Shown one piece after another: positions 1 to 51,060 of a stretch of 51,060 nt of DNA. Both the position numbers and the translations under genes were made by a program. The stretch lies in contig JAIQGL010000039.1 of the NCBI GenBank assembly GCA_020072585.1, positions 1-51,060 of the forward strand, read 5' to 3'. Source of the DNA: Terriglobia bacterium (GTDB lineage Bacteria; Acidobacteriota; Terriglobia; Terriglobales; Acidobacteriaceae). The notes under the pieces were generated by a model, which saw only the letters and a list, made by a program, of their open reading frames with translations, was not told where the DNA came from and did no database searches. The first letter of the stretch is position 1. Every line of letters begins with the position of its first letter.

Positions 1-594
1 CGCCTTGGAAAACGCTGCGCGTTTCCCACTTTCCCACAGCCTCGACGGCTGCGGGCCTCAACTTAAAAGTGATATGCTCGAAACCCCAAACCAGGAGAAT
101 GTCTCACTACGAATGGACTAAAGATGGGGGGCAGGTCATCACAATTACGTAGTCTGATTCGTATTTATGAGATAGGTTCTAGTTACTGCTTCCACGATCG
201 CCGCTCTGACACTTGCACATGATTCATAAATTCTCAACTCATCACTCAATTCCTCCTTACCGCAAGGGGCTTTCCCCCTAGCTTTACGCTTTTGATAGTC
301 ATTAAGGCGGGCTTAGGACGAGACAAATAAAACTGCATGTCTTACCCCGCTGTTAATATTTTATTTAGTCGGGATATTTGGCATTTTCTTGCCGGTCGAA
401 TTGCGTCTCTTGTGATTGAGTGAGGGATACTCTCCGGTAAGTTGTTGAACAGACTGAGAATAATGTGAAATTTGTAGACCAAAAGCTGACTTTCTAGCTC
501 CGTTACTAAAGCAATTTGGGGTCAGATCTACGCACGCGCCACAAGCCGATGTTGGGACATCCACCGGCTTATGGCACGGACGGTACAACATTCA
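1..594. other. Intergenic region left of serA
   Basis: No convincing gene is seen here. A partial match to the GTCACTTTTA box found elsewhere in the window lies near 62-72 on the minus strand, reading left out of the window, but the second box is missing. A 76-residue open frame at 361-591 has no ribosome binding site and an unconvincing composition, so it is not called. Confidence 0.5.
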
Positions 595-2175
595 TCAAAA
601 CTGAACAGAACAAGCGCTATGGACTTCTTCCAACTCCGCAATTTCCTGGAGAGTGCTTTCAGTAACCTGCCGGTCTGCTTGAAGTATTGAAATCGCTTCA
701 CTGCCGCTTAAACCAGACCGTCCGCAAGCAAAATGGTTGATGCCAATGCCCTGACAAGCAAGTGCATTTCCGAGCTTGCCAATCATTGCAGTCGCTCCAG
801 CGTGACGCACACAGATCATGTTCCCCTGCAATGGAGCTTCAATATCCATTCCATTGACGCTCAGCAGTCGAAACGCTCCATGGAAAATTGTTCCGGATGC
901 GCAGTGGTCACCCGAAGCAGTCTTCAGCATGACCGTGATAATATCTTTCCCTGTTTTGTCTGAGAATTGATCCGTGCCGCTTCCAGCCAGCCGTATACAT
1001 CGTTCGCGAGCTTTGGCGGCGGCATTCACCATGTTGGCCTTTTCTCCTATCTGTGCAAGGATCCCCTGAAGAACAGCGCTACAGATCAAATCGGTTTTTC
1101 CATCGAAAAACTTTTCACCGCACTGAATGGAAACTTCTTCAATTTGGCCGGGAGCAGTTTTGGCTAGAAATTTCCCGAGACTCCGGGCCAGTTCTATATA
1201 AGGCTGCATCTCTGCATTCTGTTCAAATCCGAGAGATGGCAGATTTACGGCGTTCAGGACCACGCCACGCTTCAGAAATTCGCGGACCTGGCTAACAATC
1301 TGGATCCCCACAGCATCCTGGGCTTCATTCGTGGAACCGGCGATGTGCGGTGTGACAATCACATTCTCTAGTTCCAGCAAAGGCAAGTTCCTGGGAGGTT
1401 CCTCGACAAACACATCAAGAGCGGCACCTGCAACATGCTTGCTGGTAATTGCAACAGCGAGCGCAGCATCATCAATCAACTCACCGCGCGCACAGTTGAT
1501 GATGCGCACACCGCGCTTCATCTTCGCCAGAGATTGCTCGTTAATCATGTTGGCTGTTTGTGGCGTTAAACCTACATGCAGACTGAGGTAGTCAGCGGTC
1601 GCAAAAACCTCATCCAGGTCCAGCAGATTTACACCATGTTGCGCAGCCAGTGAATAAGGAACATATGGATCATGAGCCACCACTTCCATATCGAATGCTT
1701 TGGCCCTCTTTGCTACCTCTATGCCAATCCTGCCCATGCCAACAATCCCCAAGACTTTGCCACGAAGTTCCGTTCCCTGCAATGATTTCTTCTCCCACTT
1801 TCCTGCTTTAGTGGTTGAATCAGCACGGGTAATGTGCCGGGACAGCGCCAGCATCAGGGCCAGAGTATGCTCTGCCACAGCAACAGCGTTGGCTCCAGGC
1901 GTGTTCATGACCGCAATGCCGGCATTTGTCGCGGCCTCAAGGTCAATATTGTCAACCCCGACGCCAGCGCGTCCAATGACCTGAAGTCTTACGGCATTGC
2001 GCAGCATATTGGCATTCACATCAACAGCAGAACGGACAATCAGAGCATCTGCATCCGGCAGCGCATTGTCCAGGTTCCCATTGATTTGCTCATGTGTAAT
2101 TACCGTCCACTCCTTCTCCTCTTTCAAAACACGGACAGCATTGGCCGCCACTTTTTCAGCGATGACAATTTTCAT
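595..2175 (-). CDS. serA: D-3-phosphoglycerate dehydrogenase
   Basis: First enzyme of the phosphorylated serine pathway: it oxidises 3-phosphoglycerate to 3-phosphohydroxypyruvate with NAD+ in the cytoplasm. The 526 residues match the long SerA form. A Rossmann fold carries GMGRIG at 146-151, the catalytic Arg, Glu and His are visible at R230, E259 and H277 (TPHIAGST), and about 200 C-terminal residues fit the ASB plus ACT regulatory domains, which bind serine in many relatives. The ATG is preceded by GGGGAG and lies only 10 bases after the stop of the upstream aminotransferase, so the two are probably one operon. That places the first two serine steps together; serB, the last step, is 18 kb away but has the same promoter-like element. 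Confidence 0.95.
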   Translation of the reverse strand: MKIVIAEKVAANAVRVLKEEKEWTVITHEQINGNLDNALPDADALIVRSAVDVNANMLRNAVRLQVIGRAGVGVDNIDLEAATNAGIAVMNTPGANAVAVAEHTLALMLALSRHITRADSTTKAGKWEKKSLQGTELRGKVLGIVGMGRIGIEVAKRAKAFDMEVVAHDPYVPYSLAAQHGVNLLDLDEVFATADYLSLHVGLTPQTANMINEQSLAKMKRGVRIINCARGELIDDAALAVAITSKHVAGAALDVFVEEPPRNLPLLELENVIVTPHIAGSTNEAQDAVGIQIVSQVREFLKRGVVLNAVNLPSLGFEQNAEMQPYIELARSLGKFLAKTAPGQIEEVSIQCGEKFFDGKTDLICSAVLQGILAQIGEKANMVNAAAKARERCIRLAGSGTDQFSDKTGKDIITVMLKTASGDHCASGTIFHGAFRLLSVNGMDIEAPLQGNMICVRHAGATAMIGKLGNALACQGIGINHFACGRSGLSGSEAISILQADRQVTESTLQEIAELEEVHSACSVQF

Positions 2176-2185
2176 GGGACTCCCC

Positions 2186-3358
2186 TCAGGCCGCAGCCTG
2201 CTCCAAAACAGTGAATGCCTGTTGGGCCGAACACAAACCCGCGCCCAACTCGATCTCTACACCGGCTTCAATCAATACATGCTCGAGAGCGCCGATCATG
2301 GAAATGGTGTCCAAATAGTCATAGAAGCCTAGGTGTGCGATGCGGAATAACTGGCCTTTCATCTCACCCTGGCCGTTGGCAATCACGGCTCCGAAACGTT
2401 CGCGGAAAAGTTTCACGATTTTTCCGGAATCCATCCCCTTCGGGGAAGCAATCGCAGTCAGCGCAGATGCCGGAGAATCTTCCGCAAAGAGCCGCAATCC
2501 AAGAGACTGGGCTGCGCAACGAGTCATTAAAGCCGCTTTTTCTGCGTTGGCAATCAGCAGGTCCCGGCCCGCCGTTAAATCACCGCCGCCCTGTTCGCGA
2601 AGATAATCAAGTGCGGCCGACAAGCCGGCAACCAGCACTGTCGACGGTGTATAGGAAGATTCACCCTTAGCGCCATTTTTTCTCTCTTTGCGCAGGTCAA
2701 AGTAGTAGCGCGGGTTCCTTGTTATCTCCATTCTCCGCCATGCGCGCTCACTCACTGAGCAATAGGCAAGGCCCGGCGGAATCATCACCGCCTTCTGCGA
2801 GCCACCAATGATCACATCAATGCCCCAGCCATCCACATTGAAGTTTGTTGTACCCAGGCCGGTAATTGCATCCACCACCAGCAGAGTGTCTGTTCCTTTG
2901 AGTAATCTGGCAATGCTCGCGACGTCATGCCGGACACCGGTAGAGCTCTCTGTAGCCTGCATATAAACCACAGAATGCGCCGGAGTGAGTTTTTCTTTTA
3001 CCTGCATAGGAGACACAGCTTGACCATAAGGTGCGCGTATCGTGTCCACCTGGCAGCCAAAAGTCCTGGCCAGTGCTTCCCATCGTTCGCCAAATTTGCC
3101 GGCCGAGATTACCAAGACCCTGTCGCCAGGTGAGGTCAGATTGCAGACAGATGCCTCCATGGCACCTGTTCCGGAACTTGTGAATAGAATTACGTCATTG
3201 CGAGTGCCGATAAAAACCCGCAGATCAGCAAGTACTTTGCTATATAGAGCACGGAAATCAGCGGTGCGGTGATGCATCGTGGCGCCAGCCATCGCCATTT
3301 GTGCAGTTGGCAAAAGCTGAGTAGGACCAGGGGTAAAGAGACGCTCTTTTCGAATCAT
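2186..3358 (-). CDS. Class V aminotransferase, AGXT-like (probable phosphoserine or serine-glyoxylate aminotransferase)
   Basis: A PLP-dependent fold-type I aminotransferase of 390 residues. The N terminus has the family signature FTPGPTQ, the PLP-binding Asp lies in VVDAITG (D163), and the Schiff-base Lys is K189 in GGSQKA. The family includes alanine/serine-glyoxylate aminotransferases. In several bacteria and archaea lacking classical SerC, a member beside serA makes phosphoserine. Lying immediately upstream of serA, in one probable transcription unit, it is best read as that SerC substitute; serine-glyoxylate transamination is the alternative and sequence alone cannot decide. A two-box promoter-like element lies at 3426-3450, about 70-90 bases upstream of the start. 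Confidence 0.85.
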   Translation of the reverse strand: MIRKERLFTPGPTQLLPTAQMAMAGATMHHRTADFRALYSKVLADLRVFIGTRNDVILFTSSGTGAMEASVCNLTSPGDRVLVISAGKFGERWEALARTFGCQVDTIRAPYGQAVSPMQVKEKLTPAHSVVYMQATESSTGVRHDVASIARLLKGTDTLLVVDAITGLGTTNFNVDGWGIDVIIGGSQKAVMIPPGLAYCSVSERAWRRMEITRNPRYYFDLRKERKNGAKGESSYTPSTVLVAGLSAALDYLREQGGGDLTAGRDLLIANAEKAALMTRCAAQSLGLRLFAEDSPASALTAIASPKGMDSGKIVKLFRERFGAVIANGQGEMKGQLFRIAHLGFYDYLDTISMIGALEHVLIEAGVEIELGAGLCSAQQAFTVLEQAAA

Positions 3359-3425
3359 ATTTGTGATTGAATCCGATATCAGAATTTGTCGCCTCAGTGC
3401 GGGGTAGCCACTGTGGCCGCAGTGT

Positions 3426-3450
3426 GATTCAACAGAAAATTAAAAGTGAC
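3426..3450 (-). promoter_or_regulatory. ECF-type promoter candidate, aminotransferase-serA operon
   Basis: On the coding strand GTCACTTTTA is followed by GAATC, with 15 bases between GTCAC and GAATC. The same arrangement and orientation is found upstream of four other genes in the window. A start site just downstream would give a leader of about 60 bases. Confidence 0.6.
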
Positions 3451-3616
3451 AGGTTTGTGGGTTTTTTCAGTCTAGGGGTGATTTGAACTTGCTGCAGAAA
3501 GCATGACCGTCCGGTTCTGAAGAATAGTCAGGGCAAGACGGCCATGCTCATGCCGAACGCGTATTACGCATGCGTCTAAAATTTAAGATCTTGCTATATT
3601 GAAGTTTCTGATGGTG

Positions 3617-4534
3617 CTACCATCCCCGAACTTGAAGCATCTCGGCTTCAGACAATGCAGCCACGGCCAGGCCTTTCATTGCACCATTCAGGTCTTCGCT
3701 GACCGCAAGCAGGGTTTTAGGATCGTCAAAGTGCGTGCATGCGCGAACGATGGCCCGAGCGCGCTTTTCCGCTTCTGTTGGCTCACAAAAATGCATGGAA
3801 TCGTCCATGAAAATGCCAGAACCAACAAAGATGGCCTCAGCACCCAGTTGGCGAACCAGCGCCGCATCAGCAGGTGTGGCAATTCCACCGGCAGAAAAAT
3901 TCGGTACCGGTAAAGCGCCAGTCCTCGCAACCAGGTAAACGATTTCATAGGGAGCACCCAACTCTTTGGCTTGAGCAAACAGTTCATCTTCTCCTAGAAC
4001 GGTTAGTATGCGTATCTGGCGAACAATCGTCCGCAGATGTTTGACTGCATGGACAACGTCGCCGGTCCCGGCTTCTCCCTTGGTCCGGATCATAGCTGCA
4101 CCTTCGGCAATCCGGCGCAAAGCTTCACCCAAATCACGCGCTCCACAAACAAAGGGCGTGCTGAAATTATGCTTGTTCACATGGTGAGCTTCATCCGCAG
4201 GCGTAAGCACTTCTGACTCGTCGATATAATCAACCCCGATCTCCTCAAGAACTTGCGCCTCTGCAAAGTGTCCAATACGGCACTTGGCCATCACCGGGAT
4301 TGATACAGCACTCATGATCTCCCTGATCTTTTTCAGAGATGCCATGCGGGCCACTCCACCCTGGGCGCGAATCTGTGCAGGCACACGCTCAAGCGCCATC
4401 ACTGCTGACGCTCCTGCCCTTTCGGCGATCTCAGCTTGACGTGCATCAGTCACGTCCATGATCACTCCGCTTTTCAACATCTCCGCCAATCCGGTCTTGA
4501 GACGCATTCCAGAACTGCCATTCATCATCGTCAT
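3617..4534 (-). CDS. pdxS: Pyridoxal 5'-phosphate synthase, lyase subunit PdxS
   Basis: PdxS condenses ribose 5-phosphate, glyceraldehyde 3-phosphate and ammonia to PLP, with ammonia normally supplied by the glutaminase PdxT. From the chosen start the protein is 305 residues. The family's catalytic residues are visible: D27 (GVIMDV), K84 ([12 protein letters not shown]) and K152 ([12 protein letters not shown]). The start at 4534 was preferred over 4570 because GGAGG lies 9 bases upstream and the family begins close to this point. No pdxT is present in the window. It sits among PLP enzymes (the aminotransferase and the AOS), so it may supply their cofactor, although the shared promoter element was not found in its leader. 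Confidence 0.95.
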
Positions 4535-5000
4535 ACAATTAGTCCTCCATATTGATAGGCGCGCTTCCATTTAGAAGGTCTAACGGGAACTTATACGTTG
4601 CTGATTCATACTTGCGACCGATAAATTCCCTGCTGCCGCAGGAATGTTGTTTTTCTTCTGATCCGACAATTCATTTTGGGAACCCCACTGGAATATTCGT
4701 ATCTCCGCTGGCTGCCTCGGCAATCATCGAAAATATGCTGATGACATGTGTTGCACTGCCCTGGATTGTTCTCTCCCGCCCATGCTCTTCATAAGGAGGA
4801 AGCATTATCTTTGCCTCCTCGAGATTGAACGGAGCCGCTTCAGGAAAGCGGTTTGGTATATCGTCATGGTTTGCCCCGGGCTCGTAAAACAAGGGCTGAT
4901 ACTCCCACTACTGTCACCAGCAGCATGAACAACTTCAATCTCTTCATAGGTATTGAGGTTGCAATTTCTTTCTGTAATCTTTGCAACTACATTCAAACCG
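4535..5000 (-). other. Gap with protein-like remnant
   Basis: Between pdxS and the oxidoreductase a minus-strand frame ending at 4671 and running back to about 4885 has protein-like composition (motifs such as YEPGANHDDIPNRFPEA), but it begins right after a stop codon and has no start with a ribosome binding site. It may be the 3' piece of a decayed gene. I do not recognise the family. Confidence 0.25.
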
Positions 5001-5978
5001 CTACACCCGTACAACAATCTTTCCGCAACTGCCATTCGCTTCCATCAACTCATGCGCTTTGGTAATGTCTTTGAACTCGAATACTTTTGTCGGCTTGGCC
5101 TTGTAAACGCCGGATCCGACCTTATCAATAATGTTTTGCATGGGGACTGATGAGAGCGGAAATTCCCTTGTGCCATACATGAAACTACCGAAGAAATTCA
5201 GATTCACGCCGGAAGGCATTTGCATGAGTGGATTAAATTCCAGGGGATCGCGTCCACCCAGAAAACCGGCATTGCATACATAGCCTCCTTTTCTCACCAT
5301 GGCCAGCGAGTCGGGCAGGGTGCTGTTGCCAACCAGATCCAGCACACTGTCAATTCCGTCAGGGTACAGCTTTCTCATCTGGTCTTTTAGAACAGGGTTT
5401 TCAATCAGAACGTGAGCAGCGCCAAGCTGTTTGAGTAAATCAGTCCGCTCCGATCTCCGCGTTGAAGCGATGACCGTGATATCCGGGGTATTGCAAGCGA
5501 TGTTGATGGTGGCCTGGCCCAGCGCAGAGGTTCCGCCGCGCACAAAAACAGTCTGACCACTCTGAAGATGCATGTTCTCGTGCAAGCACGTCCATGCCGT
5601 TGCATACGACTCAGGCACCGCAGCCAGATCCTCCCAATCCAGAGAACTAGTAAAAGGAATTACATTGCTGACAGGAGCGCAGGTAAACTCCGCATAGCTG
5701 CCATTGAGGGTACGTCCCAGCCCGCCCATGAGTGCCGTTACTTTTTGGCCTTCCAAGAATCTTCCCGATGGATCTTCACTTACCACGCCAACACACTCTA
5801 TTCCACTAACCTTGGCAACATTTCCCCATGTACCCTTGCGCATATAAGTTTCTGCGCGATTCACTCCAAACGCTTTCACCGCCACTAAAACCTGGTCGCG
5901 GCTAGGTTTTGCGACAGGCAAGTCCTGAATAACCAGCTTCTCCGGCCCGCCATATTCACTGATGACAATTGCTTTCAT
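5001..5978 (-). CDS. NADPH:quinone oxidoreductase-like zinc-independent MDR protein
   Basis: A medium-chain dehydrogenase/reductase of 325 residues in the quinone oxidoreductase branch. The N-terminal GroES-like domain starts MKAIVISEYGGPE and includes FGVNRAE. The Rossmann domain has a nucleotide-binding GGTSALG at 148-154. The structural-zinc Cys cluster of alcohol dehydrogenases is absent. Members reduce quinones, enones or other activated carbonyls; the substrate cannot be assigned. The start at 5978 is chosen over 6026 because AAGGAAGG lies just upstream and the protein then begins like its family. Its leader carries the shared two-box element at 6060-6084, so it may belong to the same regulon as serA and the AOS. 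Confidence 0.85.
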   Translation of the reverse strand: MKAIVISEYGGPEKLVIQDLPVAKPSRDQVLVAVKAFGVNRAETYMRKGTWGNVAKVSGIECVGVVSEDPSGRFLEGQKVTALMGGLGRTLNGSYAEFTCAPVSNVIPFTSSLDWEDLAAVPESYATAWTCLHENMHLQSGQTVFVRGGTSALGQATINIACNTPDITVIASTRRSERTDLLKQLGAAHVLIENPVLKDQMRKLYPDGIDSVLDLVGNSTLPDSLAMVRKGGYVCNAGFLGGRDPLEFNPLMQMPSGVNLNFFGSFMYGTREFPLSSVPMQNIIDKVGSGVYKAKPTKVFEFKDITKAHELMEANGSCGKIVVRV

Positions 5979-6059
5979 GAAATCCTTCCTTGGTGTTTGC
6001 ACAACAGCATCGGTACTCTTCCTCACACGAAGTAAGCGCTTTGTAAAAACCAGCCGTTA

Positions 6060-6084
6060 GATTCAGAGGCCTGTAAAAAGTGAC
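6060..6084 (-). promoter_or_regulatory. ECF-type promoter candidate, oxidoreductase
   Basis: The coding strand reads GTCACTTTTTA then GAATCTAACG, with 15 bases between GTCAC and GAATC, about 80-100 bases upstream of the chosen start codon. The second box agrees closely with that upstream of serB (AAATCTAACG). Confidence 0.6.
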
Positions 6085-6264
6085 CTATCCGGAAGAACCG
6101 CAGCTGCGTCTTATTGATTGAGTCGCTTAAATTGCTATTTTCCTTACTGCATTCCCGAAATAATTCGGCCAAAAGACACAGCCACACTTCTACAGAACAT
6201 TGGGAACGGGACGAAGGCAAGGTGAAGTAGGGGCTAGGCCATGAGAGAAGTTTTCAAAACCCGA

Positions 6265-7227
6265 TTACTTGAGATCAAAACGTTTAGTAAGAGTCAACGT
6301 AGCCGTCTGGCCTTGTGGACGCCCTGCTGATGCATATTCATAAAGATAACGCCAGGAAACAAACAGCCCCGGCTTGGGAAAAGCAATGGTCATCTCAGGA
6401 CCGGCGGCTGCGGCACGAGGTCGGTCGGTTGAAGCGCCTGGACCACTGTCAGATGAAACCTTCTGCTGATAATAGCCTGCCGGGCCAAGAGCGACAGTCC
6501 GGTTTAACGATCTGCTCACGCCCCACTCTACTGTGTAAACACTTCCCAGCGTAATGTGTGAGTCGCGTTGCTCCGTATTAAACTCATATCGGTTCAGCGC
6601 TGAAAGAGACCATGCTTTTCTCCGATCAGGACGCCAGGTTGCTCCTGCGGTCAGCATGGTTCCCAGATAACCCAGCCCGGCCCGCGTTGTGGGAGAAGCA
6701 GCCGAACTTCCCCAAGGAACATAAAATCCTAAAGCCCCGGCGTAATCGACCTTTTCTGTATGCCAGCCCACAAGAGGGCCAATTAAAGAATCGCCGACGC
6801 TGATTGTGTTGCCGCGAAACACGCCATTCGAAGAATTGAATCTTACATGTTGATAAACGAGAGGAAGTGAACCCTCAAACCCCAGCGCTCCTCCCAGAAA
6901 TTTTTTGTTTGTGATCCACACCAAACGGGGAACTTGCGCGTAAGCGAATGCATTCAGCTTTGCAGCATCTATCTTTTTGCCTGAGCTGGCATTAAGCTGC
7001 CCGGCAGAATAGAAATAGCTGTAGTCCAGCGTATATAAACCAGGACCAGGAACCGTTGAACACTCAAGGCCCAGCACACCCGCAACGTAATGCTGCGCAT
7101 AAAGCTGGACAGGAAATGCAACAACGGCCAGCAGTACGAACAGCACACAGGGAACAAGGCCCCTGCGGGTTAGAGCTGACAAGCAAAACTTTGTGAGGCA
7201 ATTTGTTATGATCTTCATTTTCTTCAC
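6265..7227 (-). CDS. Outer-membrane SphA/MetA-pathway-like beta-barrel protein
   Basis: A predicted exported protein of 320 residues. A basic N terminus is followed by a hydrophobic stretch at about 25-43 ending near YAQH, which fits a signal peptide. The mature part has alternating short aromatic strands, frequent Gly and a final strand (TATLTLTKRFDLK) typical of outer-membrane barrels of the phenol-degradation MetA-pathway/SphA type. Members are thought to admit hydrophobic substrates; no substrate is implied here. The first codon is GTG; an ATG three codons on is an equally good start. It lies downstream of the lactonase on the same strand, separated by about 140 bases that hold a strong hairpin. 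Confidence 0.7.
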   Translation of the reverse strand: MKKMKIITNCLTKFCLSALTRRGLVPCVLFVLLAVVAFPVQLYAQHYVAGVLGLECSTVPGPGLYTLDYSYFYSAGQLNASSGKKIDAAKLNAFAYAQVPRLVWITNKKFLGGALGFEGSLPLVYQHVRFNSSNGVFRGNTISVGDSLIGPLVGWHTEKVDYAGALGFYVPWGSSAASPTTRAGLGYLGTMLTAGATWRPDRRKAWSLSALNRYEFNTEQRDSHITLGSVYTVEWGVSRSLNRTVALGPAGYYQQKVSSDSGPGASTDRPRAAAAGPEMTIAFPKPGLFVSWRYLYEYASAGRPQGQTATLTLTKRFDLK

Positions 7228-7281
7228 ACTGCTACTGAATTTTGTTTGTACCCAGAAGATATGCTGGCGATTTCAATAACT

Positions 7282-7315
7282 TCTGGCTCCAGCACGCTTT
7301 TTTGCCGGAGCCAGA
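7282..7315. repeat. Inverted repeat between lactonase and SphA-like gene
   Basis: TCTGGCTCC pairs with GGAGCCAGA, and the inner bases extend the stem to about 13 pairs with an 8-base loop. There is no T-run on either side, so it is not a classical intrinsic terminator. It may be a processing or stabilising hairpin between the two genes. Confidence 0.5.
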
Positions 7316-7366
7316 TAGTGAGAACGTCAGCAAGACGACATTGGGATACCCAGACCTACTTCACTC

Positions 7367-8590
7367 TTATAGAGGTGTATAAACCGCAACACCCTGTGAC
7401 AACGTGCCAGCGGGCACAGGAAGCTGGATTGGAGTTTTTTCTTCCACCAGTCCGTCCGAACCGATATCAAAAATATGAAGCGCATTGCCCTGACCATTGG
7501 GAATGAGAGGGCTGAACCGGCCGGTAATCACATAAAGACTCCTGCCATCTCCGCTCAGCTCAATTTGGCGCGCATTACCCTGGCCAGTGAGCAGGACAGT
7601 CTGGAGTTCTCTGGGATTGTCCGGATCAGAAGTGTCATACACAGAAACGCTGGAAGTATCGCCGGTTGCGCTCGCAGTGTTGCTTGTGTAAAGGCGCGTG
7701 CCGCTCCGGTTGGTGCGCAGCCAGCAAATTGCCACACCCGAATTGGGTGCGCTACGCAGGAAGTGCAGGTGCCCGTCACCATCAAACCGATATACACCCA
7801 GGCGGTTGATGGTCACGAATCCGACATAGAGCAGCGGCAAACGAGGATGAGTAATCAATCCCAGCGGCCAGCGCGGCGCAGTCGGATCAGGAAATTCCGA
7901 TGGAGGCAGGGCCGTAGGCTGGTTCTGGTGCAAGTGGCCATCCCCATCAAAGCGGAAACTCTGCATCAGGCCCCCAAACAAATCTGCTCCAAAGAGAAGG
8001 TTCGTACCTGGCACCACCAGGGCCTGCGATGGCGATGAACCAAGAGCAACGCTAACAGTCGATCCCTTAACAGGAGAAAGTGAGCCATCATGGTTGACAC
8101 GGAACGCTGTGTAGTTGGGCAAAACCGAGGAAACGCGTGGGAAATCCCCGTTTTTATTCACAACAAAAAGCGTGTCGCCAGCTAGGCCAACGCTGACTGG
8201 GTTTGTGCCTCCTGAAGGAAATGGCGAACCATTTACAGCATGCAAAGATCCATCAGAGTTAATGTGAAATACGGCGATCGTATCCGAACCAGAATTCACC
8301 GCGAACAGCAACTGCCGTGAAGGATCAATAATAAGGTTTTGATCGGAATCATACGGTCCAAGCGCCAGTGAAGCGTCCTGTACTCCTGACCCACCCGCGG
8401 GAAATGGCGAGCCATGGATCAGCGTGAGGTTTCCATCTGCACTGCGTTGAAACGCGTAAATAGCATTCCCGCCTGCGCTCTGAACGTTGCTTTCAACGTA
8501 AACGAACTCCGGGCCGCCTGCAAATGCCGCAGGAACAGCCATCAGGGAGCCCACAATGAGTAAAGAGAGAACTAAAACCTTTCTGTACAT
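7367..8590 (-). CDS. Exported beta-propeller lactonase-family protein
   Basis: A 407-residue protein with a clear signal peptide (hydrophobic core at about 5-22, cleavage near AFAGGP). The mature part is a seven-bladed propeller of the 6-phosphogluconolactonase/YVTN type. Repeated blade signatures include FAVNSGSDTIAVF, GSLHAVNGSPFPSGG, LYTSNTASATG and LYVITG. Enzymes of the fold hydrolyse lactones, but many exported acidobacterial members have no known activity, so the role stays open. The ATG has GGAG 11 bases upstream. It lies downstream of the FAD mono-oxygenase, but a terminator at about 8785-8820 separates them, so it is probably its own unit. Confidence 0.8.
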   Translation of the reverse strand: MYRKVLVLSLLIVGSLMAVPAAFAGGPEFVYVESNVQSAGGNAIYAFQRSADGNLTLIHGSPFPAGGSGVQDASLALGPYDSDQNLIIDPSRQLLFAVNSGSDTIAVFHINSDGSLHAVNGSPFPSGGTNPVSVGLAGDTLFVVNKNGDFPRVSSVLPNYTAFRVNHDGSLSPVKGSTVSVALGSSPSQALVVPGTNLLFGADLFGGLMQSFRFDGDGHLHQNQPTALPPSEFPDPTAPRWPLGLITHPRLPLLYVGFVTINRLGVYRFDGDGHLHFLRSAPNSGVAICWLRTNRSGTRLYTSNTASATGDTSSVSVYDTSDPDNPRELQTVLLTGQGNARQIELSGDGRSLYVITGRFSPLIPNGQGNALHIFDIGSDGLVEEKTPIQLPVPAGTLSQGVAVYTPL

Positions 8591-8635
8591 TTATATGCTC
8601 TCCGGAAATAGATTTTTTGTGCAACGCAAAATCAT

Positions 8636-8752
8636 TCAATGGTCATGATGGTGAGCAGCGACGGCGGCCGCCTTCTCAGACTCACTAGGCATTCGTCGTT
8701 GAGTAAGCCTCTTCCTTACAGCGTGTGTCCCCTGGCCAGATTTATTTTCCAT
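8636..8752 (-). CDS. Possible small His-rich peptide
   Basis: An open frame of 38 residues starting MENKSGQ and ending AAVAAHHHDH. It lies between the terminator of the mono-oxygenase gene and the lactonase. The His-rich tail could bind metal. No good ribosome binding site is visible and no homologue is recognised, so this is weak. Confidence 0.2.
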   Translation of the reverse strand: MENKSGQGTHAVRKRLTQRRMPSESEKAAAVAAHHHDH

Positions 8753-8784
8753 GAATATTTTCAGATTCAGCCGAGGCTCAACTG

Positions 8785-8820
8785 CAAATAAAAAGCCGGC
8801 ACCTGAAACCAGATGCCGGG
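8785..8820 (-). terminator. Rho-independent terminator after the FAD mono-oxygenase
   Basis: Read on the minus strand, CCGGCATCTG and CAGGTGCCGG form a 10-pair stem with one wobble and a GTTT loop, followed by CTTTTTATTT. It lies about 70 bases beyond the stop of the mono-oxygenase gene. Confidence 0.85.
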
Positions 8821-8889
8821 GAAAATGCAAGAGTCAGACAGGAGAAAGGACCAGCAGGCGTCTTGCAAAAGTGCCTGTTGGCATGCGAG

Positions 8890-10227
8890 TTAAACAGCGA
8901 CGGGTTGTTTGAAGCTGTCAAACTGGCCAACCATATATGGATTGACCAGATAACAAGGAAACTGAGTATCAAAGTTGGAGATACATTCCGGCACATCTTT
9001 TTCTGGTTGGCCAGAGGCGGGTTCACCATTGGAAAGCGGCAGCGTATCACCGAACTGGGAAATTAACTGGTCGATCTGTTTCTGGTTGTTGCGAATGGAA
9101 TGGAAGAACTCCAATTCGGCTTTGGTATAAGCATTCATTTCAGCAGTGCGACAGACCAGATCAAAATATTCATAATAATCAGCGCCACGAACCCGGCTAT
9201 ATTCTGAGAGCGCCTCTTCCATTGTCAGTTGGCCTGAGAGAGCGTAATGAATATAACCAGTGATGAGTTCAGCATCACGGAATGAATGAGTGATGCCCAT
9301 GGCAGTCACCTGGTCCTTAAAACTACCAGCATCGCCCACCAGAGCCCAGCCCGGCCCGTGGAGTTCACGATGGAAAGCCGGCATGGTTCCACATGCCTTG
9401 AATGGCTCTTCACGTTTTCCCGCGCGAACCAGTTCTGTAATTTCTGGCGAGCAGAACTCATAAGTCTTGAAGAAGTTTCCTTCTGTGTCTTTGCGGAAAT
9501 CCTCCCACCAGGCAGTTGGACCATAAACAAGAACCATATGGGTATCATGGGAAGTGGGAAAAATTGCAGTGCCTACGCGTCCCCTCTTGTGGATCGCCAA
9601 CTCTTCCCGTTCAATCCCGGAAAAGTAGCCCCAATACGCGAAAGTCGAGAGTGGCCGCAGATCCACGGTCTTCGAACCCACTTGTTTTACAAAGTTGGAG
9701 AACCTTCCATCAGCGCCGATCACCAGTTTAGCCCTGACTGTCTCTGATTTCCGTGATGGTCCTGTGATATGCACGCCGCAAACCACGCCATCCTCTATAA
9801 GAGGATGCGTACACGTAGTGCTCTCACGAACATCAACGCCGGCATCGCGCGCAGCATTGAGCAGGAGCTCATCCAGGAAGAATCGGCGCGGTCCACAATA
9901 GAAATTGGTCACAGCCTCACTATTCCTGTGAAGTTGCTGAAAGCGGTCCTGAACATCGCGCAGTGGAATGGAGCCAACTAGGCTGATTCCTTCAATATTG
10001 ATCTCCATCTTCTGGTAGCACGGTGTCCGGGAGAAAACCTGCTGAGCCAGCCCCCAACGATTCAAATAGGAGACACCCCGGGGCCAGATGAAATGTGTTG
10101 ACAACGTGTCCCGGGGGAATGCCTGACGCTCAACCACCAGAACTTTGTAGCCACGCCTAGCCAGCAGCATCGCTGTGGGTGCCCCGGAGACGCTGCCGCC
10201 GATCACTACAACATCAAAAGATTGCAT
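8890..10227 (-). CDS. FAD-dependent mono-oxygenase/oxidoreductase
   Basis: A flavoprotein of 445 residues in the p-hydroxybenzoate hydroxylase/geranylgeranyl reductase superfamily. The N-terminal FAD-binding Rossmann motif is VVIGGSVSGAPTA (10-16 region), the DG motif is GADGR at 171-175, and the GD motif is ALVGDAGSFKDQ around 296-303. These enzymes hydroxylate, epoxidise or reduce hydrophobic or aromatic substrates. The start at 10227 has GGAGG upstream and puts the Rossmann motif at the N terminus. It follows the AOS on the same strand after about 170 bases and may be co-transcribed with it, the shared terminator being at 8785-8820. A tailoring step on the AOS product is a reasonable inference. 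Confidence 0.85.
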   Translation of the reverse strand: MQSFDVVVIGGSVSGAPTAMLLARRGYKVLVVERQAFPRDTLSTHFIWPRGVSYLNRWGLAQQVFSRTPCYQKMEINIEGISLVGSIPLRDVQDRFQQLHRNSEAVTNFYCGPRRFFLDELLLNAARDAGVDVRESTTCTHPLIEDGVVCGVHITGPSRKSETVRAKLVIGADGRFSNFVKQVGSKTVDLRPLSTFAYWGYFSGIEREELAIHKRGRVGTAIFPTSHDTHMVLVYGPTAWWEDFRKDTEGNFFKTYEFCSPEITELVRAGKREEPFKACGTMPAFHRELHGPGWALVGDAGSFKDQVTAMGITHSFRDAELITGYIHYALSGQLTMEEALSEYSRVRGADYYEYFDLVCRTAEMNAYTKAELEFFHSIRNNQKQIDQLISQFGDTLPLSNGEPASGQPEKDVPECISNFDTQFPCYLVNPYMVGQFDSFKQPVAV

Positions 10228-10397
10228 GATACTTTCCTCCATAACGTAAAACATCTGGAAGCCAACAGGTGACGGAACACCGCCGGTTAACGTTGTTCCG
10301 TCCCCGCTTGGTTGGCGCATTACGCGTACCTACAAACCCTGGCCAGGTTTCCGGTTCAAGACAAGGACAAGCAGGTACGTCGGCGCCAATACACCAA

Positions 10398-11786
10398 TCA
10401 CGCCGTATCTGTTTCTGCCCTCAATTGCCTCAAATCAGCGTGCAAATCATACTTTTGAGCTAGTCCCCTGAGCAGGCCAACAGTCTTGTCAATCTGCTCA
10501 TAGGTGTGCCGGGCATTCACAATGAAACGGATACGCCCTTCATGCTCGCGAACCATGGGGTGTGCCACAGGCACTGAGAACACACCAGCTCTGAACAGTT
10601 CAAAACAGATCTTCAGCAACTTATGCGTCACAGGGACGTAGACCGGAATGATTGGACTCTGGCTGGTTCCCAGATCAAAGCCGGCCTCAACCAGAAGAGT
10701 GCGCATGTAGCGATTCTTTTCATGCAACCCTGAGATGATCTCCGGCTCGCGCTCCATCACATCCATCGCTGCAAGTATTGCCGCCGCATCGGCTGGAGAG
10801 AAACAGGCCTGGAAGGCATATGCGTTCGAACTCCATTGGAAGTAGGAAACATATCTGCGTTCTGTTGCTACGAAGCCTCCAATTGAAGCTGTGGCCTTGG
10901 AGAAAGTAGAGAGGATGAAATCAACTCCTGCAGTGACTCCCTCCTGATAACACAGCCCGCGTCCATTCCGGCCGTACAAACCGAATGAGTGGGCCTCATC
11001 AACCACCAGAAGGAAGTTATAGCGCTCCTTCAGCGCTACCAAGTCCCGCAACGGACAGATGTCGCCACTCATCGAATAAGCCGACTCCACAACTACAAAG
11101 ATCTGGCCGCGGCACTCACGGGATGAAGCCTCAAGTTTTCGCTCGATATCAGCGATTGAATTGTGCTGAAAAGCAATCCATTTCCGCGCCCGCGAGAGGC
11201 GGACGCCATCGCGAATAGACGCATGCGACTCGTCATCAATCAGGACGTGGTCATCGGGCTGGCAGAGTGCCGCTAGAACACCCATGTTGGCTGTGAATCC
11301 GGTGGGAAAGAGCATCACTCCGTCCTTGCCCAGCCATTCACTCAGCTTCGCTTCAATCTGCCTGTGCAGCATATTCATGCCACCTGAAATTGCAGACGTT
11401 CCACAGCCTGTACCGAACTGGTGAACCGCATCTGCCGCTTTTTGAATTACGAAAGGATGGCGGTTCAATCCCAGATAGTGATTGATGGACCAGATCACAC
11501 ACTCCCGTGCTGGATCTTCCAGCGCGCTCGCAGACATTGGTGAACAAGCGTCACTGCCGGAACGCGTAAATGAGTCAAAAGCAAAAATTCCTTCTTCCAT
11601 CTGCCTCTTCCTCAGATCATCCATGGCCTCAGCAATTACACCAACATCATTGACTCCACTCCTGCGCAAGCGCATCAGCAGAGTTCCAGTAGTATTTCCG
11701 TATATGTCATGAACACTCTCGTCCAACGGAACAATGGGATCCGATCCGAATGACTCGCGATTAATGACCACACTTGCTACATGCAT
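10398..11786 (-). CDS. Alpha-oxoamine synthase (KBL/BioF/SPT-like, PLP-dependent)
   Basis: A fold-type I PLP enzyme that condenses an amino acid with an acyl thioester with loss of CO2. The 462 residues include an N-terminal extension of about 90 residues ahead of the AOS core. Family landmarks are NHYLGLNRHP (103-112), ESHAS with ring-stacking H188, VVDEAHSFG (D263, H266) and the Schiff-base Lys K297 in STFSKATASIGG. It could be a serine palmitoyltransferase, a CqsA/LqsA-like signal synthase or a PigH-like enzyme. An acyl carrier protein gene lies immediately upstream and serine-synthesis genes share its promoter element, which favours serine, but the amino acid is not determined. AGGAG 8 bases upstream supports the start at 11786. 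Confidence 0.85.
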   Translation of the reverse strand: MHVASVVINRESFGSDPIVPLDESVHDIYGNTTGTLLMRLRRSGVNDVGVIAEAMDDLRKRQMEEGIFAFDSFTRSGSDACSPMSASALEDPARECVIWSINHYLGLNRHPFVIQKAADAVHQFGTGCGTSAISGGMNMLHRQIEAKLSEWLGKDGVMLFPTGFTANMGVLAALCQPDDHVLIDDESHASIRDGVRLSRARKWIAFQHNSIADIERKLEASSRECRGQIFVVVESAYSMSGDICPLRDLVALKERYNFLLVVDEAHSFGLYGRNGRGLCYQEGVTAGVDFILSTFSKATASIGGFVATERRYVSYFQWSSNAYAFQACFSPADAAAILAAMDVMEREPEIISGLHEKNRYMRTLLVEAGFDLGTSQSPIIPVYVPVTHKLLKICFELFRAGVFSVPVAHPMVREHEGRIRFIVNARHTYEQIDKTVGLLRGLAQKYDLHADLRQLRAETDTA

Positions 11787-11935
11787 ATAAAAAGCTCCTG
11801 AATAGATAAGCGACTGCGAACCAACCCCGGCAATATCCCAAACATGCACCAAGGCTGCTTACCTGGTCTGTAAGAACCGCAACTGAGCGACAAGACTTGC
11901 GTTGATATCACCCACGCCACAGTGTTCCGGCATTA

Positions 11936-11961
11936 GATTTCTGTATGCCCATGAAAGTGAC
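11936..11961 (-). promoter_or_regulatory. ECF-type promoter candidate, alpha-oxoamine synthase
   Basis: The coding strand reads GTCACTTTCA followed by AAATCTAATG, with 16 bases between GTCAC and AAATC. It lies about 150-165 bases upstream of the AOS start. It is one base longer in spacing than the other four copies. Confidence 0.5.
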
Positions 11962-12087
11962 AAGCAAAATGTTGGAAATGATTTTGAAATGCTTCCAAAT
12001 TCAGATAGAGATGAGTGAGGGGAACACAGAAATGAAGAGAGGAATCTTTGCAGAGGTGATATAAAGTGAGGATCACTGGCCAGCAAC

Positions 12088-12381
12088 TCAGTCAGATCCC
12101 TCCGGCATAAAAACCTCTACCACTCCTGAACGGCTAGCATTCAACAGGCCCTCCAATGATGCAATGCTGTCGTCAAGAGTAAACGCTAAAGAAAAGGACC
12201 TGCGGCCAACGCACACGTTAAAGCGATTCTCCACTGTGCTGATCAGTTCAAGCAGCCTCATACAATCCAGGCCAAGACTAAAGAGCGTGGTGTTCCCTGG
12301 CAGACGATGAGCATCCAGTCGCAATTGATCTCCAATAATGGAGAGAAACTCTTGAGCAATAGCCGCCTTGGAATATTCCAT
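12088..12381 (-). CDS. Acyl carrier protein-like, Ser-to-Cys at the attachment site
   Basis: A 97-residue carrier-protein fold. Helix I is at the N terminus, and the loop before helix II reads LFSLGLDCMRLLELI, which aligns with the classical LGLDSL motif. The residue normally carrying phosphopantetheine is Cys (C40, codon TGT) instead of Ser. Either the protein is not modified in the usual way or it is a non-acylated partner or decoy. The start at 12381 has AAGGAG 6 bases upstream; the longer GTG frame from 12495 adds a segment that does not fit the family. The AOS lies downstream on the same strand, so a joint role is likely. The shared promoter-like element is at 12489-12513. Confidence 0.75.
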   Translation of the reverse strand: MEYSKAAIAQEFLSIIGDQLRLDAHRLPGNTTLFSLGLDCMRLLELISTVENRFNVCVGRRSFSLAFTLDDSIASLEGLLNASRSGVVEVFMPEGSD

Positions 12382-12488
12382 AACTCCTTGTCCCTTTTCC
12401 TCATTTGGAAGACCATATGACATAGCAGCCGCAACCAAGATGCAGAGCATGCTGGCTGGCATATGGGACCAATCAAGTCCTGCTATTT

Positions 12489-12513
12489 GATTCACCCATT
12501 CAATAAAAGTGAC
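12489..12513 (-). promoter_or_regulatory. ECF-type promoter candidate, ACP-like gene
   Basis: The coding strand reads GTCACTTTTATTG and then GAATCAAATA, with 15 bases between GTCAC and GAATC, about 108-130 bases upstream of the chosen start. A short inverted repeat (AATAAAAG with CTTTTATT) overlaps its upstream side. Confidence 0.6.
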
Positions 12514-13107
12514 CGCTTTACTTTTATTGGGAACACAAGGCGCGGGCTCAAGCTGTCGTCATTGGCCAGTTCTGGAAAGGAGAATACTCACGAACTCAGC
12601 GGGCCACGATCTTCATCTGCTTCGTGGTCATGATTACTATTCGCGGCCTGCAACAATTTTTTTTTATGCGCTCCTTTGTTTCCAGAGGCAGGCGGACGGA
12701 CATATCAGCATCAGGACCTTCTATCTCATCCTGATGTGACCGCAGAATTTTCAGTATCGCTCCAAGCCGTTTCCTGGAATGAACACAATGTGAACACAAA
12801 AATATATGGAACTTTAGAGCAATCCGATTGTGGAGAGAGAGTCTTTCATCTAACGACAGAGCAATATAAGAAACGACCTTTTGACAAGAATCTAGCCGGC
12901 GCGACAGCCAGCAAACAAGCGTGTACTTACTCACAGTATTCATCTCCCGAAGCTTTCCAATGCAACGCTGCGAGCTAGTCAGACGGCTGCAAGAATGATT
13001 ACGAGTCTCGCTCTGTTAGCAGTGAAATTTGTCTGCGCTGCCGCCGTAACTACTCAGACGAGTGGCCCGCTGTAAAGTGCGAAGAACTCACGCGGCTGCC
13101 ACACCGG
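12514..13107. other. Non-coding stretch upstream of the ACP gene
   Basis: About 600 bases with no convincing gene. Open frames on both strands (for example 12596-12943 minus) lack ribosome binding sites and have unconvincing compositions. No terminator or repeat was recognised apart from the inverted repeat beside the ACP promoter candidate. Confidence 0.5.
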
Positions 13108-13326
13108 CTATTTATATTTCTTTTTGACAAGAGTCTCGAGGCCAGCAACACCACCGTTGCGAAAATGGACGATCATCGATCCAGCGTTCTTGCGCGTAAC
13201 CATGAAATCGCTTAATGCAAGAAACAACTCTGAGGGCACTTCAATTTCTACCCCCTCCGGCGACATGACCCGACATCTTCCAATATTCACAAGCAGGCGC
13301 TCCCTAATTTGCGGCAAAGAAGCCAT
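13108..13326 (-). CDS. Small conserved-looking hypothetical protein
   Basis: A 72-residue soluble, basic protein starting MASLPQIRERLLVNIG and ending in a Lys-rich tail (TLVKKKYK). The start at 13326 has GGAG 7 bases upstream, and the family-like body IEVPSELFLALSDFM follows. I do not recognise a domain. It follows the ECF sigma gene on the same strand after 180 bases, where an anti-sigma factor often lies, but it has no zinc-finger Cys/His pattern and no membrane segment, so it is not a classical anti-sigma. Confidence 0.5.
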   Translation of the reverse strand: MASLPQIRERLLVNIGRCRVMSPEGVEIEVPSELFLALSDFMVTRKNAGSMIVHFRNGGVAGLETLVKKKYK

Positions 13327-13506
13327 AATGAGACTCCAGATGTTGATGCGGTGAACCACCGACAGGCAGGTTAGATTACACTGCATTCGAAAAGTTACAT
13401 GCTGCCAAACGAACGAAAGAAGAATGAACAGCGAACCCGTTACCCGCAGCCGTATCAGCCAAAGTTAGAACCAAATACGCAGCAGAGAGTTCCCGCAAAA
13501 AACGTG

Positions 13507-14112
13507 TTATTCCTTAGTTCGGTTAAGCCACTTTAATTCTATGCAGCGACGAAGACATTGCCTTGCGCGATGAAGCATGACCCAGAGATTACTTTCCGAA
13601 ATATTCAACTCGGCGCAAATTTCCTTCGTGTTTCGTTGTTCGAGTTCTCGAAGCTCGAATACGGTCGCCAGGCGCGGCGACAAACGTGAAAGGCATCCAT
13701 TCAAAATCCCTTGAAATGCGTTTTGCTCAGCGCTTCTTCCCGGATCGAACTGCCAATTTGTAGGTTCAAAGCCCGTCTGCCAAAAGCCGGCCCATCTTCC
13801 TGTTTTTACAAAACCATCCTGTGCATCTGAATCTTCATTTGCGTCAAACTGGGTATGCCGACGTGTTTTACGGTAGTAATCAACAGCTTTGTGCTTAAGA
13901 ATTCCAACCAGCCATGTTTTTTCAGAGGATTGTCCAATAAAACTGCTACGGGACTGTAATGCAGCTAAAAAAGTTTCCTGGACTAGGTCTTCGGCTATCT
14001 GTTTATCCCGGACAAAGGACAATGCGTAACGCAATAGATAGTCACCATATTCATCTACCCATGTGGCAGGATCGACTAAATGTTTAACAGGCTGACGAGT
14101 GTTTCCTTCCAT
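13507..14112 (-). CDS. ECF RNA polymerase sigma factor (TIGR02943-like)
   Basis: A 201-residue group 4 sigma factor. Region 2 runs from about 17 to 85, with the typical AEDLVQETFLAAL core and SEKTWLVGILKHKAVDYYRK. A linker of about 50 residues follows, then region 4 from about 130 to 195 with TKEICAELNISESNLWVMLHRAR as the helix-turn-helix. The phrase YGDYLLRYALSFVRDKQ is typical of the TIGR02943-type subgroup, usually paired with a small anti-sigma; none is obvious here. GAGGGTGAG just before the ATG supports the start. It is the nearest candidate to read the two-box promoters found upstream of the AOS, ACP, serA operon and serB. Confidence 0.9.
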   Translation of the reverse strand: MEGNTRQPVKHLVDPATWVDEYGDYLLRYALSFVRDKQIAEDLVQETFLAALQSRSSFIGQSSEKTWLVGILKHKAVDYYRKTRRHTQFDANEDSDAQDGFVKTGRWAGFWQTGFEPTNWQFDPGRSAEQNAFQGILNGCLSRLSPRLATVFELRELEQRNTKEICAELNISESNLWVMLHRARQCLRRCIELKWLNRTKE

Positions 14113-14409
14113 TTCTCACCCTCATCTTTCTACATATCGAAACTCGCACCAGAACGCAATGCGCCATTTCATCATTTTTGTGCGATCTTAGCAGAAATTG
14201 TTTCAAAAAATTATCCCCCTGATTCCGCATCGTAATAACACTGACGATCAGAAGTAAAGTAGATTGGGTAATATTTAACAAAGTTGTCCTCGAAAATCAT
14301 TTTCCATATCGGGAAGGCGGTACACGCAGGTGCAAAGAAGTTGTGAGGTGCGTTCCTCGATAAAAGTGACAACTGGAAACAAAAATATTTTGCAGTCAAA
14401 ACATTACGC
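14113..14409. other. Intergenic region with partial promoter box
   Basis: Contains GTCACTTTTAT on the minus strand (14360-14370), pointing at the sigma gene 250 bases away. The second box is poor (CACCT at the expected spacing), so this is only a weak copy of the element and possible autoregulation is unproven. Confidence 0.3.
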
Positions 14410-15258
14410 ATGGAGCAAGGTCCATGTAAGGAAACCACCACCAGTGCGACCAACCACTACAAAGGTGTGTCGCTCCCCGGAGTAACTACATTGAAAACTG
14501 AACATGGTGGCGCTAGGAAAGTTAACCAAGTGGTTCACAGTATCACAGATCTGATGCAGGACAGGGACAGCCGCATCCGGTTGATTATTTTCGCAATTGG
14601 TTTTTCACCGATTGCCAGCCTTTCTCTTTCAACCTTCAACCTGATTCCTCTTTATATCAGCGGGCCTGCAATTGTTCTTCCGTGTCTTGTGGGTGCGCTT
14701 ATTTTAGGATCCGTTGTTCCTCGTTATGCGCAGACCCTTGTGCGTGGCTTTACTATTGGGCTGATAGCGGTGTTTCTCTACGATCTGACCAGCCGTTTCC
14801 CCTTCATTCTTACTGGTCTCTGGCCGGACTTCATCCCCAAAGTCGGGTCTTATCTTCTTCGCCAGCAGCATGTTCACTGGCTTGTGGGCTATCTGTGGAG
14901 ATATATAGGAAACGGTGGCGGCATGGGCATTGCATTTTATGCGGTCTATCCATTGATCAAAAAACATGCGAAACCACTCAAGGCCGGAGTGCTGTATGGC
15001 TTGATAATTTTCTGCTGTCTCCTGGCTACTGTTTACCTGTCCCCATCCGGAAGGACTTATCTCTTCAACCCAACGGCCTTGACTGCTTGTCTTGGACTGT
15101 TGGGCCACATCGTGTATGGCTTCATCTTGGGATGCGGAGCTAAGCATTTTCCTGATGCTGCAATGGTCTCTGCTGCTTCTTCCGAGACGGTTGTATTTTC
15201 TGTTGCTTCTCCCGAGGCTGTTGTATTTTCTGAACAACTTCGCCGGCGGATCTCGTAA
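14410..15258 (+). CDS. Polytopic membrane protein of unknown function
   Basis: A 282-residue protein with about six hydrophobic segments, at roughly 57-77, 82-104, 110-130, 163-183, 195-215 and 224-244. No family is recognised. The soluble N terminus of about 50 residues and the lack of a ribosome binding site at the first ATG make the start uncertain; M49 is an alternative. The C terminus carries two copies of a 10-residue unit (ETVVFS / EAVVFS), encoded by a 30-base tandem repeat at 15172-15231, outside the membrane region. It is divergent from the sigma factor gene. Confidence 0.5.
   Translation: MEQGPCKETTTSATNHYKGVSLPGVTTLKTEHGGARKVNQVVHSITDLMQDRDSRIRLIIFAIGFSPIASLSLSTFNLIPLYISGPAIVLPCLVGALILGSVVPRYAQTLVRGFTIGLIAVFLYDLTSRFPFILTGLWPDFIPKVGSYLLRQQHVHWLVGYLWRYIGNGGGMGIAFYAVYPLIKKHAKPLKAGVLYGLIIFCCLLATVYLSPSGRTYLFNPTALTACLGLLGHIVYGFILGCGAKHFPDAAMVSAASSETVVFSVASPEAVVFSEQLRRRIS
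15172..15231 (+). repeat. 30-base tandem repeat, two copies
   Basis: Two near-identical 30-base units near the 3' end of the membrane protein gene, encoding AASSETVVFS and VASPEAVVFS. They differ at a few positions and keep the reading frame. Confidence 0.8.
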
Positions 15259-15919
15259 GAAGCCTCGCACGGTCGCAAGAAAGCCGTGTGGACAGGAGAA
15301 AGACCTCGCTCTTTGTGCCTCGCCACTTCGAGATTGATCTGTATCAATCCATGGAATATTATCCTTCAGCAATTCTGTTTTCTTGGTTTAATTGTCCCGA
15401 TAATCGTCGGTGGCTGCTGTCATTTCTATCGCCTCTACCGCGTTGCTATATTTATTGACCCGGTATCCCCTGAAATCAATCAAGGGTACTGCTGAACAAC
15501 CAAGGTCCTGTTATAGCATTCCCGCACGAAACGCAATGGGTTCATTGCTTTCTGTGTGCTACCGGGATCATTGGCTGGATGATCGGGGCAAAAAACAAAA
15601 GACGGAACCAATCACAGCGAACGATTTATTGGAAACTCTCTCACGACCAAGTTCTAAACGAGGAGCTCTTCTTGAAAGCACGCAGTCATACTTTGCTTGT
15701 TCTCTCTCTGCTCTTGAGCTGGTAAGTTCCTAAAAGGGTAAAGATATTTCGCGGCAGGCCACGCAATTCGTGCTGGCCCTTTCTGGCTTTGACGGATTAA
15801 AGAAGCGTTCCAGGAAATTGCAATGTCAACGCTCTAAAATGCGACGGGACCATCATTTCTGATGGCCCCGGTGTCACCGCATGTTCAATACAGCTGTTAG
15901 TTGTTGTCCTTGTCATTTG
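15259..15919. other. Non-coding stretch
   Basis: About 660 bases. One open frame (15410-15733, plus) was examined and rejected for lack of a start signal and protein-like pattern. No RNA gene, terminator or repeat was recognised. Confidence 0.5.
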
Positions 15920-18166
15920 TTAAAGTTGTTTGAGGAATTCAATCAGCGCTTGTTGATCCTCAGGGCTGAGGGCGTGGAACCTCCGTATGACCTCTCGTGC
16001 TTCGCCGCGGTTTGTCTTGGATACGGCAGAATCATATCGTGGACAAATTACATCCTTTGGCGAAGCGCCGTATGCAACATTGCTTGTCTCACTGGCTGGC
16101 GGCACGGGGCAGCCAGCGCCAGCAATCCGCGGTGTGTGTTCATCATCCGGAGCCGGTAGATCATGCAGTTCGATCGCGGCCCTGATAGCATCATCAATCG
16201 TACGCACCACCAATGGAGCATTGGTCTGCCAGCTATTGGTTGTTACCGTGCCTGCAGGCGTGCTATCTACAGTGAGACGGCTCAGATAAACGCGGGCATC
16301 ATGCAGAAATGGAGGGCCAACTCTGCCCAGCCCCATGAGTGGAGCAGTGCGGAAGTCCCTGCCATTGGCAGTACCCTGCTGATTGCTGAACACATCGTCA
16401 GCCATATTGCGAGACAGATCAAATGTTCTGAAAAGATGGTTCCGATCACCATGCTTATCGTCCTCTGAGGCTGAGTTGTTATGGTCATCCTGGCGATCCC
16501 GTGCCTCTGACCAGCGAGCAATCACCAGCGGATCACGCGGTCTCTCAGAGAACCTCTCCGCATCGATATCTGGCATCGCGTGCATGAGCAGGTCTGAGAA
16601 AATGGGCGCCCAGACATTGCTCATCTGTTCCGCGCCCACATCAGCCGGAGAAGCGCCTGTTCTCTGAATTGGTGTATGGCAGCCAGCACAGTTCAGCTTG
16701 CGGTCATTCTGATTGATGGCATGTTGCTCAAGGCCATCATCACCCGATTGCGGCATACGTCCCGGAATCATGCGATTGGCAAATGCCACTAGGTCAATGC
16801 CGAAAAGCTCGGCCCCACGCTGAACCTTGCTTTCCAGATTTCCCTTAGCCTGGTGATGGTCTGGACGAGCAGACCGAAGAACGTGCAACAAGGCATCACC
16901 AAATTCTGGTGGGGCCGTATTGCGAAGGAAATTTCGTTCGCTGAATGGCGTTGAAAGATGCACTTCGGGATCACCAGTAGGATCAGCGCATCCCGGGCGA
17001 CTGTTATCAATGCTGGGCAGGTTGATTTCAGCATTGTTGAGCAAGCTGGTGAACCCCAACTCTCCCTGCAAGCCGCCGGCGACAAATTGCAGGATCTCGA
17101 CGCCATTGGCACGCAATCCAAATCGGCCGATTCCTCCAACGAAACCGCCTTTCGCCGGAACCTCATTGTGACGGCCAGCAATGCAATCACCAGTGCAGCC
17201 CATGGCTGGACCAAAATTACCCAGTGAAGACCTGTGCCTTTTTATGTCTGTGGGATCTTCATTCGCAATGATGTCATCGTTGGGAACCGCCTCCATTAGA
17301 CCGCGCCCGATATACGGTGGACCAGCGCGCTCACCCACAGTACGCCGGAAGCCGCTGGGGAAGATATTGTTAGCATCCGGCACGCCCACCAGGTTTGCAT
17401 CGATCTCAATGGGAGGAATTATATCTGCGAGACATTCTGGAACTGATGGACGCATATGCTGTACAAGTCCGCCGAACGACTGTGACACATGCGTTACCGG
17501 GTTCACAAAAGATCCATCCAGCGGATCAAGCACATTCAGGGAAGCTGAAAAATCTCCCATCAATGTGAATGCCGCAGTCTTGCCAGTGTCATTGATCGCG
17601 TCAAGATGATCGGGAGCGCGACCGCCTCCAGTGGCAGGATCAAGGGCTGTAAACTTGAAATTGGTTGGGGTTGATCGTGCCGCGCGGGAAACATCAGACA
17701 AACAAGAGGACCCAGCCGGACAAGGCTCAGAACCAAGGATACCAGCACCAGGGATAGCTTCGGCTGCATTCTCATGGCAGCCCATGCAGAATGGCTGGTT
17801 TGCTACTGGCCCTGCACCTTCCGCAGCAGTGTGCGGTGTGGTAAAGAACGTCATACCTTCCAGCAGCACTTGCCGCTCCTGCAGACTCAGCCCCGGATAA
17901 ACAAGAGCATCAAGGTCTTTGAAAGTCAGTGGAAATGGCCCAACGACCCCGAATTTTGCCCGTGAAACACGTTGTACGGGCCGCATTGGTGTTCCTGCGG
18001 CAGGAACCGGCACCACAAAACCACTCGCCACTTCCTGTGCCCGTTTTTGCTGCAGTTGCTGGTCTGTAGGATTGTTTGATCCTTGTTGTGCAAGAAGAGC
18101 GCCCGCCAGCGTGAAAAGAGCCACGATCACAATGCGCCCACGCAATTTCATCCTTCTCTTCTGCAT
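15920..18166 (-). CDS. Exported di-haem oxidoreductase / cytochrome c peroxidase-like protein (DUF1111-like)
   Basis: A periplasmic multi-haem protein of about 748 residues. A signal peptide is visible (RGRIVIVALFTLAGALLAQQ). Two c-type haem motifs are seen: CMGCH about 127 residues in and CAGCH about 493 residues in (NCAGCHTPIQ). The spacing and the C-terminal section with ALIEFLKQL fit di-haem oxidoreductases of the MauG/CcpA superfamily, which reduce peroxide or oxidise protein partners. The closing segment SPEDQQALIEFL is typical of DUF1111-type members. The start at 18166 (MQKRR) is preferred because it gives a normal-length signal peptide. It is divergent from the second sigma factor gene, with no other redox gene beside it. 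Confidence 0.8.
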   Translation of the reverse strand: MQKRRMKLRGRIVIVALFTLAGALLAQQGSNNPTDQQLQQKRAQEVASGFVVPVPAAGTPMRPVQRVSRAKFGVVGPFPLTFKDLDALVYPGLSLQERQVLLEGMTFFTTPHTAAEGAGPVANQPFCMGCHENAAEAIPGAGILGSEPCPAGSSCLSDVSRAARSTPTNFKFTALDPATGGGRAPDHLDAINDTGKTAAFTLMGDFSASLNVLDPLDGSFVNPVTHVSQSFGGLVQHMRPSVPECLADIIPPIEIDANLVGVPDANNIFPSGFRRTVGERAGPPYIGRGLMEAVPNDDIIANEDPTDIKRHRSSLGNFGPAMGCTGDCIAGRHNEVPAKGGFVGGIGRFGLRANGVEILQFVAGGLQGELGFTSLLNNAEINLPSIDNSRPGCADPTGDPEVHLSTPFSERNFLRNTAPPEFGDALLHVLRSARPDHHQAKGNLESKVQRGAELFGIDLVAFANRMIPGRMPQSGDDGLEQHAINQNDRKLNCAGCHTPIQRTGASPADVGAEQMSNVWAPIFSDLLMHAMPDIDAERFSERPRDPLVIARWSEARDRQDDHNNSASEDDKHGDRNHLFRTFDLSRNMADDVFSNQQGTANGRDFRTAPLMGLGRVGPPFLHDARVYLSRLTVDSTPAGTVTTNSWQTNAPLVVRTIDDAIRAAIELHDLPAPDDEHTPRIAGAGCPVPPASETSNVAYGASPKDVICPRYDSAVSKTNRGEAREVIRRFHALSPEDQQALIEFLKQL

Positions 18167-18668
18167 ATGTCGCCTGAAACCCGAATGTTTAGTCACACTG
18201 TCTCTCCAAGTCAGATTTTTAAAGTGCCACGCCTTGAAGGGCTGTGCACTTCTGAGGCTTTGTCCGTTGTACTTACACTTTCCTTACAGCTGTCAGCATG
18301 TTTGTTATTGGGCGACAAAGTTTCATTTGGTTCAGAAATTACGCAGACCACACATCCATAGTGCTCAGGTCAAAACAAAAATTAAAAGCTTTATGAAATC
18401 TCTGGGTCTTTTGTTCGACCAATGGCTGTACCCCAATTCGATACGGTGCTCCACGCAACCTGGCAGGGGCCTATCCAGCATCTGTGGAAATTGCCCGTTA
18501 CTTTTCTTCAGTAAGGGCAATCCTATTCCCCGGCCAGATTTCCGCAGGTCCATATCGATGGGGAGGAGTGGTATGGGACCGGCAAAGTGGAATTTCACTT
18601 CGCTCGGGCATGATCGATCGGTTGTGGCTGATAAATCTGAATTGATCACACTATGGGCGGTTGTACTT
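18167..18668. other. Divergent intergenic region
   Basis: About 500 bases between the di-haem protein and the second sigma factor. A long plus-strand frame crosses it, but its N-terminal 250 residues overlap the opposite gene and do not look like protein. No clear promoter box was recognised. Confidence 0.4.
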
Positions 18669-19319
18669 ATGGCAAGCAAAACAGCAACCATTCTGGAAAC
18701 CGAGGCAGAGCTGATTTCTCGCATTCTTGCTGGGGAAAAAGAGCTGTATCACGATCTTATTGCTCCGTATGAGCGCATGGTTTATGTGAGCGTTTTCTCC
18801 TTGTTACGCAACGAGGAGGATGCTGAGGATTGTGCTCAGGAGGCTTTCTTGAAGGCTTACCGGCATTTGAGTAAGTTCAAAGGCGAGAGCAAATTTGGCA
18901 GTTGGCTGGTCCGCGTGGCGATCAACGAGGCCAAAATGCAACGTCGCAAACTGCGTCCGGAGCTTTATGAGTCCTTAGATAAGTCTATCGATCACGAGGA
19001 TGGAGAGTATGTTCCCCTGGCATTTGGAGACTGGCGCGAAATTCCTTCAGAAGTGCTGGAGCGCAAAGAGGTTGCACAGGTGCTGCGAAAGGGAATTGAC
19101 CGCCTGCCAGAGATCTACTGGCAGGTTTTCATACTGCGGGACGTCCAGGGGTTGAGCGTTACAGAGACCGCAAAGTTGCTGGAAGTAAATGAAGCAGTGG
19201 TAAAAACACGACTACTCAGAGCCAGGCTGCAATTAAGAGATATGCTCGTATCAGTGCTGAAAGACAGCAATGTGCTGAGCCGCCAGGCCTTTAAAAAAGG
19301 AAGAGACCCATGGCGATGA
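18669..19319 (+). CDS. ECF RNA polymerase sigma factor, RpoE-like
   Basis: A 216-residue group 4 sigma factor. Region 2 contains EEDAEDCAQEAFLKAYRHLSKF, followed by GSWLVRVAINEAKMQRR. Region 4 contains LPEIYWQVFILRDVQGLSVTETAKLL and the recognition helix EAVVKTRLLRARLQLR. The start MASKTATILE at 18669 fits the family; the open frame extends far upstream but that part overlaps the di-haem gene in antisense. The ribosome binding site is weak. Its stop overlaps the anti-sigma start by about 10 bases, which implies translational coupling. Unlike the other sigma factor in the window, it has a recognisable partner. Confidence 0.9.
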   Translation: MASKTATILETEAELISRILAGEKELYHDLIAPYERMVYVSVFSLLRNEEDAEDCAQEAFLKAYRHLSKFKGESKFGSWLVRVAINEAKMQRRKLRPELYESLDKSIDHEDGEYVPLAFGDWREIPSEVLERKEVAQVLRKGIDRLPEIYWQVFILRDVQGLSVTETAKLLEVNEAVVKTRLLRARLQLRDMLVSVLKDSNVLSRQAFKKGRDPWR

Positions 19320-19540
19320 CATGTAATGAAGTATGGCGGGAAGTATCCAACTATATTGATGACAGCATTTCACCCGCAATGCGGAAGCAGGTGGAGCTTC
19401 ATCTGTCATACTGCCGCCATTGCGCAGCAATTATAGATGGCGTGCATAATATTATTACGCTGGTAGCAGACGGGCGAGTTTTTTGTCTTCCCGCCGGCTT
19501 CAGCGCAAGACTGCATGCACGGCTCAAGAGTGAGTTATAG
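19310..19540 (+). CDS. Anti-sigma factor with zf-HC2 zinc finger
   Basis: A 76-residue protein with the ZAS/zf-HC2 pattern: Cys near the N terminus (TCNEVW), then HLSYCRHC (His-x3-Cys-x2-Cys). Such proteins bind the cognate sigma factor and often release it on redox or zinc change. No transmembrane segment is present, so it should be cytoplasmic, like the soluble RsrA-type regulators. GGAAGAGACCC precedes the ATG, and the gene overlaps the 3' end of the sigma gene, so the pair is surely co-regulated. It is shorter than most anti-sigmas, with a short C-terminal helix only. Confidence 0.85.
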   Translation: MAMTCNEVWREVSNYIDDSISPAMRKQVELHLSYCRHCAAIIDGVHNIITLVADGRVFCLPAGFSARLHARLKSEL

Positions 19541-19548
19541 CTTCCCGG

Positions 19549-19992
19549 CTAATGTGTAGCGCCATGCAGGACATGGTGGATCCACACTTCAGCGGTCGTG
19601 ATTGTCAGAGTTGCCAATGAAAGTGCAATCACTCTGCCGGTTCTCCAGCGCTCTCTACGCGACAGCGGCCGCCTGCGCCATGCAGCAGCCGGAGCATTTC
19701 TGAGTGCGTGAGCGCGCCAAAGTAAAAACAGGTTGAGAACAGCCCCGATTGAAGCCATGGCCAGCACAGGGATACGGAAGACATCTCTATGCAAAAACGT
19801 AGCCCATCCTGATGCAGCAAGACTGGTGGATGCAACAATAAGACCCAGCTTCCCCGCTGAAACATAAAAGACACAAACTGCTTCAATCACAGCCATGAAA
19901 AACGCACCCCATCCCTGCTTGACCGTCAGGTCATTGGCTTCTGTGTTGACTGCTTCCTGTAATTCAGAAATTTCTGCCGTCTGACTTGCCAT
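19549..19992 (-). CDS. Small membrane protein of unknown function
   Basis: A 147-residue protein with about four hydrophobic segments (near 30-50, 52-68, 72-94 and 122-140) and a basic cytoplasmic-looking loop rich in Arg (AAAWRRRPLSRRERWR). An acidic N terminus of about 28 residues precedes the first segment. The stop is 9 bases from the stop of the convergent anti-sigma gene. CAGGATGG before the ATG supports the start. No family is recognised and nothing in the context assigns a role. Confidence 0.6.
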   Translation of the reverse strand: MASQTAEISELQEAVNTEANDLTVKQGWGAFFMAVIEAVCVFYVSAGKLGLIVASTSLAASGWATFLHRDVFRIPVLAMASIGAVLNLFLLWRAHALRNAPAAAWRRRPLSRRERWRTGRVIALSLATLTITTAEVWIHHVLHGATH

Positions 19993-20108
19993 AACACCAT
20001 CCTGTATCTTAATTGGGACGTTTTACCATCCCCTCAAGTCCTATGCAGACTTCTTAGTTCTTGGTCGCAGCAACCGGCGATTTCATTACTACTTACATTA
20101 GGTGCCCT

Positions 20109-20133
20109 GTCACTTTTATTCTCAATTTAAATC
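20109..20133 (+). promoter_or_regulatory. ECF-type promoter candidate, serB
   Basis: GTCACTTTTATTC followed by AAATCTAACG with 15 bases between GTCAC and AAATC, pointing at serB about 100-125 bases downstream. This is the only copy on the plus strand and it also points toward its gene, which argues against chance. Confidence 0.6.
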
Positions 20134-20234
20134 TAACGCTAGCCGCTGATAAGAGTTCCGAAAGCGTCCTGAGCATATAACCGGCCTGGTATTTATTCAG
20201 ATTTTCATCATTATGGGACTGCGGCGGAGGGTGC

Positions 20235-21536
20235 ATGACTGAAGTACTACTGATCACTATCTCCTGCAGCGGCCCATCTGACATATCAAATACTTTTACT
20301 CAGGTGCTGGCTGAGTCTGGCGCGGTCCTGCTCGACATGAGACGCGCTCTTGTACACAGCGCTCTGGCTCTGGCTTATACAGTCCGTTTAAGCACAAAGG
20401 CGCAGGCAGCCGAAATCGAGCGCGCCATTCATAGAACGGCCTGGGAAGCAGGCGCCACGGCGCATGTCTCCAAAATTTCAGAGGCACAGTTTTATCAGTG
20501 GGCTTCTGGTCATGAGAGGCAGCGTTTTATTGTGACTTTGATTGCGCCACTGATCACTGCTGCGCAGATGGCGTGCATCAGCAGCGTGCTTGGCTCAATG
20601 GCGATTATGATCGACTCCATCGAAAGACTTTCCACTCTTGAATCTGCTGCGGATCAGCAGGACCCACGCATCTGTCTTGAACTCAGGATTTCTGGTGAGC
20701 AGGTGGATCCTTCAGATCTGCGTCGCGTTCTGTTGACACTGGCAGGTAGCTGCGATCTGGATATTGCGGTTCAGGAAGACTCCATGTTCCGCGGTAATCG
20801 CCGACTGGCTGTTTTTGACATGGACTCCACTCTGATTCAGATTGAAGTGATTGATGAATTAGCGCGACTAGCCGGGGTAGGCGAGCAGGTAGCAGCAATT
20901 ACGGAGAGCGCGATGCGAGGCAATCTTGATTTTGAGACAAGTTTTTGCAAGCGACTGTCATTGCTCAGGGGCTTGCCTGCCACCGTAATTGACGAACTGG
21001 GTGCGCGATTGCCAGTTACTCCCGGTACACACCGGCTCATGCGTACACTCAAATCGCTCGGCTTCAGGACTGCAATTCTCTCCGGCGGATTTAGTTGTTT
21101 TGCCCGCAAATTGCAACAGAGATTTGGATTTGATTATGTCTATGCCAACGAACTTGAGATAAAGGATGGCACCCTTACAGGGAAAGCCGTTGGAAAAATT
21201 GTGAATGGAGCGCGCAAAGCAGAGTTGTTGGGGCAAATTGCCAGCCAGGAAGGAATTCCCTTGGAGCAAACAATCGCCGTGGGAGATGGCGCAAATGATT
21301 TGCCAATGCTCAGCATTGCGGGCCTGGGAGTTGCATTCCACGCCAAACCGGTAGTCCGGGAAAAAGCGCAAGTCTCTATTTCAACATTCGGCCTTGACGG
21401 TCTGTTATATCTCCTTGGCATACGCGACAGGCACATTGAAGACTCAGTATCGGAAAATATGTTCCCCGCTTACAGTCCAAGCCCGTTTCTGGACCGCGAG
21501 CACGAAGGTTTAAATGCTTCCCGTATTACTTCGTAG
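20235..21536 (+). CDS. serB: Phosphoserine phosphatase
   Basis: The last step of serine synthesis: it dephosphorylates phosphoserine to serine. The 433-residue HAD-family enzyme has an N-terminal ACT-like region of about 180 residues. The catalytic motif is FDMDSTL (D195, D197), and later motifs are SGGF (motif II) and GDGANDLPML (motif IV). The length and ACT region are typical of long SerB. The start has GGAGGG a few bases upstream. It is far from serA but carries the same promoter-like element, so serine synthesis in this organism may be coordinated by one ECF sigma factor. Confidence 0.93.
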   Translation: MTEVLLITISCSGPSDISNTFTQVLAESGAVLLDMRRALVHSALALAYTVRLSTKAQAAEIERAIHRTAWEAGATAHVSKISEAQFYQWASGHERQRFIVTLIAPLITAAQMACISSVLGSMAIMIDSIERLSTLESAADQQDPRICLELRISGEQVDPSDLRRVLLTLAGSCDLDIAVQEDSMFRGNRRLAVFDMDSTLIQIEVIDELARLAGVGEQVAAITESAMRGNLDFETSFCKRLSLLRGLPATVIDELGARLPVTPGTHRLMRTLKSLGFRTAILSGGFSCFARKLQQRFGFDYVYANELEIKDGTLTGKAVGKIVNGARKAELLGQIASQEGIPLEQTIAVGDGANDLPMLSIAGLGVAFHAKPVVREKAQVSISTFGLDGLLYLLGIRDRHIEDSVSENMFPAYSPSPFLDREHEGLNASRITS

Positions 21537-21578
21537 CAAATTTCCGAAACAGGTCTTCAAGGTTGTGGCTGTAAATGA

Positions 21579-22162
21579 TCATATTGCCAATAGAGCTTTT
21601 AACCCCACAGCCAGATCGATCCGGAGCTGGTGTGTGCGCCCACGGGTATATTCCAACGTATTCCAATTGTGAGCATCGAATGGAAGTTCAGCAAGGGGCG
21701 TGGAGCAAATGTGTACAGCCGGTTTCTCGAGTGCGTGAGCAAAGCCGACCTCATACAATACATTAGGTCGAGACTCTGACGGATCACAGATGACAGCCGC
21801 GCTCTGGTGATTGGACTGCGGATTTTGCCGACGATCTCACAGGTGAAGGGCTCTCTATCGATTCTCACGCACGATGCCCCATTCATTTCGGCGGCATATG
21901 CCATGGCTACAAGAAATGTATCGTCCGCGTGGATCGAATGGTGTTGATGGGCGGCGAGTTAGCCTTTGATCTCCACAGGGCACAATTTCGTGACACTAGC
22001 TAGGGCGGACACAGCGCTTGCATATATATAAGTAGTGAGGAGTCCAAAGAGTGTTGTCCCTATCACAAACTCTATCCGGCCTGAATTTGGCAGAGTAAGG
22101 ACCAAAATTGATAAGTCCATCCCACTTCTTTGACGGTCTACTCTCCGGAATGACTCAAGCAT
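21579..22162 (-). pseudogene. Decayed nucleotide-binding TIR-like / 2-deoxyribosyltransferase-like protein
   Basis: A broken gene. Read on the minus strand from about 21958 it encodes ADDTFLVAMAYAAEMNG, then RIDREPFTCEIVGKIR. After a frameshift it continues SAAVICDPSESRPNVLYEVGFAHALEKPAVHICSTP and ends near the stop at 21579. The order VAM..R(V/I)D..I(V)..I...A.VI.D.....PNV.YE(V/L)G(F/Y)AHAL.KP is that of small nucleotide-binding TIR-like effectors. Upstream, the same frame holds a stop at 21959 and a 67-residue frame (to 22162) with a hydrophobic segment that may be the old N terminus. At least one frameshift and one stop make a functional product unlikely. Confidence 0.6.
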
Positions 22163-22237
22163 TGCTACTTCAGGTGTCTGAAAACGAGCAAGGGCGAAGA
22201 ACCGGTTTCGGGTCGCAGAGGGTTTGGCCTGAGTTTT

Positions 22238-23270
22238 TTACGCAGCCCGTCGTTCGTAGCGATGGTGCAAGCCACCGACCTGCGGTATTTCGATCACCCT
22301 TCCAATCGATGGCGGTTGGACTGGGCGAGGAATCGGAGTGTCCTTCTCCAGTCCCAGATGAGTTCGCGACCTCTCGTAATAATCAAAATAAAACTTCAAG
22401 ACGCGCCGGAGACCGCGCTCGTTGAAGACGAGCACATGGTCGAGACAATCACGACGGATAGAGCCAATCAATCTCTCGACGTAGGCATTCTGCCAAGGCG
22501 AGCGCGGAGCCGTGAGGACTTCTTGAATCTCCATCGCTCTAGTCGTTTGTTCAAACGCTCTTCCATAGCTTCCGTCTCGGTCACGAAGCAAATACTGAGG
22601 CGGGGTATCCCAAGGGAAAGCGTCAATGAGTTGTTGCGATGTCCACTCAGCGGTTGGGTGAGCTGTCACGGCAAAATGCATCACTCGCCGACGTTCATGC
22701 GAGAGCACAATAAAAACGAACAGCAGCCGGAATGTTGCTGTTGGAACAACGCAGAAGTCTGTTGAGACCAAGTCCTGCATGTGGTTCTTCAAGAATGTCT
22801 TCCATGTTTGTGAGGGCGGCCTGCGCGGACGGACCATATACTTCGCCACCGTGGTTTCACCGATATCAATGCCGAGCTTAAGCAATTCGCCATGAATTCT
22901 CGGTGGCGCCCCAGCGAGGATTGTCCAGGCTCATCTTTCGGATCAGAGTGCATACGTCGCGACTGATCGGTGGGCGGCCATGCCGTGCTCGACTCTTCCA
23001 AGTCCAGTACAGTCGGAATCCCTTGCGATTCCAAGCAATGACGGTCTCTGGCCTTATGATCCTCAGAGGCAGCCGCTAGTTCTTCCATAGACGAGACAAC
23101 CAGACCCAAAACACTCGATCTGCCGCTTTGAAGCGAAGACGGCGGCCGCGTGTGGCACGCTGTAGAACAAGAACCTGATGGCGCAGCGCCAGGATTTCAG
23201 CTTGCAAGGCCGCACGGGTACTCAGACAGCTTCGCAGAGACGAAAGCAAGAGGAAGAAAATGTCGAACAT
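22238..23270 (-). pseudogene. Integrase-core transposase (insertion sequence), frameshifted
   Basis: Three minus-strand frames add up to one transposase. The N terminus is at 23270 (coiled-coil-like region ALQAEILALRHQVLVLQRA), a middle part lies near 22900-23080, and the C-terminal catalytic rve domain lies at 22238-22885. The DDE-type elements VSTDFCVV, LRDRDGSYG and PWQNAYVERLIGSIRRDCLDH are visible. Frame changes near 23080 and 22890 break the protein, so it is inactive. It ends only 14 bases from the truncated pentapeptide gene, so the insertion may explain the loss of that gene's 3' half. No terminal inverted repeats were identified with confidence. Confidence 0.8.
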
Positions 23271-23284
23271 GGGAAGACGGAAGA

Positions 23285-23906
23285 TTACAAGCGACCGTTA
23301 TTAAATTCAACTGATTCAATCAGAACGGAGTTTTCACTAGAGACAACTAAAAGAGAGGACAAATTTGATACAAAAGGTTCTGGTATTCCTGCTTGTCGTA
23401 GGAATTCTTCAGGAATGCTGCCATGGCAAAAGGTGTCCATTCCGATGCTAGACGGGCCAACATGCCTCACCTTTTCAAGTCCGTTTGCGCTGATCAAATT
23501 GAGAGTTCCTAAAATTGAATAGCCAAATAAAGCATCCTCAAAAACAGCATTGCTTACATCCGCCCTGCTCAGATTCACCTCTCTGAGATCCGCCCAGCGG
23601 AAATCTGTCCCGACAAGACGCGCTTCACGCAGGTCGGACCCCGTGAGGTAGGCCCCAAAAAGAAACGCATTGCTCCAGATCAGCGAAGCTGAGGTTGGAG
23701 TCCTTTAGCTCAGCACCAATTAGATTTGCTTCGCGAAGATCTGCTTTGCTGAGGTTTACACAGTTTAAGTCCGCCTGATGCAGGTTAAATCGGCGCAGGT
23801 CAGTCTCCCGAAAATCCAGGTAAACGCCCATATTCCTTTCCCGCCAACGGTTCCAAGCTTCCACACCCTGCTGTTTGAGGATCTTAAGAAGAGTCTCATC
23901 TGCCAG
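23285..23906 (-). pseudogene. Pentapeptide-repeat protein, paralogue lacking TIR domain
   Basis: A decayed paralogue of the neighbouring pentapeptide-TIR gene. The N terminus begins LADETLLKILKQQGVEAWN, aligned with MADEEHLNVLKQGVDAWN of the neighbour; the start codon is CTG where the paralogue has ATG. Pentapeptide repeats follow (ADLNCVNLSKADLREANL), and a frameshift near 23670 moves into the frame that encodes TGSDLREARL and the linker GPSSIGMD...IPEEFLRQAGIPEPF. It stops where the TIR domain should begin. The next element is the dead transposase. About 41 bases of upstream sequence are also shared with the paralogue (24018-24058 and 25352-25394), which supports tandem duplication. Confidence 0.7.
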
Positions 23907-24284
23907 CGCTGATTCCTCCGCGCCATAGCATTAGTTGGACCAGGATGAAATTGTAGCGGCGCACATGGAAATTGAAACAATGACAGCATAAAAATCAGAA
24001 GGTGGCGACGGAGGCCGTAGGCGGCAAACGGCGCATCTTCAATTTCCTTGAATCTGCGCCGATAAAGGCTTTTGCAAGCCTTTGAAAAGAAAAAACTTCC
24101 CCCTCTCTCTTTCCCTGAAGAATTCAAAAAAACCTAAAACCTGGTTCGGTACCACGTGGTCGGCCATCTGGGGTTGCCATACAGGGCCGGCTGTTTTGAG
24201 AAAGAGGGGGAGAACATATTTCCCTCGGCCGGCTGCCGATCAATCAGCATAGCAGTCAACCTCCCGCTACGCCCGGAGCCGATT

Positions 24285-25261
24285 TTATGTTCCATTGTGG
24301 GCTGCTGGCTTGGATTTGCATTCTGCTTTCAGATCTCTCAGAAGACGGTCAAATGCTTTCTTGTAAGAATCATGATTCTGCCAACTTCGGAAGTCGCTAA
24401 TATGGCGGGTTCGGCGTATGTCTGCAGCCCAAGCCTGCTTGGTTTGCTTTACCGCATCATCGAGGCGAATCGGAAATAATACAGTTCTGTCTTGCTCCCG
24501 TTCCTTCTCAAAAGCAGTTTCAACTTCCTTCTCAACCCACGGGCTCTTGATCGAACTTTCTGACAGAACGACCATAAGTTTGTCGTGCACCCGTATTGCC
24601 TGATCGAATGCCGACCGCAATTTATCTCCAGTCTTTAAGTCCTCTGGAGCAAACCAACAACGGACTGCTTTGTTTTGCAAATCGGCATGCAGGCGATTTG
24701 CAAAGTCCTGATCCTTGCTTGAGTAGCTGATGAAACAAGAATAAAACTCAAAAGCCGTGCCCATTAGGGAGTGCACATAGGCAACAAGGTTTTCAGGCAC
24801 ACCTGCTCCACGCAAGAACGCATCAGGAATCGCACCTCTAGAACTGTAGATCGTATCTATTCCGATGGGGGATGGCCCTTCATGTTTAACTGTTTCGAGT
24901 CCCTCGACAGAGTCAAGATTAGTGGAAACCAAAAGTGTTCCATTCATTTTGGAGTGACTGAGTTTTGTCTTCCACATCTGAGCGCCAGTGAGATTGGTCC
25001 AACGCAGGATAGCCCACTGAAGATTCGCCTCGGCAAGTTGTGCCCCTGTCAGATTTGCCGCAAACAAATCCGCTCCACTTAGTCTGATCGGTCAAGGACA
25101 GCTACTTGTAGGTTCGCTTCACGCAGGTTGATACCGCTGAGATCCCAGTGAGTAAGGACAGCTCCGCTTAGCTCTGGTACGACCCTTGAATTCACAATCC
25201 GCCATGCATTCCATGCATCGACGCCCTGTTTTAGAACGTTGAGGTGTTCTTCGTCTGCCAT
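24285..25261 (-). pseudogene. Pentapeptide-repeat and TIR-domain protein, single frameshift
   Basis: The gene starts at 25261 (MADEEHLNVLKQ) with a short helical leader and pentapeptide repeats (LSGINLREANLQ). At about 25080 one missing base turns GACTTAAGT-type sequence into a stop (GACTAA). Restoring one base joins it in frame to LSGADLFAANLTGAQLAEANLQ, a linker of about 60 residues, and a C-terminal TIR domain of about 150 residues (CFISYSSKDQDFANRL, SSIKSPWVEKEVETAF with the probable catalytic Glu). TIR domains in prokaryotes often consume NAD+ in antiphage or stress responses. If the frameshift is real the protein is two halves; if it is a sequencing error the gene is intact, about 325 residues. 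Confidence 0.7.
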
Positions 25262-25348
25262 TCCGCAATTCTCTCACTACCAGTCAAAGAGAATTGCAAA
25301 CGATTCAGAATGAGAAGCTAGATGGCTACTTCCTATTTGGCGGCAAAA

Positions 25349-25984
25349 AAGTAGGCGGCAAGCGGCGCATCTTCAAAGTCCTTGAATCCTTGCGCGTTGG
25401 GCAGTTCCCGGGCTCGCGGGCAGATCGACGTCTTTGCGCCTGCACGTCTATCCGGCAAGCTGGAAACTGTCGTGTGCTATCCCGACAAAATGTCGATCGC
25501 TATTGAAAGCGGTCCAACTAAACTGAGGCAGGTCTTGGTTGGAGAGGAAGGCTGGGTCGTCCAAAATGGCAAGACCTTCGGAGCTCCACCACAGGCGCTG
25601 CAAAGCCTGAAAGTCGGCTTGTTCCACAACATCAACAATTTGTGGCGGTTCCTCGCGAACCCTGCCAACCTTCCATATATCTCCGTCCAACCACACAATG
25701 GTACTTCGACCATCGTCATCATTCGCCCAGGCAACGCCGACAGAATTAGCAAAATCGACTGCGACGACGAACTCACTATGCGCAGCGTCTCGTACTGCTC
25801 ATGTGATTCATCCGGACAACTAATACAGAACAGGATCGAATATGACGGCTTTCACGAACGGAACAGTATTCGTTATCCGGCCAAGGTACGTTCCTATCAG
25901 AACGATCAGTTGATATCCGAGGTTCGCCATGACGACTATGAAACAGACATAGAACTAGGACCGTCACTATTTCAAAAAGTTTAG
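25349..25984 (+). pseudogene. LolA-like outer-membrane lipoprotein-sorting-type protein, 5'-truncated
   Basis: An open frame running from a stop at 25349 with no good ATG or ribosome binding site. The sequence has beta-rich motifs resembling LolA-like proteins (LRQVLVGEEGWVVQNGKTF, then IRYPAKVRSYQNDQLISEV and ETDIELGPSLFQKV), the last being typical of the C terminus of that fold. There is no signal peptide, so the 5' part is missing. The break lies within the short sequence duplicated upstream of the two pentapeptide genes, which may mark a recombination point. Function cannot be assigned and it may not be expressed. Confidence 0.45.
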
Positions 25985-26099
25985 TAATGCCTGCATTCAG
26001 TTTCTGATATTCGGGAAGAAACATCTCGCAGATCTCCGAACGGCTCCGTAGCGGGATGAACCGCAAACGCTACTTTTCAGATTTGGCGACATAATATCT

Positions 26100-28667
26100 A
26101 TGAAGTCCGACGTGGTGTTCGCATTTCCTAACTTCTCCTGGGGGCGCTTCAGCTCTTACCAGAAGCATTTAGGGGCGGCGTACCTAATGGCGCATCTCCG
26201 GCAGCGGGGCTGGACATGCTCTTTGTACCATCGACCTGCGACACAGTCTCTGGCACAAGCTGGACTGGAAATCGCCTCGTTGAGCCGCCGTTATGTGGGG
26301 TTCACTTGTTTCGACACAAATTTTCATTCTATCGCGCTTCTTTCTCGCGTTATCAAGCAGAGCAATCCTGACCTTGAGATCATCCTCGGTGGCCCATCGG
26401 CGACGTTCTCGGCTGACCTAGTACTACAGGCCGCCCCAGATGTTTCCGTTTGCTTCAAGGGGATGGCTGAAGAGTCACTGATTAAATATCTCGAGGCCAC
26501 CGGTACGGTCAAACCATATGTGTCCGGAACGGCAACCAGGGTTGATGGAAAGACTGTGCATAATTCCCCCATGCCGCTGCTCAGCGGCTCCTACGCAATT
26601 GATCATTATCCGTCGCCGTATCTGTCGGGAGTATTGGGTTTTCGAGATGGGCCCAGCGTGGGGGTTCTAACTTCCCGCGGCTGCTTCTATGGATGCACTT
26701 ATTGTAATTTCGCTGCCATGTCTAATCGGCGCATTCAGTTTCACTCTCCCGATCGCATCTTGTCCGAGTTGGAGGGTATCCGCGACGCACTGCGGGGCGG
26801 GGCAGGATCTCGTCCTGTCGTGACTTTTGCGGACGACTTTTTCACGATCCATCGCCCACGGCTAGTTGCAATTTGCAAAGGCATCATCGCGGCGCGAATG
26901 GCAGAGACACTGGCGTTCGAATGTCAGACTCGGGCTGATTGGGTCGATCGTGAACTCCTCGAAATGCTGCGGGATGCCGGAGTTGTAAAGCTGCATTTCG
27001 GGCTGGAGAGCGCTTCCCCCAAGGTTCTCAAACTAGTCAAGAAGCTCTATCCCAAGAGGCCCAATGTCAACGACTACGAGCCCGAACGGCAATTTCTAGA
27101 AACCTTCCGCCGCACGGTAGCCGACGCGAAACGGCTGGGTTTCAACGTTCATGTGTCCGCCATTTTCGGCCTGCCGGGCGAAGGGCCCGAGGAGGCGCAG
27201 CAGACACTGGACTTCGTCAAGAGCGTTGAGGCGGATGGCTATAGCCACAACTATCTCAACATCTACCCAGGTACGGAACTCTTCGAGACGTCTAAACAGT
27301 TCGGAATCACTGTCGGGCCCTCGGCCACGACCCTTCCGTTTCAGACCTATTACGCTTATGACGTCACAAAAGTACCAGTGCTCAACCTGCCAGGCGACCT
27401 GTTCAATGTTCGCGAACGCATCGGTCAGGAGTTTGCCCGTGCATTCTTCCCGCAAGGTAAATGGGAGAGCGATACGGCGTTCGCAAGTATCCGGTGCGAG
27501 TTATCACATCTGGATGGCAACAATCCTCTCTGGCCGTGGCTCCGGAACAACGCCGCCCCTGCCACGCAACTGCTCAACTGTCGCGCCAGCGGGGCATCGT
27601 ATGGGCCTGAGGATCTCTACTCGCATCTCATTTCAGCCGGTACGCCCATCGTAAACTACTACACGCTAGAGCCGCTTGAAAATGCTCAGCAGAGCGATGG
27701 GCTCCAGCAATGCGAAGAGATACGGTACGGCAATCGTGCCAGCGGTTTCGTGCTCCGGGTCGGCGTTCAGCATTTGAATATAGAGGCGATGATCGCCGTC
27801 TGGGAACGCCTGATTTTAGGCGGAGAGACTTCCCCCCGCGTTTATTTCACGGAAATAACATCGCCGGCGGACTTGATACAGATAGGTGAATTCCTGCGGC
27901 GGAACTCGCGGCAGAGCCGACTCCCACTGACCAATTCTTTTCTCACCCAAGATATGCAGGTCAGTAATATCTGCCAGTACGGCATTCGTCTCTGTCCGGC
28001 TTCCACCCGCGACGGATTCCAACTGGCGCAGGTGAATGCTAACGGAATGGTCCGTCCCTGTTGCGCCGGTCCTATCGTAGGCGACCTGAAATGCAATTTG
28101 CCTGGCTTGCGTAAGAACTTCCTGGAGATTTTTAGGGCCGCCAACGAGAACCGTTGTGTAGGGTGCAGCCGCGCCAGAGCGTGTTCGAAATGTCCATCTC
28201 TGGATTGCGGGGGACTCAAGAATCGATGCGACCTTTCGATGGTGTTCTCCTTCCTTGAACTTGTTCGCATGCGCGAGCGAATTGCGCTTCTCGCTTCTCC
28301 CGGCAACCAAGAGACGTTCGAACTCATGCTAACGCCTCCCGCGTTTGTGAGTGACTCCGCCAATCACAATGGCGACTGCCGACGCCTTGCGCCGGAATTC
28401 GAATGGCCGGAAGTTTTGACTTTGGCCTCTCGCAACCGCTTTCTGTTGCTCGATTTGAATAGTTCGGACGTCTTCGAACTCAACCACACGATGGTGGAGA
28501 TTTTCGAAGCGCTGCGCAACCGCATTCCCTGGAACGATGCCATGCAATATTTCACCAAAACCTATTTGGTCCCTGAGGCTCAAGTGGAATCTTGTATAGA
28601 CACGGCACAGACTCATTTTAAGGAGATGTTTTCGCAAAGAAATCTCTCTCCGGCGCCGGGGCGATAA
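26100..28667 (+). CDS. B12-binding radical SAM protein with SPASM-like and PqqD-like domains (module 1)
   Basis: An 855-residue enzyme. The N terminus is a B12-binding-like Rossmann domain (LGGPSATF at about 96-103); the classical DxHxxG is not seen. The radical SAM core starts with GCFYGCTYC (C195, C199, C202), binding the 4Fe-4S cluster that cleaves SAM. Further motifs are FADDFF, FGLESASP and GLPGEGPEE. A SPASM-like Cys cluster follows (RPCCAGPIVGDL, then RCVGCSRARACSKCPSLDC, about 655-706). The last 75 residues (FLLLDLNSSDVFELNHTMVEIFEAL) look like a PqqD-type recognition domain. These traits point to peptide modification, probably C-methylation or cross-linking. No ribosome binding site is obvious; TAATAT lies just before the ATG. 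Confidence 0.85.
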   Translation: MKSDVVFAFPNFSWGRFSSYQKHLGAAYLMAHLRQRGWTCSLYHRPATQSLAQAGLEIASLSRRYVGFTCFDTNFHSIALLSRVIKQSNPDLEIILGGPSATFSADLVLQAAPDVSVCFKGMAEESLIKYLEATGTVKPYVSGTATRVDGKTVHNSPMPLLSGSYAIDHYPSPYLSGVLGFRDGPSVGVLTSRGCFYGCTYCNFAAMSNRRIQFHSPDRILSELEGIRDALRGGAGSRPVVTFADDFFTIHRPRLVAICKGIIAARMAETLAFECQTRADWVDRELLEMLRDAGVVKLHFGLESASPKVLKLVKKLYPKRPNVNDYEPERQFLETFRRTVADAKRLGFNVHVSAIFGLPGEGPEEAQQTLDFVKSVEADGYSHNYLNIYPGTELFETSKQFGITVGPSATTLPFQTYYAYDVTKVPVLNLPGDLFNVRERIGQEFARAFFPQGKWESDTAFASIRCELSHLDGNNPLWPWLRNNAAPATQLLNCRASGASYGPEDLYSHLISAGTPIVNYYTLEPLENAQQSDGLQQCEEIRYGNRASGFVLRVGVQHLNIEAMIAVWERLILGGETSPRVYFTEITSPADLIQIGEFLRRNSRQSRLPLTNSFLTQDMQVSNICQYGIRLCPASTRDGFQLAQVNANGMVRPCCAGPIVGDLKCNLPGLRKNFLEIFRAANENRCVGCSRARACSKCPSLDCGGLKNRCDLSMVFSFLELVRMRERIALLASPGNQETFELMLTPPAFVSDSANHNGDCRRLAPEFEWPEVLTLASRNRFLLLDLNSSDVFELNHTMVEIFEALRNRIPWNDAMQYFTKTYLVPEAQVESCIDTAQTHFKEMFSQRNLSPAPGR

Positions 28668-28717
28668 CAACCCGAAGCGAGCTACGTCCCGAAACGCCGC
28701 CTTGCAGACGGGCTGCA

Positions 28718-28798
28718 ATGAGCGCTCTATTCAGGCAAGACAATCGTGAAATGTTCCTGAAACAAACACGCGGTTCACTCACAAGGAGCAACCAATGA
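28718..28798 (+). CDS. Possible 26-residue leader peptide
   Basis: A short frame beginning MSALFRQDNREMFLKQ whose TGA overlaps the ATG of the following radical SAM gene (ATGA). It may serve translational coupling or be a small product. There is no recognisable precursor motif and no ribosome binding site, so it is speculative. Confidence 0.2.
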   Translation: MSALFRQDNREMFLKQTRGSLTRSNQ

Positions 28799-31302
28799 TG
28801 AACAACACCGCTATATTCGTGCATCCTTATTATGTCAATAACCACTTCTTGGGATACACGCATCATTATGGATGCTCCTCGATCATCAGTCACTTGAAGA
28901 CACGAGGCTTTGCAGCCGAGCCATTTCTTGCGGATGTCCACTGTTCGGTCCAACAAGTGGCGGAAACTCTGGCCTCTCGCAGCCCACGATTCCTGGGCTT
29001 CTCCTGTTATGACAACAACTTCTACTTGATCCGGCTGATCGTGGCTGAGGTTCGGCGGCGCAACAAAGATGTCGCGATTGTGCTCGGCGGGCCTTCCGCG
29101 TGCTTTTCTTCGCAGATTATTCTTCGTGAACTTCCGGAAGTCGATGCTTGCGTGGCGGGGGACGGGGAAGAAGTGGTTTGCAGTGCCCTAGAACAAGGGC
29201 TAAGGCGTGACTTCTTACCGTCTCTTCCTGGACTCGTTACCAGACAGTCGTTGTGTGAAAGTGAAATTGTTCCAGCAAATCTTCCCGCCAACATAAACAA
29301 CTACTCCTCTCCCTATATTACCGGCGAAATACCGGGAGCATATGCTCCGAGAGTCGGCTTAATTTCATCGCGTGGTTGTTATTACCACTGCACCTATTGC
29401 AATTTTGCCGCGTTGTCGGGATTCAAAGTCAGGAGTTATGACTGTGACCGGCTTCTCAGCGAGTTGTCCAAGATCGCCTATGACCTTCATGGACGCGAAG
29501 CGGCGATTCCGTTTTTTGACGAGTTCTTCACCTGCTCAAAGCCGCGCTTGCGACAGATTTGTCAAGCCATCCGGGAAAACGGTTTGCACGAACAGCTGAC
29601 TTTCAGCTGCCAGACGCGCATCGATGGCATCGACGAGGAGGCGCTCGACCTTCTATGGAGCGCAGGCTTCCGCATAGTGGGTTTCGGTATCGAAAGCGCG
29701 TCGCCGCCAATTCTGCGCAACATCCGAAAGGCCAGGCTTGGCAAGCGCACGGCTGAAGCTGGATCTGCCCCGGAAGAAGAGTTTCTCGAAGCAACTCGCA
29801 GATCGGTCGCGCTTGCCAAAAGGAAAGGGTTTCACGTCACCGCAAGCATAATTCTCGGATTGCCTGGCGAAACTGCCGAAGACGGCCGCCTCAGTCTCGA
29901 CTTTATAGAAGAATTGCAACCCCATGCTTATAGTCACAACTTTCTCATGGTTTTTCCCGGAACGGAGTTGTTCCGAACCTCCAAAGATTACGGCATTGAG
30001 GTGAAGCCGTCGCTAACCGTCCTTCCGTTTCATACGACAGCCGCCTATGATACGGCTAGTCTGGGATATCTGAAGGGGATGCTGGATGTTGGATATAAAG
30101 ACCGCGCCTACCTTGTCAACCTGGTTTTGGGAGGGGCGGGTCGCAGCACCTTTGGCGATTCTCTTATTTGTTTGATTAAACAAGACCCTGGACCGGCGGA
30201 GCCAAATTATTGGAGTGCGATTAAGCCTCAGGTTTTTCCCGATACTCCATTTGTCCTGTTTCAAAAAGGCTGCAATCCGGAGTGGTACTACAAGAACTTT
30301 GCCGGCATGGTTCGCCATGAATTGCCGATTCTTGAGCAATACATTGTGGCGGAGCGGGATGGCGGTCTGGATCTATTCGTCTGCAATCGGGGCAATTGGA
30401 GCCCCGTCACGCGTGCCTTCTCCCACCACATCGCGCTACGGCCGCTGGCTGCGCTGGAGAATCCAGCAGGTGCTGCAGAACAAACCGATACTCTCTATAC
30501 GGTTCGACAAAACGACGATTGGCAGGTATTGGAGCATTACGTGAGTGACTATGCCTCCGGGCGGCCGGCATCTATACCGGGTAACTTTTCGGCAGGGAAA
30601 ACGGGAATTGAAAAGCTCTGCCGCCTGGGGCTGGGCTGCTCGCTGCGCAGAGGGACAGGCATGTTCCCCGACGATGCCGGCAGTTATCGCAGTCTCTGCG
30701 GGCTGTGTTTCGCAAACGAGAAACCAGACGTGGGAGTCCATCAACTTCTGGAACAAGTCGTCGAGGAGCGAACGTGCTGCGGATGCAGCGCCCAACCTTG
30801 GTGCAGTCAATGCATGCAACTCGATCACATTGCAAGCGAGAGATTCTGCCACACCATGCGGACCGGCGACTGCATCGTTGACTGTGCCCGCATTTTAGAA
30901 TTCGCCGCGCTGAAGTCGCAAGCCGCGGATCCCGGCAATCAGACAATAGCTCACGGGCGTGTCAAAAACCTTCTGGGCCGCTCCGAAGAGTGCATTGCGC
31001 TGGACAGGCCAATTCGCGGCCGGGCCAATGGCGACGCGACCCACCTGCAGCCTGGAATTGCTCTGATCCGCTTTGACGGCCAACCTGTGCTCTATGCCTA
31101 CGCGCGTCGAGAATTCATTGAAATCAGTCTCCCACTGGCGGAGGTGGCGGAGGCTTTGGAGCTAGGGGCCGAATTGGAAGACATGTTCCCGTATTTTTCG
31201 GAGAAATATGGCATGGAGGAAGAGGAGACCAGGAGCAAGATTGATCAAGCCCTTGGGATATTAGGTGAATACGGATTAATCCAATGCGCATTATCCCATT
31301 GA
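28795..31302 (+). CDS. B12-binding radical SAM protein with SPASM-like and PqqD-like domains (module 2)
   Basis: An 835-residue paralogue of module 1, with the same domain order. The B12-binding-like domain has LGGPSACF, and the radical SAM motif GCYYHCTYC has its Cys at 195, 199 and 202, identical numbering to module 1. Later motifs FFDEFF, FGIESASP and GLPGETAED align. SPASM-type Cys lie in SLCGLCF and CCGCSAQPWCSQC. The C-terminal segment from about 757 (LIRFDGQPVLYAYARREF) is PqqD-like. AAGGAG precedes the ATG. It follows module 1 by 127 bases and overlaps module 3 by about 19 bases, so the set is one operon. Its own recognition domain suggests that each module binds the substrate separately. 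Confidence 0.85.
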   Translation: MMNNTAIFVHPYYVNNHFLGYTHHYGCSSIISHLKTRGFAAEPFLADVHCSVQQVAETLASRSPRFLGFSCYDNNFYLIRLIVAEVRRRNKDVAIVLGGPSACFSSQIILRELPEVDACVAGDGEEVVCSALEQGLRRDFLPSLPGLVTRQSLCESEIVPANLPANINNYSSPYITGEIPGAYAPRVGLISSRGCYYHCTYCNFAALSGFKVRSYDCDRLLSELSKIAYDLHGREAAIPFFDEFFTCSKPRLRQICQAIRENGLHEQLTFSCQTRIDGIDEEALDLLWSAGFRIVGFGIESASPPILRNIRKARLGKRTAEAGSAPEEEFLEATRRSVALAKRKGFHVTASIILGLPGETAEDGRLSLDFIEELQPHAYSHNFLMVFPGTELFRTSKDYGIEVKPSLTVLPFHTTAAYDTASLGYLKGMLDVGYKDRAYLVNLVLGGAGRSTFGDSLICLIKQDPGPAEPNYWSAIKPQVFPDTPFVLFQKGCNPEWYYKNFAGMVRHELPILEQYIVAERDGGLDLFVCNRGNWSPVTRAFSHHIALRPLAALENPAGAAEQTDTLYTVRQNDDWQVLEHYVSDYASGRPASIPGNFSAGKTGIEKLCRLGLGCSLRRGTGMFPDDAGSYRSLCGLCFANEKPDVGVHQLLEQVVEERTCCGCSAQPWCSQCMQLDHIASERFCHTMRTGDCIVDCARILEFAALKSQAADPGNQTIAHGRVKNLLGRSEECIALDRPIRGRANGDATHLQPGIALIRFDGQPVLYAYARREFIEISLPLAEVAEALELGAELEDMFPYFSEKYGMEEEETRSKIDQALGILGEYGLIQCALSH

Positions 31303-34300
31303 ATTCGCAAACGTCGAATGAACAACCGGTGGTCTGCGGCATGCACGCTGTGTCTGAAGCGGGGCTGGTTGTAGTCTGTCCGCGCTACGAGGAGAACGAC
31401 TTCCTGGGCTTTAGCTTCACCTATGGGACAGCCTGTGTGCAAGCATACCTCAGACAGCAGGGCATTGCAGCCGCCCACTACCTGTGCAGCGGAAGTCAGG
31501 GACTCGAGTCACATGCTGACGAAATCTTGCGGCTAAGACCGCAAGCCGTCAGCTTTACTTTATCCGACAGCAACTACTACCTCTGTTATCTGACAGCCAA
31601 ACTGATCAAGGATCGCCGGCCGGAGATAGCCACGATCGGCACCGGACCCGCTGCCACGCACTCGTATCAGTTGATTCTAGACGACCCGGGATCGCCGTTC
31701 GACCTGCTGATTCGAGGTAAGGCGGAAGTGGCTTTGGAGACGCTCTTCACTACTCCCGGTTCCCTGAAGGAAGTCGCATCCGGCTTCGGGTACAAGCGGA
31801 TTCTTACGGCAGATGACTTGCCCAGTCTGGATGCGATTCCATCTCCGTACGTCGACGGCACAATCGCTGCGCAAGTTCGGCTGATTGAGCGGGTTGGGAC
31901 ACTCATCTCCAGAGGCTGCACCCGATCCTGCACGTGGTGTGAACTCCGCTCGCCCGGCCACGCCGGCGCTCAGTTTCGCTCCATTGATCACGTAATCGAG
32001 GAATTAAGTTTCTTGGTTCAAGCTACCCGCAAGGAGCGGGCTGGAAGCAATTTGTTTCTGCCGCTCCGTGACCGCTACTTCACGATCGACCGCCAGAGAA
32101 CCCTGGCGCTATTGGATCGAATGATTTCCGAAGGTCTCAATCATGAGCTTCGGTTCAGTTGCCAAACTCCGGCAGACGCGGCGGATCCCGAGCTCTTGCA
32201 GCGCCTCCAGATGGCAGGCTGTTCCGCGCTGAATCTGAGGCTTGATAGCGCCAGTCCGCGGGTGCTGAACAGGATCAAGAGAAACCAGCCCACAGAAGGT
32301 GCGGACGCCGACTACGGCGAGGAACGCCGCGCACTTGCTGCCGGGCGCGAGAATGTGCGTGTGGCGAAGGAGCTGGGCATTCCGACGCGTCTCACCATCA
32401 CTCTGGGCCTGCCGGGGGAAACCGCCGAAGAGGGCGCTGCGACGCTGGCTTTCGTCGACGGCTCGGACTGTACTTCCTACGCGCACAATTTCTTTCGCGC
32501 AGTCGAGGGCAGAGAAGCTTTTGGGGACTGCGCCCGATACGGCATTAAAGTCCGTCCGAGCGCCAGCGGCCTACCCTACCTTACGACGCCTTCTTACGAT
32601 GTGCTTAGCCTGCCGTTTTCGTCGCGAAAGCCGCTGGCCAATGTTGGTTCGCGGAAGACCGGCCAGCTCAACGATCATCTGCGGGGATTTTCAACCTGCT
32701 TTAACCCGGAAGACCGCACTGCGCCGCGCTTTCTCTACCTGCATGGAGCGCCCGCAGACTACGGTAACGAAGTGTTGTGTGATCTGCGCCCCCACATAGC
32801 ACCGGATGCGCGATTGTACCTGGCCGAACCGGCAGAGGCGGCCGCCGTTGCGGCGCTGTATCTCCGTATGGTCACTCAGCGCCTGCCCGTTACCTGTGTC
32901 TATGGGCGATTGGTTCTCGGGAACGACACTCGGCTGGTGCCCTTTGACCAGGGAGAGAGAACGCCGGTTTCGGCAGTATTCTCGACGCAGATCGAGTCTG
33001 TTCCTCTCCAGCACTACCCGGATTTGCAACACTTTTGTGCCTCCAGAAACAGCCATGATTGGGTTGGGCTGCTGACCATCGAGTCGCTCAACGATTTAGA
33101 GACTCTTGCCAGTTTGTGCCGGCAGGCGGAGGCTGACGGCTGCTTCAATGTCCCTCCAGATCTTGTTGGCTACAAGTATGCGTTGAAGGAATCGTGCCGG
33201 TGGGGCTGCCGCCATTGCCGTGACTATTTCCGACTCGGGGTGCAGGCAGTGCACGTGAGCCCGGAGGGCAGCGTGCGCCTTTGCGAACGAGGGCCGATCG
33301 TGGGCACGCTCAAAGAACAGCCCAGCGTGTGGCGAGAGCGTATGGAGAGTTTCGCATCAGATCTGGAGCGTGAGCGCGGCTGTGACTCCTGTCCGGCCAC
33401 CGACCGCTGCGCCCACTGTATGGTTTCCGAACCAATTTCAGCCCATCAATATTGCTCGTTCCATTTGAATAACCCCGACGCCGGAGAACTCACGAATTTG
33501 CTGCTCATGAAGCAGTATTTGTCACCGCTCGGCGAAAAACAGACGCAGGCCATTTCTGGGACCGCGGACATGAAACTCTCGCTTGCCGCATCGGGGCGCA
33601 CAGTCTACTTTCAGGTTTCCACTAACAACACGGACAGAATGGATTGCTCTGCCGGCCAGCTTCAAAAACGGGTTCGCATACGTGACCAGAAGCGCCTGAT
33701 TGGGGTGCAAGACATGGCGTACATCGTGGACCTGTGGACACTGGAGGTCATCGAAATTTCCAGGCCACTTGCCGAGCTCTGGGAGGCGTTTCAGACGAAC
33801 GCCTCGCCCGCGGCAATGAGGCAATTTTTCACCGCCAAGTATTCGCTCTCCCCAGAAACAAGTGTCGAGCAAACTAGAAGAGGCACAGCTCATTTTACGA
33901 GATTACGGAGTCTTGGTGTGAAGGAGCCGGCAGTGATACATCCTACTTCTGATGAAATCAGCTTCGTGTATCCCAAGTACCAGCAAGCGCTCTATAAAGG
34001 CTGTACATTTCATTATGGCGTCGGCAGTCTGCGGGCTTCTTTGGCCTCGGCGGGAATTCGTTCAAGCATGGTCATGGCCGACCGAGACTGCTCGATTCCG
34101 GGAATCGTAGATAAGATTTCCGCTACTCGCGCTCCGATTGTAGGTTTCACTTGCTATGACGAGAACTTCTACCTGGCATCGCTTATTATCGAGGCGCTCA
34201 AAGCGCGTAACCCGGAAGTCAAGATTCTCATCGGCGGTCCCGTCGCTACGTTTTCCGATGAGTGGCTTCTTCGGAATATGCCATTGGTTGACTATGCAGT

Positions 34301-36521
34301 AAGGGGAGAAGCAGAAACAACACTGCCCACGTTGGTAACTGCTTTGCTTGACGGGAATGGCCACAGGTTTCCTTCGGCGGGTATCTCTTTCCTAGATGGA
34401 GATCAGGTCATCCGCACTCCGGATGCGGAGCTATCCGGGTCAAACCAGAAAGGCGCCGAACTGGACATACTCCCTTCGCCTTACATCTCCGGTTTCTTAC
34501 CCGCGTCCGTTGCAGGGCAACTAGGATTTCAAACCTCGCGCGGCTGCGTGTACAAATGCGCTTATTGCAATTTCACCACCATCGCCAAAAACCGGGTCCG
34601 ATACTTCTCCGTTCAAAGAGTGCTAGAGGAGCTGGCCTTTCTCGCAGAGAACCTTCCTGATCCTGTTCAACACGTTATTTCCATTTTCGACGATTTCTTC
34701 TCGGTTCATCTGCAGCGCGCCAAACAGATCCTTCGCGGCATGATCGATCTTGGCTTGCAAAAGCGAATGCATTTTCTGTGCGAGACCCGGGCCGATGCGG
34801 TGGATCGTGAGTTTTTCGCGCTGCTGAAAGAGGCCGGAGGCCGCAACATCAATTTTGGACTGGAGAGCGCTGTCCCACGAGTGCTGCGGAATGCACACAA
34901 GGTGAGTTGTGGCTCATCCCCATCTCTTGCTCCCGAAGAACGATTCCTGGCTTGCGTCGAGCAGGCGGTCAAGTGGGCGCAAGAAGAAAAGCTCATCAAC
35001 AGCGTCTCTATTATCCTCGGGCTGCCTGGCGAGACTTTCGAGGACGGGCAAGCTACCCTCGAATTTGTCAAACGCCTGAATTGCACAACCTATAGCCACA
35101 ATTTCCTTCAAGTGTTCCCCGGAACCGAGCTTTTTGAAAACTGCGAAAAATGGGGGATCCGGCTGATGCGTCCGGTTACGGGCCTGCCCTTTCTCACTGG
35201 CCAAGCCTACAACGTCTTTGATCTTCCCTGCTTGCCGCATGGGAACGCGACTTCGCGCTGGAAAGGACGGAATAGAATGCTGGGCGCCTTTGTGAGCGGT
35301 GTGCCCGAGTACTCGGACCAGCCCGCCATGCTTGATCTGACCCATGTCGATGATGCCGGCCTGTCCTCGCTGTATCAATGGATCACGCCAGCAAGTGAAG
35401 TGCTGGTTAACTACTCCGGCGCCATCACCCGGGACAAGGTCGCATCCGATTTCGAACGGTTTACTCGTTTTCGACTGCCCATTCCGCGCTTCACCATTAT
35501 AGGGGAAAACGGGTCGGCCTCAGTCGGCAGCACTGCCAATTGGGGCGTCTTTCAACCGCAGAACTTCGATAGCCGGATTCAATGGATTCCTTTCAAGGAA
35601 TTCCAGTGGCAACGAGTCTGCGCTACGACAGACTCCCTTAGCCAGACTCTGTTCCTACTCAGTATCGAGGATGAACAAGACCTGGCGGCATTCGCAAAGG
35701 AAATTGAGACTCTAGATCGGGAGCGGAGCTATTCTATCCCGCTGGAGGGATTCGCTCATGCGGTGTTGCTGAAGGACTCCTGCCGGTTCGCCGCCAAGCC
35801 CTGTGTTGAAATTGGCAGCAATCGGCGTTGGATCGCCCGTGGACAGGACATGATTCCGTGCTTTCACGGAGAACCAGTGGGCAGGTTGTCCGGGGGGCCG
35901 AGGGCCTGTGACGCGGCGCTGACTCAGGTTGATCATACTAAGGCTGAGCTTCGATCTTGCGAGAAATGTGACAGCCGCCGCGTGTGCTCGCACTGCCCGT
36001 TCCCATTTCCATTCGCGTCCGATGCGAGCTATTGCGAGTTCCGCCGGGTCCACTCCGGCGCGGCCTGGTTTGAGCGCGTGCTCTGGGTCAAGAACGCATT
36101 GCTTGGGAATGAAACGAAACCTAATATCCCGAAAAGTGACTCGGCACAAACCTGCCGAATCAAAGTGGACCTGGGATGGTCAAAGCCACTGTTGCTTGAC
36201 ACGCCCTCCATTCCCCAGTGGACCACCGCACCGCCGTACGCAAGGCGTGTGTTGGAAAGCCCATTCTCTCGCGATGCATTTCTGTTAAGCGTTCCGGAAT
36301 GTTCCTATGCAATTCTTCCCGATACCCTGGAAGGCGCGGAGCTGACGCCGGCACTGGCCGCGATCTGGGAAGCCATGTGCATGAGAATGGAGCCGGGAGC
36401 GATGAAGCAATATTTTTGCGATAAGTACAAGATAGGGAGCGACTGTTTTGACCAGAATCTGGTCGCGGCGTTGGCTGAATTCGAAGCATGTGGCCTTCTA
36501 GCTCCCCCAGCCGGAGCCTGA
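31284..36521 (+). CDS. Double B12-binding radical SAM fusion protein (modules 3a and 3b)
   Basis: A 1745-residue protein made of two complete modules head to tail. Module 3a (about 1-885) has GCTRSCTWCE at C212, C216 and C219, FGDCARYGI and SPASM-type Cys (CDSCPATDRCAHC), and a PqqD-like part near 803-882. Its B12-type motif is altered (IGTGPAATHS) and NF after the third Cys is replaced by EL. Module 3b (about 890-1745) has IGGPVATF, GCVYKCAYC at C1088, C1092 and C1095, a Cys cluster (CEKCDSRRVCSHC) and a C-terminal PqqD-like domain from about 1665. The start overlaps module 2; M20 is an alternative start because the homologous region begins there. The fusion may keep two consecutive steps together. 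Confidence 0.85.
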   Translation: MRIIPLNSQTSNEQPVVCGMHAVSEAGLVVVCPRYEENDFLGFSFTYGTACVQAYLRQQGIAAAHYLCSGSQGLESHADEILRLRPQAVSFTLSDSNYYLCYLTAKLIKDRRPEIATIGTGPAATHSYQLILDDPGSPFDLLIRGKAEVALETLFTTPGSLKEVASGFGYKRILTADDLPSLDAIPSPYVDGTIAAQVRLIERVGTLISRGCTRSCTWCELRSPGHAGAQFRSIDHVIEELSFLVQATRKERAGSNLFLPLRDRYFTIDRQRTLALLDRMISEGLNHELRFSCQTPADAADPELLQRLQMAGCSALNLRLDSASPRVLNRIKRNQPTEGADADYGEERRALAAGRENVRVAKELGIPTRLTITLGLPGETAEEGAATLAFVDGSDCTSYAHNFFRAVEGREAFGDCARYGIKVRPSASGLPYLTTPSYDVLSLPFSSRKPLANVGSRKTGQLNDHLRGFSTCFNPEDRTAPRFLYLHGAPADYGNEVLCDLRPHIAPDARLYLAEPAEAAAVAALYLRMVTQRLPVTCVYGRLVLGNDTRLVPFDQGERTPVSAVFSTQIESVPLQHYPDLQHFCASRNSHDWVGLLTIESLNDLETLASLCRQAEADGCFNVPPDLVGYKYALKESCRWGCRHCRDYFRLGVQAVHVSPEGSVRLCERGPIVGTLKEQPSVWRERMESFASDLERERGCDSCPATDRCAHCMVSEPISAHQYCSFHLNNPDAGELTNLLLMKQYLSPLGEKQTQAISGTADMKLSLAASGRTVYFQVSTNNTDRMDCSAGQLQKRVRIRDQKRLIGVQDMAYIVDLWTLEVIEISRPLAELWEAFQTNASPAAMRQFFTAKYSLSPETSVEQTRRGTAHFTRLRSLGVKEPAVIHPTSDEISFVYPKYQQALYKGCTFHYGVGSLRASLASAGIRSSMVMADRDCSIPGIVDKISATRAPIVGFTCYDENFYLASLIIEALKARNPEVKILIGGPVATFSDEWLLRNMPLVDYAVRGEAETTLPTLVTALLDGNGHRFPSAGISFLDGDQVIRTPDAELSGSNQKGAELDILPSPYISGFLPASVAGQLGFQTSRGCVYKCAYCNFTTIAKNRVRYFSVQRVLEELAFLAENLPDPVQHVISIFDDFFSVHLQRAKQILRGMIDLGLQKRMHFLCETRADAVDREFFALLKEAGGRNINFGLESAVPRVLRNAHKVSCGSSPSLAPEERFLACVEQAVKWAQEEKLINSVSIILGLPGETFEDGQATLEFVKRLNCTTYSHNFLQVFPGTELFENCEKWGIRLMRPVTGLPFLTGQAYNVFDLPCLPHGNATSRWKGRNRMLGAFVSGVPEYSDQPAMLDLTHVDDAGLSSLYQWITPASEVLVNYSGAITRDKVASDFERFTRFRLPIPRFTIIGENGSASVGSTANWGVFQPQNFDSRIQWIPFKEFQWQRVCATTDSLSQTLFLLSIEDEQDLAAFAKEIETLDRERSYSIPLEGFAHAVLLKDSCRFAAKPCVEIGSNRRWIARGQDMIPCFHGEPVGRLSGGPRACDAALTQVDHTKAELRSCEKCDSRRVCSHCPFPFPFASDASYCEFRRVHSGAAWFERVLWVKNALLGNETKPNIPKSDSAQTCRIKVDLGWSKPLLLDTPSIPQWTTAPPYARRVLESPFSRDAFLLSVPECSYAILPDTLEGAELTPALAAIWEAMCMRMEPGAMKQYFCDKYKIGSDCFDQNLVAALAEFEACGLLAPPAGA

Positions 36522-36527
36522 TCGACC

Positions 36528-37294
36528 ATGAAAATTACAATGATTGGTCACAGCACGACTTTGATTGAGACCGGGGGAATGCGCATCCTCACCGATCCTT
36601 ACTTCGGGCTTCGGGGCAACCCCGCCTATGCCCGGCTCAAGCCTCCGGCCCAACCCAGAGAGGAACTGAAGGACATTGATTTAGTGCTTCTCTCTCACCT
36701 TCATTGGGACCACACCGACCGGCAGTTCCTGCGATCATTGAGCGACAGTGTGCCGGTTCTGGCCCCGCAAGGGCGGACTTCCTGGCTCGCTGTAAGGGCG
36801 CCAGAAATGTGATCGGGTTGCGTCCGGGCCAGCAGCTCAAGTACGCGGTGAGGATCACCACCGTTCCGGCCCTGCACATTGCTTCGACCATTGGTTTCGT
36901 GATCGAAGCACTGGATGGCGTCATATATTTCGCTGGCGACACCTATTTTGGGACGTTTATGAAGGAGATCGGGGCTGGCTTCCGTTTAGATGTGGCCCTC
37001 ATGCCGGTCACGACGTATCGGGTTCCGATGACGATGGGCGAGAAAGGTGCGGTCCTCGCGGTCAGCGTGCTGAAGCCCCGCGTCGTCATTCCTATTCACC
37101 TCGGCATTGCGCCGCGTTCCAGGGTGTTACGCACATCCGAAACTGCGGAACATTTTCGGACGCGAGTGCAGCAGGCTGGGCTGCCGGCCGATGTGGTAAT
37201 TCTGCGCGAGGGCGAAGTTTGGGAACACAATGCCGGGAGCGAGAATGCGGCATCTTCACAGGCTCACGCGACACCACAGCTCACACAGCCGTAA
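36528..37294 (+). pseudogene. UlaG-like metallo-beta-lactamase-fold hydrolase, frameshifted
   Basis: Begins 6 bases after the fused radical SAM gene. The N-terminal part (MKITMIGHSTTLIETG) carries the metal-binding motif SHLHWDHTD. The frame shifts near 36770 (after LAPQGRT), and the continuation in the +2 frame (DFLARCKGARNVIGL ... FAGDTYFGTF ... VVIPIHLG) supplies the other metal ligands and reaches the stop at 37294. The joined protein is about 255 residues, normal for UlaG-type lactonases and phosphodiesterases. One base gained or lost explains the break. If the frameshift is real the enzyme is dead; otherwise it could act like PqqB, the metallo-beta-lactamase-fold partner in PQQ synthesis. 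Confidence 0.75.
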
Positions 37295-37352
37295 ACAGGT
37301 ACCCGCGGCGATTCTGCCCGCAAACCCGGACACTTGCAGAAGGGAATTCGCA

Positions 37353-38066
37353 ATGAACAAAATGAAACGGCTGCTCCTGGGCCTTGTAATGGCGATTGTC
37401 CTGGTTTTTTGCGTTAGGCTCCTGGTTCATTTTGGTTCCAAGCCGCCTCTCATCATGACCGAAGACAATTCTCCAAACCCTCAGGAGCAGATTCTTGTGG
37501 CGGCCGGTCAGCCCACCTTCCCACTTTCTGGAAACCGGGTCGTATTGTTTTTTACCCCCGCATGTCCGAGTTGCCGCCAGGAGGTTGCCACTCTGAACGC
37601 ACTCCGGAAAAGGCATCCGGAGTGGCAGTCCAGCAACCGGCCGCTCAGTTGGATTGCCGTCAGCCTAGGCGGCAAGCGCTCCACCACCCGCTACCTTGGT
37701 GGCACCGGCTGGCGCATCTACTTCGATCCGGAGCGCAAAGCTCTTTCTTCCCTTGGCTACACGAAAGTTCCTCTTCTACTCCTCATCAATGAGGGCGACC
37801 AATTACGTTACAGGCGGGTTGGGACCTGCACCCCGGCTGAGGATGAGCGCGCGCTGGGCGAGTTCTACCAGGGCCAAGAAATCGCTCCCGCCGCAGCTTG
37901 TCCCTTCCTCATCAATGAGGGCCAGCCATTACAATACAAGCGGGTCGGAACTTGCACCCCGGCTGAGGATGAGCGCGCGCCAGGCGATTCTCACCAGGGA
38001 CAAAGCGGTCCCGACGCACCTTGTTCGCTGAACGAAAGTGAGAAAGGAAACGGTCATGGCAGGTGA
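37353..38066 (+). CDS. Membrane-anchored thioredoxin-like (TlpA/ResA-type) protein with duplicated C-terminal segment
   Basis: A 237-residue protein with an N-terminal membrane anchor (about 6-27) and a periplasmic thioredoxin fold with the active site CPSC (C71, C74). The segment VPLLLLINEG includes the conserved cis-Pro-type strand. After it, a 42-residue unit (RYRRVGTCTPAEDER) is repeated as YKRVGTCTPAEDER, encoded by a 126-base direct repeat. Such proteins reduce or oxidise disulfides outside the membrane and assist c-type haem or Cys-rich peptide maturation. GAAGGGAATTCGCA before the ATG supports the start at 37353. It follows the metallo-beta-lactamase gene, so it is probably part of the radical SAM operon. 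Confidence 0.75.
   Translation: MNKMKRLLLGLVMAIVLVFCVRLLVHFGSKPPLIMTEDNSPNPQEQILVAAGQPTFPLSGNRVVLFFTPACPSCRQEVATLNALRKRHPEWQSSNRPLSWIAVSLGGKRSTTRYLGGTGWRIYFDPERKALSSLGYTKVPLLLLINEGDQLRYRRVGTCTPAEDERALGEFYQGQEIAPAAACPFLINEGQPLQYKRVGTCTPAEDERAPGDSHQGQSGPDAPCSLNESEKGNGHGR
37781..38005 (+). repeat. 126-base tandem duplication within the thioredoxin-like gene
   Basis: Copies begin at 37781 and 37907 with CCTCATCAATGAGGGC. They are nearly identical over the first 95 bases or so and in frame, which suggests a recent duplication. Confidence 0.85.
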
Positions 38067-38229
38067 AATCTGTATTCGGCGCAACCGCGTGCTGGCGGTG
38101 TTGTGCGCCAACGCGATTCTTTGGGCCGCGACGATCGTGGCAACAGGCAGTTTCTTGGTCGGGGGAGCGGCAATCGTGAGCCTTATTTCGATCCATTCGC
38201 TTTTGCTCCTCCGGTCCCGAACACCCTAG
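38056..38229 (+). CDS. Small hydrophobic protein, 57 residues
   Basis: Starts MAGEICIRRNRV, has two hydrophobic stretches (about 12-28 and 32-50) and ends RSRTP. GAAAGGAAACGGTC precedes the ATG, and the start overlaps the end of the thioredoxin-like gene by about 11 bases, which suggests coupling. It has no known domain. It could be a membrane partner or immunity protein, or less likely the precursor of the radical SAM enzymes: its few polar residues and single Cys do not resemble a typical core peptide. Confidence 0.55.
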   Translation: MAGEICIRRNRVLAVLCANAILWAATIVATGSFLVGGAAIVSLISIHSLLLLRSRTP

Positions 38230-38416
38230 TATTCCTAACTTCTTTTGTGCGCGCCTCATTTCTTTCCTTGCTATGACTCCGGAGGAACGCGATTGTTCAT
38301 GGGACTGTTCGCTTCCAAGCCAGCTCCAGCCTTGTCTCGCGTCGTTTCCAGAACATCGACACCGCAAACACAGTACAGGGGAGTTGTTATCGCCGATATT
38401 CAGTTCTTTGGAGGTT

Positions 38417-38704
38417 ATGGCCGTGTTAATGCTGTCATTTCACCAGATCGACAACTTGGCATACGTCGATTGCGCTGGCCGAATTCGTTCTACCGATGAG
38501 TTCCGAAGCCTGCACGAAATCTCGCGAGGACCAAGTTGTAACAATCGGACCGTCATTGTTGACTTAGCGGGAGCTGAAGGCGTCGATGACATTCCTGAAC
38601 TTCGGCGCCGAGTCGAACACAAATTGTCGTCGTTGACGTACTCGACACCCAGGAGTGCCACGAGAGAGGCCGGGGCAGCAAGCAGTCCCGTGCCTGCTCG
38701 TTGA
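38417..38704 (+). CDS. STAS-domain-like anti-sigma antagonist, possibly truncated
   Basis: A 95-residue frame starting MAVLMLSFHQIDN, with GGAGG two bases before the ATG. The strand/helix order LAYVDCAGRIRSTDEF and TVIVDLAGAEGVDD matches the N-terminal half of STAS proteins (anti-sigma factor antagonists). The expected phosphorylatable Ser region (IDSxGL) is replaced by VDDIPEL and the rest diverges into low-complexity residues. It may be a degenerate copy. It lies alone downstream of the radical SAM operon. Confidence 0.35.
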   Translation: MAVLMLSFHQIDNLAYVDCAGRIRSTDEFRSLHEISRGPSCNNRTVIVDLAGAEGVDDIPELRRRVEHKLSSLTYSTPRSATREAGAASSPVPAR

Positions 38705-39574
38705 CTAAAACATCGAGCATCGTCCAATTCACGTGACCTGTAAAAATCACTTGTTGAGTGATGACGTGCGCGAGCTTTGCTTGCGAGTGACGGTAAGTGA
38801 AGTTTCCTATACCGGTTTTCATAACTTCTAGTAAGGAGGTCGACGCAAGTCGAAGAAGGTATTGCTGGATTCTTGAAGTCCGGCGGCTGCAGGTGCATGC
38901 TAAGGTGGACGGACGATCCGCCTTTTGGGGCCTTGACTGGGCACCGATCTTCAACAGTACCTGGATGTGAAGCAGGGTATTACGGATCACATTCAATCTT
39001 TAGCGCGGGCGAGTTTATGATCGCGTTGCTCCTTGCCTTCCTGTCCATAAAATGCGGAAATTGGTTCTACTGGGCAGACAGGGCGGAAACAGCGGACAGG
39101 GCGGAAATCAAAGAATCACCTGTATTCATGCATATTTGAGCCTATGTTCGCGGGAATCAATAACTTGCAAAATTTAGAGTAGGTCGAATCCCACTCTCTC
39201 CGCACCACAATTTCATCCGTTTAGTTTCAGGTGCTTACAACATTTCCTGTCCTGTTTACTGTCCGAAGGTCTCTGATCAGCATTCTTCCAACATTCAAAA
39301 CACATCAAAAGCAAAGGAACTTCCTTGAATCGCGCACAGCATGGTGGAGAGTGCGATACTTTCACCCTATTACAAACCTCAGGATATCGACAGTCTGGTT
39401 GATCTCTTTTGCCCGGTCAGCCCACTGGTGCGGAGGCGCTCCGTGCATCGAAATCTTTCCCTTTACTCATGATCGATACTCCCGCGCCGAATCCGGCTAG
39501 CAAAACTTCCACCCTTAAGCGCTGCCCGCTGCCATAGCGGTGGACAGGATGAAAGCACGAAATTGGCAACCTAC
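38705..39574. other. Non-coding stretch with dispersed repeat
   Basis: No gene is supported. Frames here are short and lack starts with ribosome binding sites. The main content is the dispersed repeat described separately at 39033-39210. Confidence 0.5.
39033..39210 (+). repeat. Dispersed repeat with tRNA-Ser-like 3' end, copy 1
   Basis: About 180 bases closely similar to 50664-50843 in the same orientation. It contains an internal near-tandem element (GGGCAGACAGGGCGGAAA, second unit degenerate) and ends GGTCGAATCCCACTCTCTCC, which resembles the T-arm and acceptor strand of tRNA-Ser. The T-arm lacks one T and the CCA end is altered, so it is not a tRNA. Confidence 0.75.
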
Positions 39575-41104
39575 CTACCGGACATGGAACCCCACCCTAC
39601 TTTGATAGACCTTACCATTTCGGTCCGAGGCGCTCACAGTAAGAACGTGCCTTCCGGCCCCAACAGGCACGGAAGCGTCCAGCGTATTCATGTCAGATTC
39701 AAAGACCAGTTTGTCATCAATAAATGCTTTCATGCCGATAATTGGCAGTGCCCCGCCGTTGGCTGATGCATGTATTTTGGCGGTTCTGGAAGTGTCACCT
39801 GAGTCCGAGTCGGAGTCCGGCGAGCAGATGCGCACTCCGATATGGTTGGGAAAAGCGCAGGTATCCTTTGTGGTGGTGTTCAGAAAAACCAGCAGTTCGT
39901 TGTTGTCGTCAACTCCTGCGAAGTCAGGGCGTCCGTCGCGGTTGAAATCTACCACAGCCACAGCCTGCGCTCCCGTGCCATTGGGAACGTCAAAATAAAT
40001 CGGCTTGCCCCAGCTATCGCCCTGCGCGGGGAAAAAAGCAAAAACAGAGTCACCGGTGGAAGGCTCGGGAGAAAATGGCGCCAGAATGCCGCGAATTTCA
40101 TCGTGCTTTCCTTGGGAATCGTCATCTCTTCCCCGGGATTCATCATGTCTCGCCTGGGAATGGATGGCGGTGGCTTTCTGTCCTGCCAGTGTATAGAAAG
40201 GATCAGCCAGCAGTATCTTGCTCCTGAACTTTCCCGGACCAACATTGGTGAGGGCAATCACGCCGGCACGCTTATCCGGGCCGCCAAAAAAAGGAACCAC
40301 CAGATCGTCAGTCTGGTTGCCGTTGAAGTCCACGGCTTGTGTGAACTGCAGCGTGGCGTTCAGGGAAAACACGGTGCGCGGGGGCTGAAAGCTGCCATCG
40401 GGATTTTGAGAGAAGATGACAACCTGTTCCGGGCCGCCGCTGGGATTCGTGCTGATGGCGGCAATGTCTTGACGGTGATCGCCATTAAAATCACCCACGG
40501 ACGAGCCTGTGAATATCGCTCCGTGAGCGCCAAAAACATCTTGCTGCTGCCTAAAACGGCCGGTACCGTCATTGCGGAAGATGGTCATGAACGTGTCCAG
40601 GGACGAGACCAAGATACTTGGCAGCTTGTCATTGGCGATGATGATTGCCGACATTGCATTGGTGCAGGAAGATGCAAGAGGAGGAAAGTGTCTATCAGCG
40701 CCATTGGCTTGATTAAAAGCTCCAGTGCCATCGCCCGCAAAAAGGATTATTGAAAGGCCGCCGCTCGAGCAACTCTCCATAACGTAGTCAGTGATTCCGT
40801 CGCCATTAAAATCAGCCACAACCACACGGGTAGCGGGAAAGCCGATATTAGAAATAGGTTGCGAGCCTTCCACAGGGAAGGTACCGTCGCCATGATTCAG
40901 GAAGATGAGGCCTTCGCCCTCTTCGTCGGTTTGCGGGGTCAATAGATCGATCTTGCGATCCTGGTTTACATCCGCCGCGACTACATCTGGCGCGGGGGGA
41001 CCATGGTGGATGGTCCGCTGGAACGACTGTCCAACGGCAAATGATGAAATTAAAAAAAGTACGAGAGAGGGAGCGAGAAGGTGGAGCAACGAACTGGATT
41101 TCAT
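39575..41104 (-). CDS. Exported FG-GAP/VCBS-repeat protein
   Basis: A 509-residue protein with a signal peptide (SSLLHLLAPSLVLFLISSFAVGQ). Repeats of the FG-GAP/VCBS type with calcium-binding-like loops are seen: VAADVNQDRKIDLL, VVADFNGDGITDYV, VGDFNGDHRQDI, AVDFNGNQTDDLV and AVVDFNRDGRPDFAG, which fit a beta-propeller. A C-terminal Ig-like region follows an acidic SDSDSGD linker. A charged insert (HDESRGRDDDSQGKHDE) is encoded by a 21-base tandem repeat at about 40093-40160. The start at 41104 begins the signal peptide. Such proteins are secreted and adhesive or sugar-binding; the role is not assigned. Confidence 0.75.
   Translation of the reverse strand: MKSSSLLHLLAPSLVLFLISSFAVGQSFQRTIHHGPPAPDVVAADVNQDRKIDLLTPQTDEEGEGLIFLNHGDGTFPVEGSQPISNIGFPATRVVVADFNGDGITDYVMESCSSGGLSIILFAGDGTGAFNQANGADRHFPPLASSCTNAMSAIIIANDKLPSILVSSLDTFMTIFRNDGTGRFRQQQDVFGAHGAIFTGSSVGDFNGDHRQDIAAISTNPSGGPEQVVIFSQNPDGSFQPPRTVFSLNATLQFTQAVDFNGNQTDDLVVPFFGGPDKRAGVIALTNVGPGKFRSKILLADPFYTLAGQKATAIHSQARHDESRGRDDDSQGKHDEIRGILAPFSPEPSTGDSVFAFFPAQGDSWGKPIYFDVPNGTGAQAVAVVDFNRDGRPDFAGVDDNNELLVFLNTTTKDTCAFPNHIGVRICSPDSDSDSGDTSRTAKIHASANGGALPIIGMKAFIDDKLVFESDMNTLDASVPVGAGRHVLTVSASDRNGKVYQSRVGFHVR
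40093..40160 (-). repeat. 21-base tandem repeat, three imperfect copies
   Basis: On the plus strand the unit is about CTGGGAATCRTCATCTCTTCC with variation. It encodes charged 7-residue units in the FG-GAP protein and keeps the frame. Confidence 0.6.
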
Positions 41105-41287
41105 CGCGAACACTCCGGGTGTGACTTGCACATAGGAACCGGAGAGGAGCTCTGCTGTTGCCTCAGCTAAGGTAGCGAAGCAGGAGAGTTGTTTCAAAAA
41201 GTGGCGGGTGAGTTTGGCGCCGAGCCAAAGATGAGTTGCTGCGCTAAGGCCTCGATCAAAGCTTTGTGGATATCGGAAGTAGCTCGG

Positions 41288-41554
41288 CTACGGTAGCCGT
41301 CCCTGCGCGCGGGCGAAGGCCCCATCAAAATAAATCGGCTCTAAACCAAGAGTCCAATACTCGATGGCAGCGCGGTTAGGCTGTGATGTCTCTTGTCCGG
41401 TGCGCAAGACAGGTTTTCGCTCAGCGATAGGGTGAAACTCGATCCATCCCGCCCATGTGCCGTCAGTTCTCTCCTGCGCGTAGACGCGCACGATGTACGT
41501 CGTGCCGTCTTCGTCTTTCACGCGTGCGGAATGTTCATGAATGAATTCTGACAT
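41288..41554 (-). CDS. Small conserved-looking hypothetical protein
   Basis: An 88-residue protein starting MSEFIHEHSARVKDEDG. The body reads like a beta-rich small domain (TYIVRVYAQERTDGTWAGWIEF) followed by a helix with AIEYWTLGLEPIYFDGAFARA. No named family is recognised. GGGAAAT before the ATG is a weak ribosome binding site. The longer frame upstream to 41677 is not supported because it lacks a start signal. Confidence 0.5.
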   Translation of the reverse strand: MSEFIHEHSARVKDEDGTTYIVRVYAQERTDGTWAGWIEFHPIAERKPVLRTGQETSQPNRAAIEYWTLGLEPIYFDGAFARAQGRLP

Positions 41555-41790
41555 TGTTGATTTCCCAAATACATAGATGCGGTTTAAATTCTTTGAAAAA
41601 TCACCCTGTGCCGAATGTGCGCCGCGCGCGCTGTTGGCTGAGATTAAATCCTTCAATATGTATAGAAAATCTGCCAAGCCGGGACAATCCCGGGAGCAGG
41701 GAGCACCTCAATACCTCACGAAGGTCAAAACACGGAGATCGCACAGCCTAGCTGCCCACAGGCAGTAAATTCAAGGTGCTCAATCAATAC

Positions 41791-42312
41791 CTAATAGGCA
41801 CAAGCTTCACGATCCCCGTTGAGCGTTGACTGGACCAAAGGGTGAAGGTGCTGTTCTAATATTTCGATCAGAGCTTCCGGTCTGGCTGCTTTCTCCACCG
41901 CGACAGTCACGACTTCCAACACGCGCTCGGGCACCGTGAGACAGCCTGACGATAAAATGATGGGAATATCGCTGCGCAATTTGTGAATGCGACGAGCAGT
42001 TTCCTCGCCATCCATTCCGGGCATCAAGTAGTCCAGCACTACTGCATCCACTTGGTGCAGCCCGAAGGTTTCTAATGCCTCTGTTCCGGAGATAGCAGTG
42101 AGAACCGAATAGCCCAGGGCTTCAAAGACAAGACGCCGCATCGACAAAATTGCAGGCTCATCGTCTACGAAGAGTACGGTCTTGGCTATGCGAGAGCTCT
42201 TTTTCGAGAGCGCCTCGGGCACTCTTTCATGAGCGAGCCCGTTATCGTTGCCATTGCTCCTGGGGCCGTTAAAAAACAAACTGCGGACCAAGTCACTAAG
42301 GGAGAGGGTCAT
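41791..42312 (-). CDS. Response regulator, receiver domain
   Basis: A 173-residue protein with an N-terminal low-complexity segment of about 40 residues and one receiver domain. The acidic pair lies in FVDDEPAIL, the phospho-acceptor Asp in VVLDYLMPGMDG, the switch residue in ILSSG, and the conserved Lys in VEKAARPEAL. There is no output domain, so it acts through protein contact or as a phosphate sink. GAGGAGG 8 bases before the ATG supports the start. No histidine kinase is adjacent. Confidence 0.85.
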   Translation of the reverse strand: MTLSLSDLVRSLFFNGPRSNGNDNGLAHERVPEALSKKSSRIAKTVLFVDDEPAILSMRRLVFEALGYSVLTAISGTEALETFGLHQVDAVVLDYLMPGMDGEETARRIHKLRSDIPIILSSGCLTVPERVLEVVTVAVEKAARPEALIEILEQHLHPLVQSTLNGDREACAY

Positions 42313-42761
42313 ACATCCGCCTCCTCATTATGGTGAGGCCAGAGGGTCACCGCCAACTGGGATATCTAAGCATCTGGTTTGCCAAAGAGGAAGACCTTAG
42401 GTTAATAAGGGTTTATGCGTAACACCCGAGCTCAACATGATTCCTTGAGTGCTTTTTGTGCTCGAAGGCGAAGAACTATTGATGTAATTCTTACAGACGT
42501 TTCCGAATCGTTCTTCCAACGCGCATACGAGAGCGAACACTTTATTATGTTTTGTGCGGACGGCATATCTCCGTCGTGTTCACAAAACTTTGTCCGATTC
42601 GTCGCACACAAAAGCTCACATCCAATTTCATATCGGTGCTCCAACCGGCAACATCATATGTCGTTGTTCGTCGGGACACGCATGGTCAGTACCTGACGAC
42701 AACGACATATATCTCATTCGGACCGGCAAGCACATTCCTTCGCATCATCATCACAAAGTTT
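42313..42761. other. Non-coding stretch
   Basis: About 450 bases upstream of the response regulator with no supported gene. Frames here lack starts with ribosome binding sites. Confidence 0.4.
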
Positions 42762-42914
42762 ATGCAAGATCTCAAAGTTGACCCTGCCCTCGATGCCATC
42801 CGCTGCCCTGAATGTTCGAGCATCATCCGCCTGATCAGAATGGGGAACACTGTCCTCAACCGATATGTGTGCCCAAATTGTGGGAAAGAAGTGGTGCTAT
42901 CGGGAGATCATTGA
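42762..42914 (+). CDS. Small zinc-ribbon-like protein
   Basis: A 50-residue frame starting MQDLKVDPALDAIRCPECSS, with a second pair CPNCGKE, so a Cys4 zinc ribbon (CPEC and CPNC) is likely. No ribosome binding site is obvious. No partner is known. Confidence 0.4.
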   Translation: MQDLKVDPALDAIRCPECSSIIRLIRMGNTVLNRYVCPNCGKEVVLSGDH

Positions 42915-43302
42915 TTTGCGGTATTAAGTGGTGTTCGTTTGCTTTGCGTTATGCAGCTTTCGAGTCAAACGTCTGGCTCGGAGAACCGCTGCCGAAATTA
43001 ATGCTCCGGCTGCCGATCTCAGAGGGGGATACGTTTTCCAGCAATAAGCTAAATCGCAAAATCCTTCACCAGTATTAACCCAGAGTTCTTGAAGAAGAAC
43101 ATTTCCGGTTCCGAGAGTAACATTGGCGTGGGACATCTCCCGGCAAATCATGAATTCCAAGTGTGAGACACAGGATGGGCGGAAGCCTTCTTCAGCGCCG
43201 TTGGCATTGATATTGTTGGTCGCCTCAGTGTTGTGTGATAGCAATTTTGCCAGGCAAAAAGAGCCCTCACGATGAGGGCTTGGCGGGTCCTGCCTTTCTG
43301 GA
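42915..43302. other. Non-coding stretch with terminator
   Basis: Nothing convincing apart from the terminator hairpin at 43255-43281. A minus-strand frame of 106 residues at 42924-43244 was rejected. Confidence 0.4.
43255..43281 (-). terminator. Rho-independent terminator
   Basis: On the minus strand AGCCCTCA and TGAGGGCT form an 8-pair stem with a TCG loop, followed by CTTTTTG. It lies about 20 bases past the stop of the gene ending at 43303. Confidence 0.85.
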
Positions 43303-43536
43303 TCATGCCGCTGCCTTCTTTTTTCTCTCCGCCCAACGTTTCTTCATGGCCAGGCCGATCTTCCTACGCGCCGCTGCCGACAGGTGCCGTCTCCGGCCAT
43401 AGGGCTTACCTGATGCTGTCCCGCCGCGTTTGCCTTGGCTGCTCTGAAGCGCTGCAATGGCACTGTTAAGACGGTCTCGTTCGGCTTCCAATTCCGCGAT
43501 GATTGATTGTGTGTCCAAGGGGGTGAGTCTCCTCAT
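43303..43536 (-). CDS. Small basic DNA-binding-like protein
   Basis: A 77-residue protein starting MRRLTPLDTQSIIAELEAERDRLNSAIAAL, a short coiled-coil-like helix. A flexible Gly/Arg part and a C-terminal KIGLAMKKRWAERKKKAAA end follow. Such tails are frequent in small acidobacterial nucleoid-like proteins of unknown function. A strong terminator lies just downstream. The start is not backed by a ribosome binding site; the longer frame to 43872 is not supported. Confidence 0.5.
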   Translation of the reverse strand: MRRLTPLDTQSIIAELEAERDRLNSAIAALQSSQGKRGGTASGKPYGRRRHLSAAARRKIGLAMKKRWAERKKKAAA

Positions 43537-44258
43537 ATTCAGAATCGCCACGATTCTACAACAGGCTTGCCAGAGTTCCGCGCTGAGCTGCATTATTCGG
43601 TCGGAAGCAATAGCCAGACGTACCTGTGTGATAGTGTTTCGGCCCGCCTCTTGGCTGATATGGATTCCAGGCGCTGAGATTCCCCATTGGCGTACTTTGC
43701 GAACCAGAGGCCATCTTGTGTCTCGCTGGTCCGATTCGCGCCGGGAGACAGGTCTACTCTGGCGATGCCCTCTTGGAATGCGCTGTCTTGCCCAGTAATC
43801 ATCAATACCATCCTGGAAAACAGCGGCCAGGAGCGATCTCATCCCCATGAGAAATTTTTCGTTCTTCGACAAAGCTCAACGCAGCCCTGAGAATCATCGG
43901 TGATAGTGTGATGAAGACGCGTGGAAGCAATCATCGAAGCCCGGGCCCTCTGAGACTCTGAATGCTGTGCACTATTGCGCATGAGGCGCAATGGCAAATA
44001 TCCACGTCCTGATTCTCGTTTCCCGTGTTCTTCGTCGTCATCAACGAGCGGGCGCTCAAGAGAAATCGCTTGAAAACTCAAGACCAACGTACAAGCTCAG
44101 CTCTGGAGACGTGACTTTGAAGGGCCAATATCTCAATTTACAGGTGCTTCGGGACGACCACGATGCTTAATACGCATGCATGGAACCAGGCGCTTTCGTC
44201 CTGGGGGGCCAAGGCTCATTTGGAACATCAGTCATCCCGGAGTACATTGGTTTGGCTC
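43537..44258. other. Non-coding stretch
   Basis: About 720 bases with only weak short frames. The 5' part of an open frame extending to 43872 was not accepted as protein. Confidence 0.4.
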
Positions 44259-45848
44259 ATGAGAGTCCTCACGTGCGATGAATTGCGCCAAATTGTGGAC
44301 GATGCCAGGGGTCGGGCGGACACATTGGCATCCGTTCTGATTCAACGAGCCGGGTATGCCGTCACCCAGTTTTGCCTAGCGCATTTCAAATTCCGATCTG
44401 TCTGCGTGGTTTGCGGCGCGGGTGGCGACGGCGATTATGGACTGATGGCCGCGCAGGTGTTATCAGGAATTGCGGAGCAGGTTTCTGTCATTGTTCTGGC
44501 CAAGGACGCGAGCGGGCTTTCACCTGCAATGGCGGCCATCTGCGAGAGCCTAGCGGCGGAACCGATGTGGGTTTCCGACGAAGCCGGGTTTCAGGACGAA
44601 GTGATCCAGCAAGCTCTGGAAGCGGAGTTGATCATCGATGCGGTTGCGGAGAGCGGATTCAAGCCGCCGCTGCAAGGGGCCGCCAGGAAGGCGGTGGAGG
44701 CGATCAATCAGGCATCGGGAATTGTTGTCTCGCTGGGTGTGCCCTCGGGAGTCGAGCCCGATAGTAGCGTCCCGGCGCATGAGGGCGGCAGCGAAGCGGT
44801 GTTTGCCCATGGTGTGATTGCTTTCGTCGCGCCCAACCCGGCGCATGTTTTTGGGCGACTCACCGCGGGCCCGATTGCGGTTAACGAACTGGGCGTGCAG
44901 CCGAGCCTGGTGTCGCACGAAACCGGCTTGAGCGTTGTGACCGCGCAGGAGGTCCGGATTACATTTCCGCCGCGGCCCGACGAAGCGCACAAAGGCGACT
45001 TTGGCCACGTGCTGGTGATTGGCGTCGCTCTGGATCAGGTCGGCGGCTCAGCGCTGGCGGGAATCGCGGCGCTCAGGACTGGCGCAGGTCTCGTCACGGT
45101 TGCTTCTCCGCGATCAAGCCAGCCGATCATTGCCGGGTTTGCGCCTGAGCTAATGACGGAAGGGCTTGATGAGAATGCAGCGGGCAGAATCTCACTTGCT
45201 GCGCGAGACAAAATAGCTGAGTTATTGGCCAAAGCAGATGCGGTTGTGCTGGGGCGGGATAATCCCCGCAACGACGAGACAGCAGAGTTCACTCAGTGGC
45301 TGATCGGCAATTGCCCGGCGCCGCTGGTGCTGCACGACGTTGGCCTGCCCGACATATCTACACATCGGGCGGAGAAATCTGACGATCATCGATTGCGGGT
45401 GATTATTTTGGATTCAGAGGAAGCGGCGGCTTTTCTTGGCATCCATCTGAATGATCTTCAGGCGGACACGGTCTGGGCGGCGCGGCGCGTAGCCGAACAA
45501 ACAAACTCCTGCATCGTGCTGCAAGGCCTCAGGACGATCATCGCAGGGCGTTCAGGCGAAACGTGGATCAGCATGACGGGCAACTCCGCTCTTGCGAAAA
45601 ACGGCGCTGACGACGCTCTCTGCGGAATGGTTGCCGCGGCGCTGGCTCGGCATTCAGAGAGGCCGGATCTCCTGCGTGAACTAGACGTTGCTTCCGCCGT
45701 GTATCTGTACGGGCTTGCCGGCGACTTGGCCCGCGACATTTTTCACGAAAACACTTTGCTGGCGACCGACCTGCTGGAGACATTAAGTGATGCGTTTCGC
45801 GACTGCGAACTCCATTCCGACCGTGGGCTTTTTTACCTGCGCAAATAG
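44259..45848 (+). CDS. Bifunctional NnrE-NnrD-like protein (NAD(P)HX epimerase/dehydratase), divergent active sites
   Basis: A 529-residue fusion in the order of bacterial NnrE-NnrD enzymes, which repair hydrated NAD(P)H. The N-terminal YjeF/NnrE domain runs to about 220 (MRVLTCDELRQIV, CGAGGDGDYGLMAAQVL), and the C-terminal kinase-like NnrD domain runs from about 240 (AHKGDFGHVLVIG). Key motifs are altered: DALFGTG-type becomes DAVAESGF, the segment normally TPHPGE reads ILDSEE, and the nucleotide motif GTGD reads GADD (NGADDALCG), keeping the last Asp only. It may be an inactive or specialised paralogue. The start MRVLTCDEL at 44259 fits the family; a longer frame from 44163 is less likely. 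Confidence 0.75.
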   Translation: MRVLTCDELRQIVDDARGRADTLASVLIQRAGYAVTQFCLAHFKFRSVCVVCGAGGDGDYGLMAAQVLSGIAEQVSVIVLAKDASGLSPAMAAICESLAAEPMWVSDEAGFQDEVIQQALEAELIIDAVAESGFKPPLQGAARKAVEAINQASGIVVSLGVPSGVEPDSSVPAHEGGSEAVFAHGVIAFVAPNPAHVFGRLTAGPIAVNELGVQPSLVSHETGLSVVTAQEVRITFPPRPDEAHKGDFGHVLVIGVALDQVGGSALAGIAALRTGAGLVTVASPRSSQPIIAGFAPELMTEGLDENAAGRISLAARDKIAELLAKADAVVLGRDNPRNDETAEFTQWLIGNCPAPLVLHDVGLPDISTHRAEKSDDHRLRVIILDSEEAAAFLGIHLNDLQADTVWAARRVAEQTNSCIVLQGLRTIIAGRSGETWISMTGNSALAKNGADDALCGMVAAALARHSERPDLLRELDVASAVYLYGLAGDLARDIFHENTLLATDLLETLSDAFRDCELHSDRGLFYLRK

Positions 45849-45856
45849 CGAACGAC

Positions 45857-46705
45857 TTACTGCAAAGCCTGCCGAGCTGATGCGCGCAGCCGGCGCGGTC
45901 CGGTGGCGGAATGTGCTGCCACCAACGCTTCGCGATCGACAATGCGGTTCAATTTCATTTTGATAAAGCTACCGATGCTTCGCAGCTCCATGACAAAGCC
46001 TTCCATGCCGAAGGCGACGAACGCAGTGAGATCGAAGGGAGGAGGAGATTGCCAGCAGCGGTGCTGCATGCTGTGATACTTGATATCGTTCAGATAGAAA
46101 TAATCAGAGAGCGCGTAGAAACCTCCATGCACGTTGTAGCCACGCTGAAGAAGGATTCCCGCAGTGAGAAGGCGCGACACTCTTCCGTTGGCGTCACCAA
46201 AAGGGTGGATCGTGACCAGAAAGAAATGGGCTATCAGCGCGTGGATCACCGGATGCAAAGCCAGCAGGCGATCGCTGGTGATGAAAGCGATATATTGGCC
46301 CATCAGTCGCGGCAGCCAATTGATCGGGGCTCCCATATGCAGGCCACCAACTTCCCGGCATCCGACCTGGACCGCGAGGCTTCGCAGAGCGCCGGGAACA
46401 TAATCTCCCGTGGCGCCGTCGGTCACCATCCGGTGCATGGTCATCAGGTCGGCCAGTGTCAGCGGTGGAGTCCTGGCCGCGAAGCGTTCATTGACCCACG
46501 CCCGCGCGTTGGCCGAGTTTCTGAGGCGCAACTGGTGTTTTTCGTCTGTGGCTTCAGCCAGACCTTGCTCTAGCGATGTCTCTCGCCATTGCGGCGGAAG
46601 CACACGTGTGAGCGCGGCATGTTTGTGTGCTTCAATCGCCAGCACGTGCGGCGTCAACCTCTTCAGGTCGAGGAGATAATCGAATTCAAATTGTATCCAA
46701 TCCAT
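45857..46705 (-). CDS. Fic/DOC-family AMPylation-type protein
   Basis: A 282-residue protein. The Fic motif is HPFGDANGRVSRLL (H167), matching HPFxxGNGRxxR except for Ala replacing the second Gly. Fic enzymes transfer AMP or other nucleotide parts to protein side chains. The flap-like segment LHMGAPINW precedes it. The N-terminal helix has no clear (S/T)xxxE(G/N) inhibitory motif. The C-terminal part (about 230-282) is Arg-rich. The gene is convergent with the NnrE-NnrD gene, with stops 8 bases apart, and no antitoxin-like gene is adjacent. Confidence 0.85.
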   Translation of the reverse strand: MDWIQFEFDYLLDLKRLTPHVLAIEAHKHAALTRVLPPQWRETSLEQGLAEATDEKHQLRLRNSANARAWVNERFAARTPPLTLADLMTMHRMVTDGATGDYVPGALRSLAVQVGCREVGGLHMGAPINWLPRLMGQYIAFITSDRLLALHPVIHALIAHFFLVTIHPFGDANGRVSRLLTAGILLQRGYNVHGGFYALSDYFYLNDIKYHSMQHRCWQSPPPFDLTAFVAFGMEGFVMELRSIGSFIKMKLNRIVDREALVAAHSATGPRRLRASARQALQ

Positions 46706-46743
46706 TTTCTGTCACAGGTTAATTTGAAAGGCCACGCGAGCCC

Positions 46744-47745
46744 CTACTGATTCGGGCGAGCCATTCCACCCGCGCCTCCAGCCGGCTTGGTTACCGCATT
46801 CTGTGCCTGCGCCTGCCGTTGAAGTTCGGAGGTCCGCGAGACCAGGTACCCGATCATATAGTTTGCATCGTCATCAGACACGCGCAGGTTCGGCATATTT
46901 ACATTGCCGTATTTCTCAGCCAGCGCCATTGTGATCGGATCTCTTTCCGCCAGCAATTGCTCCGGATGCTGGATCTTGCGCATCAGCCAGTCGCGATTGC
47001 GCGTGTCGGTCACGCCCACCAGATCGGGACCAATTTTGTCGCCCTGGCCAACGGTATGGCATGCACCGCATTTCTTGGTGAACAGATATTGCCCCGGATC
47101 AAGATGAATGGCCGCCGACTCCGTGTTCTCCTTGCCCTGCGCGGGCTTCATGTTCCGAAAGCTGTCCAGGAAGTCGCCAATCATCTGGGAGAGGAAGCGC
47201 GGGTTGTCCAGCGCGGAGTTGCGCATCCACTGGCCCATGGGTTCGTTTCCCAGCAGCAGGTGAGGCGTGTGTCCGTCCTGGCTGAGTTTGGGGTCGGAAT
47301 ACAGCCCCAGTTTCTTGCTCAGAAAATCGATGTCTTCCTTTTTTCCAGTCAGGAAGGTCCAGCCGGGACCGGCATGGAATTTTTCCGCGTAGGCTTTCAA
47401 CACGGCCGGCGTATCGTTCTTGGGGTCGATGGTAATGGAATAAAAGAAGATGTCTTTCCCCACGCGGTCGCCCAGCATCTTCTGTACTTGCGCCAGCCGC
47501 GCCGTCTCCAGAGGGCAGGAATATTGGCACGTGGTATAAATCAGGTCGATAGCGACCATCTTGCCTTTGATCAGATCGTCATAAAAGTGGACAGTCTTGC
47601 CATCCTGTGTCGTCAACTCGATGTTGGGAAAATAATTTGCTCCCCAGCGGCTGTCCGCCAAAACAGGACGACTGTATAAAATCGCCAGTGCGCCCGCCAG
47701 CAAGAATGAAATCCCTATGAATCGTGTCCAAATATTTCTCTGCAT
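46744..47745 (-). CDS. SCO1/SenC copper chaperone fused to cytochrome c
   Basis: A 333-residue exported protein with a signal anchor (about 9-30). The SCO1 thioredoxin-like domain has the copper-binding CQYSC (C73, C77) and His in DGHTPHLLLGN (H159/H162). A C-terminal c-type cytochrome domain carries CGACH (C226-H230) and a Met ligand region NMPNL. The fusion links copper delivery and electron transfer, so it probably serves cytochrome oxidase or the adjacent oxidase. GGAGTAGGACC before the ATG supports the start. It lies about 160 bases after the multicopper oxidase on the same strand. Confidence 0.88.
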   Translation of the reverse strand: MQRNIWTRFIGISFLLAGALAILYSRPVLADSRWGANYFPNIELTTQDGKTVHFYDDLIKGKMVAIDLIYTTCQYSCPLETARLAQVQKMLGDRVGKDIFFYSITIDPKNDTPAVLKAYAEKFHAGPGWTFLTGKKEDIDFLSKKLGLYSDPKLSQDGHTPHLLLGNEPMGQWMRNSALDNPRFLSQMIGDFLDSFRNMKPAQGKENTESAAIHLDPGQYLFTKKCGACHTVGQGDKIGPDLVGVTDTRNRDWLMRKIQHPEQLLAERDPITMALAEKYGNVNMPNLRVSDDDANYMIGYLVSRTSELQRQAQAQNAVTKPAGGAGGMARPNQ

Positions 47746-47907
47746 GGTCCTACTCCCTTCGTCTCTCGCAAAACTTCGGACCGAACCGGCGAGTTCCCAT
47801 CGCGCCAACTAACACGCGCGAAAGAAACCCGCCTGCCCGATCTTTATTCAAGTTCCTGCACTTACGCCGCTTCAGCGCCTGCAAACGAAACAAGCGCCAG
47901 TCGCGGG

Positions 47908-50208
<2,301 letters not shown>

Positions 50209-50256
50209 ATTTTTCTCCTTGACTCGTGGATTGATGGAGCTTCGCCGCCGGCTCAT

Positions 50257-51060
50257 GAAGACAGAGCCGTGCTTAGGCGATGACGTGCGTTTTGATTTAT
50301 TGCGTGAAAATCCAGCGGTTAAGAGTCAATTGCCCAGCGAAGCATGTTTAGAGCGGAGGGCAAGCAGAGGCACGCACAAAAAGGGGGGTCGATGCTGCGG
50401 GAAACAGGCAGGCGAGCGGGCACCAGGCGCGGGTCTGCATCTTTCTGACATGCTTCGGCTCCGGAAGTTGCCTACGTGCATTTCAAATCGACGGACGTTC
50501 TACCGGAAGGTCCGTATGGATGAAACCGGAAATCCTTCTCTTGATCCCTGGTAAGACTTCCAATGGTTGCAAATCGTACTGCTCTCGTTTCATCGTGTCA
50601 AGAGTGTTTATGAGGACTGTCTTAGCTACTCTCCAATTGGATTTCATTCCGACCCGATTCCTGGCTTCCTGTCTATCCTGTCCATAAAACACGGAAATTG
50701 GTTCTACTGGGCAGACAGGGCGGAAAGGGCAGACAGGGCGGAAACCAAAGAATCCCCTGTATCCATGCTTATTTGAGGCTATGTTCCTTGAGAATCAGAG
50801 ATTTGCAAAAATCAGGGTAGGTCGAATCCCACTCTCTCCGCCAGTCCCTTTGCTTTCATAGATTTAAGTGCCATCCATACCGTAGTCCATACCGTAAAAC
50901 TCAACCCGAGGAGCGGTATGCGATGTTTTCCGCAATTTCTCTCTCGTCTCAACTGATCGTCCCTGGGCCTGTGCGCTCTCTTGCACTTTCGATTTTTGCT
51001 GCCCCCAAACTCGCGAAAGAGTCCCCGGATTTGCACGAGTTCTGCTCTGGACCTACTTTC
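50257..51060. other. Non-coding stretch at right edge
   Basis: No gene is supported. It contains the second copy of the dispersed repeat (50664-50843). Short direct repeats with GGTATGGA (near 50870-50900, read on the minus strand) were also noticed, but no integrase is seen. Confidence 0.4.
50664..50843 (+). repeat. Dispersed repeat with tRNA-Ser-like 3' end, copy 2
   Basis: Closely similar to 39033-39210. It includes two good copies of GGGCAGACAGGGCGGAAA and ends in the tRNA-Ser-like GGTCGAATCCCACTCTCTCC followed by GCCA. No anticodon arm or D-arm is seen upstream. Confidence 0.75.

Follow-up and report, generated by a model that had tools for sequence, protein, structure and literature searches.

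A four-module array of cobalamin-dependent radical SAM enzymes with predicted RRE-like tails in a Terriglobia bacterium

Introduction

Two elements of the system described here are already known, namely a cobalamin-dependent radical SAM (B12-rSAM) enzyme that contains an RRE (ApyD) and the presence of several C-methylases in one cluster (bottromycin, polytheonamide). In the parts of the sources available to us, the chemistry of the class is given as radical SAM cleavage leading to a substrate radical, with methylcobalamin donating the methyl group, and RREs are described as holding leader peptides as a fourth strand (PMC11285071, PMC10635010). ApyD, from the aminopyruvatide cluster, C-methylates the beta-carbon of a Tyr of its peptide; it resembles the modules described below in being a B12-rSAM with an RRE, but appears in the available text as a lone enzyme, in a cluster with an MNIO and a P450 (PMC10635010). 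The three radical SAM C-methylases BotRMT1-3 of the bottromycin cluster act on different residues of one precursor, so that several C-methylases share a cluster as the modules share an array; that precursor, however, carries a C-terminal follower, and the part of the source consulted makes no mention of tandem fusion or RRE tails (PMC11285071). For polytheonamide, which we liken to the array by its description there, two B12-rSAM C-methylases, PoyB and PoyC, modify separate stretches of one precursor, as against four modules in the present case (PMC11285071).

Here we analyse a 51,060-nucleotide stretch from a Terriglobia bacterium, an entire contig that we call the window, and an array within it that an initial annotation had read as a chain of peptide-modifying enzymes, knowing of no described counterpart to their layout. 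On balance, we consider that the operon encodes four leader-guided B12-rSAM enzymes acting on a ribosomally made peptide (RiPP). As far as the literature searched goes, the enzyme family, an RRE-like tail on each module, the two-module chain and arrays of four and nine modules are new. Among the matches listed in a search of titles and abstract openings of open-licence papers, which is a weak test, no such array was announced; the annotated lack of a described counterpart is to be qualified, parts of the layout being described for ApyD and bottromycin.

Module architecture of the array

The array spans 26100-36521 on the forward strand and consists of three genes that carry four copies of one module of about 850 residues. 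M1 (26100..28667, 855 aa) and M2 (28795..31302, 835 aa) are single modules with the same domain order, and the third gene (31284..36521), whose first 19 bases are shared with the end of M2, encodes a protein of 1745 aa in which two modules, M3 and M4, are fused. We divided this protein into M3 (residues 20-881) and M4 (residues 882-1745), so that the four modules measure 835-864 aa. Each has a B12-binding domain, a CX3CX2C radical SAM core, a SPASM-like Cys cluster and a C-terminal tail, in that order. Pfam searches found one PF02310 (B12-binding) and one PF04055 (Radical_SAM) stretch each in M1 and M2 and two of each in M3-M4, all above the curated cut-offs, and the modules are members of the cobalamin-dependent radical SAM enzymes (class B). 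All six module pairs match in BLASTP, with 26-40% identity over the best stretch and E-values of 8e-63 to 9e-100, and chance is no explanation for four homologous copies of this length. A single alignment reaches into the tail for M1-M3, M2-M3 and M3-M4, the M1-M2 alignment does so in two stretches, and those of M1-M4 and M2-M4 end before or at the start of the tail. The Pfam and BLASTP results confirm the annotated arrangement of four modules of the same order in three adjacent genes.

All 12 cysteines of the CX3CX2C motifs are intact across the four modules, the first lying at residue 195 in both M1 and M2, as had been annotated, and at residues 212 and 1088 of the third protein. In the downstream cluster, which includes a CX2CX5CX2C motif, seven cysteines are shared without exception by the four modules and two relatives. 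The Pfam SPASM profile matched M1 only, at 11.7 bits against a cut-off of 21.5, with none reported for M2 or M3-M4, and we therefore call the cluster SPASM-like; of the SPASM domain annotated in each module, the seven-Cys cluster stands throughout and the sub-cut-off profile match in M1 alone.

The nearest NCBIfam families are HpnJ, PhpK and ApyD, all far below cut-off. ApyD (NF050148) is the first or second match for all three proteins and the best for M3-M4 (E 1.8e-43), but the three score 102.7, 89.1 and 148.9 bits against a cut-off of 750, and the best-matching stretches are confined to about positions 64-392 of 645; given this partial coverage and scores of 89-149 bits, the modules are not ApyD. 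Scores for HpnJ (TIGR03471) are 107.5, 85.3 and 130.8 bits, with a cut-off of 577.6.

The C-terminal tails

The tails of M1 (28302..28664) and M2 (30967..31299) were assigned as RRE/PqqD-like by sub-cut-off profile matches and hhalign, that of M3 (33573..33926), internal in the fused protein, by AlphaFold2 and Foldseek, and that of M4 (36141..36518) by a full-module model; all are on the forward strand. None of the four reaches the Pfam cut-off: PF05402 (PqqD) matches the M1 tail at E 0.053, and the tails of M2, M3 and M4 give no Pfam PqqD match. Among NCBIfam profiles, also below cut-off, the lasso PqqD family NF033530 matches the M1 tail (E 0.081), and the PqqD family TIGR04353 matches the M2 tail (E 0.051), where it is outranked by the unrelated StbA_2 (E 0.029). 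A profile of the four tails together aligned by hhalign with a set of 20 PqqD domains (19 taken from the 22 of one search, and one from another) with a probability of 92 and an E-value of 5.9e-7 over 65 columns. Against the same set, eight control stretches of the modules gave probabilities of 1.8 or less and a ninth, which overlaps the tail, 74; taken singly, the tails gave 54 (M1), 57 (M2), 1.9 (M3) and 5.0 (M4).

An AlphaFold2 model of the M3 tail, built on the alignment of the four tails, has the order b-b-b-a-a-a with a pLDDT of 60 overall, block values being 75-86 at residues 61-110 and 39-60 at residues 31-60, and about 40-60 in the first strands. In Foldseek searches of the PDB with this model no match fell below E 0.001; the six best are the lasso RRE proteins 5v1v, 5v1u and 6jx3 (E 1.4e-3 for 5v1v to 8.3e-3, probability 1.00, TM by query 0.47-0.53), followed by the sactipeptide enzyme entry 5why (E 0.12), which we take to be CteB, and ThcOx (E 0.44) appears amid unrelated matches such as Atg18. 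A full-module model of M4 (24 sequences, pLDDT 79, pTM 0.80) likewise ends in b3a3, with block pLDDT values of 61-69 at residues 781-850. On these predictions, which contain the three-stranded sheet and three helices of RRE/PqqD domains, we take the tails to be RRE-like. The annotated PqqD-like C termini are thus borne out by predicted fold and by the four-tail profile, with Pfam giving a hint for M1 only, below cut-off; structure prediction, which had been proposed as a check, returned an RRE-like fold for M3 and M4 and not a non-PqqD one.

Relatives of the modules

Searched with M2 at E 1e-30, a set of 60 other genomes, selected as relatives, gave no match. A C-terminal profile matched three of 396 genomes of the phylum and the full profile three of 399 genomes of the class, each count including the own genome. 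Among 149 genomes of the phylum of a Chloroflexi relative the only match was that relative itself, and 12 of 384 genomes of the phylum of an Omnitrophica relative matched, five of them over 71-98% of the profile. From these Omnitrophota we used G449 and the four others with the longest matches, the remaining seven covering the catalytic half only. Since the best few candidates per genome were scored in the large searches, arrays in them may be undercounted. A scan of named genomes found full members of the family in a Methanotrichaceae archaeon, an uncultured archaeon, Acidobacteria, Omnitrophica, Chloroflexi and Bryobacterales. Of the 30 loci in that scan, L019-L024 are family members, among them L021 from Acidobacteria bacterium CTSoil_012, and L025 was taken as the outgroup; the only step for L026 was scoring with the module HMM, and L027-L048 were left out of family membership. 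In G383, a genome of the window's phylum, the family gene lies on a contig of 3338 bases. Two matches on viral contigs show 23-24% identity.

In the Chloroflexi relative, G450, nine module genes follow one another on contig C43, at about 232.3-253.4 kb, and further modules lie on contigs C36 (two) and C6 (one).

The length of the C terminus sets the window modules apart: 157-174 residues follow the CX2CX5CX2C motif in them, against 37-77 in 22 of 23 relatives (19 with 37-77 residues and three further Omnitrophota with 41-46). The 23rd, from the archaeal locus L083, has lost the motif, and the Omnitrophota locus L132, which ends inside the gene, was left out of the count. Among the relatives compared, the tail is therefore peculiar to the window modules, 22 of 23 being without it.

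Genomic context of the relatives

Some of the relatives lie in surroundings that resemble RiPP clusters. At the Omnitrophota locus L131, a nucleotidyltransferase, a PqqD (E 3.5e-16), a 51-aa ORF, an HprK/ScmC-like gene, a signal peptidase-GNAT gene and the module follow one another in this order on one strand. The Chloroflexi locus L081, on C36, has two cassettes, each with a small ORF, an HprK-like gene and a module, and one of them also with a PqqD (E 1.5e-10). The HprK-like assignment at L081 is weak (TIGR04355, E 0.0044, for the one of the two that was scanned), and related HprK-like proteins are encoded at L081 and L131 (31% over 151 columns). The L131 peptidase-GNAT protein has a relative (25% over 309 columns, E 2e-23) encoded directly beside the nine-module array. 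Similar small ORFs lie about 100 bases from the module at L133 and 0.5 kb from it, on the opposite strand, at L084.

These five small ORFs share a leader-like motif, Y-[KE]-x-P-x4-V-x-[VL]. Of 2942 small ORFs (25-130 aa) from 17 loci, no others contain it; all five lie close to modules, and the motif was itself derived from them. When one source at a time was left out, its ORF was the best non-training match in three of four groups (Chloroflexi, E 0.002-0.003; L131, E 2.8e-6; L084, E 5e-5), and that of L133 was absent from the best eight. Three of the five have ends rich in Ala, Val and Gly; those of L133 and L084 end rich in Ser, Pro and Gly, with Cys. No ORF with the motif was found at L049, L082, L083, L012, L134, L090, L091 or L085, nor by the nine-gene Chloroflexi array. 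The conserved small ORFs that the initial annotation proposed to look for near homologous arrays exist beside relatives in Chloroflexi and Omnitrophota, sharing a motif, and are missing by the nine-gene array itself. Different small ORFs stand just 5' of the module at L049 and L083.

In Acidobacteriota, the single modules of G456, G463 and a Bryobacterales genome are followed by another conserved small ORF (family A4) without the leader motif, which is absent from the own genome. This ORF occurs in two of 399 class genomes, the two that carry a module besides the own genome; as they belong to the same genus we count them as one case and Bryobacterales as another. A leader search of ten genomes gave, beyond the two Chloroflexi cassettes, a match in the own genome (E 0.028) and one on C29 of G450 (E 0.09). 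The former is the only own-genome match at E 0.1; it falls within a gene read as ileS and was rejected.

A neighbour at L131 resembles ScmC of SynChlorMet (TIGR04249, E 6.3e-5), and neighbours of relatives resemble ScmD (TIGR04248) and the lasso PqqD family NF033536, all below curated cut-offs; unlike these relatives, the window has no such SynChlorMet or lasso-type neighbours that we could find. Where neighbours were read, which was done for part of the relatives, none was seen in a known non-peptide pathway, the outcome that had been named as speaking against a peptide-modifying role.

Window neighbours and a candidate substrate

Downstream of the array, and 6 bases past the end of M3-M4, begins a gene for an MBL-fold hydrolase (36528..37294, +). 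Its frame is broken near 36800, in the cell or in the assembly, and the two pieces (36528-36812 and 36704-37294), searched separately, both match PF12706. It is followed by a gene for a thioredoxin/TlpA-like protein with an N-terminal hydrophobic stretch (37353..38066, +), with a weak match to PF00578 (E 7.5e-4, below the Pfam cut-off) when the ORF is read at its longer extent, 37230-38066. The operon ends with a very hydrophobic ORF of 57 aa (38056..38229, +; 19-residue KD mean up to 2.2), which has a purine-rich stretch ahead of its ATG and shares 11 bases with the end of the TlpA-like gene. Read as 38038-38229, it has a codon score of 0.09, which places it at the 95th percentile among 58 ORFs of similar size and lends it weak support; it has no Pfam match and none in a search of 119 other genomes of the taxonomic family. 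We regard this ORF as a candidate substrate of the array, albeit a rather doubtful one, and it may instead be a small membrane protein.

Tandem Repeats Finder detected no repeats in 36500-38400, and no gene for an exporter, leader peptidase or HprK was present among the window neighbours searched. The ORF upstream of the array (25382-25984) has no credible family match, and an integrase piece lies further upstream at 22238-22885. Regular-expression and HMM searches of the small ORFs of the window gave no credible ORF with the shared leader motif; the best for the leader HMM (33446-33601, -), which reached E 0.12 in one of the leave-one-out runs, lies within M3 on the antisense strand and was discarded.

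Proposed function and alternatives

The modules are best read as B12-dependent peptide C-methylases that are guided by a leader, each bearing an RRE-like tail, methylation being proposed from family resemblance. The closest solved folds of the full-module model are the B12-rSAM enzymes CysS, TsrM, TokK and MgmA, of which we take CysS to be a methylase. MgmA is a methylase going by the title of its structure, and TokK and TsrM are methylases according to the part of the source available (PMC13331322). The tail of each module would bind the leader of the precursor and bring the core into the active site of the same module, where a methyl group would pass from methylcobalamin to an unactivated carbon. 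Each paralogue would methylate its own residue or residues, as in bottromycin BotRMT1-3 do, which we presume to be B12-type. While two relatives have a separate PqqD, leader binding here would be built into every catalytic module, two of them fused, so that a shared PqqD would be dispensable for the array. The product is probably a multiply C-methylated peptide and perhaps a hydrophobic one, the latter being proposed because three of the five precursor-like ORFs beside relatives end rich in Ala, Val and Gly. The chain of peptide-modifying enzymes put forward in the initial annotation is thereby partly supported, by the fold and profile of the tails and by the RiPP-like context of some relatives.

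SPASM clusters are typical of peptide-crosslinking radical SAM enzymes, and it is conceivable, if rather unlikely, that B12-rSAM modules with a SPASM-like cluster introduce rings, or C-C, C-S or other links, into a RiPP precursor. The nearest folds of the full-module model also include OxsB and the diol dehydratase AprD4, and the Ser/Pro/Gly-rich, Cys-containing ends of the L133 and L084 ORFs would suit such chemistry; the top structural relatives, however, are mostly methylases, and the other three precursor-like ORFs have Ala/Val/Gly-rich ends. We think it unlikely that the cluster is a decaying or orphan one, acquired by horizontal transfer with loss of its precursor and accessory genes, a history that would be compatible with any of the other readings of past function. 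The failure of M2 to find a match at E 1e-30 in the 60 related genomes, the broken MBL frame and the upstream integrase piece are consistent with decay, but three long frames remain open over 10.4 kb with every CX3CX2C cysteine kept. Marginally less probable still is an HpnJ-like action of the modules on a non-peptide in a small-molecule or lipid pathway, with a vestigial or carrier-protein-binding tail. HpnJ ranks first among the NCBIfam matches for M1 (E 7.8e-31) and for the relative L049 (E 3.3e-39), in both cases far below the curated cut-off, and the window search yielded no precursor. Against this reading, every one of the four modules has an RRE-like tail, and some relatives adjoin precursor-like ORFs as well as PqqD and HprK-like genes.

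Under the reading as peptide C-methylases, the array points to peptides carrying several C-methylations, and an RRE on every catalytic module would offer a clean test of how leader-binding labour is split between paralogues. More broadly, an uncharacterised B12-rSAM/SPASM-like family lies beside RiPP-precursor-like ORFs in two phyla.

Arrays and their origin

Arrays of these modules occur in two genomes of different phyla, with four modules here and nine in Chloroflexi. One speculative extension, which we consider unlikely, is an assembly line with an RRE per module, in which four modules, each with its own leader grip and choice of site, would heavily C-methylate one hydrophobic peptide; the nine-module array would then be a larger version without built-in RREs, and array length would scale with the number of modified sites.

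A tree of 27 rows with 200 bootstrap trees, in which three other B12-rSAM enzymes served as comparison, separates the family from these with support of 100/100. The tree did not recover the four window modules as a single clade (12% of the 200 bootstrap trees), and a single common origin of the tail therefore lacks tree support. Eight of the nine G450 array genes and the C6 gene form one clade (100/100), which suggests that the Chloroflexi array grew mostly on its own; the ninth groups with the C36 genes (96/95). In the window, M3 and M4 are sisters (96/87), M3 forming a long branch.

Small ORFs and module arrays in related genomes

A conserved small ORF lies directly 3' of single-module genes in Acidobacteriota, at 12271-12534 in locus L090, at about 9862-10089 in L091 and at 5963-6340 in L085. 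The C-terminal ends vary among these three ORFs, which perhaps represent another precursor type.

In the Chloroflexi genome G450, nine module genes stand in tandem on contig C43 (L079 8303 to L080 9464); these modules have no RRE tails, and a signal peptidase-GNAT gene adjoins the array. No precursor with the shared leader-like motif, Y-[KE]-x-P-x4-V-x-[VL], was seen by this nine-module array. The second Chloroflexi cassette contains a 64-aa ORF (L081 14258-14452, reverse strand) whose sequence, on visual comparison, is similar to the N-terminal part of the PqqD encoded in the first cassette; it is perhaps a shortened PqqD. An archaeal relative (L083 1265-3442) retains the B12 and radical SAM halves and has lost the CX2CX5CX2C motif of the SPASM-like cluster; a 98-aa ORF immediately precedes this gene. 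In the Omnitrophota locus L133, a row of four further radical SAM-like genes (10988-15264), recognised by eye from the starts of their sequences, adjoins both the module and the precursor-like ORF of 54 aa that accompanies it.

The array's own genome encodes another RiPP-like enzyme, a 447-aa protein on contig C43 (L001 1429-2772), with a PqqD domain at its N terminus, followed by what by eye are a radical SAM motif and a SPASM-like Cys pattern.

Genes flanking the array

Directly 3' of the array, an MBL-fold gene (window 36528-37294) has a broken frame. The end of a TlpA-like gene carries a 126-base imperfect repeat (37780-38040), with 65 of 80 bases identical at a 126-base offset; the Tandem Repeats Finder output for that region contains no repeat. 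Upstream of the array lies the Integrase core piece of an IS-like element (22238-22885, reverse strand; rve_3, E 1.7e-12). On the same strand, the stretches 24285-25067 and 23285-23864 encode a TIR-domain protein with pentapeptide repeats (PF13676, E 4.3e-26) and, adjoining it, shorter ORFs that, by eye, resemble fragments of a similar pentapeptide protein; this is possibly a defence gene or a remnant.
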